Source of the DNA: Argopecten irradians
Lineage: Eukaryota; Mollusca; Bivalvia; Pectinida; Pectinidae
Assembly (NCBI RefSeq): GCF_041381155.1
Contig: NC_091147.1
Location: forward strand, 39,000,053 to 39,064,052
Direction: 5' to 3'
Length of the DNA stretch: 64,000 nucleotides
The notes under the pieces were generated by a model. It had not been told where the DNA came from and did no database searches. It saw only the letters and a list, made by a program, of their open reading frames with translations. The position numbers and the translations under genes are program-made. Shown in pieces: positions 1 through 64,000 of the stretch. Every line of letters starts with the position of its first letter. Position 1 is the first letter of the stretch.

Positions 1-3000
1 CAAGATCAGAGTAAGTGTAGTACATTTAGTCACAGTAGACAGTGGGACAAGATCAGAGTAAGTGTAGTACATTTAGTCACAGTAGACAGCTAGTGGGACA
101 AGATCAGAGTAAGTGTAGTACATTTAGTCACAGTAGACAGTGGGACAAGATCAGAGTAAGTGTAGTACATTTAGTCACAGTAGACAGCTAGTGGGACAAG
201 ATCAGAGTAAGTGTAGTACATTTAGTCACAGTAGACAGTGGGACAAGATCAGAGTAAGTGTAGTACATTTAGTCACAGTAGACAGCTAGTGGGACAAGAT
301 CAGAGTAAGTGTAGTACATTTAGTCACAGTAGACAGTGGGACAAGATCAGAGTGAGTGTAGTACATTTAGTCACAGTAGACAGTAGGACAAGATCAGAGT
401 AAGTGTAGTACATTTAGTCACAGTAGACAGCTAGTGGGACAAGATCAGAGTAAGTGTAGTACATTTAGTCACAGTAGACAATTAGTGGGACAAGATCAGA
501 GTGAGTGTAGTACATTTAGTCACAGTAGACAGCTAGTGGGACAAGATCAGAGTAAGTGTAGTACATTTAGTCACAGTAGACAATTAGTGGGACAAGATCA
601 GAGTAAGTGTAGTACATTTAGTCACAGTAGACAGTGGGACAAGATCAGAGTAAGTGTAGTACATTTAGTCACAGTAGACAATTAGTGGGACAAGATCAGA
701 GTAAGTGTAGTACATTTAGTCACAGTAGACAGCTAGTGGGACAAGATCAGAGTAAGTGTAGTACATTTAGTCACAGTAGACAGTGGGACAAGATCAGAGT
801 AAGTGTAGTACATTTAGTCACAGTAGACAGTGGGACAAGATCAGAGTAAGTGTAGTACATTTAGTCACAGTAGACAGTGGGACAAGATCAGAGTGAGTGT
901 AGTACATTTAGTCACAGTAGACAGTGGGACAAGATCAGAGTGAGTGTAGTACATTTAGTCACAGTAGACAGCTAGTGGGACAAGATCAGAGTAAGTGTAG
1001 TACATTTAGTCACAGTAGACAGCTAGTGGGACAAGATCAGAGTAAGTGTAGTACATTTAGTCACAGCAGACAGCTAGTGGGACAAGATCAGAGTGAGTGT
1101 AGTACATTTAGTCACAGTAGACAGCTAGTGGGACAAGATCAGAGTAAGTGTAGTACATTTAGTCACAGTAGACAGTAGGACAAGATCAGAGTAAGTGTAG
1201 TACATTTAGTCACAGTAGACAGTAGGACAAGATCAGAGTAAGTGTAGTACATTTAGTCACAGTAGACAGCTAGTGGGACAAGATCAGAGTAAGTGTAGTA
1301 CATTTAGTCACAGTAGACAGCTAGTGGGACAAGATCAGAGTAGTGTAGTACATTTAGTCACAGTAGACAGCTAGTGGGACAAGATCAGAGTAAGTGTAGT
1401 ACATTTAGTCACAGTAGACAGTAGTGGGACAAGATCAGAGTAAGTGTAGTACATTTAGTCACAGTAGAACAACTAGTGGGACAAGATCAGAGTAAGTGTA
1501 GTACATTTAGTCACAGTAGACAGACTAGTGGGACAAGATCAGAGTAAGTGTAGTACATTTAGTCACAGTAGACAGCTAGTGGGACAAGATCAGAGTAAGT
1601 GTAGTACATTTAGTCACAGTAGACAGTGGGACAAGATCAGAGTAAGTGTAGTACATTTAGTCACAGTAGACAGTAGTGGGACAAGATCAGAGTGAGTGTA
1701 GTACATTTAGTCACAGTAGACATTAGTGGGACAAGATCAGAGTAAGTGTAGTACATTTAGTCACAGTAGACAGTGGGACAAGATCAGAGTAAGTGTAGTA
1801 CATTTAGTCACAGTAGACAGTAGGACAAGATCAGAGTAAGTGTAGTACATTTAGTCACAGTAGACAGTAGGACAAGATCAGAGTAAGTGTAGTACATTTA
1901 GTCACAGTAGACAGTAGGACAAGATCAGAGTAAGTGTAGTACATTTAGTCACAGTAGACAGTAGGACAAGATCAGAGTAAGTGTAGTACATTTAGTCACA
2001 GTAGACAGATGGACAAGATCAGAGTAAGTGTAGTACATTTAGTCACAGTAGCAGCAGTGGGACAAGATCAGAGTAAGTGTAGTACATTTAGTCACAGTAG
2101 ACAGTGGGACAAGATCAGAGTAAGTGTAGTACATTTAGTCACAGTAGACAGTGGGACAAGATCAGAGTAAGTGTAGTACATTTAGTCACAGTAGACAGTA
2201 GTGGGACAAGATCAGAGTAAGTGTAGTACATTTAGTCACAGTAGACAGTAGTGGGACAAGATCAGAGTAAGTGTAGTACATTTAGTCACAGTAGACAATT
2301 AGTGGGACAAGATCAGAGTTAGTGTAGTACATTTAGTCACAGTAGACAGTGGGACAAGATCAGAGTAAGTGTAGTACATTTAGTCACAGTAGACAGCTAG
2401 TGGGACAAGATCAGAGTAAGTGTAGTACATTTAGTCACAGTAGACAATTAGTGGGACAAGATCAGAGTAAGTGTAGTACATTTAGTCACAGTAGACAGTG
2501 GGACAAGATCAGAGTGAGTGTAGTACATTTAGTCACAGTAGACAATTAGTGGGACAAGATCAGAGTGAGTGTAGTACATTTAGTCACAGTAGACAGCTAG
2601 TGGGACAAGATCAGAGTAAGTGTAGTACATTTAGTCACAGCAGACAGCTAGTGGGACAAGATCAGAGTAAGTGTAGTACATTTAGTCACAGTAGACACTA
2701 GTGGGACAAGATCAGAGTAAGTGTAGTACATTTAGTCACAGTAGACAGTAGTGGGACAAGATCAGAGTAAGTGTAGTACATTTAGTCACAGTAGACAGTA
2801 GGGACAAGATCAGAGTAAGTGTAGTACATTTAGTCACAGTAGACACTAGTGGGACAAGATCAGAGTAAGTGTAGTACATTTAGTCACAGTAGACAGTAGT
2901 AGGGGACAAGATCAGAGTGAGTGTGTAGTACATTTAGTCACAGTAGACAGCTAGTGGGACAAGATCAGAGTGAGTGTAGTACATTTAGTCACAGTAGACA

Positions 3001-6000
3001 ATTAGTGGGACAAGATCAGAGTGAGTGTAGTACATTTAGTCACAGTAGACAGCTAGTGGGACAAGATCAGAGTAAGTGTAGTACATTTAGTCACAGTAGA
3101 CAGCTAGTGGGACAAGATCAGAGTGAGTGTAGTACATTTAGTCACAGTAGACAGTAGGACAGTGTAGACAGTGGGACAAGATCAGAGTGAGTGTAGTACA
3201 TTTAGTCACAGTAGACAGTAGTGGGACAAGATCAGAGTGAGTGTAGTACATTTAGTCACAGTAGACAGTAGGACAAGATCAGAGTGAGTGTAGTACATTT
3301 AGTCACAGTAGACAATTAGTGGGACAAGATCAGAGTAAGTGTAGTACATTTAGTCACAGTAGACAGCTAGTGGGACAAGATCAGAGTAAGTGTAGTACAT
3401 TTAGTCACAGTAGACAGCTAGTGGGACAAGATCAGAGTAAGTGTAGTACATTTAGTCACAGTAGACAGTGGGACAAGATCAGAGTAAGTGTAGTACATTT
3501 AGTCACAGTAGACAGTGTGGGACAAGATCAGAGTAAGTGTAGTACATTTAGTCACAGTAGACAGTGGGACAAGATCAGAGTAAGTGTAGTACATTTAGTC
3601 ACAGTAGACAGCTAGTGGGACAAGATCAGAGTGAGTGTAGTACATTTAGTCACAGTAGACAGTAGGACAAGATCAGAGTAAGTGTAGTACATTTAGTCAC
3701 AGTAGACAGCTAGTGGGACAAGATCAGAGTGAGTGTAGTACATTTAGTCACAGTAGACAGCTAGTGGGACAAGATCAGAGTAAGTGTAGTACATTTAGTC
3801 ACAGTAGACAGCTAGTGGGACAAGATCAGAGTTAGTGTAGTACATTTAGTCACAGTAGACAGCTAGTGGGACAAGATCAGAGTTAGTGTAGTACATTTAG
3901 TCACAGTAGACAGTAGTGGGACAAGATCAGAGTAAGTGTAGTACATTTAGTCACAGTAGACAGTAGTGGGACAAGATCAGAGTAAGTGTAGTACATTTAG
4001 TCACAGTAGACAGCTAGTTGGACAAGATCAGAGTAAGTGTAGTACATTTAGTCACAGTAGACAGCTAGTGGGACAAGATCAGAGTAAGTGTAGTACATTT
4101 AGTCACAGTAGACAGTAGGACAAGATCAGAGTAAGTGTAGTACATTTAGTCACAGTAGACAGCTAGTGGGACAAGATCAGAGTAAGTGTAGTACATTTAG
4201 TCACAGTAGACAGCTAGTGGGACAAGATCAGAGTAAGTGTAGTACATTTAGTCACAGTAGACAGTAGTGGGACAAGATCAGAGTAAGTGTAGTACATTTA
4301 GTCACAGTAGACAGCTAGTGGGACAAGATCAGAGTGAGTGTAGTACATTTAGTCACAGTAGACACAGTAGTGGGACAAGATCAGAGTGAGTGTAGTACAT
4401 TTAGTCACAGTAGACAGCTAGTGGGACAAGATCAGAGTAAGTGTAGTACATTTAGTCACAGTAGACAGCTAGTGGGACAAGATCAGAGTAAGTGTAGTAC
4501 ATTTAGTCACAGTAGACAGTAGTGGGACAAGATCAGAGTAAGTGTAGTACATTTAGTCACAGTAAGTAGTGGGACAAGATCAGAGTAAGTGTAGTACATT
4601 TAGTCACAGTAGACAGTAGTGGACAAGATCAGAGTAAGTGTAGTACATTTAGTCACAGTAGACAGTGGGACAAGATCAGAGTAGTGTAGTACATTTAGTC
4701 ACAGTAGACAGTGGGACAAGATCAGAGTAAGTGTAGTACATTTAGTCACAGTAGACAGTGGGACAAGATCAGAGTAAGTGTAGTACATTTAGTCACAGTA
4801 GACAGTGGGACAAGATCAGAGTAAGTGTAGTACATTTAGTCACAGTAGACAGTAGGGACAAGATCAGAGTAAGTGTAGTACATTTAGTCACAGTAGACAG
4901 TAGTGGGACAAGATCAGAGTAAGTGTAGTACATTTAGTCACAGTAGACACTAGTGGGACAAGATCAGAGTAAGTGTAGTACATTTAGTCACAGTAGACAG
5001 CTAGTGGGACAAGATCAGAGTGAGTGTAGTACATTTAGTCACAGTAGACAGCTAGTGGGACAAGATCAGAGTAAGTGTAGTACATTTAGTCACAGTAGAC
5101 AATTAGTGGGACAAGATCAGAGTGAGTGTAGTACATTTAGTCACAGTAGACAATAGTGGGACAAGATCAGAGTAAGTGTAGTACATTTAGTCACAGTAGA
5201 CATAGTGGGACAAGATCAGAGTAAGTGTAGTACATTTAGTCACAGTAGACATAGTGGGACAAGATCAGAGTAAGTGTAGTACATTTAGTCACAGTAGACA
5301 GCTAGTGGGACAAGATCAGAGTAAGTGTAGTACATTTAGTCACAGTAGACAGCTAGTGGGACAAGATCAGAGTGAGTGTAGTACATTTAGTCACAGTAGA
5401 CAGCTAGTGGGACAAGATCAGAGTAAGTGTAGTACATTTAGTCACAGTAGACAGTGGGACAAGATCAGAGTAAGTGTAGTACATTTAGTCACAGTAGACA
5501 GCTAGTGGGACAAGATCAGAGTAAGTGTAGTACATTTAGTCACAGTAGACAGCTAGTGGGACAAGATCAGAGTGAGTGTAGTACATTTAGTCACAGTAGA
5601 CAACTAGTGGGACAAGATCAGAGTAAGTGTAGTACATTTAGTCACAGTAGACAGCTAGTGGGACAAGATCAGAGTAAGTGTAGTACATTTAGTCACAGTA
5701 GACAGTGGGACAAGATCAGAGTAAGTGTAGTACATTTAGTCACAGTAGACAGTAGACAGATAGTGGACAAGATCAGAGTAAGTGTAGTACATTTAGTCAC
5801 AGTAGACAGCTAGTGGGACAAGATCAGAGTAAGTGTAGTACATTTAGTCACAGCAGACAGCTAGTGGGACAAGATCAGAGTAAGTGTAGTACATTTAGTC
5901 ACAGTAGACAGCTAGTGGGACAAGATCAGAGTGAGTGTAGTACATTTAGTCACAGTAGACAGTGGGACAAGATCAGAGTAAGTGTAGTACATTTAGTCAC

Positions 6001-9000
6001 AGTAGACAGCTAGTGGGACAAGATCAGAGTAAGTGTAGTACATTTAGTCACAGTAGAGACAGTGGGACAAGATCAGAGTAAGTGTAGTACATTTAGTCAC
6101 AGTAGACAGTGGGGACAAGATCAGAGTAAGTGTAGTACATTTAGTCACAGTAGACAGTAGTGGGACAAGATCAGAGTAAGTGTAGTACATTTAGTCACAG
6201 TAGACAGTAGTGGGACAAGATCAGAGTAAGTGTAGTACATTTAGTCACAGTAGACATAGTGGGACAAGATCAGAGTAAGTGTAGTACATTTAGTCACAGT
6301 AGACAGTAGTGGGACAAGATCAGAGTAAGTGTAGTACATTTAGTCACAGTAGACAGCTAGTGGGACAAGATCAGAGTAAGTGTAGTACATTTAGTCACAG
6401 TAGACAGTAGGACAAGATCAGAGTAAGTGTAGTACATTTAGTCACAGTAGACAGCTAGTGGGACAAGATCAGAGTAAGTGTAGTACATTTAGTCACAGTA
6501 GACAGTAGGACAAGATCAGAGTAAGTGTAGTACATTTAGTCACAGTAGACAGCTAGTGGGACAAGATCAGAGTAAGTGTAGTACATTTAGTCACAGTAGA
6601 CAGCTAGTGGGACAAGATCAGAGTAAGTGTAGTACATTTAGTCACAGTAGACAGCTAGTGGGACAAGATCAGAGTAAGTGTAGTACATTTAGTCACAGTA
6701 GACAGTAGGACAAGATCAGAGTAAGTGTAGTACATTTAGTCACAGTAGACAGCTAGTGGGACAAGATCAGAGTAAGTGTAGTACATTTAGTCACAGTAGA
6801 CAGTGGGACAAGATCAGAGTAAGTGTAGTACATTTAGTCACAGTAGACAGTAGGACAAGATCAGAGTAAGTGTAGTACATTTAGTCACAGTAGACAGTGG
6901 GACAAGATCAGAGTAAGTGTAGTACATTTAGTCACAGTAGACAGCTAGTGGGACAAGATCAGAGTAAGTGTAGTACATTTAGTCACAGTAGACAGCTAGT
7001 GGGACAAGATCAGAGTAAGTGTAGTACATTTAGTCACAGTAGACAGTAGTGGGACAAGATCAGAGTAAGTGTAGTACATTTAGTCACAGTAGACAGTGGG
7101 ACAAGATCAGAGTAAGTGTAGTACATTTAGTCACAGTAGACAGTGGGACAAGATCAGAGTGAGTGTAGTACATTTAGTCACAGTAGACAAGTAGTGGGAC
7201 AAAGATCAGAGTAAGTGTAGTACATTTAGTCACAGTAGACAGTAGTGGGACAAGATCAGAGTAAGTGTAGTACATTTAGTCACAGTAGACAGTGGACAAG
7301 ATCAGAGTAAGTGTAGTACATTTAGTCACAGTAGACAGTAGGACAAGATCAGAGTGAGTGTAGTACATTTAGTCACAGTAGACACAGTGGGACAAGATCA
7401 GAGTAAGTGTAGTACATTTAGTCACAGTAGACAGTGGGACAAGATCAGAGTAAGTGTAGTACATTTAGTCACAGTAGACAGTGGGACAAGATCAGAGTAA
7501 GTGTAGTACATTTAGTCACAGTAGACACTAGTGGGACAAGATCAGAGTAAGTGTAGTACATTTAGTCACAGTAGACAGTGGGACAAGATCAGAGTAAGTG
7601 TAGTACATTTAGTCACAGTAGACAGTAGTGGGACAAGATCAGAGTAAGTGTAGTACATTTAGTCACAGTAGACAACTAGTGGGACAAGATCAGAGTGAGT
7701 GTAGTACATTTAGTCACAGTAGACAACTAGTGGGACAAGATCAGAGTAAGTGTAGTACATTTAGTCACAGTAGACAACTAGTGGGACAAGATCAGAGTGA
7801 GTGTAGTACATTTAGTCACAGTAGACAGTGGGACAAGATCAGAGTAAGTGTAGTACATTTAGTCACAGTAGACAGTGGGACAAGATCAGAGTAAGTGTAG
7901 TACATTTAGTCACAGTAGACAGCTAGTGGGACAAGATCAGAGTGAGTGTAGTACATTTAGTCACAGTAGACAGTAGGACAAGATCAGAGTAAGTGTAGTA
8001 CATTTAGTCACAGTAGACAGCTAGTGGGACAAGATCAGAGTAAGTGTAGTACATTTAGTCACAGTAGACAGTAGTGGGACAAGATCAGAGTAAGTGTAGT
8101 ACATTTAGTCACAGTAGACAGTAGTGGGACAAGATCAGAGTAAGTGTAGTACATTTAGTCACAGTAGACAGCTAGTGGGACAAGATCAGAGTAAGTGTAG
8201 TACATTTAGTCACAGTAGACAGCTAGTGGGACAAGATCAGAGTAAGTGTAGTACATTTAGTCACAGTAGACAGCTAGTGGGACAAGATCAGAGTAAGTGT
8301 AGTACATTTAGTCACAGTAGACAGCTAGTGGGACAAGATCAGAGTAAGTGTAGTACATTTAGTCACAGTAGACAGCTAGTGGGACAAGATCAGAGTGAGT
8401 GTAGTACATTTAGTCACAGTAGACAGTAGGGACAAGATCAGAGTAGTGTAGTACATTTAGTCACAGTAGACAGCTAGTGGGACAAGATCAGAGTAAGTGT
8501 AGTACATTTAGTCACAGTAGACAGCTAGTGGGACAAGATCAGAGTGAGTGTAGTACATTTAGTCACAGTAGACAGTAGGACAAGATCAGAGTAAGTGTAG
8601 TACATTTAGTCACAGTAGACAGCTAGTGGGACAAGATCAGAGTGAGTGTAGTACATTTAGTCACAGTAGACAGTGGGACAAGATCAGAGTAAGTGTAGTA
8701 CATTTAGTCACAGTAGACAGCTAGTGGGACAAGATCAGAGTAAGTGTAGTACATTTAGTCACAGTAGACAGTAGGACAAGATCAGAGAAAGTGTAGTACA
8801 TTTAGTCACAGTAGACAATTAGTGGGACAAGATCAGAGTAAGTGTAGTACATTTAGTCACAGTAGACAGCTAGTGGGACAAGATCAGAGTTAGTGTAGTA
8901 CATTTAGTCACAGTAGACAATTAGTGGGACAAGATCAGAGTGAGTGTAGTACATTTAGTCACAGTAGACAGCTAGTGGGACAAGATCAGAGTAAGTGTAG

Positions 9001-11075
9001 TACATTTAGTCACAGTAGACAGTAGGACAAGATCAGAGTAAGTGTAGTACATTTAGTCACAGTAGACAGCTAGTGGGACAAGATCAGAGTAAGTGTAGTA
9101 CATTTAGTCACAGTAGACAGTAGGACAAGATCAGAGTAAGTGTAGTACATTTAGTCACAGTAGACAGTAGTGGGACAAGATCAGAGTAAGTGTAGTACAT
9201 TTAGTCACAGTAGACAGCTAGTGGGACAAGATCAGAGTAAGTGTAGTACATTTAGTCACAGTAGACAGTAGTGGGACAAGATCAGAGTAAGTGTAGTACA
9301 TTTAGTCACAGTAGACAGTAGTGGGACAAGATCAGAGTAAGTGTAGTACATTTAGTCACAGTAGACAATTAGTGGGACAAGATCAGAGTAAGTGTAGTAC
9401 ATTTAGTCACAGTAGACAGCTAGTGGGACAAGATCAGAGTAAGTGTAGTACATTTAGTCACAGTAGACACTAGTGGGACAAGATCAGAGTGAGTGTAGTA
9501 CATTTAGTCACAGTAGACAGTAGTGGGACAAGATCAGAGTAAGTGTAGTACATTTAGTCACAGTAGACAGACAGTGGGACAAGATCAGAGTAAGTGTAGT
9601 ACATTTAGTCACAGTAGACAGTAGGGACAAGATCAGAGTGTAGTGTAGTACATTTAGTCACAGTAGACAGACTAGTGGGACAAGATCAGAGTAAGTGTAG
9701 TACATTTAGTCACAGTAGACAGTGGGACAAGATCAGAGTAAGTGTAGTACATTTAGTCACAGTAGACAGCTAGTGGGACAAGATCAGAGTAAGTGTAGTA
9801 CATTTAGTCACAGTAGACAGTGGGACAAGATCAGAGTAAGTGTAGTACATTTAGTCACAGTAGACAGCTAGTGGGACAAGATCAGAGTAAGTGTAGTACA
9901 TTTAGTCACAGTAGACAGTAGGACAAGATCAGAGTGAGTGTAGTACATTTAGTCACAGTAGACAGTGGGACAAGATCAGAGTAAGTGTAGTACATTTAGT
10001 CACAGTAGACAGTAGGACAAGATCAGAGTGAGTGTAGTACATTTAGTCACAGTAGACAGTAGGACAAGATCAGAGTGAGTGTAGTACATTTAGTCACAGT
10101 AGACAGCTAGTGGGACAAGATCAGAGTAAGTGTAGTACATTTAGTCACAGTAGACAGTAGGACAAGATCAGAGTAAGTGTAGTACATTTAGTCACAGTAG
10201 ACAGCTAGTGGGACAAGATCAGAGTAAGTGTAGTACATTTAGTCACACGTAGGACAGTATCAGAGTAGTTAGTACATTTAGTCACAGTCAGTGGACAAGA
10301 TCAGAGTAAGTGTAGTACATTTAGTCACAGTAGACAGTAGGACAAGATCAGAGTAAGTGTAGTACATTTAGTCACAGTAGACAGTAGTGGGACAAGATCA
10401 GAGTAAGTGTAGTACATTTAGTCACAGTAGACAGCTAGTGGGACAAGATCAGAGTGAGTGTAGTACATTTAGTCACAGTAGACAGCTAGTGGGACAAGAT
10501 CAGAGTAAGTGTAGTACATTTAGTCACAGTAGACAGTAGTGGGACAAGATCAGAGTAAGTGTAGTACATTTAGTCACAGTAGACAATTAGTGGGACAAGA
10601 TCAGAGTAAGTGTAGTACATTTAGTCACAGTAGACAGTAGTGGGACAAGATCAGAGTAAGTGTAGTACATTTAGTCACAGTAGACAACTAGTGGGACAAG
10701 ATCAGAGTGAGTGTAGTACATTTAGTCACAGTAGACAGCTAGTGGGACAAGATCAGAGTAAGTGTAGTACATTTAGTCACAGTAGACAGTAGGACAAGAT
10801 CAGAGTAAGTGTAGTACATTTAGTCACAGTAGACAGTGGGACAAGATCAGAGAATAGTGTAGTACATTTAGTCACAGTAGACAGTAGTGGGACAAGATCA
10901 GAGTGAGTGTAGTACATTTAGTCACAGTAGACAGTGGGACAAGATCAGAGTAAGTGTAGTACATTTAGTCACAGTAGACAACAGTGGGACAAGATCAGAG
11001 TAAGTGTAGTACATTTAGTCACAGTAGACAGTAGTGGGACAAGATCAGAGTGAGTGTAGTACATTTAGTCACAGT
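1..11075 (+). repeat. Giant minisatellite, 47-51 bp unit, roughly 220 copies
   Basis: The stretch is an unbroken head-to-tail array that begins before the window. The unit runs from GGGACAAGATCAGAG through AAGTGTAGTACATTTAG to TCACAGTAGACAG, followed by a variable joint. Joints ending CAGT or CAGTA give 47 bp, CAGTAGT gives 50 bp, and CAGCTAGT or CAATTAGT give 51 bp. A second variable site reads GTAAGT, GTGAGT or GTTAGT, and a third is CAGTAGA versus CAGCAGA. The first ~350 bp alternate 47 and 51 bp units, a ~98 bp dimer. Because 51 is divisible by three, runs of 51-bp units read open as a 17-residue repeat (GQDQSKCSTFSHSRQLV). This is a by-product of period and is not evidence for a protein. 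The array probably lies in an intron of RFC4, whose C-terminal exons follow in the same orientation. Confidence 0.97.
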
Positions 11076-11589
11076 CAGAGACAATGCTTGAACAATGTTT
11101 TGTTTTGATGTCAAATACATATTTAATTGGATCAATATTCAGAGTAAACTCTTAATTAGTTATTTTAAATCCGTCAATATGAACAAAATATTCCTACAAT
11201 CGAAGACAGTGAACATTAAAGTAGTAATTTAGTCATGAACCTGACAACTGCGTTTGTATTCATACGTCATTGCGTTCACGCTAATTTAACGCAACAAGAT
11301 CAGAGTGGAGTATTTAGTTGAGCATCTGGTAAATATAGTATATACAATTTGTCACATTATACTGGACATAGTAAATTCTATTAAATTTCATGGTTATTAC
11401 ATTTACAAATTTTGCATTTTATTTCAATCCTTAGTACCCTATACATTTAGGTCAAAACCAAACAAGTGGACCACGTTGTGAAATGTTTTGTCTTGTATAA
11501 CCTGTTACATATATATTTCAACAGGTATATTAGTAAATGACCATTATTATATTATAAAATATAGTTTGTAAAGAATATTTTTTTGCCTG
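11076..11589. other. AT-rich non-coding segment right of the minisatellite
   Basis: No gene is seen here. The array ends at TCACAGTCAGAGACAATG. A solitary relic of the unit (ACAAGATCAGAGTGG) is present at about 11,294-11,308, outside the array. Confidence 0.6.
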
Positions 11590-12885
11590 ATTATTTCTAG
11601 TTATATATTAAATAAAATATTCTTTCATAATGACATGTGGCCGTAAAGCACACAGGCTTCCAGCTATAGAGGTGGTATCTATTTCCAGTGTGCCTATTTT
11701 CCATGTAACGTGTGGACACGACTTTCATCCAAACTCAGGCGTGGGCGTAAAAGGTGTCACAAGACAGGGTTTGCAGGGTCAATTTGACACACACTCAAGA
11801 TAATCCATTCACTCACCTCTCATATGTCATACATCATGACAACTGACAATTTTACACAGTTGGGGTCAATTTACATGTACAGGACATTACATGTGACACA
11901 GGGACATGTAAATTCAGACAGGAAACACAGCGCATGTTGTTTTAAGTAATAATATAATATATTTTATGTGCACAGTGAAGTTTCAAACACAACAATTGTT
12001 TGTAATAAGTTCACTGTCCTGAAAATTGAAAATGGTGGGGATGTTAACATGTAGAGGCTGTGGTACAGGGGACTTACTTTCATATGTGGATAGGAGGGAT
12101 AAAGAAATTCTATCCAGGGGTCATAAATGATATCTATTTAATGTCATTCAATTGCCTACAGTATTACTCCAGGCTTGCCAAGTTTACAATTTTACAAACT
12201 TTGTGATTAACAAAGAAAATCTCTATTGAATATCTTACCTATACATATGGTTTTTAATAAATTTTTCATTTTATCTTATAATTTTACAGATAATATCCAC
12301 TATCATGTTTATGGGTTTTAGTGGGTAATGTCCAGCAACAAATTTGAATAAAATTGTAGCAAAATATTCACTATCTATAAAAAAGTTGTCTGATATTTTT
12401 CAATGTAACCAATATTGCATTTTTACACAATATTTCAAATGGTTGCAGGTGAATTGTGATTGCTGCCATAAAAACCAGTTAGCGCATTTTCAAATTTTAA
12501 CGATGAAACCTGGCATATTCAAATTTTAAAAGGAAAACCCAATTAGGTTCACAGACAGTGACGTCAAAGTTGCATTGCATTTGGGTAACATGATTTTTAC
12601 AGTCTCAGACAACAAGATAACAAGTGTATTGTACAAGATACTAAACTAGTACTGAACCAATAGGTATGAGATAAATATATTGTGTGCAATCATATGCTGT
12701 CTCGTCTCATAATCCAGTTGTCTCGTCTCATCACCAGTTCATCACCTTCAGCATGTTCTCATGTATCATCCAGTTTTCGTCTGCTCACATTTATACATAT
12801 AATATGTTGTTTATACATGAATTTCATATGCATCTAGAAGCGATACCTTTAAGAAATTTGGGCGGTTAGTTTATCGATTATATAC
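11590..12885 (+). repeat. Direct duplication, copy A (~1.3 kb)
   Basis: This segment and the next (12,950-14,047) are diverged direct copies. Both begin near TTTCTAGTTATATATTAAAT and share GGCCGTAAAGCACACAGGC, CATGTAACGTGTGGACACG and GTGACGTCAAAGTTGCATTG. Both end at CTAGAAGCGATACCTTTAAG followed by AAATTTGGGCGGTT. Copy A is longer through small insertions. No coding potential is supported, and the reading frames found inside are short and not shared between the copies. Confidence 0.85.
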
Positions 12886-12949
12886 ATGTTATACATATAC
12901 ATATTATAAAGGTTTATTAATTATATTGCATAATGAAAGAATAAGTTAA

Positions 12950-14047
12950 TTACTTTATTTCTAGTTATATATTAAATAAACATACCTTTCAGCACTGTGG
13001 CCGTAAAGCACACAGGCTTCCAGCTATAGGTGGTATCTGTCCGGTGCCTATTTTCCATGTAACGTGTGGACACGCTTCCACCAGGGTGGGCGTACACGTG
13101 CAAGGACAGGGTCATGCAGGGTCAATGTGACACACTCAACCAATCCATTCACTCACCTCTCATATGTCATCATAACAACTCACATACACAGATTTACATG
13201 TACAGGACATTACATGACACAGGGACATGTAAATTCAGACAATACACAGCGCATGTAGTTTTAAGACCTAATATAATATATTTTATGTGCACAGTGAATT
13301 CAAACACCGCAACAATTGTTTGTAGAGTTCACTGTCCTGCCTTGAAATGGTGGGGATGGGGGTAGAGGCTGTGGTACAGGGGACTTTCTTTCATATGTGG
13401 ATAGGAGGGATAAAGAAATTCTATCCAGGGGTCACAAAATGTAGTAATACTCCAGGCTTGCCAAGTGTTTTACAACACTTTGTGATAACAAGGGTTAGAA
13501 TATCTCTATCTTACCTATCTACATATGACATAGTATTTTTCTCTCATATCATTACAGATAATATCCAGTCAATTTGGGGTTTTCAGCAACAAATTTGAAT
13601 AAAATTGCGACTGCAAATATATTCATCTAATAAAAAAGTTGTCTGATATTTTTGACATAAATCTACCAGTTTGCATCTTTTACAATAATTTCAATCTGGT
13701 TTCTGAAATTGGCATTCAAATTTTAACGAGAAAACTGGCATAAGGTTCACACAGTGACGTCAAAGTTGCATTGCATGTTGGGTAACCATTTACAGTCTCA
13801 GACGGCACAAGTGTATTGTACAAGATAAACTAGTACTGAACCAATAGGTATGAGAGAAATATATTGTTGCATATCATATGCTGTCTCGTCTCATCATCCA
13901 GTTGTCTCGTCTCATCATCCAGTTGTCTCGTCTCATCATCCAGTTTTCGTCTGCTCACATTTATACATATATATGTTGTTTGTAGCATGAATTTCATATG
14001 CATCTAGAAGCGATACCTTTAAGAAATTTGGGCGGTTTTCGATTATA
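12950..14047 (+). repeat. Direct duplication, copy B (~1.1 kb)
   Basis: This is the partner of copy A, in the same orientation and shorter. It contains a local triplication of a ~21 bp motif (TGTCTCGTCTCATCATCCAG) at about 13,881-13,945, which is present only about once or twice in copy A. The pair could be part of a larger dispersed repeat, but no terminal repeats were found. Confidence 0.85.
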
Positions 14048-14465
14048 CAGTTTGACTGGTTGTACCAAGTCGTTTGTTTATGAATTAAAGATGGTAGTTA
14101 TATATTGAAAAAGTCCTCACAGGCCTGTATCAAACCTTCAGTATTTATTCATGAAATAATGACTTTAACAAATAGTCGAACCAGTTGTTCCGATTAAACA
14201 AAAAAGGCCTTGGTTTCCTAAATAGTATTGTTGGGGTGTCAGTAGTAAGAGGTATCAATTCAATCACTTTAGCTGCATTTTATAAGTCCATAACTGACAA
14301 AACAAAGAACATATGAATCCGAAGTAAAATTAAAGAAATGCCCTTAATCAGTTTTTGGATATTACACAGTTATCTGCCCTTGTTGGAGCGTATCCATATT
14401 GTTATGTTGTGTTTGTAATTATAACATGATTATACTGAAGCAAACATAATTTTCTTTCCTATACT
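14048..14465. other. Unique AT-rich intergenic/intronic DNA
   Basis: No gene, repeat or signal could be supported here. It is probably RFC4 intron. Confidence 0.4.
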
Positions 14466-14473
14466 AAGGACAG

Positions 14474-15026
14474 TAGGGGTGACTATTGCCTACAATTTTA
14501 ACTATTGCAATACTATTGCTATCGAGGGAAAGTTTAACTATTGCAATACTATTGCTACCGAGGGAAACACTATTGCAATAGTTTAACTATTGCAGGATGC
14601 AATTGCAATGGTATTGTGATAGTATTGCACTCTGAATTCGATTACAATCCGGTCGATGAATTGGCCGCCATGATGTACATCTAGTGAAGCATTGGTTTAG
14701 AGTAACTTCGCTTTACCTGCTAGTGTCACTGCCAACTCAAACGCAATGAAGATCGTGATTGAGAACATTGTCGGTTTTTGCGTTTTGGATAGAAAAGCAT
14801 GGAAAAGTGACATTTTATCGTGACTGTTAGTCTGTTACTGTATGAAAACTCTGTGAGTACATGATTTTAGTCTAAGTTACAGAAAAATATCTGACTATTG
14901 AAACTATCGATAGTTTTACATACTATCAGCGATTGTTATCGACTTTTTGAAATTGCCATCGATTGATCGAGTTGAGAGGCATACAATCGCAATAAATCGA
15001 TAGTCCGATGTATTTTTACATCCCTA
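14474..15026. mobile_element. hAT-type MITE (553 bp) with 8-bp target site duplication
   Basis: The left end starts TAGGGGTG and the right end is CATCCCTA, so the termini read TAGGGRTG inward on both sides and fit the hAT terminal pattern. The element is flanked by a perfect 8-bp duplication, AAGGACAG, at 14,466-14,473 and 15,027-15,034. Internally it has near-tandem copies of an ACTATTGCAATACTATTGCT motif and several ATCGATAG palindromes. It has no transposase frame, so it is non-autonomous. It lies in the intron before the first visible RFC4 exon. Confidence 0.85.
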
Positions 15027-15272
15027 AAGGACAGATAACTCTGTAGCCGTTTATTTATGCTACGCTGATGTTTTTGCAGTATTGCCATGGTCGCGAAAAA
15101 ATGATCTGCAAAATATTAAGAAGTGGTTAAATTATATATACACCCTTAAAGCCATATCGAGAAAATTAAAAATCATTTAAGAAATTGTTTTCTGATTTTG
15201 AGTTATATACTGTGAATTTTCATAAAATGACCTACCGGGGTTATGTACTTTATTAAACAACTATGATTGTAG

Positions 15273-15467
15273 GCAGCTCTAAGGAGAACAATGGAAAAAG
15301 AAACCAAGACCACAAGATTTTGTCTGATTTGTAACTACGTCAGTCGCATCATCGAGCCTATTGCTTCAAGATGTGCAAAGTTCCGTTTTAAACCACTGTC
15401 TGAAGAAACACTTACTAAGAGACTGAAGGGGATCTGTGACAAAGAAAGCATCAGCTGTGATGACCAG
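15273..15467 (+). CDS. RFC4: RFC4 exon with SRC motif
   Basis: This exon has 65 codons, starts after TTGTAG, reads [16 protein letters not shown] and ends at CDDQ before GTTTGT. The donor GTTTGT is weaker than the other RFC4 donors. The arginine-finger SRC motif lies near codon 32. A methionine inside the exon is not the gene start, because the homologous human residues precede it and the acceptor is in phase. Confidence 0.93.
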
Positions 15468-18400
15468 GTTTGTAGGATTTGTAGAATCAAAGTATTACAT
15501 GAGTTTGAACAGAAATAAAGGTTTCTCCCATACTCGACAGAGTTATCCCATGGTTGCTAGGGAAAAGATAACTCTGTCTTTTACCGGGGTAGGGAAAAAA
15601 CAGCTTACACGTGCTAGACATATTTTGCATATATATGTGTATTTGAAAATTGATTTCTGATTGATACAATACAATTAAATGGTAATCATTAAATGTAATG
15701 AGAATAATTCATGTATCGCGTGATATCCTATAACGTTTGTGTGGGAATATTGTTACTATTGGTGATGGAATGATGTCAAATGATGATATCCCGCACAAAC
15801 GTTATCAGGTATCACGTGGTACATTAATTATATCCATTGTTAATTATCCCCCGCCCAACAAAGTTGGTAGGGATATACAAATGGGTTCCGTCCGACCGTC
15901 CGTCTGTACGAATAGTTTCCGACGCATAACTCTAAAACCAGTAGAGATATTTCCACGAAACTTCATACACACATTGGTCTTATGGTCTAGTAGTACCTTT
16001 TGCTATTTTTAGGTTTTCATTTTGTGCATTTTTAGGTCATCTGACCCGAAGGGTCAGGATGACCTATAGTCATCATGTTTCGTCCGTCGTCGTGCGCCGT
16101 CCGCCGTGCGCCGTCCGCCATCCGCCGTGCGTTAACTTTTCACATTTTGAAACTTCTTCTCAAGTTTGACCAGTGGGATTGAGCTGAAACTTACCTGAAA
16201 TGATCCTGAGATGGTCCCGACAAAGTGTTGTTATTTTCGGGTCGATCCGAAATCCAAGATGGCCGCCACAGCCGCCATCTTGAAAACACATTTTGAACTT
16301 CTTCTCAAGTTCTACCGGTGCGATTTGGCTGAAACTTACATGAAATGATCCTGACATGGTCCCGACAAAGTGTTGTTATTTTTCGGGTCGATCCGAAATC
16401 CAAGATGGCCGCCACAGCCGCCATCTTGAAAACACATTTTGAACTTCTTCTCAAGTTCTACCGGTGCGATTTGGCTGAAACTTGCATGAAATGATCCTGA
16501 CATGGTCCCGACAAAGTGTTGTTATTTTTGGGGTCGATCCGAAATCCAAGATGGCCGCCACAGCCGCCATCTTAAAAACACATTTTAAACTTCTTCTCAA
16601 GTTCTACCGGTGCGATTTGGCTGAAACTTGCATGAAATGATCCTGACATGGTCCCGACAAAGTGTTGTTATTTTTCGGGTCGATCCGAAATCCAAGATGG
16701 CCGCCACAGCCGCCATCTTGAAAACACATTTTGAACTTCTTCTCAAGTTCTACCGGTGCGATTTGGCTGAAACTTGCATGAAATGATCCTGACATGGTCC
16801 CAACAAAGTGTTGTTATTTTTCGGGTCGATCCGAAATCCAAGATGGCCGCCACAGCCGCCATCTTGAAAACACATTTTAAACTTCTTCTCAAGTTCTACC
16901 GGTGCGATTTGGCTGAAACTTGCATGAAATGATCCTGACATGGTCCCGACAAAGTGTTGTTATTTTTCGGGTCGATCCGAAATCAAAGATTGGCGCCACA
17001 GGCGCCATCTTGAAAACATATTTTGAACTTCTTCTCAAGTTCTACCAGTGCGATTTGGCTGAAACTTGCATGAGATGATCCTGACATGGTCCCGACAAAG
17101 TGTTGTTATTTTTCGGGTCGAACAGAAATCCAAGATGGCCACCACAGCTGCCATCTTGAAAACACATTTTGAACTTCTTCTCAAGTTCTACCAGTCGGAT
17201 TTGGCTGAAACTTGCATGAAATGATCCTGACATGGTCCCGACAAAGTGTTGTTATTTTTCGGGTCGATCCGAAATCAAAGATGGCCGCCACAGCCGCCAT
17301 CTTGAAAACACATTTTGAACTTCTTCTCAAGTTCTTCCAGTGGGATTTGGCTGAAACTTGCATGAAATGATCCTGACATGGTCCCGACAAAGTGTTGTTA
17401 TTTTTCGGGTCGATCTGAAATCCAAGATGGCAGCCACAGTCTCCATCTTGAAAACACATTTTGAACTTCTTCTCAAGTTCTACCGGTGCAATTTCGCTGA
17501 AACTTGCATGAAATGATCCTGACATGGTCCCGACAAAGTGTTGTTATTTTTCGGGTCAATCCAAAATCCAAGATGGCCGTCACAGCCGCCATCTTGAAAA
17601 CACATTTTGAACTTATTCTCAAGTTCTCCCGAAGGGATTTGGCTGAAACTTGCATGAAATGATCCTGACATGGTCCAGACAAAGTATTGTTACATCTCTG
17701 GTTGATCCCAAATCGAAGATGACTACCATGACACTATGTCTAATTAATTTCCTATATTTAAAGGCCCTTGGGCCTCTTGTTTGAAATAAAATTTGTTGAA
17801 AGAAATTGAAAATGATCCTGACATGATCCTGACAAAGTGACACCATATATAATTAATTTTACTATTGTCAAGGTAGTCAGATGACCGTTAAGGCCCTTTG
17901 GGCCTCTTGTTTCAGTAACTATGGAAACATTGCTGAAAATATCATATTTTTGAACCAGGTTCGTTTCCGGAGCATAACTCTTAAACCAGCAGAGATATTT
18001 CCACGAAACTTCATAGACACATTCTTTTTATGGTCTAGTAGTACCTTTTGCTATTTTTAGGTTTTCAATTTTTGCACTTTTTCCGTTACAATGAAAACAT
18101 TGCTGAAAATATCATGGTAAATGGTAAATGTTACTTTGCAAAACTCCACCCATCTTTGTGTATAAAGTCTAATATAAATGTCAAGGTTGTATACCTGATT
18201 CAACAATTGCAGCCCCGCATTACTTGAATTATACTCCATCTTTCTTTAGCTCAACTTCCTTTCTCCTGTTTTAGTCTTCACAATCAAACTTACTTCAGCT
18301 TTGATATCTCCATTGGCGGGGGATCTGAATGAATATGTCCTTGTTTGTATTACTTGATGCATACTGTAGAATTTATTTTCAGGAATTGTGCGATCTAAAT

Positions 18401-21400
18401 TAATTTGCGAAAATTTATATCTGCAATTTAACACCTACATCATTGATTGTAAATTCCATTAAAATTTTAAATCCATGAATGTTAATTTTCGTGAACTTGT
18501 TTTGAAATGGAAATTGTGAAATTTAGCAGCCGCAAAGGAAGTTGGTTTACAGTGATCACTTACATGATAATGTGTGAATTTTTAGCTCAAATTTCATTTA
18601 CAGATATAAATTGTTGCAAACGTACTTGTTTTAGCACACAAAATGTTAGCACAAAATTTATTTTCAACATGTGTTAGCCCAGTGATGAATTCAGTTGATT
18701 ATTACAGTGAAGTATTTGTAATCCTAATGATGTACAGAATAGCAAAATGTGTTTAAGCGCTTTTGTCTGGCACAAAAAATTAAAAAAAAAAAAAAAAAAA
18801 AAAAAAGAACCACTAGAAATGTACGTTTACTGTATATTTTCATTATAATTTTTTAAAATCTGACAGGGTATCAAGGCTCTTTTACGAACATCAGAAGGAG
18901 ACCTGAGAAAGGCAATCACTTATTTACAAAGTGCTTCTCGACTAAAAGCAGAGGAAACTATTACAGAAGAAGATATTGATGAAATAGCAGGGGTAAGTCA
19001 GAAATAGCAGGAGTGAATTAGAAATATCCAGATGATAATACCAAGAGTCAGAGTGAGACGGAAACAGAAATGACAATTCAGAAATAGAAAGAATGATTCA
19101 GAAATGGTGACAGATCAGAAAGAAAAGGAAGGTTTCAAAAATCACAGTAGTGAATCAGAAATAGCTGGAATGAATCTTATATAGCATATAAAATAGCAGG
19201 ACTGAATCTAAAATAGCATATAAAATAGCAGGACTGAATCTAAAATAGCATCTAAAAATAGCAGGACTGAATCAGAAATTTCAAGAGGGACCTTTGTAGT
19301 AAGGCAGAAAAACAGGAGTGAGTTAAAATTAGAAAAAAAAACAATTTACTATTAGTAGGTAGCAGTAAAGGGTATTGAAATAGTAGGTTTACAATAGCAA
19401 TCAAAAGTAGAAAATATCGCTAATGTCGGAAACAGGGAAAGAAAATCGGAAATGGTGAGTCCTGGAAATGACAAATGTTAGTAGAATAGGGAAGTAGCGG
19501 GTCATTATTGGTCCCCCAAGAGAGTCAGAAAAATTCTCTTTAAGGCTCAAACAAATGGCTTCCTGACGTGATAGTTTCATTATTAGGTATTTGTATTTTT
19601 CACAGGTTGTACCTGATCAAGTTTTAGATGACCTGATTGCTGTTTGCAGCACAGACTCCTATGAGAAGCTGGATGCAGGCGTTCAAGTGAGTAAATCGGT
19701 AAACTAAGGGAAACTATTGGATATGATCACTTTAGATTGGTGAAGTATTTTACTGACAAATTAATTCTCCCTTTCATCGTGGTTATCAATAATAATAACA
19801 GTATCACTCAAAGCTCCATCATCAACACTACTTTTAAAGTGAATAGTCAGACAAACAAAACAAGAGGCCCAGAGGGCCTGTATCGCTCACCTGGTTTGTA
19901 ATGTCAAGTCATGTTCTGAATACAGGTTCATTGTTTCTTTTCTGCAGGAATTTGAATATTTACCTCTTATGTCCCTATCCCCCCCCCCCTCCTGCCCCCG
20001 GGGGGTCAGAGCCAAAATTTATACAAGTTCTGTTCCCCTTCCCCCAAGGATATTTGTGGCCAAATTTTGTTACAATCCATGCAGAACTCTAGGACAAGTA
20101 GCGATTTATAGAATTTACCTCTATTTCCCCTATATTGGGCCCCGCCACTCCTGCCCCTGAGGGGTCAGAGCCAAAATTTATACAAGTTATGTTCCCCTTC
20201 ACCCAAGGATGTTTGTGGCAAAATTTGGTCACAATCCATGCGGAACTCTATGACTAGTAGCGATTTAAATTAAATGTCGACGGGCGACGGACGCCGCGCC
20301 ATGACATAAGCTCACCGGCCCTTCGGGCCAGGTGAACTAAAAACCAGTTTTGACCATTGAAATTATGGTAAAGCCCCATGTAAATTTAGCACAGTTCTAA
20401 AATGAATTCGCCTTACTATTTGAAAGCGAGGCTGTGTGGAAATATCAACACACACATAGCCAGACGGGAAGACATTTTAGGATTCCTATAATTTAAATTA
20501 ACTTTTTTGCATGCACAACGGGACAGGAAACTTCATTTTTCTATTTCATAAAAAAACATTACCACCTCTGGGTTATGAGTTAAGAATCCACATGGAATTG
20601 TTGTTAGGTATTGAGTGAAGATCAGTAGTTTTCTCCGGGTACTGAGTGAAGGTCAGTAGTTTTCTCCGGGTACTGAGTGAAGGTCAGTAGTTTTCTCCGG
20701 GTACTGAGTGAAGGTCAGTAGTTTTCTCCGGGTACTGAGTGAAGGTCAGTAGTTTTCTCCGGGTACTGAGTGAAGGTCAGTAGTTTTCTCCGGGTACTGA
20801 GTGAAGGTCAGTAGTTTTCTCCGGGTACTGAGTGAAGGTCAGTTTTTTTCTCCGGGTACTGAGTGAAGGTCAGTAGTTTTCTCCGGTACGAGTGGGTCAA
20901 GTTTCTCCGGGTACTGAGTGAAGGTCAGTAGTTTTCTCCGGGTACTGAGTGAAGGTCAGTAGTTTTCTCCGGGTACTGAGTGAAGATCAGTAGTTTTCTC
21001 CGGGTACTGAGTGAAGGTCAGTAGTTTTTCTCCGGGTACTGAGTGAAGGTCAGTAGTTTTCTCCGGGTACTGAGTGAAGGTCAGTAGTTTTCTCCGGGTA
21101 CTGAGTGAAGGTCAGTAGAGTGAAGGTCAGTAGTTTTCTCCGGGTACTGAGTGAAGGTCAGTAGTTTTCTCCGGGTACTGAGTGAAGGTCAGTAGTTTTC
21201 TCCGGGTACTGAGTGAAGATCAGTAGTTTTCTCCGGGTACTCTAACTTTCTTCTACCTCCTAAACCTGGCTAACTGCACTATGGTAGCTCAAAGGACTTT
21301 TAGACAGAAAATGATGTCGTCTTTAGAGCTACAGTTGGCGCCTATTACTGCTAATGGAGCAAAGTAATGATTATGCAAACCATTATAAAACGTCGGTTTG

Positions 21401-23631
21401 CATTATATCGTACTTGGTTGATGTCGCTTACCTACTCGGCAATAAAACTGAACCACATAAAATATCAAATTCTCATCGAGGCATTATTTTTTTTTTACAT
21501 AATACATATGAAGGTCTTTCTGAAGGAAATTTATACGGCAAGTCCACTAATTGTGAATTTGACGTCTTGTGAACGGTACGGTAGATATTAAGAATGGTAG
21601 TTGTGTTTGTTTTGGACAAAAATAATATGTAAATGCATGTATACGCATAAAATAATCGGAAACCTACAAAAAGGTATAGAAAACTGTGCCCGAGTGATTT
21701 TCGGAGGCAGTGCTCCACTACGACACATAGGGACCAATTCGTACCTGGCCGAAAGGTATAGTAGGCCGGGTACGTATATTCGTTCTAAAACCTGGCATGT
21801 CCTTAAATCACCGTGGTAACCTGGCTGTTGCCACTTAATATGACATACACCAAATAATTTAATACATGTACTATATTTGGTGTCAAATGAGTAAGTTTGT
21901 TGCTAAAACTGACTATCGAAGAATATTGCAGGTAATCAGTTCAGTAATCCAACCAACATATTTTCTGTATCAAAAGGTCACTGAGACTTAATTGATAATC
22001 ATATAACAATTTAACCTAGGTAAGGCTATGTAGAATACCGAAATATAAATATATATATATATACTTTTACAAATCATTCACAATGACTTGGAAGTAAGTA
22101 CAGAAGAGGTCTTAGTGTGGGAAGAAACCGGAGTACCCAGAGAAAACCAATGTAATCGGGCAGGTGACCCCTAATCTTTTCATTGGGGATCGAACCCCAG
22201 CCGGCTAGGTGAAAGGTGAGTGCCGAGCGGCTCAACCACTCCACCATCCAATCACCCTTAGTAGTTTCACTAAGACTCCCAATCTATTTACTGAATTATT
22301 GTTTATTTGTTTCACTGTATTGTTAATTTGTTTATTTGCTGTAATTCCAGGGCCTCATTAACGATGGTCACTCAGCGTCACAAGTCATCACACAAATGCA
22401 TGAAAAACTGATAGAAAAGGAAGATCTCACAGACAAACAAAAAGCAGCCATCTTTGAAAAGCTTGCAGTAAGTGTACACATATCAGAAGGGACACAATAT
22501 TTCACTAAATCTGAATGTTAGTTGGATGTAGGCTCTTCACATAAGGAAGAGTTACTTCCCTTCCCTGTCATTTCCTACTCGGAGTAAATACAATTTATTG
22601 TGAGAGGTTCAATCATTTATTGTACTTGTTTTTCAGCTCGTTAACATGTTTTTCACGTCGTCGTCAAATGCCTGATTGATGTTGAATTGTTTATTTTTCA
22701 AGTTGCTGACAAATGTGTAACCGATGTTGAATTGCTTAGGAGCTCACCTGCCCAAAGTCCTGATATTTGGTTTATAGTATGCAGGTATTTCATTCAAGGT
22801 CACAGGAGCCAAATAAGCTAAATTCTTTAAACAATTTCTTAATTACCATGTCTAGAGACCCGATATGAGGCCTGTAACGTGCTAGGATGCAGGGCTACCA
22901 GGTTTGTTCAAATAAATGACTTTGACCACAGGGGTCAAATAGGCTAAAATATCTTTCAAACAACTTATTCTTAATAAGCAATTATGCCTAGAGAACTGAT
23001 ATTGGGCATTTGACATGCTGGGATGAAGGCCTAGCAATTTGTTTAAATGAATGACTTTGACCTTCATTCAAGGTCACAGGGGTCAAATTAAAAGAGACTA
23101 AAATGTTACGCAACTTCTTATCAAGAACTAATAAGCCTAGACACCTGAAATTATAGGGGTCATACATAGAAATTCTTATTGACTCTTATATGTCTTGAGT
23201 ATGCACCATGATTACCAGATATAGCAGGTGAGCGATTTGGGCCCCTTGTTTTTCAGGTTGACATGAGGTTGTTGACAAATGCCTGATGGATGTTGAATTA
23301 TTTGTTTTTCAGATTGTTGACAAATGCTTGATGGATGTTGAATTATTTGTTTTTTCAGATTGTTGACAAATGCTTGATCAATGTTGAATTATTTGTTTTT
23401 CAGATTGTTGACAAATGCTTGATCAATGTTGAATTATTTGTTTTTCAGATTGTTGACAAATGCTTGATCAATGTTGAATTATTTGTTTTTCAGATTGTTG
23501 ACAAATGCCTGATCAATGTTGAATTATTTATTTTTCAGATTGTTGACAAATGCCTGATGGATGGAGCTGACGAGTACTTACAATTGATGTCTCTCTTCAC
23601 CATTATAATGCACCAAGTTTGTCACGGATGA
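15273..23631 (+). CDS. RFC4: Replication factor C subunit 4, C-terminal part of a spliced gene (5 exons visible)
   Basis: RFC4 is a small AAA+ subunit of the clamp loader that places PCNA on primer-template DNA in the nucleus. Five exons join in phase 0 to give ~203 residues: 15273-15467, 18867-18992, 19606-19686, 22351-22467 and 23539-23631, the last ending in TGA. All introns start with GT and end with AG. Exon 1 holds the SRC motif (IASRC, arginine finger) in a block that follows metazoan RFC4 closely ([20 protein letters not shown]). Exon 2 holds the sensor-2 motif GDLRKAI. Exons 3-5 are the helical collar domain. The human protein is ~363 residues, so the Walker A and B part must lie upstream, beyond the giant minisatellite. 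RFC2 and RFC5 fit less well. The annotated span includes the introns. Confidence 0.93.
15537..15574. other. Imperfect hairpin in RFC4 intron
   Basis: CAGAGTTATC and GATAACTCTG form inverted arms around an 18-base spacer. GATAACTCTG also occurs at about 15,034-15,043, next to the hAT-type MITE. Confidence 0.5.
15717..15823. mobile_element. Small foldback (MITE-like) element
   Basis: The arms CGTGATATCCTATAACGTTT and AACGTTATCAGGTATCACG are inverted around a ~60 bp centre that also has ATAT-CCC complementarity. There is no coding capacity. Target duplications were not resolved. Confidence 0.55.
15846..18115 (+). mobile_element. Hairpin/tandem-core repeat element (outer), split by another element
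   Basis: It starts with a hairpin around ATCCCCCGCCCAACAAAGTT/GGTAGGGATAT, followed by a CCGTCCGTCTG segment and a core unit (TTTCCGACGCATAACTCTAA ... TGCTATTTTTAGGTTTTCA). The same core unit resumes at ~17,938-18,115 after the nested element at 16,034-17,910. The right terminus is not clear. The family is inferred to be the hairpin/tandem-core group typical of bivalves. Confidence 0.6.
16034..17910 (+). mobile_element. Hairpin/tandem-core (pearl/HINE-like) element with 146-bp core units
   Basis: The element opens with a terminal hairpin (AGGTCATCTGACCCGAAGGG with its complementary arm), then a CCGTCCGCCGTGCG tract. About ten tandem 146-bp units follow, with matching positions at 16,295, 16,441, 16,587 and 16,733. 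It closes with GGCCCTTTGGGCCTCTTGT. A second copy of the closing motif at ~17,763-17,780 suggests a duplicated terminus. It sits inside the core of the outer element, after a run of T. Frames seen on the minus strand across the units are periodic artefacts. It has no replicase or transposase frame. The Helentron-associated assignment rests on architecture only. Confidence 0.75.
18116..18866. other. RFC4 intron, no gene; A-tract near 18,783
   Basis: This is AT-rich intronic DNA with a ~24-base A run at about 18,782-18,806. It ends with the acceptor TGACAG before RFC4 exon 2. Confidence 0.5.
18867..18992 (+). CDS. RFC4: RFC4 exon with sensor-2 motif
   Basis: This exon has 42 codons between TGACAG and GTAAGT. 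It reads [20 protein letters not shown], then [20 protein letters not shown] and AG. GDLRKA is the sensor-2 motif of RFC small subunits. The equivalent human exon has the same phase and nearly the same length. Confidence 0.94.
18993..19290 (+). repeat. Irregular intronic repeats resembling the exon/donor junction
   Basis: The exon ends GAAATAGCAGGGGTAAGTCA. The intron then repeats GAAATAGCAGGAGTGAATTA and further variants (AAAATAGCAGGACTGAATC at about 19,188, 19,222 and 19,256). The series looks like diverged tandem copies of the junction itself, with the donor lost in the copies. Confidence 0.55.
19606..19686 (+). CDS. RFC4: RFC4 exon, collar domain start
   Basis: This exon has 27 codons between TTTTTCACAG and GTGAGT. 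It reads [20 protein letters not shown] then KLDAGVQ, matching the human VIPAEKIDGVFAACQSGSFD region. Confidence 0.93.
19838..20570 (+). mobile_element. MITE of the AGTGAATAGTC family, 3' truncated and split
   Basis: It begins AGTGAATAGTCAGAC and, after a nested element (19,860-20,338), resumes with internal sequence shared with the complete copy at 24,630-24,994 (TTTGACCATTG, GTGTGGAAATATCAAC, CATTTTTCTATTTCAT). The right terminus is missing. Confidence 0.7.
19860..20338 (-). mobile_element. Hairpin/tandem-core element, nested, minus orientation
   Basis: Read on the minus strand it opens with the hairpin AGTTCACCTGGCCCGAAGGG and closes with GGCCCTCTGGGCCTCTTGT. It holds about two core units of ~158 bp, each containing a pyrimidine-rich CTGTTCCCCTT stretch and CAATCCATGC. 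It is inserted between A residues (T|T on the other strand) inside the AGTGAATAGTC-family MITE. Confidence 0.75.
20605..21245 (+). repeat. 31-bp minisatellite, ~20 copies
   Basis: The unit is GTACTGAGTGAAGGTCAGTA plus GTTTTCTCCGG. A short degenerate patch lies near 20,884-20,905 and a partial unit near 21,116. The array runs into TTTTCTCCGGGTACTCTAAC at its right end, which matches the conserved central part of molluscan tRNA-derived SINEs. It lies in an RFC4 intron. Confidence 0.92.
21230..21840 (+). repeat. SINE-like fragments
   Basis: 21,228-21,290 (CTCCGGGTACTCTAACTTTC then a cytosine-rich stretch and AAACCTGGCTAACTGC) and 21,785-21,830 (AAACCTGGCATGTCCTTAAA then GGCTGTTGCC) resemble the body and tail of a SINE family seen elsewhere in this window. 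The DNA between them has no recognisable gene. Confidence 0.5.
22090..22258 (-). mobile_element. tRNA-derived SINE
   Basis: On the minus strand the tRNA-like head has an A-box-like TGGTGGAGTGGTTGAG and a B-box GGTTCGATCCCC. It is followed by the central domain GGTTTTCTCTGGGTACTCCG and TTTCTTCCCACACTAAGACC. It is probably transcribed by RNA polymerase III when active. It lies in an RFC4 intron, antisense to the gene. Confidence 0.8.
22351..22467 (+). CDS. RFC4: RFC4 exon, collar domain
   Basis: This exon has 39 codons between GTAATTCCAG and GTAAGT. It reads [20 protein letters not shown] then [19 protein letters not shown]. Human RFC4 has the aligned LIDEGHAATQLVNQLHD and LSDKQKSIITEKLAE. Confidence 0.94.
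22634..22739 (+). repeat. Older diverged copies of the RFC4 acceptor/exon repeat
   Basis: Two diverged units (TTTTTCAGCTCGTTAACATG ... CAAATGCCTGATTGATGTTG and TTTTTCAAGTTGCTGACAAA ...) match the tandem array that precedes the last exon. A hairpin/tandem-core element at 22,740-23,249 separates them from that array. Confidence 0.75.
22740..23249 (+). mobile_element. Degenerate hairpin/tandem-core element inserted in the acceptor repeat
   Basis: It starts GGAGCTCACCTGCCC, has two to three diverged core units with GGTCACAGGGGTCAAAT, and ends GCAGGTGAGCGATTTGGGCC then CCTTGT. It interrupts a unit between GAATTGCTT and TTTCAG, which is again a T|T junction. Confidence 0.7.
23251..23538 (+). repeat. 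Tandem array of the last-exon splice acceptor (45-bp unit, in frame)
   Basis: The unit is the first ~22 bases of the last RFC4 exon (ATTGTTGACAAATGC...), then GTTGAATTATTTGTTTTTCAG. Acceptor AGs end at 23,312, 23,358, 23,403, 23,448, 23,493 and 23,538. The last five are spaced exactly 45 bp apart, so each upstream acceptor is in phase with the true exon and would add a 15-residue module ([15 protein letters not shown]). The 23,312 acceptor is 46 bp from the next and therefore out of phase. Confidence 0.93.
23539..23631 (+). CDS. RFC4: RFC4 terminal exon
   Basis: This exon has 30 residues plus TGA. It reads [20 protein letters not shown] then [10 protein letters not shown], matching the human end [20 protein letters not shown]. 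The most 3' acceptor of the array is taken as the true one because it gives the length and sequence of the family. Confidence 0.94.
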   Translation: MVDKCLMDGADEYLQLMSLFTIIMHQVCHG

Positions 23632-24545
23632 TATAGTGAAACAAAAGGTTCAATGGACTAAAAACTTTGTTTGTCTCTAACGTGTCATGGCATCTCTAAT
23701 TGGCCCTAAAAAGTGCTTAAAGGGACAATTCGGTCTAAGAGTACATTAAAACTTGCACATATTTTGGAAACAAACCAGTTCTAATGGAAATTAGATCAGT
23801 TGGTTTTACTGTGATATGCCAGAAAAGCCTACTGTAGTTAATTGTATGTGAAATGTTCAATCGCCATTACACATAGCCTTGTATGCCGAACCCTGACCCT
23901 TGCCTGTGTAATAAAGAATTTTTTGTCTAAAACTACTCAAAACGCTCTTACAGTTGTGTTAACATTATCAGATGCATGTTCTTGTCTAAAAATAATTTCA
24001 TCAACTCCTCAGTGGCTATGTATTGCATTTGTTTAACGTGTGTGACTTTGACTCGGGTAAGGGTACAGCGTACATGTTGTACCTGCTTAATCCTATTGAT
24101 CAACGATTTGGAATTTCAATGGTATCAATCAAAATACTTAACAATGTTGTGAAATTTGTCACTATTTCTTGTCATATGTTTCATAAGGAATGTAGAACAA
24201 TACATTTATGTCATATTTTGCTTCGTGGTTATGTAACGAATTAGCTTCACTGAATTGTCCCTTTACATCAAACTGAAGAAAGGACACACTGGGGATCCAT
24301 TTGATGGATCTCTGTTCAAAACCATTTGATAAACTATATTAATTTGAGAAAAAGGATGAACTATATGTGAAGAAGAATATTGACAGATGTAAAAGAATCA
24401 AATGTACCAGTGGATCTGACCCTGTCTTTTGAGAAACAGAATGCTGATATTAACAAAAGAATATGGTTCATTTGAATGACTGTTAATAATTCACTTGTTT
24501 CAAATATGATTATATTTATAATAAAACAATCTTTTATTCAAGCAA
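23632..24545 (+). other. Probable RFC4 3' UTR
   Basis: The first AATAAA after the stop is at 23,910-23,915, inside a MITE. A second AATAAA at 24,520-24,525 lies beyond the MITE. Which one is used is not known. Confidence 0.5.
23720..24263. mobile_element. TA-flanked MITE (544 bp) in the RFC4 3' region
   Basis: The terminal inverted repeats AAGGGACAATTC and GAATTGTCCCTT lie between TA dinucleotides at 23,718-23,719 and 24,264-24,265, as for mariner-type elements. It has no transposase frame. It supplies an AATAAA at 23,910. Confidence 0.75.
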
Positions 24546-24629
24546 AGGCTGTATTTATGTATTACAATTTCCAAATCACATCAAATCTTAAATGCTGGTG
24601 TTATGTACAATAGCAAGGTAATATTTTTA

Positions 24630-24994
24630 AGTGAATAGTCTGGCGAAGAAAATATGTAAATGCGTTCATTGGCCTTTCAAAAGTCCTTACATATCAAAAC
24701 GACTGTCAAATTCTGCTTACATTGTCCAGGTTTGACCATTGGAATTATTGAAAGCCCTGTGTAAATTTAACACAGTTATGAAAATAACTCTATAAAATCG
24801 AGACTGCGTGGAATTGTCAACACGGACATAGCTAGTTAGGAGGACATTTCAGGGTTCCTATAATATCAATTAATTTCTTAGCATGCAAAGCCTTTTTGAC
24901 AGGAAATTATATTTTTCTATTTCATCAGAAATTATACTGGATATATTAACACCATTTTTACGGACTTTAGCCTTCCTTTACCCGACTATTCACT
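24630..24994. mobile_element. Complete MITE of the AGTGAATAGTC family (365 bp)
   Basis: Perfect 11-bp inverted termini (AGTGAATAGTC / GACTATTCACT) are flanked by TTA on both sides (24,627-24,629 and 24,995-24,997). A 3-bp TWA duplication suggests a PIF/Harbinger-type origin. A second, split copy lies at 19,838-20,570. Confidence 0.75.
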
Positions 24995-25017
24995 TTAAAA
25001 TTACGTTCTACTAATTG

Positions 25018-25190
25018 TGTACTGGTTCTGTAGACAATTAAGAGACACAGGGACACAGCATGTTACCCATAACTGGTTCTGCAGATACTAAAGGGACACA
25101 GGGACATGGTATGTTAATCATTACTGGTTCTGTAGACAATAAAGAGACACAGGGATTTGGCATATTACCCATTACTGGTTCTGTAGATAT
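25018..25190 (+). repeat. 57-bp tandem repeat, three copies
   Basis: The unit is ACTGGTTCTGTAGACAATAA, then AGAGACACAGGGACA and GGCATGTTACCCATT. The period of 19 codons leaves one frame open (ITGSVDNKETQG), which is judged accidental. Confidence 0.8.
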
Positions 25191-25278
25191 GGCCATTGAA
25201 TCTTATCTTGACAATAAATTGTTTCATGAATCAAATTTTGTTTGCAAGAATCTTAAAATTTTTTAGTTAATTATATAC

Positions 25279-25450
25279 CATATTCGACCCAACAAGCGCC
25301 CAGGGCGCTTAAAAAATTGAAGCAAATCTGGGGAGGGGGGTTAATAGAAACAAATTTGGATTAGCTTTTCATAAAATTGTTCTACAAAGTAAGCCATAAA
25401 TCAATTTTCAAAAGAAAGCAGTAAGGAAATCAACACTTGTTTTCATTTTT
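25279..25450 (+). mobile_element. 5' part of a CCRTATTCGACCC MITE
   Basis: It begins TACCATATTCGACCCAACAA then GCGCCC, matching the left end of the MITE at 26,935. No right end was found before the next element starts at 25,451. Confidence 0.5.
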
Positions 25451-26909
25451 AGCCCACCATCATCAGATGGTGGGCTATTCAAATCGTCCGTCTGTAAACA
25501 ATGCTTGTTATCCTATTTCGTAAAAACTGCTGCAGGTCCATTTTGTTCAAACTTCACATGGAGGGTCCCCTTGGTCCATATTTGTGCCATACAGATTTTG
25601 AGGCTGATCGGAAAAACAAGATGGCCGCCAGGCAGCCATCTTTGATTTTGGCAGTTGAAGTTTGTTATCGATATTTCTTGAAAACTACTGAAGGGATTTT
25701 GTTCAAACTTCACATGGAGGTTACCCTTGGTCCCTATTTGTGCCATACAGATTTTGAGGCTGATCGGAAAAATAAGATGGCCGCTAGGCAGCCATCTTTG
25801 ATTTTGGCAGTTGAAGTTTGTTATTCAATATTTCTTGAGAACTACTGAAGGGATTTTGTTCAAACTTCACATGGAGGTTACCCTTGGTCCCTAGTTGTGC
25901 CATACAGATTTTTGATGCTGATCGGAAAAACAAGATGGCCGCCAGGCAGCCATATTTGATTTTGGCAGTTGAAGTTTGTTATCGATATTTCTTGAGAACT
26001 ACTGAAGGGATTTTGTTCAAACTTCACATGGAGGTTACCCTTGGTCCTATTTGTGCCATACAGATTTTGAGGCTGATAGGAAAAACAAGATGGCCGCCAG
26101 GCGGCCATCTTGGATTTTGATAGTTAAGGTTTGATATCCCCATTTCTCAAAAAGTGCTGAAGGGATCTTTGTCAAATTTAATATGTAGGTTCCCCTAGGG
26201 CCCTTGTTGTGCATATTGCATTTTTGGACCAATCGGTGAACAAGATGGCCGCCATGCCGCCATCTTGGATTTCGATAGTTAAAGTTTGTTATGGCTATTT
26301 CTCAGATAGTACAGAAGGGATCTGTATCAAATTTCATATGTAGGTTCCCCTAGGGACCTAGTTGTGCATATTGCATTTTGGGACTGATTGGTTAACAAAA
26401 TGGCCGTCAGGCAGCCATCTTGGATTTTGTTATTCAAAGTTTGTTATCGCTATTTCTCAGAAAGTACTGAAGGGATCTGTCTCAAAATTCATATGTAGGT
26501 TCCCCTAGGGCCCTAGTTGTGCATATTGTGATTTGGGACTGATCGGTCAACAAAATTGCTGCCAGGCAGCCATCTTGGATTTTTATATTCAAAGTTTGTT
26601 ATCGCTATTTCTCAGAAAGTATTGAATGGATCTTTCTCAAATTTCACATGTAGGTTACCCTAGGGCCCTAGTTGTGCATATTGTGACCGGGACCGATTGA
26701 TCAACAAGATGGCCGCCAAGGAGTCATCTTGGAATTTGATAGTTGAAGTTTGTTACCGCTATTTCTCAAAAGGTACTGAGGCAATCTGTCTCAAATTTTA
26801 TATGTAGTATGTTTGAAAAAGTTTAAAAAGTAGAGAAAAGATCCATCTTTCCTTTGTCAGATATAGATCATTCTTTGGTGGGCGCCAAGATCCCTCTGGG
26901 ATCTCTTGT
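25451..26909 (+). mobile_element. Hairpin/tandem-core element with ~157-bp core units
   Basis: It opens with the hairpin AGCCCACCATCATCAGATGG then TGGGCT and a CGTCCGTCTG segment. About eight core units follow at ~157 bp spacing (for example GGCCGCCAGGCAGCC at 25,623 and 25,937). It closes with GGTGGGCGCCAAGATCCC and GGGATCTCTTGT. The first units (CACATGGAGGTTACCC) and later units (ATATGTAGGTTCCCC) form two subtypes. The T residues on both sides fit a T|T insertion. Confidence 0.8.
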
Positions 26910-26934
26910 TTTCAGACTGCATTAATTTGAAGTA

Positions 26935-27209
26935 CCGTATTCGACCCAATAAGCGCCCAGGGCGGCACTTAGAAAATTGATAAAAATGAGAAGGTGCTAA
27001 TAAGTCAAAATTATTCCAAATCTCTACCGTTTTATGTAGTTTTGGTCCTTATTTATGCCTGGGCAATTGAAATTTAGGCCTCAAAAAGGGGGAGGGGCGC
27101 TTATAGGGACATAGGCGCTTATTGGGTCGATTACGGTAAGTGGAATTTAAGCCTAAAAAAGGGGAAGGGGTGATTATAGGGACGGGGGCGCTTATTAGGT
27201 CGAATATGG
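26935..27209. mobile_element. TA-flanked MITE with CCGTATTCGACCC termini
   Basis: The left end is CCGTATTCGACCCAATAAGC and the right end GCTTATTAGGTCGAATATGG, with TA on each side (26,933-26,934; 27,210-27,211). A second right-end-like sequence (TTGGGTCGATTACGGTA) ends at ~27,137, so the right part is duplicated in tandem. Confidence 0.7.
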
Positions 27210-27547
27210 TATGTGCAATTTCACCATACCTGTACTACTAAAATGGAATTATTTGCAGTGTACAAATTTGACATATTTGACAATACCTTTGGTGGAAGGG
27301 AATGCAAGTTGTACCAAGCTTGCCAGATGCCCATTAATCTTTGAACTTTGAACCCTTAATATTAACAAATTAACATAATTGCCTTTTAACACAACTGATC
27401 AGTCCAGCGATTAATGAATAAAACCTTTGGTGGTTCTTTGTGACATCATTTTAAGTATTAATTATGATGTCATAATCAATATGTGACATCATGTGATTGT
27501 CTTAGTAGACAAAAGGGGACTGTGATGTTTGTATTGTTAAGATGTCC

Positions 27548-27665
27548 CGACAAATCACCTCTGGGTTCCAAGTTTGAATCCCAGGTACGCTGCGCTTTCC
27601 TCCACCAACAAACCTGGAACATCCTTAAATGACTTTGCTGTTAACAGTATTTTCATTTAACTATT
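27548..27665 (+). mobile_element. SINE fragment
   Basis: A B-box-like AGTTTGAATCCCAGG is followed by CGCTTTCCTCCACCAACAAA then CCTGGAACATCCTTAAATGA, the tail type of molluscan tRNA-derived SINEs. The A-box side is degraded. Block 2 lacks it. Confidence 0.55.
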
Positions 27666-27959
27666 AAAATCACACTATGGTGGCTAGAAACATTGCATAT
27701 GAGGTATATTCCATTTGAATTAAAAGCAAACAATATTGACACTTTTGCCCATTGATTATTATTATCATTATTATTTTTATTGGCCTTCAAATTGAAGAAT
27801 ACACAATGATAAAACACAACACATTAAAGTAGCAAAATATAATGACAAATTACGTAACATTTCACTCATGGCTGTGAAATATGAAATGTTTATATATAAA
27901 CCTTGTTAAATAAGTTGGTATGCAACATGTGTTAAAAATTGTACGTGGCATATCAAATT

Positions 27960-28400
27960 ATACCACTTGTAAAATAAATTCCTCACTACATAACCACATG
28001 TGTAAGATCTATATCTTACGTGAAGTGGTGGATATTACCAAAGGCTTCTTACATATCAAATTATAGAACATCTGTATTTCATTGTACATAGCAACATCGT
28101 GAACATAGTGATTCTTCTGGATTCTGAGATGAAATTTTAGAAAGTGAAAGATAAACAGACAAGGGTTAGTTATGATCTTCTTATTTCAATCATCACACAA
28201 GTTGTTTGTTTCTATTGTAATTCATTGTATTGTATTATTCCTTGCTACATACTCACGAGTGTAAAATCTATATCTAACGTGAGGTGGTGAAAAATAACAA
28301 AGGCTTGTTATAACTCAAATTATAGAACATCTTTATTTCATTTTACATAGTGACACCATTTTAACATAGGTTGTTCTAGATTTTGAGACGTAGCTTTCTC
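27960..28400. repeat. Tandem duplication in the TRIM-1 3' flank
   Basis: Two diverged ~180 bp copies (27,990-28,130 and 28,260-28,395) each contain GTGTAARATCTATATC, a TRCAAATTATAGAACATC-like block and a CATAGYRACA motif. The distal copy retains the minus-strand poly(A) signal. The same doubling is seen at 50,330-50,730. Confidence 0.65.
28332..28337 (-). terminator. Poly(A) signal of TRIM copy 1
   Basis: AATAAA on the minus strand lies 168-173 bp after the stop codon. It is conserved in position at 42,412-42,417 and 50,671-50,676 for the other copies. Confidence 0.6.
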
Positions 28401-28504
28401 ATTTGAATAATCACAGTTATTTTGGGGATGTGATCTTTAATAGATTCTTATTTTTAGTAATACATCATTGTCATTTATTGTTATGTTTCACGGTTTCCAT
28501 TAAT

Positions 28505-30481
28505 TCAGCAGAGTTGAAAGATACGAATGTAGCTACGATCATTCACAGTATCATTCAGGTTGGAAACCACAAACTTTTCACCATTAACAGCTATTGTCCT
28601 TGGTTTCTGTATTCCATCTGTAGATGTCAGTAGTTCCCGGACACGTGTCCCATCCCCAGATATCTGTACGACGTTGTGTGAATTCCAACCACACACGTAG
28701 ATGTTTCCCTCCCTGTCTACGTTTATTCCAGCAGAACCTCTAACGACACCAACCTTCATCACGTCCGTGCGGCGTTTGTCTGGCGACAGTCTGGACACAG
28801 CGACTTGTCCGTCTGTGTTGTTATTAGTACTGACGAGTATGTCACCTCTCTCTGTATCATGTCCAAGGTTCCAGCATATGTTGTCATATGTGTGTAACAT
28901 GTCAGTGGCTCCGTCCTGTGTCAGACTGTACACTCCTCCACACTCAACACTCACTACAAACCTCCCGTCTCTATGTGTGATACCAATTATTTTTTTCTTT
29001 GTGTTGATGACAGATGACAGAGATAGTTTTTTGTCCCCCACTTTTACCACATGTACACCTTTACCTCGGACAGCGACTGCCACAGTAGTGTTGTTCACCA
29101 AACACATATCAATGGGATTTCCAGGAACCGTCAGCTGATCCAGGTACTGTCCTTCGTCTGTAAACAGTTTCAGTCTCTTGTTACCACAGTCACTAACTAC
29201 TATGTTGTTATCTGGAAGGTACACAATACCACCTATACCAATAGTGGATTTATCAGCTGGGATATTTACGTTGAACTTCCTTATCTCCTTCGCTTGGCGC
29301 TCTGACAGTGGCAGTCGACGGAACACAGGATCAACAGGAAAACGTCGCCTCCGTTTCTCAATCACAATCTTCCCCAACATGTGATCACGTTGAGTGCCAG
29401 GTTTAGGAACCTGATGCTGAATACTGACGGATGTATAGGGTTCACTCATATCTTTTATCAGGTCCTGACATGACTCGATCTCGGCCTGTCCCCTCTGATA
29501 AATCATTATAGCCTCCATGGGGTTGTTTTCCTCTACAGCTTTGACGGAAGACTTCATGGTATTTAGCATACCCTTCATCAGACGATCACATTGCCGTAAC
29601 GACACCTCGATGTTCTCTTTCTCATGTTTATACTTTGTGACCAATTCATCCGTGACGGCTTTCTGACATTCATCTAGTTCTTTCTCGATCCTCTGGCGTA
29701 GGTCTGTGATGCTCTTCAGAGCAACTTCTTGATTTTGAACCAAGGTTTGGATCTGTCCATCAAAGTCCTTAATCAACGACTTCATGGCTTCAGCACCTTT
29801 CTTCAGCATCTCTTCCATGTCTCTTAGTCGTGTCCCACATTTTAACCTCTCTAAATATTCCTTGGCTGTCATCACCACTTCCTGTTCACACTGCCTGTGG
29901 TATTTGATCATGCATACATGACACCCAAGACGTTGGTGTTTTTCACAATACCAACAGATTTTTTCTCCGTGTTGATCACATTTCGAAACAGATTCCTCCG
30001 GTTTTGACCTGCTGATATCATACTCACTGATATCTAAGATATCACAGTCACTGTGTATGATGTCATGATAGTGTTCCTTACAGTTCTCACAAAAATGTGT
30101 GTTCATCATTTTGCACCAGAACTTGGCTGGATTAGTCAGGGTACCTTTGGTCTGGCATGGTTTGCAGTATGGTAATTCAGATGAACGTTCCTTTAGCTGG
30201 ACAAGGTCCTGGATCACGACATTAGTCGGGAACTGCTCCGCCCATTTCTCCTTTGGTTCAGCTTGATTGACAGGAGAGATCATCCTCCGACAGATTGGAC
30301 AGGGAAATGATGTATCTGACACCCTCTTATCAGATATTTCCTTGTCGATGTAAGTCCCAAGACATTCCTGACAGAAGCTGTGTAGACAAGGTAGGGACTT
30401 GGGTTGTTGGAGTCTTTCAAGACAGATTGGACATTCAAGTAAGTGTAGGTCGAGTTCTGGAGGACGTCCGCCTTCAGCCAT
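28505..30481 (-). CDS. TRIM-family E3 ubiquitin ligase, copy 1 (RING, two B-boxes, coiled coil, NHL-like propeller)
   Basis: The coding region is 658 codons in one exon. A C3HC4 RING spans residues ~17-64 (C17, C20, C32, H34, C37, C40, C61, C64). B-box 1 is ~106-140 and B-box 2 ~168-200 (CDQH...CWYC...CHVC). A helical coiled coil runs ~205-335. The C-terminal ~250 residues repeat segments such as GIVYLPDNNIVVSD and GINVDREGNIYVCG, typical of NHL-like blades. RING proteins of this class transfer ubiquitin from E2 enzymes, and the propeller usually binds the target. The start is fixed by MAEGGRPPELDLHLLECPIC, shared by all three copies, and by a splice acceptor 29 bases upstream. Bivalve relatives are often labelled TRIM56/TRIM71-like. 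The substrate is unknown. Confidence 0.92.
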   Translation of the reverse strand: MAEGGRPPELDLHLLECPICLERLQQPKSLPCLHSFCQECLGTYIDKEISDKRVSDTSFPCPICRRMISPVNQAEPKEKWAEQFPTNVVIQDLVQLKERSSELPYCKPCQTKGTLTNPAKFWCKMMNTHFCENCKEHYHDIIHSDCDILDISEYDISRSKPEESVSKCDQHGEKICWYCEKHQRLGCHVCMIKYHRQCEQEVVMTAKEYLERLKCGTRLRDMEEMLKKGAEAMKSLIKDFDGQIQTLVQNQEVALKSITDLRQRIEKELDECQKAVTDELVTKYKHEKENIEVSLRQCDRLMKGMLNTMKSSVKAVEENNPMEAIMIYQRGQAEIESCQDLIKDMSEPYTSVSIQHQVPKPGTQRDHMLGKIVIEKRRRRFPVDPVFRRLPLSERQAKEIRKFNVNIPADKSTIGIGGIVYLPDNNIVVSDCGNKRLKLFTDEGQYLDQLTVPGNPIDMCLVNNTTVAVAVRGKGVHVVKVGDKKLSLSSVINTKKKIIGITHRDGRFVVSVECGGVYSLTQDGATDMLHTYDNICWNLGHDTERGDILVSTNNNTDGQVAVSRLSPDKRRTDVMKVGVVRGSAGINVDREGNIYVCGWNSHNVVQISGDGTRVRELLTSTDGIQKPRTIAVNGEKFVVSNLNDTVNDRSYIRIFQLC

Positions 30482-31613
30482 TGTAATTATTGGTAGTGAT
30501 CAACGTGGATCTAAAAGTAATAATAATCATCAATTAAATTATTTAAATTTTATGCTTGATTAAATCGCTAAGTCTTAACAGTTTTAAGATTTGAATTACA
30601 CAGACTTGTCATTTTAGCTTTGTTATATTTTGTTTGCTAGTGGGGAGTCGGGGGGTCCCTTACCACACACACAAGTTCTACACCTACAGTCCCAGGGAGT
30701 AAAATGCACTTTTCCTTCATTCTTATATACCCATTTAGTTCATGCTATTTTGATTTTTCCTTTCACTGTCCTGTTACCATTAGATACATTGACAGACCGT
30801 CATAACTAAAGTAGAACTCAAACATAACACACTCGGCCAAGACAAATTATCATATACCTATTGGACTGAATTGCTCAGTGCTATCTGTTGATTATGGTGT
30901 ATGTATATGTACTATACAAGGCCTTATAATATAGATAGTCTTGTTAGTGAATTTAAAGATATTTCCATGTTTTACACAGGTTAATTAAAAATGATGATCA
31001 ATCTCAATTAACACTGTATATGAACAAACCTGGTAACCTTCATTTAAGTATTCTGACATGATTTAAGGTTTTTGGACCCTTGTTACCTCAGTCAAAGTCA
31101 TTTTATTTGAGGACTTTTGGTATCTAGTCTCTATGACTGTTAGATATTGACAAGAAATTGGTTTAAGATTTTACCTGTTTGATCCATGTGTCCATGATTG
31201 AAGTTCAAGGTCAGTCATTTGAAAGCATAAATATGGTAAAACCTAGCTTACCCCAGAATTCCCTAGATCCAATCTGAGGTATCTAAGATATTTAAGTTAT
31301 TGAGAAGTTCTGTTAATATTTTGGCCTATACGACACCTGTGATCATGAATGAAGTTCAAGATCATTTGTTACAAACACACTTGCTAACCTTTTTTTTCTA
31401 ATTCATCGTAGCATGCAATACCAGTACCAGGTCTGGCTATTAAAAAACATCCCTTTTGAATGAAGTCAATGTCATTAATTTGAATAAACTTAAATAGAAG
31501 CAAGCCTAGATGCAGTATTAGGTCTATGGGCAACCTTATTGATTTAAAATAGTTTGAATAGATATTTAGATACACCTACAGTGATAGTATATATCTAAAT
31601 TTTAGCTCGGATT

Positions 31614-31850
31614 CACAGAGGGCCAGTTCAATGAAAATGCATGTTGTCATACATGTTTTTGTATTTTGGTGGATGGACTGATGAACAAACCTAATAGTCA
31701 TGTGATTTTCTTCAGTAAATATTCCAATTTTTTAATAACTTATGAAATCTCGTATTTTCCTGAAAAAATCACTTGACTATTAGGTATATTCAACAGTCCA
31801 TCCACCAATTACAAAAATGTAGGACAACATCCGTTTTCATTGAACTGGCC
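31614..31850. mobile_element. Foldback MITE with GGGGGCCAGTTCAATGAAAA termini
   Basis: Long inverted arms (GGCCAGTTCAATGAAAATG ... GTTTTCATTGAACTGGCC) enclose ~230 bp. Related copies sit at the same place in every block (45,646-45,868; 48,154-48,445; 53,906-54,170), so the insertion predates the duplications. Confidence 0.75.
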
Positions 31851-32015
31851 CCCTGTGCGTGGATATGACATATAGGCTCATGATGTGACTAGCAAAAAAA
31901 AAAAAAAAAATACTCAGCATTTAATTTTCTCACATGTCGGATCACAATACATCAGCGTTAATAACAAGAAGATAATAGGACTTGGAAATACTATAATTTC
32001 ATAATGATTCTCTCT

Positions 32016-32027
32016 ACTTTCGTTTTC
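32016..32027 (-). promoter_or_regulatory. IRF-element-like motif
   Basis: The minus strand reads GAAAACGAAAGT, matching the GAAANNGAAA core of interferon-regulatory-factor sites. It is conserved in block 2 at 46,031-46,042. The equivalent positions in blocks 3 and 4 read GAAACCGAAAGT. Confidence 0.4.
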
Positions 32028-32322
32028 TACTTCGTTCTGATGACCTTTGTACTTTATAGACATTCAATTGAAAACATGTCGTCCCAGTATACATATACGT
32101 TAAGCTTTGTTATGATGTTTGGGCGACATGACTACGTACACGAACAAATTATTACAGCTCTTTCTCGTCCCCAGAAATTCACTTCCAAGATTCTGGAAGC
32201 TAACGTACAATTCCATTGGTTCCTAATTATGGGATGTTGAAAGTTCCTAAAACTTTATCAAACTGAGTGATAATAGGGTCTGTATTTCAATTAGAGGATT
32301 TTTTGTCATTGCGTTTCTCTCT

Positions 32323-32334
32323 ACTTTCGGTTTC
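32323..32334 (-). promoter_or_regulatory. IRF-element-like motif
   Basis: The minus strand reads GAAACCGAAAGT, a full match to the GAAANNGAAA core. It is conserved at 46,342-46,353 and 54,648-54,659. It lies ~170 bp inside the first intron from the predicted donor. Confidence 0.45.
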
Positions 32335-33554
32335 TACTTCGTTACCGTTACTAACATAAAGATTACGTTGTCATTTTGTGATATTAATACAGTATATTTC
32401 ATAATGTCATACACAGATAGCCTAGTTATTGAACTGCAATGTCTAGTTGTTTGAATGGAAACTGAAATATTGGAATGAACTGTACATGAACTTACTCACC
32501 GTGCCCAGTTACCACAGATCTGGGTGTAGATACGGAATGAAACGAAGGGAAGTAACTCTAAATCTAAAATGCGTCCAACCCATTCGGCAAACCTCGGTTG
32601 ATTCCGGTAATAAGGCACTGGAATGATGAATATTACCTTGTCATATATATTCGTATGATTTCATAATGAGTCAATATTAGATAAATTCTACAGATATTGT
32701 ACATTAAGTAGAGATGAAATCATATGGAAAAAACCCAAGCTTTCTTTTTTTAATATTTTAAAACGGTAAGAAAGTACAATGTATTGATATCATAGATGCT
32801 TTATGAGGTGCACCCCAGAAACCCATTGTATAAACTATCAGACCGTAGGTTGATTAACGTGGGTAACCGACGATGCATGGGGTGGGTGGGTTCTTTTTGT
32901 ATAGATCTTTGATATAATAGATGAGTTATGAACGCATCTACAAGTATATGTGAACAAGTCAGTAAATTTTAAATGATTAATTAATGTGAAGAAGTCTTTT
33001 TTTCGTTTGAACTCATTCTGATTGATGCAAAGTAATTACGGCATTATGATTGAAATTGTGTAGATACTCTAGTGGATACGTGTCAGTACTGTGTAGCTTC
33101 TGTCAGGAGGTTATTAAGTGATGTTTACTCTATTTTCTTTTCAACAGTGATTGGTAAATATATTTTTTTCATTGCATGATTTCAATGCATTGTATATCTT
33201 CTGTTATTCCAAACTATTGTTCTATTATGGTTTTAATTGTAGAAAACATTTGAATTTTTATTTTCATTTAAATTTTCTTAAATCTCAATTTACAGAATCC
33301 TTAATTGTATCAACTTTGTTGTCTACAGCTTTGAATGTATGTATGTTGTAAATTGCATTCCACACACATTGCAAGAGGTGAAGAATCTTTCAATTACTGA
33401 AATTATTTGCTACTAGAATTGATACTTTTATAATTCAATTTTACTTGCAATGAGTATTTTCATTGGCTTAAAAATGTACTTTATCTACTCATAAAGGACA
33501 AAAATGACATCGCCGTTTGTAATGTAGCGGGATTGGACTGCGTCGATCATCGGT

Positions 33555-33625
33555 GACCAGGTAGCTTAGCGACAGAGCATTCTGCTAGTGTTCGGAGGTC
33601 CCGGGTTCGAATCCCGGTCTGGCCG
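33555..33625 (+). tRNA. tRNA-like sequence (Thr AGT-like; possibly a SINE head or pseudogene)
   Basis: A 71-nt cloverleaf can be drawn. The acceptor GACCAGG/TCTGGCC has one A-C mismatch. The D arm is GCTT...GAGC. The anticodon loop CTAGTGT puts AGT at positions 34-36. The T arm CCGGG-TTCGAAT-CCCGG is perfect. The B-box GGTTCGAATCC matches consensus. The anticodon stem is poor (one mismatch, two wobbles), so a working tRNA is doubtful. An identical copy is at 47,576-47,646. Confidence 0.5.
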
Positions 33626-34148
33626 CTACATTTTCTCCTCTCAGTAAGGATTAGCTTAGATAACGGCGTGATGATTTCATACACAAAAGAGTCCCAAAAT
33701 GAATTCTGAATATTGAAGAGATTATCTTTAGTAAATTGAATTATAAGGATTAATTTGAATACATCTTTTTTATGTCATCGAGATATAACACAACATTACT
33801 CTCATAACAAACCGTGGTTTAGTTAGAGTACACTCCGGTTTTTGTGTTATATCTCCATATCATAAAAATATATTCGAGTTAGTCCTTAAATATTGTAAAG
33901 TATGGTTTGCATTGTGTTAGCAATAAAATACTTCTAACGGCACATTTCTATACCAAGGACCTGTCAGTACCCAAGCGTATAGTCTTTTATGTTTTATATC
34001 TTCTTCATTTTTATCGTGAAATCAATACAGGTAGATTTAGCTAGAACGAGCGAGAGAGCGAGCTTATGCTAGACTACAAAACACTATAAGTCTCTAAATC
34101 TCTGTATATCGGAAAAATAAAGCAAACAAACACACACACAAAAAGAAA

Positions 34149-34735
34149 ACAAGAGATCCAAGAGGGATCTTGGCGCCCACCAAAGAATGATCTATGTCTG
34201 ACAGTCGAAAGAGGGATCTTTTCCCTGCTTTTCAAACTTTTTCAAACACACTTCATATAAAATTTGAGACAGATCGCTATAGTACTTTCTAAGAAATAGT
34301 GGTAACAAATTTCAACAATGAAATCTAAGATGGCGGCCGGTTGACCATCTTGTTTACCAATCAGTCCCGAAAGGCATTATGCATCAGTCCTAAAAGGTAC
34401 TATGCACAACTAGGGTACAAGGGGAACCTATGCATGGAAATTGAGAAAGATCCCTTCAGTACTTTCTGAGAAATAGAGATAACAAACTTTAACTATCAAA
34501 ATCCAAGATAGCCGTCGGTCGGTCATCTTGTTTACCGATCGGTCCCAAAATACAATATGCACAAATAGGGTCCTAGGGGAACCTGTATATGAAATTTGAG
34601 AAAGATCCCTTCAGTACTTTCTGAGAAATAGTGGTAACAAGAATTGTTAACAGACGGAAGGACGGACGGACGGACGGACCACGGACCACGGACGGAAGGC
34701 GATTTGAATAGCCCACCATCTGATGATGGTAGGCT
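34149..34735 (-). mobile_element. Hairpin/tandem-core element, minus orientation
   Basis: Read on the minus strand it opens AGCCTACCATCATCAGATGG and closes GATCTTGGATCTCTTGT-like (ACAAGAGATCCAAGAGGG on +). It belongs to the same family as 25,451-26,909 and holds about three core units. It is flanked by AAAAAGAAA on both sides, which fits the T|T target. Confidence 0.75.
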
Positions 34736-34983
34736 AAAAAGAAAACCGGCATTTCTCGCTCCAGTTTTAGGGTAGCACGATCCCGGAGATATCATATTTG
34801 GCGCCTACAAGATTTCGAGGGATCTTGGCGCCCATGAGTCACGTGAGAGATGGACCTTTTCCTTTGAAATATTGATACCAGCACTTTCACTATACGAATT
34901 AAATATAGCCTTATGTTGAGGTATTTCTAGCCAATCGCATATGTATTTTATTATCCTTATATTCCAGGGTTTACTATCACTGT

Positions 34984-35101
34984 CGTGTCGTGGATATAAT
35001 GGCAGTGATAGTAACCCATGGAACATCGAGGATATAACGGCAATGATAGTAACCCATGGAGTATCGAGGATATAACGGCAGTGATAGTAACCCATGAAGT
35101 A
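34984..35101 (+). repeat. 38-bp tandem repeat, three copies
   Basis: The unit is GAGGATATAACGGCAGTGAT then AGTAACCCATGGAGTATC. No coding value is inferred. Confidence 0.8.
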
Positions 35102-35720
35102 TCAAGAATGATGCACAGTAGTGAACCATTCTCAATTCAAAAAGCAGTATTTTCTTATTATAGATTATAGAACTTCATTAATCAAAGACAGTCTGATTAT
35201 AGCCGTTTTGTTTTCCCGTCAGTTCAAAAATGAAACTGTGCACAACGTTATAGACTAGAGGAAATCAAGGTTTGAATTACACAAAATCATCCTTTTTATA
35301 ACGTATTTCAACTGTCAAAATACATGATCAGCTCCTTGTTCACGTGTGTCGCCCACATTCTGCTCCTACTCAGCCAACATATCCTAGTTTAACAATGGGA
35401 ACAATAGAGAATAATAGGGACTACATGTATTTACAATATGTTTGTCTGTTTGTAGTCCACCACACCATAGTATTACGTCACTGTGGTAAATACAAAGTAA
35501 CAGTCAATGAAACATATTATCAAGATCCTAATAACGATGTCAATCTCAACCCGGCAAAAGCAATTGGGCAAGATTTAATCAGTCTTAAAAGAGATATTAG
35601 ATGTCCTAGATAGTCCTCCTATGATTTTCTTTAAGAAAACAAATCCTGTCAACATGGAAAAAAGGCTAATATTGTACCGTATAAGTTCATTAAGAGGGAA
35701 ATACGATGATGCATCACACA
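35102..35720. other. Non-coding segment before the 33-bp satellite
   Basis: A frame of 89 codons at 35,344-35,613 shows no family features and is not accepted. Nothing else was recognised. Confidence 0.4.
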
Positions 35721-35721
35721 C

Positions 35722-38700
35722 CGTCAGAGAAGTAGTGGTAATATGTTGAGACATTGTGAGAGAAGTAGTGGTAATATGTTGAGACATTGTGAGAGAAGTA
35801 GTGATAATATGTTGAGACATTGTGAGAGAAGTAGTGGTAATATGTTGAGACACTGTTAGGGAAGTAGTAGTAATATGTTGAGACATTGTGAGAGAAGTAG
35901 TGGTAATATGTTGAGACATTGTCAGAGAAGTAGTGGTAATATGTTGAGACATTATGAGAGAAGTAGTGGTAATATGTTGAGACATTGTGAGAGAAGTAGT
36001 GATAATATGTTGAGACACTGTTAGGGAAGTAGTGGTAATATGTTGAGACATTGTGAGAGAAGTAGTGGTAATATGTTGAGACATTGTGAGAGAAGTAGTG
36101 GTAATATTGTAAGACACTGTTAGAGAAGTAGTGGTAATATGTTGAGACACTGTTTGAGAAGTAGTGATAATATGTTGAGACACTGTTAGGGAAGTAGTGG
36201 TAATATGTTGAGACATTGTGAGAGAAGTAGTGGTAATATGTTGAGACATTGTGAGAGAAGTAGTGGTAATATGTTGAGACATTGTGAGTGAAGTAGTGGT
36301 AATATTGTGAAACACTGTTAGAGAAGTAGTGGTAATATGTTGAGACACTGTTAGATTAGTAGTGGTGATATGTTGAGACACTGTTTGAGAAGTAGTGATA
36401 ATATGTTGAGACACTGTTAGGGAAGTAGTGGTAATATGTTGAGACATTGTGAGAGAAGTAGTGGTAATATGTTGAGACATTGTGAGAGAAGTAGTGGTAA
36501 TATGTTGAGACATTGTGAGAGAAGTAGTGGTAATATGTTGAGACATTATGAGAGAAGTAGTGGTAATATGTTGAGACACTGTTAGAGAAGTAGTGGTAAT
36601 ATGTTGAGACACTGTTAGAGAAGTAGTGGTAATATGTTGAGACACTGTTAGAGAAGTAGTGGTAATATGTTGAGACATTGTGAGAGAAGTAGTGGTAATA
36701 TGTTGAGACATTGTGAGAGAAGTAGCGATAATATGTTGAGACACTGTTAGGGAAGTAGTGGTAATATGTTGAGACATTGTGAGAGAAGTAGTGGTAATAT
36801 GTTGAGACATTGTGAGAGAAGAAGTGGTAATATTGTAAGACACTGTTAGAGAAGTAGTGGTAATATGTTGAGACACTGTTTGAGAAGTAGTGATAATATG
36901 TTGAGACACTGTTAGTGAAGTAGTGGTAATATGTTGAGACATTGTGAGAGAAGTAGTGGTAATATGTTGAGACATTGTGAGAGAAGTAGTGATAATATGT
37001 TGAGACACTGTTAGGGAAGTAGTGGTAATATGTTGAGACATTGTGAGAGAAGTAGTGGTAATATGTTGAGACATTGTGAGAGAAGTAGTGGTAATATTGT
37101 AAGACACTGTTAGAGAAGTAGTGGTAATATGTTGAGACACTGTTTGAGAAGTAGTGATAATATGTTGAGACACTGTTAGAGAAGTAGTGGTAATATGTTG
37201 AGACATTGTGAGAGAAGTAGTGGTAATATGTTGAGACATTGTGAGAGAAGTAGTGATAATATGTTGAGACACTGTTAGGGAAGTAGTGGTAATATGTTGA
37301 GATATTGTGAGAGAAGTAGTGGTAATATGTTGAGACATTGTGAGAGAAGTAGTGGTAATATTGTAAGACCCTGTTAGAGAAGTAGTGGTAATATGTTGAG
37401 ACACTGTTTGAGAAGTAGTGATAATATGTTGAGACACTGTTAGGGAAGTAGTGGTAATATGTTGAGACATTGTGAGAGAAGTAGTGGTAATATGTTGAGA
37501 CACTGTTAGGGAAGTAGTGGTAATATGTTGAGACATTGTGAGAGAAGTAGTGATAATATGTTGAGACACTGTTAGGGAAGTAGTGGTAATATGTTGAGAC
37601 ATTGTGAGAGAAGTAGTGGTAATATGTTGAGACATTGTGAGTGAAGTAGTGGTAATATTGTGAAACAATGTTAGAGAAGTAGTGGTAATATGTTGAGACA
37701 CTGTTAGATTAGTAGTGGTGATATGTTGAGACACTGTTTGAGAAGTAGTGATAATATGTTGAGACACTGTTAGGGAAGTAGTGGTAATATGTTGAGACAT
37801 TGTGAGAGAAGTAGTGGTAATATGTTGAGACATTGTGAGAGAAGTAGTGGTAATATGTTGAGACATTGTGAGAGAAGTAGTGGTAATATGTTGAGACATT
37901 ATGAGAGAAGTAGTGGTAATATGTTGAGACACTGTTAGAGAAGTAGTGGTAATATGTTGAGACACTGTTAGAGAAGTAGTGGTAATATGTTGAGACACTG
38001 TTTGAGAAGTAGTGGTATTATGTTGAGACACTGTTAGAGAAGTAGTGGTAATATGTTGAGACATTGTGAGAGAAGTAGTGGTAATATTGTAAGACACTGT
38101 TAGAGAAGTAGTGGTAATATGTTGAGACACTGTTTGAGAAGTAGTGATAATATGTTGAGACACTATTAGGGAAGTAGTGGTAATATGTTGAGACATTGTG
38201 AGAGAAGTAGTGGTAATATGTTGAGACATTGTGAGAGAAGTAGTGATAATATGTTTAGACACAGTTAGGGAAGTAGTGGTTATATGTTGAGACATTGTGA
38301 GAGAAGTAGTGGTAATATGTTGAGACATTGTGAGAGAAGTAGTGGTAATATTGTAAGACACTGTTAGAGAAGTAGTGGTATTATGTTGAGACACTGTTTG
38401 AGAAGTAGTGATAATATGTTGAGACACTGTTAGAGAAGTAGTGGTAATATGTTGAGACATTGTGAGAGAAGTAGTATGGTAATATGTTGAGACATTGTGA
38501 GAGAAGTAGTGATAATATGTTGAGACACTGTTAGGGAAGTAGTGATAATATGTTGAGACATTGTGAGAGAAGTAGTGGTAATATGTTGAGACATTGTGAG
38601 AGAAGTAGTGGTAATATTGTAAGACACTGTTAGAGAAGTAGTGGTAATATGTTGAGACACTGTTTGAGAAGTAGTGATAATATGTTGAGACACTGTTAGG

Positions 38701-39618
38701 GAAGTAGTGGTAATATGTTGAGACATTGTGAGAGAAGTAGTGGTAATATGTTGAGACATTGTGAGAGAGAGTAGTAGTGGTAATATGTTGAGACATTGTG
38801 AGTGAAGTAGTGGTAATATTGTGAAACACTGTTAGAGAAGTAGTGGTAATATGTTGAGACACTGTTAGATTAGTAGTGGTGATATGTTGAGACACTGTTT
38901 GAGAAGTAGTGATAATATGTTGAGACACTGTTAGGGAAGTAGTGGTAATATGTTGAGACATTGTGAGAGAAGTAGTGGTAATATGTTGAGACATTGTGAG
39001 AGAAGTAGTGGTAATATGTTGAGACATTGTGAGAGAAGTAGTGGTAATATGTTGAGACATTATGAGAGAAGTAGTGGTAATATGTTGAGACACTGTTAGA
39101 GAAGTAGTGGTAATATGTTGAGACACTGTTAGAGAAGTAGTGGTAATATGTTGAGACACTGTTAGAGAAGTAGTGGTAATATGTTGAGACACTGTTTGAG
39201 AAGTAGTGGTATTATGTTGAGACACTGTTAGAGAAGTAGTGGTAATATGTTGAGACACTGTAAGAGAAGTAGTGGTAATATGTTGAGACACTGTTTGAGA
39301 AGTAGTGATAATATGTTGAGACACTGTGAGAGAAGTAGTGGTGATATGTTGAGACACTGTCAGAGAAGTAGTGGTAATATGTGGAGACACTGTCAGAGAA
39401 GTAGTAGTGATATGTTGAGACACTGTCAGAGAAGTAGTGGTAATATGTGGAGACACTGTTAGAGAAGTAGTGGTAATATGTTGAGACACTGTTAGAGAAG
39501 TAGTGGTAATATGTTGAGACACTGTTAGAGAAGTAGTTGTAATATGTTGAGACATTGTGAGAGAAGTAGTGGTAATATGGTAAGACACTGTTAGAGAAGT
39601 AGTGGTAATATGTTGAGA
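35722..39618 (-). repeat. 33-bp satellite, ~118 units, with a 1,354-codon open frame on the minus strand
   Basis: The + strand unit is GTGGTAATATGTTGAGACAT then TGTGAGAGAAGTA. Variants CACTGTTAG, CACTGTTTG, TAATATTGTAAG and GATAATATG recur in a fixed order, giving higher-order blocks of several hundred bases. The period is 11 codons and one minus frame reads SQHITTTSLTV/M throughout, from 39,639 to 35,575. Single-base length changes move the reading into a second stop-free frame (SHNVSTYYHYF) and back. The long frame therefore follows from unit length and base content. Transcription or translation is not excluded but has no support. Confidence 0.93.
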
Positions 39619-40309
39619 AATCACCTTAACAGTTGACATTGCTTTCTACATTCATTAAAGATTAGAAATGTTGTTGGGTATGAATAATCATTTAAGGAAG
39701 AAAATGCTGGATTTTGAGAATTTCAAGAGGCTTAATGGACCGAAATGGCCAGGTTAAATTTTTGGTGCAGGTGTTGAAATAATGTTATCCGTAACCACTG
39801 ACATTTCTATCAATTAGTTTTATTGCGATATCAAGTATCTATAAGGGACCCATTTCAAACTTATTCATTACAGATTTCGTCTCAATTATGCCTAGGCTGA
39901 TCCTTGACTAACTGTATGTATTGCTTTCTCCGCTAACATTTCTTTCGAATCACTACTAGTCATAAAGTTCTACATGGATTGTAAGCAAATTTTGCCAGAA
40001 ACGTTCTTTGGGGAAGGAGAACAGAGTGTGTATAAATCTTGGATCTAACACCCCTGGTGTAGGAGGAGCAGGGCCGAATAGTGTGAAATTGAGTTAATTC
40101 TATTAATTTGGTATTAGCTCTGTATGGATTGTCACCAAATGTGACAAGAAATATCCTTGGTGGAAGAAAATTCAAGTTGTACCAAACTTGCCAGATGTCC
40201 ATTTACACCTTACTCCCAGATACTTTCGAACTTTATCCCTTATCATCATACAGTCCAGCCATGGCATACGGTCATTCATTAATAAGACATATGGAAACTC
40301 TTGGTGATA
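39619..40309. other. Spacer with diverged hairpin/tandem-core units
   Basis: Two diverged core units of the 19,860-20,338 family (CATGGATTGTAAGCAAATTT and TATGGATTGTCACCAAATGT, each followed by TTGGKGRAG) are visible at ~39,970-40,190. No gene was found. Confidence 0.5.
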
Positions 40310-42195
40310 TCACATGTAGTATTAATTATGATGTCATAATCAATATGTGACATCACATGTGACATCACATGAAGTATTAATTAGGATGTCTTAATCAATA
40401 TGTGACATCACATGTGACATCACGTGTAGTATTAATTAGGATGTCATAATCAATATGTGACATCACATGTAGTATAAATTAGGATGTCATAATCAATATG
40501 TGACATCACATGTGACATCACATGAAGTATTAATTAGGATGTCATAATCAATATGTGACATCACGTGTAGTATTGATTAGGATGTCATAATGTGACATCA
40601 CATGTAGTATTAATTAGGATGTCATAATCAATATGTGACATCACATGTAGTATTAATTAGGATGTCATAATGTGACATCACATCTAGTATTAATTAGGAT
40701 GTCATAATCAATATGTGACATCACATGTAGTATTAATTAGGATGTCATAATCAATATGTGACATCACGTGTAGTATTAATTAGGATGTCATAATGTGACA
40801 TCACATCTAGTATTAATTAGGATGTCATAATCAATATGTGACATCACATGTAGTATTAATTAGGATGTCATAATCAATATGTGACATCACATGTAGTATT
40901 AATTAGGATGTCATAATCAATATGTGACATCACATCTAGTATTAATTAGGATGTCATAATCAATATGTGACATCACGTGTAGTATTAATTAGGATGTCAT
41001 AATGTGACATCACATGTAGTATTAATTAGGATGTCATAATCAATATGTGACATCACATGTAGTATTAATTAGGATGTCATAATCAATAGGTGACATCACA
41101 TGTAGTATTAATTAGTATGTCATTATCAATATGTCTCATCACGTGTAGTATTAATTAGGATATCATAATGTGACATCACATGTAGTATTAATTAGGATGT
41201 CGTAATCAATATGTGACATCACATGTAGTATTAATTAGGATGTCATAATCAATATGTGACATCACATGTAGTATTAATTAGGATGTCATAATCAATATGT
41301 GACATCACATGTAGTATTAATTAGGATGTCATAATCAATATGTGACATCACATGTAGTATTAATTAGGATGTCATAATCAATATGTGACATCACATGTAG
41401 TATAAATTAGGATGCCATAATGTGACATCACATGTGGTATTAATTGTGATGTTATAATCAATATGTGACATCACATGTAGTATTAATTAGGATATCATAA
41501 TCAATATGTGACATCACATGTAGTATTAATTAGGATGTCATAATGTGACATCACATGTAGTATTAATTAGGATGTCATAATCAATATGTGACATCACATG
41601 TAGTATAAATTAGGATGTCATAATCAATATGTGACATCACATGTAGTATTAATTAGGATGTTATAATCAATATGTGACATCACATGTAGTATTAATTAGG
41701 ATGTCATAATCAATATGTGACATCACATGTAGTATTAATTAGGATGTCATAATCAATATGTGACATCACATGTAGTATTAATTAGGATGCCATAATGTGA
41801 CATCACATGTGGTATTAATTGTGATGTTATAATCAATATGTGACATCACATGTAGTATTAATTAGGATGTCATAATCAATATGTGACATCACATGTAGTA
41901 TAAATTAGGATGTCATAATCAATATGTGACATCACATGTAGTATAAATTAGGATGTCATAATCAATATGTGACATCAAATGTAGTATTAATTATGATGTC
42001 ATAATGAATATGTGACATCATATGTAGTATTAATTAGGATGTCATAATCAATGTTTGACATCAAATGTAGTATTAATCAGAATGTCATAATCAATATGTG
42101 ACATCACATGTAATATCAATTAGGATGTCATAATCAATATCTGACATCGCATGTAGTATTAATTAGGATGTCATAATCAATATTTGACATCACGT
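40310..42195 (+). repeat. 43-bp (and 37-bp) minisatellite, ~45 copies
   Basis: The unit is GTAGTATTAATTAGGATGTC then ATAATCAATATGTGACATCA and CAT. A short form lacks CAATAT. Each unit has a TTAATTA core and a quasi-palindrome ATGTGACATCACAT. The corresponding place in block 1 (27,430-27,500) has only about one unit. Confidence 0.93.
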
Positions 42196-42411
42196 GATTG
42201 TCTTGGTATTCAGAAATGATATATACGAGTTACATTTCATTTATCAAATAGAAACAGTATTGACACGTTTGTCCAATAATGTTAGCTATGTGATAAATAG
42301 AATATTACACTCGTGGCTGTGTAATATAAAATATATAAAATATATGACATATCAAATTATCCCACTTTAGAAATAAATTCCTTACTACATAGGAGTGTAT
42401 TATAGAACATC

Positions 42412-42417
42412 TTTATT
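42412..42417 (-). terminator. Poly(A) signal of TRIM copy 2
   Basis: AATAAA on the minus strand is at the position conserved with copies 1 and 3. Confidence 0.55.
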
Positions 42418-42600
42418 TCATTTTACATAGTAACAACGTTACAATAGTGATTCTTTTGGATTTTAAGTTGAACAAGAAAGTGACATCAATTACTGTTTTA
42501 TTCCAATCATCATACTTATTCTGTGGGGATATGATGTTTAATACTTTTCCTTGTTTGTTCTTGTTACATTATTGTAATGTTTCACACAGTTTCCATTTTT

Positions 42601-44577
42601 TCAGCAAAGTTGAAAGATACGAATGTAGTTACTATCATCCGCAGTATCACTGTCGTTGGAAACCACAAACTTTTCACCATTAACAGCTATTGTCCTTGGT
42701 TTTTGTATTCCATATGCAGATGTCAACAGTTCCCGGACACGTGTCCCATCCCCAGACATCTGTACGACGTTGTGTGATAAACAACCACACACGTAGATGT
42801 TTCCCTCCCTGTCTACATCTATTCCAGCAGAAACTCTCACGACAACAACCTTCATCACGTCCGTGAGGCGTTTGGTCGGCGACAGTCTGAACACTGCGAC
42901 TTGTCCGTTTCTGTTGTTAGGAGTACTGACGAGTATATCACCTGTCTCTGTATCATGTGCCAGGTTCCAGCATGTCCTGTCATATTTGTGTAACATGTCA
43001 GTGACCCCGTCCTGTCTCAGACTGTACACTCCTCCATCAGAGCCACCCACTACAAACCTCCCGTCTGTATGTGTGATACCACGTAATGTTTTGTCTATGT
43101 TGATGACAGATGACAGAGATAGTTTTTTGTTCTCCACTTTTACCACATGTACACCTTTACCAGAGACAGCGACTGCCACCGTAGTGTTGTCCACCAAACA
43201 CATATCACAAGGATCTCCAGGAACGGTCAACTGATCCAGGTACTGTCCTTCGTCTGTAAACAGTTTCAGTCTCTTGTTTTCATAGTCACTAACTACTATG
43301 TTGTTATCTGGAAGGTACACAATCCCACTTATAACAATAGTGGATTTATCAGCTGGGATACTTATGTTGAACTTCCTTATCTCCTTCGCTTGGCGCTCTG
43401 ACAGTGGCAGTTGAAGGAAACCAGGATCAACAGGGAAACGTCGCCCATGTTTCTCGATCACAATCTTCCCCAACATGTGATCACGTTGAGTACCAGGTTG
43501 GGGAACCTGATGCTGAATACTGACGGATGTATAGGGCTCCCTCATGTCTTTGATCAGGTCCTAACATGACTCGATCTCGGCCTGTCCCCTCTGATACATC
43601 ATTATAGCCTCCATGGGGTTATTTTCCTCTACAGCTTTGACGGAGGATTTCATGGTATTTAGCATACCCTTCATCAGACAATCACATTGCCGTAACGACA
43701 CCTCGATGTTCTCTTTCTCCTTTTTATACTTTGTGACCAATTCATCCGTGACGGCTTTCTGACATTCATCTAATTCTTCCTCGATCTTCTGGCGTAGATC
43801 CGTGATGCTTTTCAGAGCATCTTCTTGATTTTGAACTAAGATTTGGATCTGTTCATCAAAGTCCTTCATTAACGACTTCATGGCCTCAGCCCCTTTCTTC
43901 AGCATCTCTTTCGTGTCTCTAAGTTGTGTCCCACTTTTTAACCTTTCTAAATATTCCTTGGCTGTCGTCACAGCTTCCTGTCCACACAGTCCATGGTATC
44001 TGATCATGCATACATGACACCCAAGACGTTGGTGCTTTTCACAATACCAAAGGGTTTTTTCTTCATGTTGATCACATTTGGGTACTGATTCCTCCGGTTT
44101 TGACCTGCTGATATCATACTCACTGATATCTAAGATATCACAGTCATTGTGTAGGATGTCATGATGTTGTTCTTTACAGTTCTCACAAAAATGGATGTTC
44201 ATCATTTTGCACCAGAACTTGGCTGGGTTAGTCAGGGTACCTTTGGTCTGGCAGGGTTTACAGTATGGTAATTCAGATGAACGTTCCTTTAGCTGGATAA
44301 GATCCTGGATCACGACATTAGTTGGGAACTGCTCCGCCCATTTCTCCTTTGGTTCAGCTTGATTGACAGGGGAGGTCGTCCTCCGACAGATCGGACAGGG
44401 AAATATTGTATCTGACACCCTCTTCTCAGATATTTCCTTGGCGATGTAAGTCCTAAGACATTTCTGACAGAAACTGTGGAGGCAAGGTAGGGATTTGGGT
44501 TGTTGAAGTCTTTCAAGGCAGATTGGACATTCAAGTAAGTGTAGGTCGAGTTCTGGAGGACGTCCGCCTTCAGCCAT
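42601..44577 (-). pseudogene. TRIM-family E3 ligase, copy 2, with one premature stop
   Basis: It is the same 1,977 bp length as copies 1 and 3 with no net indel. Codon 339 is TAG (43,561-43,563) where the others have CAG (Q). The frame is otherwise open to the normal stop. Translation from the ATG would yield a 338-residue protein with RING, both B-boxes and the coiled coil but no propeller. The remaining 3' part (314 residues from the next Met) has the propeller only. The splice acceptor, poly(A) signal and upstream motifs are kept, so it may be a recent pseudogene, a polymorphic null allele, or a shortened TRIM that still dimerises. Assembly error is possible. Protein differences from copy 1 are concentrated in the propeller. 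Confidence 0.85.
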
Positions 44578-45645
44578 TGTAGTTATTGGTGATGACCAAG
44601 ATGGATCTAAAAATAAATAATCATAAAAGCAATTAAATTGTATGCTGGATTAAAATGCTTAGACTCAACAATTTTTAAATATGAATTACTTGTCATTTTA
44701 GCTTTGTTACATTTTGTTAGCTAGAAAAAGGAAAAGTGCATTTTACTTTATTCTTATATACCCATTTAATTCACGCTATTTGATTTTTCCTTTCATTTTC
44801 CTGTTACTATTAGATATATTGACAGACCGTCATAACTAAAGTAAAACTCAAACATAACAAACTCAGCTAAGACAAATTATCATATACCAATGGGACTGAA
44901 TTGCTCAGTGCTATCTGTTGATTATGGTGTATATATGTACTATACTAGGCCTTATAATATAGATAGTCATTTTAGTCAATTTAAAGATATTTCCATGTAT
45001 TAACCCAGGTTGATTAAAAATGATGATCAATCTCAATTAACGCGGTACTTGAATAGACCTGGTAACTTTCATTAAAGTATTCTGACATGATTTAAGGTGT
45101 TTGAACCCTTGTTACCTCAGTCAAAGTCATTTTATTTGAGGACTTTTGGTATCCGGTCATTAGGACTGTTAGATATTGACAAGAAATTGGTTTAAGATTT
45201 TACCTGTTTGATCCATGTGACCTTGAGTGAAGTTCAAGGTAATACATTTGAACACATAAATATGGTAAAACCTAGCTTACCCCAGAATTCCCTAGATCCA
45301 ATCTGAGGTATCTAAGATATATAAGTTATTGAGAAGTTTTGTTAATATTTTGGCCTATACGACACCCGTGATCATGTATGAAGTTCAAGATCATTTGTTA
45401 CAAACACACTTGCTAACCTTTTTTTCTAATTCATCGTAGCATGCCATACCAGTACCAGGTCTGGCAATTGAAAAACATCCCTTTTGAATGAAGTCAACGC
45501 CATTAATTTGAATATACTTAAATAGAAGCAAGCCTAGATGCAGTATTAGGTCTATGGGTTAGTTTCTTGATTTGAAATCGTTTGAACAGATATATAGATA
45601 CACCTACAGTGATAGTATATATCTAAATTTTAGCTTGGATTCACA

Positions 45646-45868
45646 GGGGGCCAGTTCAATGAAAATGCATGTTGTCATACATGTTTTTTGTATTATGGTG
45701 GATGGACTGATGAACAAACCTAATAGTCATGTGATTTTCTTCAGTAAATATTCCAATTTTTTAATAATTTATGAAATCTCGTATTTTCCTGAAAAAAATC
45801 ACATGACTATTAGGTATATTCAACAGTACATCCATCAAATACAAAAAAATGCACTACACCACCCTGTG
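45646..45868. mobile_element. Foldback MITE in block 2
   Basis: This is the same insertion as 31,614-31,850, with its right arm partly deleted (AAAATGCACTACACCACCCTGTG). Confidence 0.65.
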
Positions 45869-46030
45869 CGTGAATTCGATGACGGACACCGCACTATGAC
45901 ATATAGGTTCATGTAACTAGCAAAAAACTCAGCATTTAATTTTCTCACATGTCGGATCACAATACATCAGCGTTAATAACAAGAAGATAATAGGACTTGG
46001 AAATACTATACTTTCATAATGATTCTCTCT

Positions 46031-46042
46031 ACTTTCGTTTTC
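46031..46042 (-). promoter_or_regulatory. IRF-element-like motif, TRIM copy 2
   Basis: The minus strand reads GAAAACGAAAGT, as in block 1. Confidence 0.4.
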
Positions 46043-46341
46043 TACTTCGTTCTGATGACCTTTGCACTTTATAGACATTCAATTGAAAACGATATGTCGT
46101 CCCAATATACATACACGTTAAGCTTTGTGATGATGTTTGGGCGACATGACTACGTGCGCAAACAAATTATTACAGCTCTTTCTCGTCCCCAGAAATTCTC
46201 TTCCAAGATTCTGGAAGCTAACGTACAATTCCATTGGTTCCTAATTATGGGATGTTGAAAGTTCCTAAAACTTTATCAAACTGAGTGATAATAGGGTTTG
46301 TATTTCAATCAGAGGATTTTTTTGTCATTGCGTTTCTCTCT

Positions 46342-46353
46342 ACTTTCGGTTTC
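46342..46353 (-). promoter_or_regulatory. IRF-element-like motif, TRIM copy 2
   Basis: The minus strand reads GAAACCGAAAGT, as in block 1. Confidence 0.45.
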
Positions 46354-47575
46354 TACTTCGTTACCGTTACTAACATAAAGATTACTTTGTTATTTTGTGA
46401 TATTAATACAGTATATTTCATAATGTCATACACAGATAGCCTAGTTATTGAACTGCAATGTCTAGTTGTTTGAATGGAAACTGAAATATTGGAATGAACT
46501 GTACATGAACTTACTCACCGTGCCCAGTTACCACAGATCTGGGTGTAGATACGGAATGAAACGAAGGGAAGTAACTCTAAATCTAAAATGCGTCCAACCC
46601 ATTCGGCAAACCTCGGTTGATTCCGGTAATAAGGCACTGGAATGATGAATATTACCTGGTCATATATATTCGTATGATTTCATAATGAGTCAATATTAGA
46701 TAAATTCTACAGATATTGTACATTAAGTAGAGATGAAATCATATGGAAAAAACCCAAGCTTTCTTTTTTTAATATTTTAAAACGGTAAGAAAGTACAATG
46801 TATTGATATCATAGATGCTTTATGAGGTGCACCCCAGAAACCCATTGTATAAACTATCAGACCGTAGGTTGATTAACGTGGGTAACCGACGATGCATGGG
46901 GTGGGTGGGTTCTTTTTGTATAGATCTTTGATATAATAGATGAGTTATGAACGCATCTACAAGTATATGTGAACAAGTCAGTAACTTTTAAATGATTAAT
47001 TAATGTGAAGAAGTCTTTTTTCGTTTGAACTCATTCTGATTGATGCAAAGTAATTACGGCATTATGATTGAAATTGTGTAGATACTCTAGTGGATACGTG
47101 TCAGTACTGTGTAGCTTCTGTCAGGAGGTTATTAAGTGATGTTTTCTCTATTTTCTTTTCAACAGTGATTGATAATCCTATTTTCTTTTCATTGTATGAT
47201 TTCAATGCAGTGTATATCTTCTGTTATTGCAAATCATTGTTCTATTATGGTTTTTAATTGTAGAAAACATTCGAATATTTATTTTCATTTAAATTTTCTT
47301 AAATCTCAATTTACAGAATCCTTAATTGTATCAACTTTGTTGTCTACAGCTTTGAATGTATGTATGTTGTAAATTGCATTTCACACACATTGCAAGAGGT
47401 GAAGAAACTTTCAATTACTGAAAATATTTGCTACTAGAATTGATACTTTTATAATTCAATTTTACTTGCAATGAGTATGTTCATTGGCTTAAAAATGTAC
47501 TTTATCTACTCATAAAGGACAAAAATGACGTCGCCGTTTGTAATGTAGCGTGATTGGACTGCGTCGATCATCAGT

Positions 47576-47646
47576 GACCAGGTAGCTTAGCGACAGAGCA
47601 TTCTGCTAGTGTTCGGAGGTCCCGGGTTCGAATCCCGGTCTGGCCG
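47576..47646 (+). tRNA. tRNA-like sequence, block 2 copy
   Basis: It is identical over the 71-nt cloverleaf to 33,555-33,625, with the same weak anticodon stem and perfect B-box. Confidence 0.5.
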
Positions 47647-48149
47647 CTACATTTTCTCCTCTCAGTAAGGATTAGCTTAGATAACGGCGTGATGATTTCA
47701 TACACAAAAGAGTCCCAAAATGAATTCTGAATATTGAAGAGATTATCTTTAGTAAATTGAATTATAAGGATTAATTTGAATACATTTTTTTTATGTCATC
47801 GAGATATAACACAACATTACTCTCATAACAAACCGTGGTTTAGTTAGAGTACACTCCGGTTTTTTTGTTATATCTCCATATCATAAAAATATATTCGAGT
47901 TAGTCCTTAAATATTGTAAAGTATGGTTTACATTGTGTTAGCAATAATATACTTCTAACGACACACTTCTATACCAAGGACGTGTCAGTACCCAAGCGTA
48001 TAAGATTTCATGTGTTATATCTTCTACAGTTTATCGTGAAATCAATAAATGTAGATTTAGCTAGAACGAGAGAGAGAGCGAGCTTATGCTAGACTACAAA
48101 ACACTATAAGTCTCTAAATCTGTGCATATCGAAAAACCCACAAAAAAAC

Positions 48150-50090
48150 CAAAAAAAACGGGGCCCAGTTCAATAAAAATGGATCTTGTCATAGATTTTT
48201 TGTATTTGGTGGATGGACTGATGAATATATGTAACAGTTATGTGGTTCTTTTTTTTAGAAAATACGAGATTTGAAAAATAATTAAAAATCAGTAATTTTA
48301 TTCCGATTTTTAAAATAATTTTTCAAATCTCTTATTTTCTGGAAAAAAAATCACATGACTATTTAAATGAATATTCATCTGTCCATCCACCAAATACAAA
48401 AAATCTATGACAACATCCATTTTTATTGAACTGGCGGCCCCCTGTGCGTGGTTTGATGACGGACACCGAACTATGACATATAGGCTCATGATGTGACTAG
48501 CAAAAAAAACCTCAGCATTAAATTTTCTCACATGTCGGATCACAATAAATCAGCGTTAATGACAAGAAGATAATAGGACTTGGAAATAGTATTATTAGCT
48601 CACCTGGTCCAAAGGACCGAGGTGAGCTTATGGGATACCGCAGCGTCCGGCGTCCGTCGTCCGTCGTCCGTCGTCCGGCGTCCGTCAACAATCGACTTCT
48701 TCTCCATAACCACTGGTCGGATTTCAACAAAATTTGACTGGTAGCATCCTTATGGGCTACTAACTGAAAATTGTACAAATGATGGGGCTGACCCCCCGGG
48801 GGCCTGAGGGGCGGGGCCAAAAGGGGTCAATTTGGCTATTTTCATATAAACGACTTCTTCTCTGAAACCAAGCATGGGATAGCACCCATAATGCAATGGT
48901 AGCATCCTTATAGGGTGGGGATTCAAAATTGTACAAATGATGGGGCTGACCCCCCGGGGGCCTGAGGGGCGGGGTCAAATGGGGTCAATTTGGCTATTTC
49001 CATATAAACGACTTCTTCTCTGAAACTAAGCATGAGATAGCACTCATAATACAATTGTAGTATCGTTATAGGGTGGGGATTCAAAATTGTACAAATGATG
49101 GGGCTGACCCCCGGGGGGCCTGAGGGGCGGGATCAAATGGGGTCAATTTGGCTATTTCCATATAAACGACTTCTTCTCTGAAACCAAGCATGGGATAGCA
49201 CCCATAATGCAATTGTAGCATCCTTATAGGGTGGGGACTCAAAATTGTACAAATAATAGGGCTGACCCCCCGGGGGCCTGAGGGGCGGGGTCAAAAGGGG
49301 CCAATTTGGCTATTTCCATATAAAGGACTTCTTCTCTGAAACTAAGCATGGTATAGCACCCATAATGCAATGGTAGCATCCTTTTAGGGTGGGAATTCAA
49401 AATTGCGCAAATGATAGGACTGACCCCCCGGGGGTCTGAGGGGCGGGGTCAAAAGGGGTCAAAAGGGGTCAATTTGGCTATTTCCATATAAATGACTTCT
49501 TCTCTGCAACTAAGCATGGCATAGCACCCATTATGCAATGGTAGCATCCTTATAGTGTTGGGATTCAAAATTGTGCAAATGATGGGGCTGACCCCCCGGG
49601 GGCCTGAAGGGTGGGGTCAAAAGGGTGGGGTCAAAAGGGGTCAATTTAGCTATTTCCATATAAACGACTTCTTCTCTGCAACTAAGAATGGAAGAGCACT
49701 TATAATGCAATGGTAGCATCCTTATAGGGTTGGGATTTGAAATTGTACAAATGATAGGGCTTACCCCCTGGCCTTAAACGGCAATATATGCAAGGTCAAA
49801 AAGGTCAATTAGGCTACTATTTTCATATAAATTACTTTGTCTCAGAACCTATGTAGTGGATAGCATAATTGTATGGTATCAATAGCATCATTGTTTGGTT
49901 GTGATTCAAAATTAAACTTTGTGAGTCAATTTTGCTTATTTTTCTAATTGTCAGAGTCTTGTGATAATTATTAACAAAAAACCAGGTGAGCGATACAGGC
50001 CTCTGGGCCTCTTGTTTCATAATGATTCTCTCTACTTTCGGTTTCTACTTCGTTCTGAGGACCTTTGCACTTTATAGATATTCACTTTAG
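48150..50090. repeat. Segmental duplication, block 3 (partial, no TRIM gene)
   Basis: 48,150-48,596 and 50,017-50,090 together match block 1 from 31,610 to ~32,070 (foldback MITE, AGAAGATAATAGGACTTGGA, one IRF-element-like motif at 50,034-50,045). The match is split by the element at 48,597-50,016. At ~50,090 the sequence jumps to the start of block 4. Confidence 0.8.
48597..50016 (+). mobile_element. Hairpin/tandem-core element with ~157-bp core, empty site known
   Basis: It opens with the hairpin AGCTCACCTGGTCCAAAGGA then CCGAGGTGAGCT and GTCCGTCGTCC repeats. About seven core units follow (GGGCTGAC at 48,785, 48,942 and 49,100) with GC-rich CCCCCGGGGGCCTGAGGGGC. It closes GGTGAGCGATACAGGCCTCT then GGGCCTCTTGT. 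Blocks 1 and 2 carry the unoccupied site at ~32,000 and ~46,017, showing insertion between two T residues without an evident target duplication. Confidence 0.85.
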
Positions 50091-50670
50091 CCCATTGATT
50101 ATTATTATCATTATTATTTTTTTATTGGCCTCCAAATTGAAGAATACATAATGATAAAATACAACACATTAAAGTAGCAAAATATAATTACAAATTACGT
50201 AACATTCCACTCATGACTGTGCAATATGAAATGGTTATATAAACCTTGTTGAATAAGTTGGTATGCAACCTGTATTAATTGCACGTGGCATATCAAATTA
50301 TACCACTTGTACAATATATTTTTACTACATACCCACGAGTGTAAGATCTATATCTAACGTGAACTGATGGATATTACCAAAGGCTTCTTACATATCAAAT
50401 TATAGAACATCTGTAATTCATTGTACTTAGTAACATCGTGAACATAGTGATTCTTCTGGATTTTGAGATGAAATTTTAGAAAGTGAAAGATAAACAGACA
50501 CGGGTCAGTAATTATTGTCTTATTTCAATCATCACACAAGTTGTTTGTTTCTATTGTAATTCATTGTATTGTATTATTCCTTGCTACATACTCACGAGTG
50601 TAAAATCTATATCTAACGTGAGGTGGTGAAAAATAACAAAGGCTTGTTATAACTCAAATTATAGAACATC

Positions 50671-50676
50671 TTTATT
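50671..50676 (-). terminator. Poly(A) signal of TRIM copy 3
   Basis: AATAAA on the minus strand is at the conserved position. Confidence 0.6.
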
Positions 50677-50843
50677 TCATTTTACATAGTGACAACATTT
50701 TAACATAGGTTGTTCTAGATTTTGAGACGTAGCTTTCTCATTTGAATAATCACAGTTATTTTGGGGATGTGATCTTTAATAGATTCTTATTTTTAGTAAT
50801 ACATCATTGTCATTTATTGTTATGTTTCACGGTTTCCTTTAAT

Positions 50844-52820
50844 TCAGCAGAGTTGAAAGATACGAATGTAGTTACGATCATCAGCAGTAATATTCTTCTT
50901 GGAAACCACACATTTTTCACCATTAACAGCTATTGTCCTTGGATTCTGTATCCCATCTGTAGATGTCAACAGTTCCCGGACACGTATCCCATCCCCAGAC
51001 ATCTGCACGACGTTGTGTGATAAATAACCACACACGTAGATGTTTCCCTCCCTGTCTATGTCTATTCCTGTAGAACCTCTCACGACAACAACCTTCATCA
51101 CGTCCGTGCGGCGTTTGTCTGGCGACAGTCTGGACACAGCGACTTGTCCGTCTGTGTTGTTATGAGTACTGACGAGTATGTCACCTCTCTCTGTATCATG
51201 TCCAAGGTTCCAGCATATGTCGTCATATTTGTATAACAAGTCTGTGGCTCCGTCCTGTGTTATACTGTACACTCCTCCACACTCATCACTCACTACAAAC
51301 CTCCCGTCTCTATGTGTGATACCAATTATATTTTTCTTTGTGTTGATGACAGATGACAGAGATAGTTTCTTGTCCCCCACTTTTACCACATGTACACCTT
51401 TACCCCAGACAGCGACTGCCACAGTAGTGTTGTCCACCAAACACATATCATAGGGATTTTCAGGAACGGTCAACTGATCCAGGTACTGTCCTTCGTCTGT
51501 AAACAGTTTCAGTCTCTTGTTACCACAGTCACTAACTACTATGTTGTTATCTGGAAGGTACACAATTCCACATATATCATTAGTGGATTTATCAGCTGGA
51601 GTACTAACGTTGAACTCCCTTATCTCCTTCGCTTGGCGTTTTGACAGTGGCAGTGAATGGAAACCAGGATCTATAGGGAAACGTCGCCTCTGTTTCTCGA
51701 TCACAATCTTCCCCAACATGTGATCACCTTGAGTGCCAGGTTTAGGAACCTGATGCTGAATACAGACGGATGTATAGGGCTCCCTCATGTCTTTGATCAG
51801 GTCCTGACATGACTCGATCTCGGCCTGTCCCCTCTGATACATCATTATAGCCTCCATGGGGTTGTTTTCCTCCACAGCTTTGACGGAGGATTTCATAGTA
51901 TTTAGCATACCCTTCATCAGACGATTACATTGCCGTAACGACACCTCAATGTTCTCTTTCTCCTCTTTATACTTTGTGACCAAATCATCCGTGACGGCTT
52001 TCTGACATTCATCTAGTTCTTTCTCGATCCTCTGGCGTAGATCTGTGATGCTCTTCAGAACATCTTCTTGATTTTGAACCAAGGTTTGGATCTGTTCGTC
52101 AAAATCCTTAATCAACGACTTCATGGCCTCAGCCCCTTTCTTCAGCGTCTCTTTCGTGTCTCTTAGTTTTGTCCCAGTTTGTAACCTCTCTAAATAATCC
52201 TTGGCTGTCATCACCACTTCCTGTCCACACAGTCCATGGTATTTGATCATGCATACATGACACCCAAGACGTTGGTGTTTTTCACAATACCAAATGATTT
52301 TTTCTTCGTGTTGATCACATTTCGGAGCTGATTCCTCCGGTTTTGACTTGCTGATATCATACTCACTGATATCTAAGATATCACAGTCATTGTGTAGAAT
52401 GTCATGATACTGTTCCTTACAGTGCGCACAAAAATGTACGTTCATCATTTTGCACCAGAACTTGGCTGGATTAGTCAGGGTACCTTTGGTCTGGCATGGT
52501 TTGCAGTATGGTAATTCAGATGAACGTTCCTTTAGCTGGATAAGGTCCTGGATCACGACATTAGTCGGGAACTGCTCCGCCCATTTCTCCTTTGGTTCAG
52601 ATTGATTGACAGGAGAGGTCGTCCTCCGACAGATTGGACAGGGAAATGATGTACCTGACACCCTCTTCTCAGAAATTTCCTTGGCGATGTAAGTCCCAAG
52701 ACATTCCTGACAGAAGCTGTGTAAACAAGGTAGGGACTTGGGTTGTTGAAGTCTTTCAAGGCAGATTGGACACTCAAGTAAGTGTAGGTCAAGTTCTGGA
52801 GGACGTCCGCCTTCAGCCAT
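50844..52820 (-). CDS. TRIM-family E3 ubiquitin ligase, copy 3
   Basis: It has 658 codons, is intact, and has the same domain order as copy 1: RING ~17-64, B-box 1 ~106-140, B-box 2 ~168-200, coiled coil ~205-335, NHL-like propeller ~400-658. All RING and B-box metal ligands seen in copy 1 are kept. B-box 1 reads CAHCKEQYH where copy 1 reads CENCKEHYH. Differences from copy 1 are scattered, with clusters in the propeller (for example DICGIVYLPD versus GIGGIVYLPD). A splice acceptor (GTTTTTAG) 27 bases upstream and a donor at 54,829 imply the same untranslated first exon. The likely role is ubiquitin transfer to a target bound by the propeller. The target is unknown. Confidence 0.92.
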   Translation of the reverse strand: MAEGGRPPELDLHLLECPICLERLQQPKSLPCLHSFCQECLGTYIAKEISEKRVSGTSFPCPICRRTTSPVNQSEPKEKWAEQFPTNVVIQDLIQLKERSSELPYCKPCQTKGTLTNPAKFWCKMMNVHFCAHCKEQYHDILHNDCDILDISEYDISKSKPEESAPKCDQHEEKIIWYCEKHQRLGCHVCMIKYHGLCGQEVVMTAKDYLERLQTGTKLRDTKETLKKGAEAMKSLIKDFDEQIQTLVQNQEDVLKSITDLRQRIEKELDECQKAVTDDLVTKYKEEKENIEVSLRQCNRLMKGMLNTMKSSVKAVEENNPMEAIMMYQRGQAEIESCQDLIKDMREPYTSVCIQHQVPKPGTQGDHMLGKIVIEKQRRRFPIDPGFHSLPLSKRQAKEIREFNVSTPADKSTNDICGIVYLPDNNIVVSDCGNKRLKLFTDEGQYLDQLTVPENPYDMCLVDNTTVAVAVWGKGVHVVKVGDKKLSLSSVINTKKNIIGITHRDGRFVVSDECGGVYSITQDGATDLLYKYDDICWNLGHDTERGDILVSTHNNTDGQVAVSRLSPDKRRTDVMKVVVVRGSTGIDIDREGNIYVCGYLSHNVVQMSGDGIRVRELLTSTDGIQNPRTIAVNGEKCVVSKKNITADDRNYIRIFQLC

Positions 52821-53905
52821 TGTAGTTATTGGTAGTGACCAAGATGTCTAAAAACAAATAATCATAAAAGCAATTAAATTGTATGCTTGATTAAAAAGTT
52901 TAGACTCAACAGTTTTAAGAAATGAATTACTTGTCATTTTAGCTGTGTTACATTTTGTTTGCTAGAAAAAGGAAAATGAATTTTACTTTATTCTTATATA
53001 CTCATTTAATTCATGCTATTTTGATTTTTCCTTTCACTGACCTGTTACTATAAGATACTTTGACAGACCGTCATAACTAAAGTAAAACTCAAACGTAACA
53101 CACTCGGCTAAGACGTCACAAATTATCATATACCAATGGGACTGAATTGCTCAGTGCTATCTGTTGATTATGGTGTATATATGTACTATACTAGGCCTTA
53201 TAATATAGATAGTCATTTTAGTCAATTTAAAGATATTTCCATGTTTTACCTAGGTTAATTAAAAACGATGATAAATCTCAATTAACCCGGTACTTGAATA
53301 AACCTGGTAACCTTCATTAAAGTATTCTGACATGATTTAAGGTTTTTGGATCCTTGTTACCTCAGTCAAGGTCATTTTTTTGAGGACTTTTGGTATCTGG
53401 TCTCTAGGACTGTTAGATATTGACAAGAAATTGGTTTTAGATTTTACCTGTTTTATCCATGTGACCTAGAGTGAAGTTCAAGATCATTCATTTGAACGCA
53501 TAAATATGGTAAAACCTAGCTTACCCCAGAATTCCCTAGATCCAATCTGAGGTATCTAAGATATATAAGTTATTGAGAAGTTCTGCTAATATTTTGGCCT
53601 ATACGACACCCGTGATCATGTATGAAGTTCAAGATCATTTGTTACAAACACACTTGCTAACCTTTTTTTCTAATTCATCGTTGCATGCAATACCAGTACC
53701 AGGTCTGGCTATTGAAAAACATCCCTTTTGAATGAAGTCAATGTCATTTATTTGAATAAACTTAAATAGAAGCAAGCCAAAATGCAGTATTAAGTCTATG
53801 GGTTATTTTCTTGATTAGAAATCGTTTGAACAGATATATAGATACACCTACAGTGATGGTATATATATACACTGTATCTATTTAACTTCAGCGTGGATTC
53901 ACAGG

Positions 53906-54170
53906 GAGCCAGTTCAATGAAAATGGATGTTGTCATCTATTTTTTTTTTTTGTATTTGGTGGATGGACTGATAAATATATCTAATAATCAGGTGATTTTT
54001 TTTCAGAAAATATGAGATATGAAAAATTAATAAAAAAAAATCAGTAAATATCCCAATAATTTTCAAAACCTCGTATTTTTTCGGAAAAAAATTCACATGA
54101 CTATTAGGTATATTCATCGGTCCATCCACCAAATACAAGACATGTATGACAACATCAATTTTCCTTGAAC
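53906..54170. mobile_element. Foldback MITE in block 4
   Basis: The arms GAGCCAGTTCAATGAAAATG and TTTTCCTTGAACTGAGC mark the insertion shared with blocks 1-3. Confidence 0.65.
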
Positions 54171-54349
54171 TGAGCGCGGATTTGATGACAGACACCGAAC
54201 TATGACATATAGGCTCATGATGTGACTAGCAAAAAAACAACAAAACTTGGCATTTAATTTTCTCACATTTAGGATCACAATGGATCGGCGTCAATAAACA
54301 GGAAGATAATAGAGTTTGTAAATACTTTATTTTCATTATGATTCTTTGT

Positions 54350-54361
54350 ACTTTCGGTTTC
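54350..54361 (-). promoter_or_regulatory. IRF-element-like motif, TRIM copy 3
   Basis: The minus strand reads GAAACCGAAAGT. Confidence 0.4.
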
Positions 54362-54647
54362 TACTTCATTCTGGTGACCTTTGCACTTTATAGACATTCA
54401 ATTGAAAACGACACGTCGTCCCAGTATACATATACATTAAGCTTTTTTATGATCTTTGGGCGAAACGACTAACAGTTACGTACACGAACTTTTACAGCTC
54501 CTTATCGTCCCCAGAAATTCACTTCCAAGATTCTGGAAGCAAAAATTCCATTGGTTCCTAATTATGGAATGTTGTCATTTATCAAACTGAGTGGTGATAG
54601 GGTCTGTATTTCAATCAGAGGATTTTTTTGTCATTGTGTTTCTCTCT

Positions 54648-54659
54648 ACTTTCGGTTTC
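54648..54659 (-). promoter_or_regulatory. IRF-element-like motif, TRIM copy 3
   Basis: The minus strand reads GAAACCGAAAGT. Confidence 0.45.
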
Positions 54660-54967
54660 TACTTCGTTACCACTACTAACATAAAGATTACTTTGTCATT
54701 TTGTGATATAAATACAGTATATTTCATAATGTCATACACAAGATAGCCTAGTTATTGAACTGTAATGTCTAGTCGTTTGAATGGAAACACCGAATATACT
54801 GTATATAAACCGCGCAACTTTCACTCACCTTGCCCAGTTGCCACAGATCTGGGTGTATATCTATACGGAATGAAACGAAGGGAAGTAACTCTCGGTCTGA
54901 AACGCTGTCAACCCATTCGGCAAACTTCGGTTGTTTCCGGTAATAAGGCACTGGAATGGTGGATATC

Positions 54968-55108
54968 AATCTAATTAAAATTAGATTTGTAATTCCGCTC
55001 CCACTACCATACTCTATGTTACGCTTCAAAACTTGTATTGGTGCGTAACGTAATAACGCAGAGTATCGTAGTGGGAGCGGAATTACAAGTCTAATTTTAA
55101 TTAGATTG
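54968..55108. mobile_element. Palindromic MITE (141 bp)
   Basis: The arms CAATCTAATTAAAATTAGAT and TCTAATTTTAATTAGATTG continue through TTGTAATTCCGCTCCCACTA to a short loop. Blocks 1 and 2 lack it at the corresponding place (~32,635 and ~46,656), so it inserted after the duplication. Confidence 0.8.
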
Positions 55109-55449
55109 CAGGTCATATGTACGTATTCGTATGATTTCATGATCGCTAAATACAGAAACATATATACATAGAGATTGGAAACTCCTTCTTTGTCTATGTT
55201 GACAGGCAGAGGGACCTCCAGTTTATAGACATTTCCCCTTGGCTTACTACATTTAAGTGTATTCTTTTAAACATGATACTTTTGCATCAACACAAAGTTT
55301 AAACATTATATTATGGTTTGATGTGATCAGTTTTCCCAATTGATGTTATTTAATATGATTTTTGAAAGTATCAAAATGAGCAATTTTCACCTGGTTTTTC
55401 GAAAATCAGGCATTCAAAACCGGAAGTGCATTTTGTTTTCTGCTAGTGT

Positions 55450-57165
55450 GTCCTAACCTGTATCTTTATATAAAAGGTCAATCCTGACTCATTGTGTTGC
55501 CCCAGTAACTATTCTTGCTGATTCCTTGTGTATTGATTCTAATTCATTGTTCAAAAAAGTTGGTAGAGAGTCCCATACGACGTCAGCATATTCAAGTATA
55601 GGCATAATATATGAGAAATGTATGCGTTCTAAAGTGTTTCTGAAGTTTTCGTAAAACTGCTAGTCTTTTAGATATAACTGGGTTTACATTAGTATTGGTC
55701 ATACTTATTTGCGAGAGATTATTTTTGTAACTTTCTTACTGACTTATAACGATTGTTTTATTTGCATTAAATGTGACTAACCACTGAGTGGCGCATGGTT
55801 GGATTTTGAAGAGATCGTTGTTTATAACATTAGCTGCATTAATTGCATTCTCTATTACTAGATATAGAGTAGTGTCATCGGCGAATAAATTGATGTCATT
55901 AATAAATATTAAAAACAGTAAAGGTCCTAATATGGAGCCTTGAGGAACGCCAGATTTAATAGTGCTGTAATCTGAAAATTCTCCATTAATTACAACTCGT
56001 TGTTTTCTACTAGAGAGATAACTTTTAAACCACCCCAGAATGTTTCCCGTAATGCCTGCAGTGTTTAGTTTATATAGTAATCCCTTGTGCCATACGCGAT
56101 ATTAACGCTTTACTTATATCTAGAAAAATAATTTGTACTTCCTTTCCGTGATATAATGCTCTACCAATATGTCTTTAATGACATTTTAACAGTGATTTTC
56201 AGCAGATTCCCCACTTCTTAACCCTGACTGGTGCTCAGTGAAAAAGGAAGAATCACGCAGAAAGTTATTAACATGTTTAAAAATGCACCTTTCCATAACT
56301 TATAACATACAGAAATGTACTTATTAGTGAGATTGGACGATAATTGGAGACAATACTTGGGTCGTCCTTTTTAAATATGGGGATTACGTTTGCCCTTTTC
56401 CATACATCGGGATAACATTGATTACTTAATGATTCATTAAAAAAGATACAAAGAGGTCCTAATAATTGTCGTTTGCCTTCTTTGAATAATTTGCATCTAA
56501 TCATATCGGGTCCGGTTGCTTTAGAAGCATCTATCATATCAATGGCGTCACACGTCTTGGGGTGTGATATTGATTTCATCAAGTTTGAAGGTATGATTAT
56601 TATTAATATTTGGTATAGTTTGGTGTGAATCATCAAGTTCAGTTTGTTGGACGAAATAGTCATTAAGTATATTGGCCTTTTCTTTGTCAGTGGTGTATTC
56701 GATATTATTAAAATTCAAAGTTGGTATGTCAGTTGTTTTGCACGAGACCTTTGTTAGGGAGTTCAGGGTTTTCCACCATTTTCTGGACGAACTAGTAGAT
56801 TGTAACTGGGAGGATATTCTATTATAGTAATTATTTTTTGCATTGCGGATAGCATCGACACAAGCATTTCTTACTTCCCTGTTTTTTCCCAGGGTAGAGG
56901 ATTTTGTGTATGTTTAGCTTTAGCATGAATTCTTTTTCTAGCCCTGATTAATTTACGTATATAATTATGTATCCAGGGAGGATACATAATTTCGTAGTAT
57001 CATCACTTTATTTGGTATAGTATCTAAGGCAACTCTTGATATCGTCATAGAAAGACAATCTGTAGTGTTATCAACTGACAATGCCTCTGTTTCGTTCCAG
57101 TTGACATTACTCAGTTTATCACGATAATAGGAAAAATCGCAATCTTTATATAGCCATATACGACG
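55450..57165 (-). mobile_element. 5'-truncated LINE reverse transcriptase (jockey/CR1-like), decayed
   Basis: On the minus strand, fragments of a non-LTR polyprotein are readable in several frames. There is a linker with PPWIHNYIRKLIRARKRIHA (~56,930), then RT motifs ATGPDMIRCK and FKKDDPSIVSNYRPISL (~56,330-56,520). LFADDTTLYL follows, with the FADD active site at 55,874-55,885, and then PILEYADVVWDSLP (~55,590). No endonuclease is seen. Multiple frameshifts and stops mark it as inactive. Confidence 0.85.
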
Positions 57166-57250
57166 TTCAATATAACCACAATTTCAAATCTGCAATCACA
57201 AACCTGACAAAGTAATATTGTTGTATAACAAGTTATCTCCCTTTACAGTT

Positions 57251-57396
57251 GATACACGATGAAAAGGTGAAGAACGAAGGGAAGAGGTCGCGAGCAGACA
57301 AAGTCATGGACATGCTCTTCAATGCGTTTGAAAAACAGGTTTACAATGTAAAAGTCTGGTGACTCTGACTAAATAGCCAATTGTCTATTTTTTGGC
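57251..57396 (+). pseudogene. GTF2F2: Relic exon of TFIIF beta (RAP30) winged-helix region
   Basis: After CCCTTTACAG the frame reads LIHDEKVKNEGKRSRADKVM then DMLFNAFEKQVYNVK. Metazoan GTF2F2 has KRARADKQHVLDMLFSAFEK followed by HQYYNLKDLVDITK. The fragment lacks two residues after ADK and one after FEK. A one-base shift after YNVK then continues as SLVTLTK before a stop. TFIIF beta joins the RNA polymerase II preinitiation complex. No neighbouring GTF2F2 exon was found. The intron-like acceptor suggests a duplicated genomic piece and not a retrocopy. A divergent real exon is a less likely alternative. Confidence 0.6.
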
Positions 57397-58322
57397 TTAC
57401 CAAGTTTTACCCCATTATTAAAAGATGCTCAAAGAATTTTCAAATATACTGTATAAGGAACCTGCAGAATAATACTGAATAATTCATAAATCAACAATAT
57501 TTCGAAAGCACAATCTCCTTGATCATCTCTGCATTCTCGCTAAGATAATTTTTTAAAAGTTATGCCGAGAAATTGATAGCAGAGTGAGGATTGATCTGTA
57601 GGTACGAACACCTCCATTGGTTTATAATCACCGTCTAGAAAACGCTTGTATTTTTTATACGTTTGACTTTTGCCGCGTCATCAACTTTAAAACTGGCATA
57701 AGGAAAGCAACTCGTATTTAAAATGCATTTCATTTAATTTGAAGTCCCATTGCGGTCTTTCGATGAAGAGTAGGTGTGATAACGCCGGCCCAGAGGATAG
57801 GTATAGGTACAAGATATAGTTTAGATATTTTTTTCTTAGATAAATTAGAAGGGCTTCAAAATTATAGAATCTGGATAGGCTAGGTTCCTTCCTTTCCCCC
57901 TACTCTTGATGGGTAGCGCTAGTTACTGCTAGACGATGCCATGATAGGACCTTTTAGGATCTAGGAGTCGTCTTCCAAATTAATAGATATATAGGTATAG
58001 CAGACGACTCCTCACTCTATGCTTTCTCTATATACTTTGCTCTTCCTTCTCCATTTCCTATCTTGTCGCGTGCCCCGAAACGATAGCGTGACGGCACGTA
58101 AAACTCTTCACTTCACTTCGCTAATTTGAAGTATTAAAACGGTTTAAAGTGCACACGGAATGGTTTGGTATATAAGGTTTGATAAATGCGTCTTTGGATA
58201 AAATTTAGAATGGTGAAAGAACGAGTTTCAGAGCGATTACGGTATTAAGAGATAATGCGACTTTTCTCTAGAACACACCTGAAGCCCCAAGCCATTGACC
58301 CCGATTCGGGGACCCCTGACCT
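57397..58322. other. Non-coding segment with one hairpin
   Basis: A 10-bp perfect stem (GGAGTCGTCT / AGACGACTCC) with a 28-base loop lies at 57,964-58,011. No gene was found. Confidence 0.5.
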
Positions 58323-60004
58323 GTGACGTCACGAGGACAACGGGATCGAATCTACTCGCATAAGATAGAGAGGCAATTTTTGGTGTCTGCCATCTAATAT
58401 AAACTATCTGTTTGTAAATATCGATTTTGAAGACACAAATACCAGTGTTCATGTCCGATACCTATTTAATATTATCCTTAATCACATATATGAGTTTGAA
58501 AAATGCTTGAAAACAGAGATTTATACAATGCATAAATGTATATTGATGTACCTGTCTTAGATAAATGAACATGTACATCTCTACTTAATTACTGCATAAT
58601 TAATACACAATATACACAATAAAATGTTCATAATAATCCATGTACGTTGTATATCTGCGGTGGTTGGAATCACATATATGTGAATATTATATCAAGGATT
58701 CTTGATTATGTTATCCAAAGCCCGACTCGGGTCTTTGAATGTCTACTGGTCAAACCCGCTTAACAGATTTCTGATTTTTTTTATAAAACCTGCCCATACG
58801 ATTAAGTTATGATTCCAAACAGACTTTTTTGCATATATGTAATTGCATCTACTAATTGCGTTATATCTGAAACCGATCTATTTGTTTTTTGACGAAATAC
58901 ATTTAGCTTACATATAATACAGTACACTCGACGACTTGTTGATATTTCGCTCAAGTTCATTCATTAATGTCTTTAATTGAAAAATAAATCATGCACGGGT
59001 CAGACGAAAACAATGAGACTGAAGATGTCTATGTGACAAGTCTAATCCAAGTAGCAGATATCAAGTAGAGAACGTGCTGCGCTAATCTCTATACCTGTAT
59101 ACTGCAGTAACTAAACCGCGTGGTCAACCGAGAATAATGAGGGGGCTTACCAGATTACGTAAGAAAGGTGTAATGGTATCGCTATAATATATAATGTATA
59201 ATGTAATATTTGTTTACACTTAAAAATCCCTGGTTTGCAGTAAAATATACCGTTCCAACATAACATATAACAAGTGTATCAATTACTAGATGTACAGTAT
59301 ATATTTCAGAATGACTCATTATACATCTGTCTTTTATATATGTTCTGGTTACACGTAAATGTATTTTTATAACAAAAACTACAAAATTATTTACAAATGG
59401 CATGTCAAAAGAACAATGCAAATATAATGCTCAATGTCAGAATTTTGATATTTCTGATAGTTGCTAGATTTCGGATATCCATTTTTTTACTCTCCTCCTA
59501 ATGTATGCCTATGATATCTACGTGTATTTAACTATGAAATACATTTAAAACATTTTCTTTTCGTTACATGTATGTTGGTTCTTGAAATCAGAAACATATA
59601 TACATATATATTTCTGTTGAAATCCATAGGCCTAGAGAGAATTTTTAATTATACAGAAACATATTCAAATGAATAATTATATAATTTTAGATCACATTAT
59701 GAAAATGGAATATTCCCGAGGTTTGATAATTTAGAAAGTTGTTAAAACAGAGATAAGATCTCTAGTTAAATGTACCAGAAACATAAATAACGTATACATG
59801 TTTCCGCTAACCTATATATGTATTTAGCCTAATTTCAGTTGTAATATTTCCTATTATATATATAATTAAATCGTCAACATAACTGTATACTGTATATATA
59901 TTTGTAAAATTCTCGTAACCCCATTTCAGGAATACATATATGTCCCCCTTTGTGCTATAACCCCACTACCAAACACATCACTGCTGTTGTCCTCGTGACG
60001 TCAC
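58323..60004. repeat. Widely spaced inverted repeat with CRE palindromes
   Basis: GTGACGTCACGAGGACAAC at 58,323-58,341 is a perfect reverse complement of GTTGTCCTCGTGACGTCAC at 59,986-60,004, with weaker similarity beyond. Each arm holds the palindrome TGACGTCA. The ~1.64 kb between is AT-rich and has no supported gene. It may be the ends of a decayed DNA transposon. Confidence 0.6.
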
Positions 60005-60397
60005 ATCCGGTTATTCCCCAAATCAGCATTCGATATACAGGTAAAATCGGTACTGAAGCGGCCGATTTTGATGCGGTTTCAACATTCTTGTCAGGAGATC
60101 AAACAAAATAACATATGCAAATATTATTTTCCGTTCCGTGTACTATTTAAGTTCATTTTACACTAAAATTTAACAAGTAATATATAGTTTTATGGTAATG
60201 AAATGGTATATTTCGTTGAAGAGAATGTGTTTAAAGTTTGAAGCGAGGGCGAGAGCCACCATATTGAACAATAATAAAATTTACTAACCCCCTGTAAAGT
60301 GATAGGGGGTCACCACGTGACAGTTCTCTGCCAATTATTTAGGGACTAATGGAATCTAACATGGGTCTGTGAAGTGGATATGGATATCTCAACCCGA

Positions 60398-60458
60398 GTG
60401 AAAAATTTTGGCCGGTCAACCCGAGGCTTGCTGAGGGTTGACGGCCAAAATCTTTCAC
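60398..60458. repeat. Strong hairpin
   Basis: TTTTGGCCGGTCAACCC and GGGTTGACGGCCAAAA form arms around a 12-base loop, extended by GTGAAA/TTTCAC. It resembles dispersed hairpin-ended repeats but has no visible partner here. Confidence 0.65.
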
Positions 60459-61464
60459 GAGAAATCTTTCTGCATTGATAAAAAATGATGGATAACTTAA
60501 CATATTTGTCGAGGCTCTGTTGAGAGTGACCACTCTATTCGCCGATCACATGAAAAAAATCTAAGAATCACTGTCGTTGTTTTCTCAATTTTATGATTAA
60601 AAAAAGGCCGTGGTGCGACCATGGTGTGATATTGCTACAAGTAGACTGAAAAAAAATTCTGGAAAATAAAGCCAAAATTTTATTTGTTACAATTATACTC
60701 TTCAGAAAATAATACAGTTTGACGACATAAAACATGATTGTGATACCGTTTTCGATAAAAAAAAAGGGGGGACACTCTCTTACACCTTTACAGGGCAATT
60801 TTAATTTGGCTATAGCACAGGCCCCTGGGACCTTTTGGATTTTTGTAGCGTATTTCAAGGTTTTGCATCAATTTTACTACATATGACATTTATGTTTTGC
60901 GGGAAAATTTCCATTGTTCGTGAAAGAGGTCCTTTATCTCAACTTTGTACATATTATCAATCGTCAATATATACACACAGTTTGTTTAGGGGTTTTTTTT
61001 CTTCATATTTTAGGGTACCAATATTGATCATATTAAACCGATTGCAAATTTATATAAACCAGCGACATGGATATATAAACTCGCTGAATTTATTTTGACT
61101 AATTTGTTATCAGTGCCTGAAAACCTCCGTTTTTTAATCTCTCGCTTCGGCGATAACTATTTCTGACTGTGCAAAGTTCGTCAGGTAGCTGTGTACACGT
61201 GAACAATATTAAGGAGAAACAAATAATGTTAGATATGATCTGAAATATCATAAATGACCCTTTTAAACACTTAGTGGAGGGAGTTCGATCTCTTATAAGT
61301 CAAGATGTCAGTGGCGTAGGAAGATGAAACGTAATCGGGGGAGGGGCGGGCTTAATATTTCGTAACACCCCCACCCCACCCCCCTCTCCCTCGCGCGCCC
61401 CGTATCCACAGGAGAAACTTGATATACTTTTTTTTCATATACCATTACATATAATCCTTGTACA
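60459..61464. other. Non-coding segment
   Basis: No gene was found. A purine-rich GGGGGAGGGGCGGG tract and a pyrimidine-rich CCCCACCCC tract occur at ~61,338-61,385 next to CAGTGGCGTAGGAAG, which resembles some DNA-transposon ends. Confidence 0.4.
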
Positions 61465-62105
61465 CATATATAGACAGTGGCGTCGCCAACAGGAAATTAA
61501 TGAATACGCAAACTAGCGTGCGAGTTTGGGAGTCCAGTATCTCCTGGAAAAATATTACGATATATAGATTGACTGAGATGAGTTTTACAATGTATTTTGA
61601 TGATTCTTCGAGTGCCGAAGACGTGATATTTTGGTGTATGGATGATCCGGGGGGTCTCCCACGCCACGAGAAAAAATTGTATGATTTAGAATGACTGAGA
61701 GGAGTCTTACGATGCATTTTGTTGAAGTTGCGAGCGCCGAAGGCTCGAGATTTTGGCGTTGGGGGGTCCGGGAATTTTTTTTTTACGATTTAGAATGGCT
61801 GAGAAGAGTTTTACTTCGCTGATACTTCGCTGATGGCGGCCTCGTTGAAAGTGTACACACTTGTAGAGAGGCAGAGATGCATCTTAATTTTTGGAATTTG
61901 CGAGAGCCGAAGGCGCGAGAAGATTTTGGTGTTTGAGGGGTGCGGAGGTCTCCTCCTCCCCCTCCCCCGGAAAAAATTGTACTTATTAGTATGGTTTAGA
62001 TGAGTTTTACGATGCAATTTGTTGAATTTGTTGAGCAACGAAGGCGCAAGATTTTGTTGTTGGGAGGGGGGGGGGGGTGTCATGGGTTCTCCCCCGGGAA
62101 AAAAA
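61465..62105 (+). repeat. Diverged tandem repeat, ~110-180 bp unit, about four copies
   Basis: Each unit has a GAGTTTTACGATGCATTTTG-like block, then GAGYGCCGAAGGCGCGAGAT and TTTGGTGTTGGGGG, then a GGGAAAAAATTGTA-like end. It includes G runs up to ~12 at ~62,065-62,080. Confidence 0.7.
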
Positions 62106-62109
62106 AGGA

Positions 62110-62790
62110 TCATGGTCGGATCACATCTTCATTTGTGAAACAGTTTCATCAAGACAGAACTTATTACGAACAATGAAACATAAACTAGATAGAAATTCAC
62201 CAAAAACATTATATCTCTTCTATATCAGATCAATTTTATTGCCCCCCCCCCCCCCCCCATTTGAGGGTATTAATCGCCTCCTATCCCCATTATCTATAAC
62301 AAATGGCTACACCAGTTTGGAATTTAATAAATTTGTGTTTATTTTCTAAACCAGAACTGATTCAAAATTATCAACAAAATCGATAATGTTACTAGTGAGA
62401 ACATGTGTACTCCAATGAGACACACAGGTACAAGAGGTCATAATAAAAAACTCTACAAGAAACCCTTTCGTCTCAACTCGGCAAGAAATGTTTTCAGTAA
62501 CAGGATAGTGGAGTCCTGGAATTCTCTCTCTGTTGATGTGGTCAATGCTGAAAACCTGAAAATTTTCAAAAATAGGCTAAACAAGCACTGGAAAAACCAC
62601 GTCACGAAATTTTCACCATCAACCTAGGAAAGACATTATATTATACTTAAACCTAGGACATGCTATTAAGGATTTAAGCAATCTTTGAATATTTTACCAT
62701 TATTGTAAATATCACTATACATCTTTACAAGCCGTTTGTGGCTTTCCAATGATGTTGGACTGATGAGAAACTGATGAGAAACTGATTCAC
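62110..62790 (+). mobile_element. LINE 3' fragment (same broad type as 55,450-57,165)
   Basis: LRTMKHKLDRNSPKTLYLFY (62,163-62,225) matches the end of a LINE RT domain. After a C17-type homopolymer, the terminal segment KPFRLNSARNVFSNRIVESW then NSLSVDVVNAENLKIFKNRL (62,460-62,580) is the characteristic C-terminus. A 3' tail ends in GATGAGAAACTGATGAGAAA. It is 5'-truncated and interrupted. Confidence 0.8.
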
Positions 62791-63166
62791 GCCAGTTTTA
62801 TTTTTGGAAAATTATTTGTTTTGCGTCAATGGGCATTAAAGGACTCGTCGGTCGGCTTGGCAACGGTCATATTAATTAGCCTACATTGTATTTCTGGTGG
62901 ATTCACATGTTTCCCAGATCTAGACCACATGCATGTCTACACGGAGTTCATCTGTTATGTCTACAGATATATCTTACAGTCAATAGCTTATCATATTAAA
63001 ATAAAATCTATAGTGCTCTTTGAACTATTTCAATATTACAGAAAATGCAGTAGGCCTAAGTTGCATCGTTTTAACACGCGACACGTGACTGTCACACACG
63101 TGTTGTGTGTGTGGAAGGTCGGTCCCATATATTGCGCAGCCGACATGCGCAATGGTTTTTATTAAG
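62791..63166. other. Possible upstream region of the exon at 63,167
   Basis: Several CACGTG-type and ACACGTG motifs lie at 63,077-63,110. No gene is supported. Confidence 0.3.
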
Positions 63167-63269
63167 ATGGCGGAAAAACAAAACACAGCATAGGCTACTC
63201 CGCTGTTGGAAAATCTTTGTGATTTACAACTGAACGCCATACGTCTGATAGATTCAGATATTAAAGTAG
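63167..63269 (+). CDS. Possible 5' coding exon (low confidence)
   Basis: AAGATGGCGGAAAAAC is a good initiation context. The frame reads MAEKQNTA, then TAG at 63,191-63,193, then ATPLLENLCDLQLNAIRLID and SDIKV up to a strong donor AG|GTAAGA at 63,269/63,270. The segment after the stop looks protein-like, so it may be a disrupted first exon, or an exon whose true start is elsewhere. The family is not recognised and the continuation would be beyond the window. Confidence 0.3.
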
Positions 63270-64000
63270 GTAAGATAAATATTTTTTGTTTATTGTGGTA
63301 CTATTAATCCTATCCAAATGCGAGGTTCAGTTCGAATTTACTATCTTAAGTTTTCACACTGTTACATATATATATATATATATATTTGCCAGGTAAGTCA
63401 ATTATCATGTCGAGACGATTCGTCCCTAAGCAATACTTGCTTTAATATATATGTACGTTTGGAAAAAAACGTGACATAAAGTTTGTAATGATGATGCTAA
63501 ATTACACTTAAAATCAGCAATCTTTTATGTTAAGTGCATGAATCGCTAATTAGACCTTTATTAGAAATATTTGGACAACTCGTCCCAAAAAGAAACCCAG
63601 TTTGTTGCACAACTAGATCTAGTTATACGATGAAATCGCCGATATGACAAGACTACCCTAACAAGTTTAACTTGACTTTTAAAGATTTTGTCCTTCACTG
63701 TAGATGCTGTTTGTTTTAACTTCTTCCTTACAAGATAAAAAATATTGACATTTTAACATCTGAAGCATCGTAGCTTCACTCACGTGTCCCACACGTGTGC
63801 GAGACACGTGAACATATGTAGGTTTGCGAGTACTGCATATTATGAAATGAAATTCGACAGCATCACGTTTTGGATTTAATGTTTGTATTCTTAAGGGAAA
63901 AACATATAGTTAAATTATTTTATTTATTCTGAATATCTATATAGCAAATGACCTACAATTAAGTACTGATGTGTAGTCTACTGATCGAGGATATATGTAG
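63270..64000. other. Non-coding end of window
   Basis: An (AT)n microsatellite lies at 63,366-63,386 and an ACACGTGTGCGAGACACGTG palindromic patch at ~63,791-63,810. No gene was seen. Confidence 0.5.

Follow-up and report, generated by a model that had tools for sequence, protein, structure and literature searches.

Minisatellites are found at exon–intron borders of human duplicated genes, where units averaging 30 bp and repeated four times may be either spliced out or kept, alter splicing, and mostly remain in frame when coding (PMC2812944). In the polyubiquitin gene UBC, a tandem array of dual-specific splice sites gives rise to stochastic isoforms (PMC10809524), and AG-scanning models tend to favour upstream (proximal) AGs (PMC3250501). 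None of the matches listed in our literature search, a weak negative, concerned a splice-junction minisatellite in RFC4 or any clamp loader. Here we describe an array of acceptor-bearing units in front of the last RFC4 exon, in a window that comprises the whole 64,000-nucleotide stretch of DNA analysed, and compare it with four further arrays at splice junctions.

The last two exons, when joined, match the C-terminus of human RFC4 (E=1.3e-17), identifying the gene as RFC4. Its exons in the window and the parts of its last intron are as follows (a slash marks a splice junction).

15273–15467, + strand: RFC4 exon ending SCDDQ; junctions without copies
18867–18992, + strand: RFC4 exon ending DEIAG; donor ggg/gtaagt
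19606–19686, + strand: RFC4 exon VVPDQVLDD...GVQ; junctions without copies
22351–22467, + strand: penultimate RFC4 exon, ending FEKLA; donor gca/gtaagt, phase 0; Rep_fac_C match
22468–23538, + strand: last RFC4 intron, 1071 nt assuming that the exon-proximal AG is used
22621–22737, + strand: earlier, diverged acceptor-unit copies (an AG ends at 22636; units lie at 22657 and at 22702), with 77% identity across 90 nt
22738–23246, + strand: insert of about 500 bp between old and young copies, from similarity search
23247–23312, + strand: two upstream acceptors, with AGs ending at 23256 and 23312; splicing to them would run into a stop after 9 and 17 codons, respectively
23313–23358, + strand: 46-bp unit whose one extra T breaks the 45-bp phase, from sequence comparison
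23359–23538, + strand: four units of 45 bp that keep an open reading frame, with residues ending (V/I)FQ, from repeat finding and translation
23539–23631, + strand: last RFC4 exon, ending in a stop, from the human RFC4 match and frame reading

Eight RFC4 exons, all reading without stops, were found in the window and the adjoining upstream stretch (L044), out of nine or more that the gene must have; the naming of the exons around the array as ‘exon 4’ and ‘exon 5’ in the earlier note was thus wrong. Searches of the 74 kb of L044 and the window, and of the assembly, failed to turn up the Walker-B (DEAD) exon, and joining the exons that flank this gap directly would break the frame. The absence of this exon possibly reflects a loss from the assembly.

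The acceptor array spans 23269–23558, with a period of 45, 6.4 copies, 97% matches and a score of 515 in Tandem Repeats Finder. It had been claimed from the letters alone that five acceptors spaced 45 bp apart precede the last RFC4 exon, and this was borne out: the AGs end at 23358, 23403, 23448, 23493 and 23538, and splicing to any of them leaves an open frame into the last exon. Each of these AGs has branch-point-like YTNAY motifs 27–28 and 38–39 nt before it, a similar pyrimidine tract, and an exon start after it, supporting the claim of a codon-phased array of acceptor units. The units at 23359, 23404, 23449 and 23494 read GATCAATG, where the exon has GATGGATG, as do the units at 23268 and 23313. 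Up to eight TTTTCAG acceptors occur in this intron. The array is not a product of chance, its tandem units fall within the 10–100 bp range and include the junction, as in a minisatellite at a boundary, and a search of this single genome returned one array match.

The broader assertion that any upstream AG would be in frame without a stop holds for the AGs at 23358–23493 and fails for the two copies further upstream, because both of these meet stops: the AG at 23256 gives VDMRLLTNA and then a stop, and the AG at 23312 gives 17 residues before one, the next unit being the 46-bp one. The earlier note had omitted these two AGs and the copies at 22621–22737.

Copies in the array lose likeness with distance from the exon, and the insert sits in the old part. 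The insert is repetitive from about 22788 onward (at least 135 matches, with 40 scored of 3183 candidates), and its first 50 or so bases matched only themselves in the similarity search. Since diverged copies have been cut off by this mostly repetitive insert, the array must be old. Both relic units, at 22657 and at 22702, have kept an open frame; of the 17 changes in these two units, 9 fall on third codon positions (P=0.075).

The acceptors differ little in pyrimidine fraction (0.71 for AGs 23312–23538 vs 0.76 for 22636 and 23256), and the longest T run among the array acceptors precedes the AG at 23358. A matrix built on only 7 training sites, five of them from one gene, and so too unsure, gave 11.0 for 23358, 8.8 for 22636, 8.1 for 23538, 5.6 for the copies at 23312, 23403, 23448 and 23493, and −0.5 for 23256. 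These scores were set aside as a guide to acceptor choice given the small training set.

Two further RFC4 junctions, both donors, have given rise to arrays.

1–11075, + strand: right-hand part of a 16.8-kb donor array; each unit is an exon 3′ end, AGTGGGACAAGATCAGA, followed by a 5′ splice site, GTAAGTGTAG
18981–19331, + strand: decayed array of an exon end plus donor, with a 20-bp unit, GAAATAGCAGGGGTAAGTCA, and copies 75–88% alike

The larger array continues leftward into L044:4275–10000 and holds 337 unit cores in total, with 323 TCAGA/GTRAGT consensus donors. Reading through it meets a stop (TCA GAG TAA), as does reading through the decayed array (GGG GTA AGT CAG AAA TAG), and therefore the exon-proximal donor must serve in both. 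The likeness of the decayed array at the junction itself (16/20 and 22/30) is under the 75% threshold of the 30-nt test, and its inclusion in the tally relies on the 20-nt score together with a separate comparison.

Arrays were also present in RFC2, in a stretch (L002) that came from a family search and was not chosen for repeats. There, two of five junctions seed arrays, one at an acceptor and one at a donor. The RFC2 acceptor array has 4 copies, in units of 47, 60 and 57 bp from intron towards exon, is closed by stops, and resembles the junction at 17/20 and 21/30 positions. The RFC2 donor array has a 69-bp period and five CAG/GTAAGT donors; its period is a multiple of three and it is open over four copies, the most intron-ward copy not being open. 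In both genes, some upstream acceptors would, if used, truncate the protein.

Across RFC4, 3 of 15 junctions seed arrays and the other 12 lack a copy at ≥75% identity in a 30-nt test; the best match for one of these, the donor at L044:3142, is 60%, a value reached by 4% of shuffles. Minisatellites abound in this genome (a 200-kb sample holds 42 arrays with a period of 15–120 and two or more copies), and from this sample about 1% of junctions would be expected by chance inside the end unit of an array. In RFC4 and RFC2 together, 5 of 20 mapped junctions lie in arrays vs 0.2 expected (P=2e-6), or 4 of 19 without the initially given RFC4 junction (P=5e-5). Adding 14 approximate edges from a chaperonin-family gene, putatively CCT4, gives 5/34 (P=3e-5), or 4/33 without the given junction (P=4e-4). 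Those edges are ends of family matches, unmapped and tested 60 nt either side, so that junctions farther out could escape. No junction array lies near seven exons of this gene, the nearest tandem array being at least 108 nt from all 7 matches, so the habit is not universal. In one of its edge windows, AT-rich sequence matched once at 24/30, which was left out of the count. Because the genes are non-random, arrays within a gene are non-independent and one array is only weakly alike, the excess is no more than a hint.

For donor consensus motifs, triples outnumber those of the reversed motif (7647 vs 974 for AGGTAAGT; 4259 vs 1099 for AGGTGAGT), and triples of TTTTTCAG are not enriched (619 vs 738 reversed). 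A survey of 20 random 10-kb stretches, the L044–window region and L045 yielded 42 arrays with at least 3 copies and a period of 15–200. GTRAGT was present in ≥60% of units in 2 of 42 array rows, both being the RFC4 donor array (2 for the reversed TGARTG), AGGTRAGT in none of the 42, and TTTCAG in 3, one being the RFC4 acceptor array (none for the reversed GACTTT).

We next consider whether the codon phasing is meaningful. When the intron part is shuffled, 75% of RFC4 units remain open, and since a third of all periods are divisible by three, an open and in-frame unit has a chance of about 25% (about 1 in 4); the state of the RFC4 unit is not improbable. On read-through, two of the five junction arrays are open and three are stopped, no excess over about 25% each, and the phasing is thus best taken as coincidence. 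Its proposed role as the mark of a protein-extending device found no support, with three of the four further junction arrays stopped. Junction-copying looks more like a repeat growth habit of this genome than a protein-extending device. From sequence, use of the in-frame RFC4 copies is possible.

The reading that we consider probable is that minisatellites were seeded on splice junctions, grew intron-ward and are removed through the exon-proximal site, with the open frame incidental. A small duplication straddling the last intron–exon border would have seeded the RFC4 minisatellite, which would explain why every unit carries a full acceptor, and repeated duplication on the intron side would then have enlarged it. 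In mature mRNA the exon-proximal AG at 23538 would mostly be used and the array would depart with the intron, with low-level use of the 3′-most in-frame copies, adding 15–60 residues, possible. One process may also lie behind the two RFC4 donor arrays and the RFC2 donor and acceptor arrays. The arrays, their likeness to junctions, their frames and the relics are direct observations; from them we infer site choice, the order of events and neutral spread. Several results run against this reading: the RFC2 donor array shares with the RFC4 acceptor array an open frame and a period divisible by three, the acceptors are alike in pyrimidine fraction and the 7-site matrix places 23358 above 23538 and the rest of the young array, AG-scanning models lean towards upstream AGs (PMC3250501), the relics retain an open frame, TTTTTCAG triples are not enriched, and the chaperonin gene lacks arrays.

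Some of these same results would fit working tandem acceptors, with splicing selecting among the five in-frame AGs, by chance or regulated, to give RFC4 with 0–4 extra 15-residue modules. All five AGs are open and have similar branch-point-like motifs and pyrimidine tracts, the RFC2 donor array is open in frame, scanning tends towards the proximal AG (PMC3250501) and human UBC uses its array stochastically (PMC10809524). We nonetheless find this rather doubtful, as splicing to either of two similarly composed acceptors further upstream would cut RFC4 short, the extra residues would land directly ahead of the conserved VDKCL stretch, and three of four sister arrays are not open. That the array is plain coding sequence, with 23358 as main acceptor and a repeat insert near the RFC4 C-terminus, is the least likely of the explanations weighed: the frame is open across the array and two relic units, and the AG at 23358 stands out by its T run, the longest, and by its top score in the small matrix, but human RFC4 aligns without an insert at that point and the T-rich, intron-like part takes up nearly half of the unit. 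The copies could also serve as decoys or as regulatory sites for splicing factors (U2AF, or U1 for donor arrays), tuning splicing or the formation of the 3′ end. An intron with 323 consensus donors, and a last intron with up to eight TTTTCAG acceptors, might suggest this; we consider it quite unlikely, given no signs of selection and decayed copies in two arrays. An error of assembly, or decay of this copy of the gene, would account for the missing Walker-B exon and the broken frame around it, yet this is very unlikely, since the array copies differ from one another and include old relics, eight exons read without stops, and no second close RFC4 match was among the matches listed in the genome search.

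Returning to junction-seeded minisatellites, the arrays suggest a simple route to intron growth, in which duplicating a stretch that spans a junction does no harm while the exon-proximal copy still works. It is a tentative and uncertain possibility that splice junctions are favoured birthplaces of minisatellites here, and that the arrays are splice-site reserves that shape intron growth and occasionally yield in-frame isoforms (RFC4 +15n, RFC2 +23n residues). If so, one RFC4 intron would hold a reserve of up to 323 consensus donors, and another a reserve of as many as eight acceptors. Duplicated-splice-site constructs have long been used for studying how the spliceosome chooses sites, and near-identical arrays of complete splice sites are natural counterparts of them; these two introns would allow proximity, transcription order and exon definition to be compared in a living gene.

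The human boundary repeats (PMC2812944) are like the RFC4 and RFC2 arrays in being minisatellites at exon–intron borders. They occur in recent paralogues with RNA support, whereas the arrays here are seen in the genomic DNA of conserved clamp-loader genes, each unit copies the junction itself, and one of them extends over 16.8 kb. UBC (PMC10809524) shares with the RFC4 array a splice site in every unit and a frame-keeping unit length, but its sites are AGGT between coding repeats and serve both as donors and as acceptors; in RFC4 the acceptor units have CAG/ATTG, not a dual-specific AG/GT, and repeat on the intron side. NAGNAG acceptors likewise have in-frame AGs competing at a single junction, at a spacing of three bases rather than 45 bp with a branch-point-like motif per unit (PMC3250501). 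Tandem splice-site duplications in Drosophila (PMC2891723) resemble RFC4 in that duplicated splice signals give a tolerated change, but those lie within exons and create new introns, whereas the RFC4 arrays lie at an existing junction.

When joined, the last two exons of RFC4 match human RFC4 with E=1.3e-17, against E=0.018 for the next kind of clamp-loader chain, and the final intron of the gene ends in a tandem array.

G000:C14:39000053-39064052: the window in the genome assembly (846 Mb; the contig ends at 39156874)
Window 22468-23538: last RFC4 intron, with a tandem array at its end

This acceptor array (23269-23558; period 45, 97% matches) has a unit composed of the exon start (ATTGTTGACAAATGC[CT]TGAT..ATG) followed by the intron end (TTGAATTATTT[GA]TTTTTCAG). 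An earlier note had described five AGs at exact 45-bp spacing with an open frame, and we confirmed both the spacing and the in-frame, open reading from all five. Its further claim, that any upstream AG could be used in frame without a stop, holds for these five but fails for two others: the AG ending at 23312 is followed by a 46-bp unit with one T too many and a stop 17 codons on, and the AG ending at 23256 meets a stop 9 codons on. Pyrimidine tracts are equal in quality for the AGs from 23312 onward, and YTNAY motifs lie 27-28 and 38-39 nt ahead of these AGs, with none ahead of the AG at 23256.

Diverged copies of the unit also occur upstream, at 22621-22737 (77% identity to the array over 90 nt), separated from the array by ~500 bp. 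From ~22788 the separating stretch is repetitive in the genome, with at least 135 matches (40 scored of 3183 first-look candidates), while its first ~50 bases match only themselves. Because a unit is broken off at the left of this stretch (...GTTGAATTGCTT) and resumes at its right as TTGTTTTTCAG, we infer from the sequence that it is probably an insertion into a formerly longer, older array. Hence the acceptor array is no recent accident; its homogeneous portion is the exon-proximal part only.

We mapped eight RFC4 exons and 15 junctions across the window and L044, the 10 kb directly before it, and sought recurrence of each junction sequence in the adjoining intron. Twelve of the 15 had no copy there at ≥75% identity. 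Three junctions recurred at this level or close to it: the acceptor of the last exon and two donors, one at L044:4306 and, weakly, one at window 18992.

L044:4275-10000 and window 1-11075: 16.8 kb of tandem units, each an RFC4 exon end and 5′ splice site, repeating the border at donor L044:4306
Window 18981-19331: 20-bp GAAATAGCAGGGGTAAGTCA units, now decayed, from a second RFC4 exon end and 5′ splice site (donor 18992)

The exon end at the first of these donors reads ...CACAGCAGACAGCTAGTGGGACAAGATCAGA/GTAAGTGTAG (slashes mark the exon-intron border), and its array holds 337 unit cores and 323 TCAGA/GTRAGT donors. Using a donor deeper in the intron would lead to an immediate stop in either of these two arrays (TCA GAG TAA; GGG GTA AGT CAG AAA TAG), so neither can extend the protein, and in both the donor nearest the exon must be the one used. 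Elsewhere in the window, 35718-39618 and 40304-42193 are large tandem arrays of 33-bp and 43-bp units.

No exon for the RFC4 Walker-B motif (expected at ~73 nt from the phases) turned up from the end of the donor array to 15273 (window 11075-15273) or, at the search sensitivity applied, anywhere else in the assembly; among the matches listed, the Walker-B stretch has a 72% match in another clamp-loader gene. Either the exon was lost from the assembly, perhaps at the array, or the RFC4 copy here is defective; the exons that were found carry no stops in the reading frame, and the matches listed include no second close RFC4 match. Within window 11600-14000, the segments 11612-11803 and 12945-13130 are similar when translated, suggesting a diverged tandem duplication of ~1.3 kb. 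The small contigs C658 and C451 match like C9 (a clamp-loader gene) and C4 (a chaperonin gene) and are perhaps second haplotypes.

Junction arrays, tandem repeats whose units copy an exon-intron border, also occur in RFC2. The RFC2 stretch L002 came from a Rep_fac_C family search in which repeats were no selection criterion, and it covers three RFC2 exons in part (matches to human RFC2 at E=2.5e-28 and 1.6e-19), with five junctions.

L002:1693-1893, minus-strand gene: RFC2 acceptor array, four copies, at the acceptor ctag/GTATGTGAT, spacings 47, 60 and 57 bp
L002:2870-3189, minus-strand gene: RFC2 donor array, GAGACAG/GTAAGTACTAG, 69-bp units, five CAG/GTAAGT donors

In the exon's frame the acceptor units end in stops, the last a TAG directly ahead of the exon. 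The donors are spaced 69, 69, 69 and 76; their array extends past the locus end, the true exon end probably lying outside L002, and its frame (VSTSYTDDGIEAIVFTAQGDMRQ) is open across four units with a stop in the most intron-ward copy. The remaining three of the five RFC2 junctions have no copies, and none of 14 approximate exon edges in a chaperonin-family gene (L045) lies within such an array.

Across 20 spread 10-kb stretches there were 42 minisatellite arrays (period 15-120, at least two copies), from which ~1% of junctions would be expected to fall by chance within an array's end unit. The RFC4 and RFC2 junctions gave 5/20, or 4/19 once the acceptor of the earlier note is set aside (0.19 expected, P=5e-5). 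As the junction set is small and no random draw, this only hints that junctions are favoured as array seeds. Genome-wide, donor-motif triples (gaps 15-45) outnumber the reversed motif 4- to 8-fold by match counts (7647 vs 974 for AGGTAAGT; 4259 vs 1099 for AGGTGAGT). Such matches overlap within arrays, so the excess by array number is nearer 2.5-fold: among the first 100 places listed for each motif, all from contig C1, we count 12 separate AGGTGAGT arrays in 41 Mb and eight of reversed AGGTAAGT in 69 Mb, a control that does not exactly mirror AGGTGAGT. Triples of the acceptor motif TTTTTCAG show no excess genome-wide (619 vs 738 reversed), which counts against a general seeding rule for acceptors, although acceptors vary in sequence and this is a weak test.

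A tandem duplication spanning a splice junction would leave a functional junction adjoining the exon, and would be tolerated because that working junction is kept; later copies would be added towards the intron, where they would decay. RFC4 and RFC2 are presumably essential proteins. Scanning models (PMC3250501) prefer the first AG past the branch point. Some upstream AGs of RFC4 and RFC2 would truncate the proteins, which argues for probable use of exon-proximal acceptors, or a mixture, in RFC4. Since an RFC4 unit would be in-frame and open by chance ~25% of the time, and two of the five junction arrays share an in-frame open frame, we take this character to be incidental, with less certainty than were RFC4 considered alone.

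Related arrangements are described elsewhere. PMC2812944 reports minisatellites at exon-intron boundaries that alter splicing and coding in human segmental-duplication genes, and PMC10809524 describes, for UBC, a tandem array whose dual-specific splice sites yield stochastic isoforms. Beside these, two features appear new: the repeated unit is the junction itself, several times over in a pair of housekeeping genes, and one of the donor arrays is very large.
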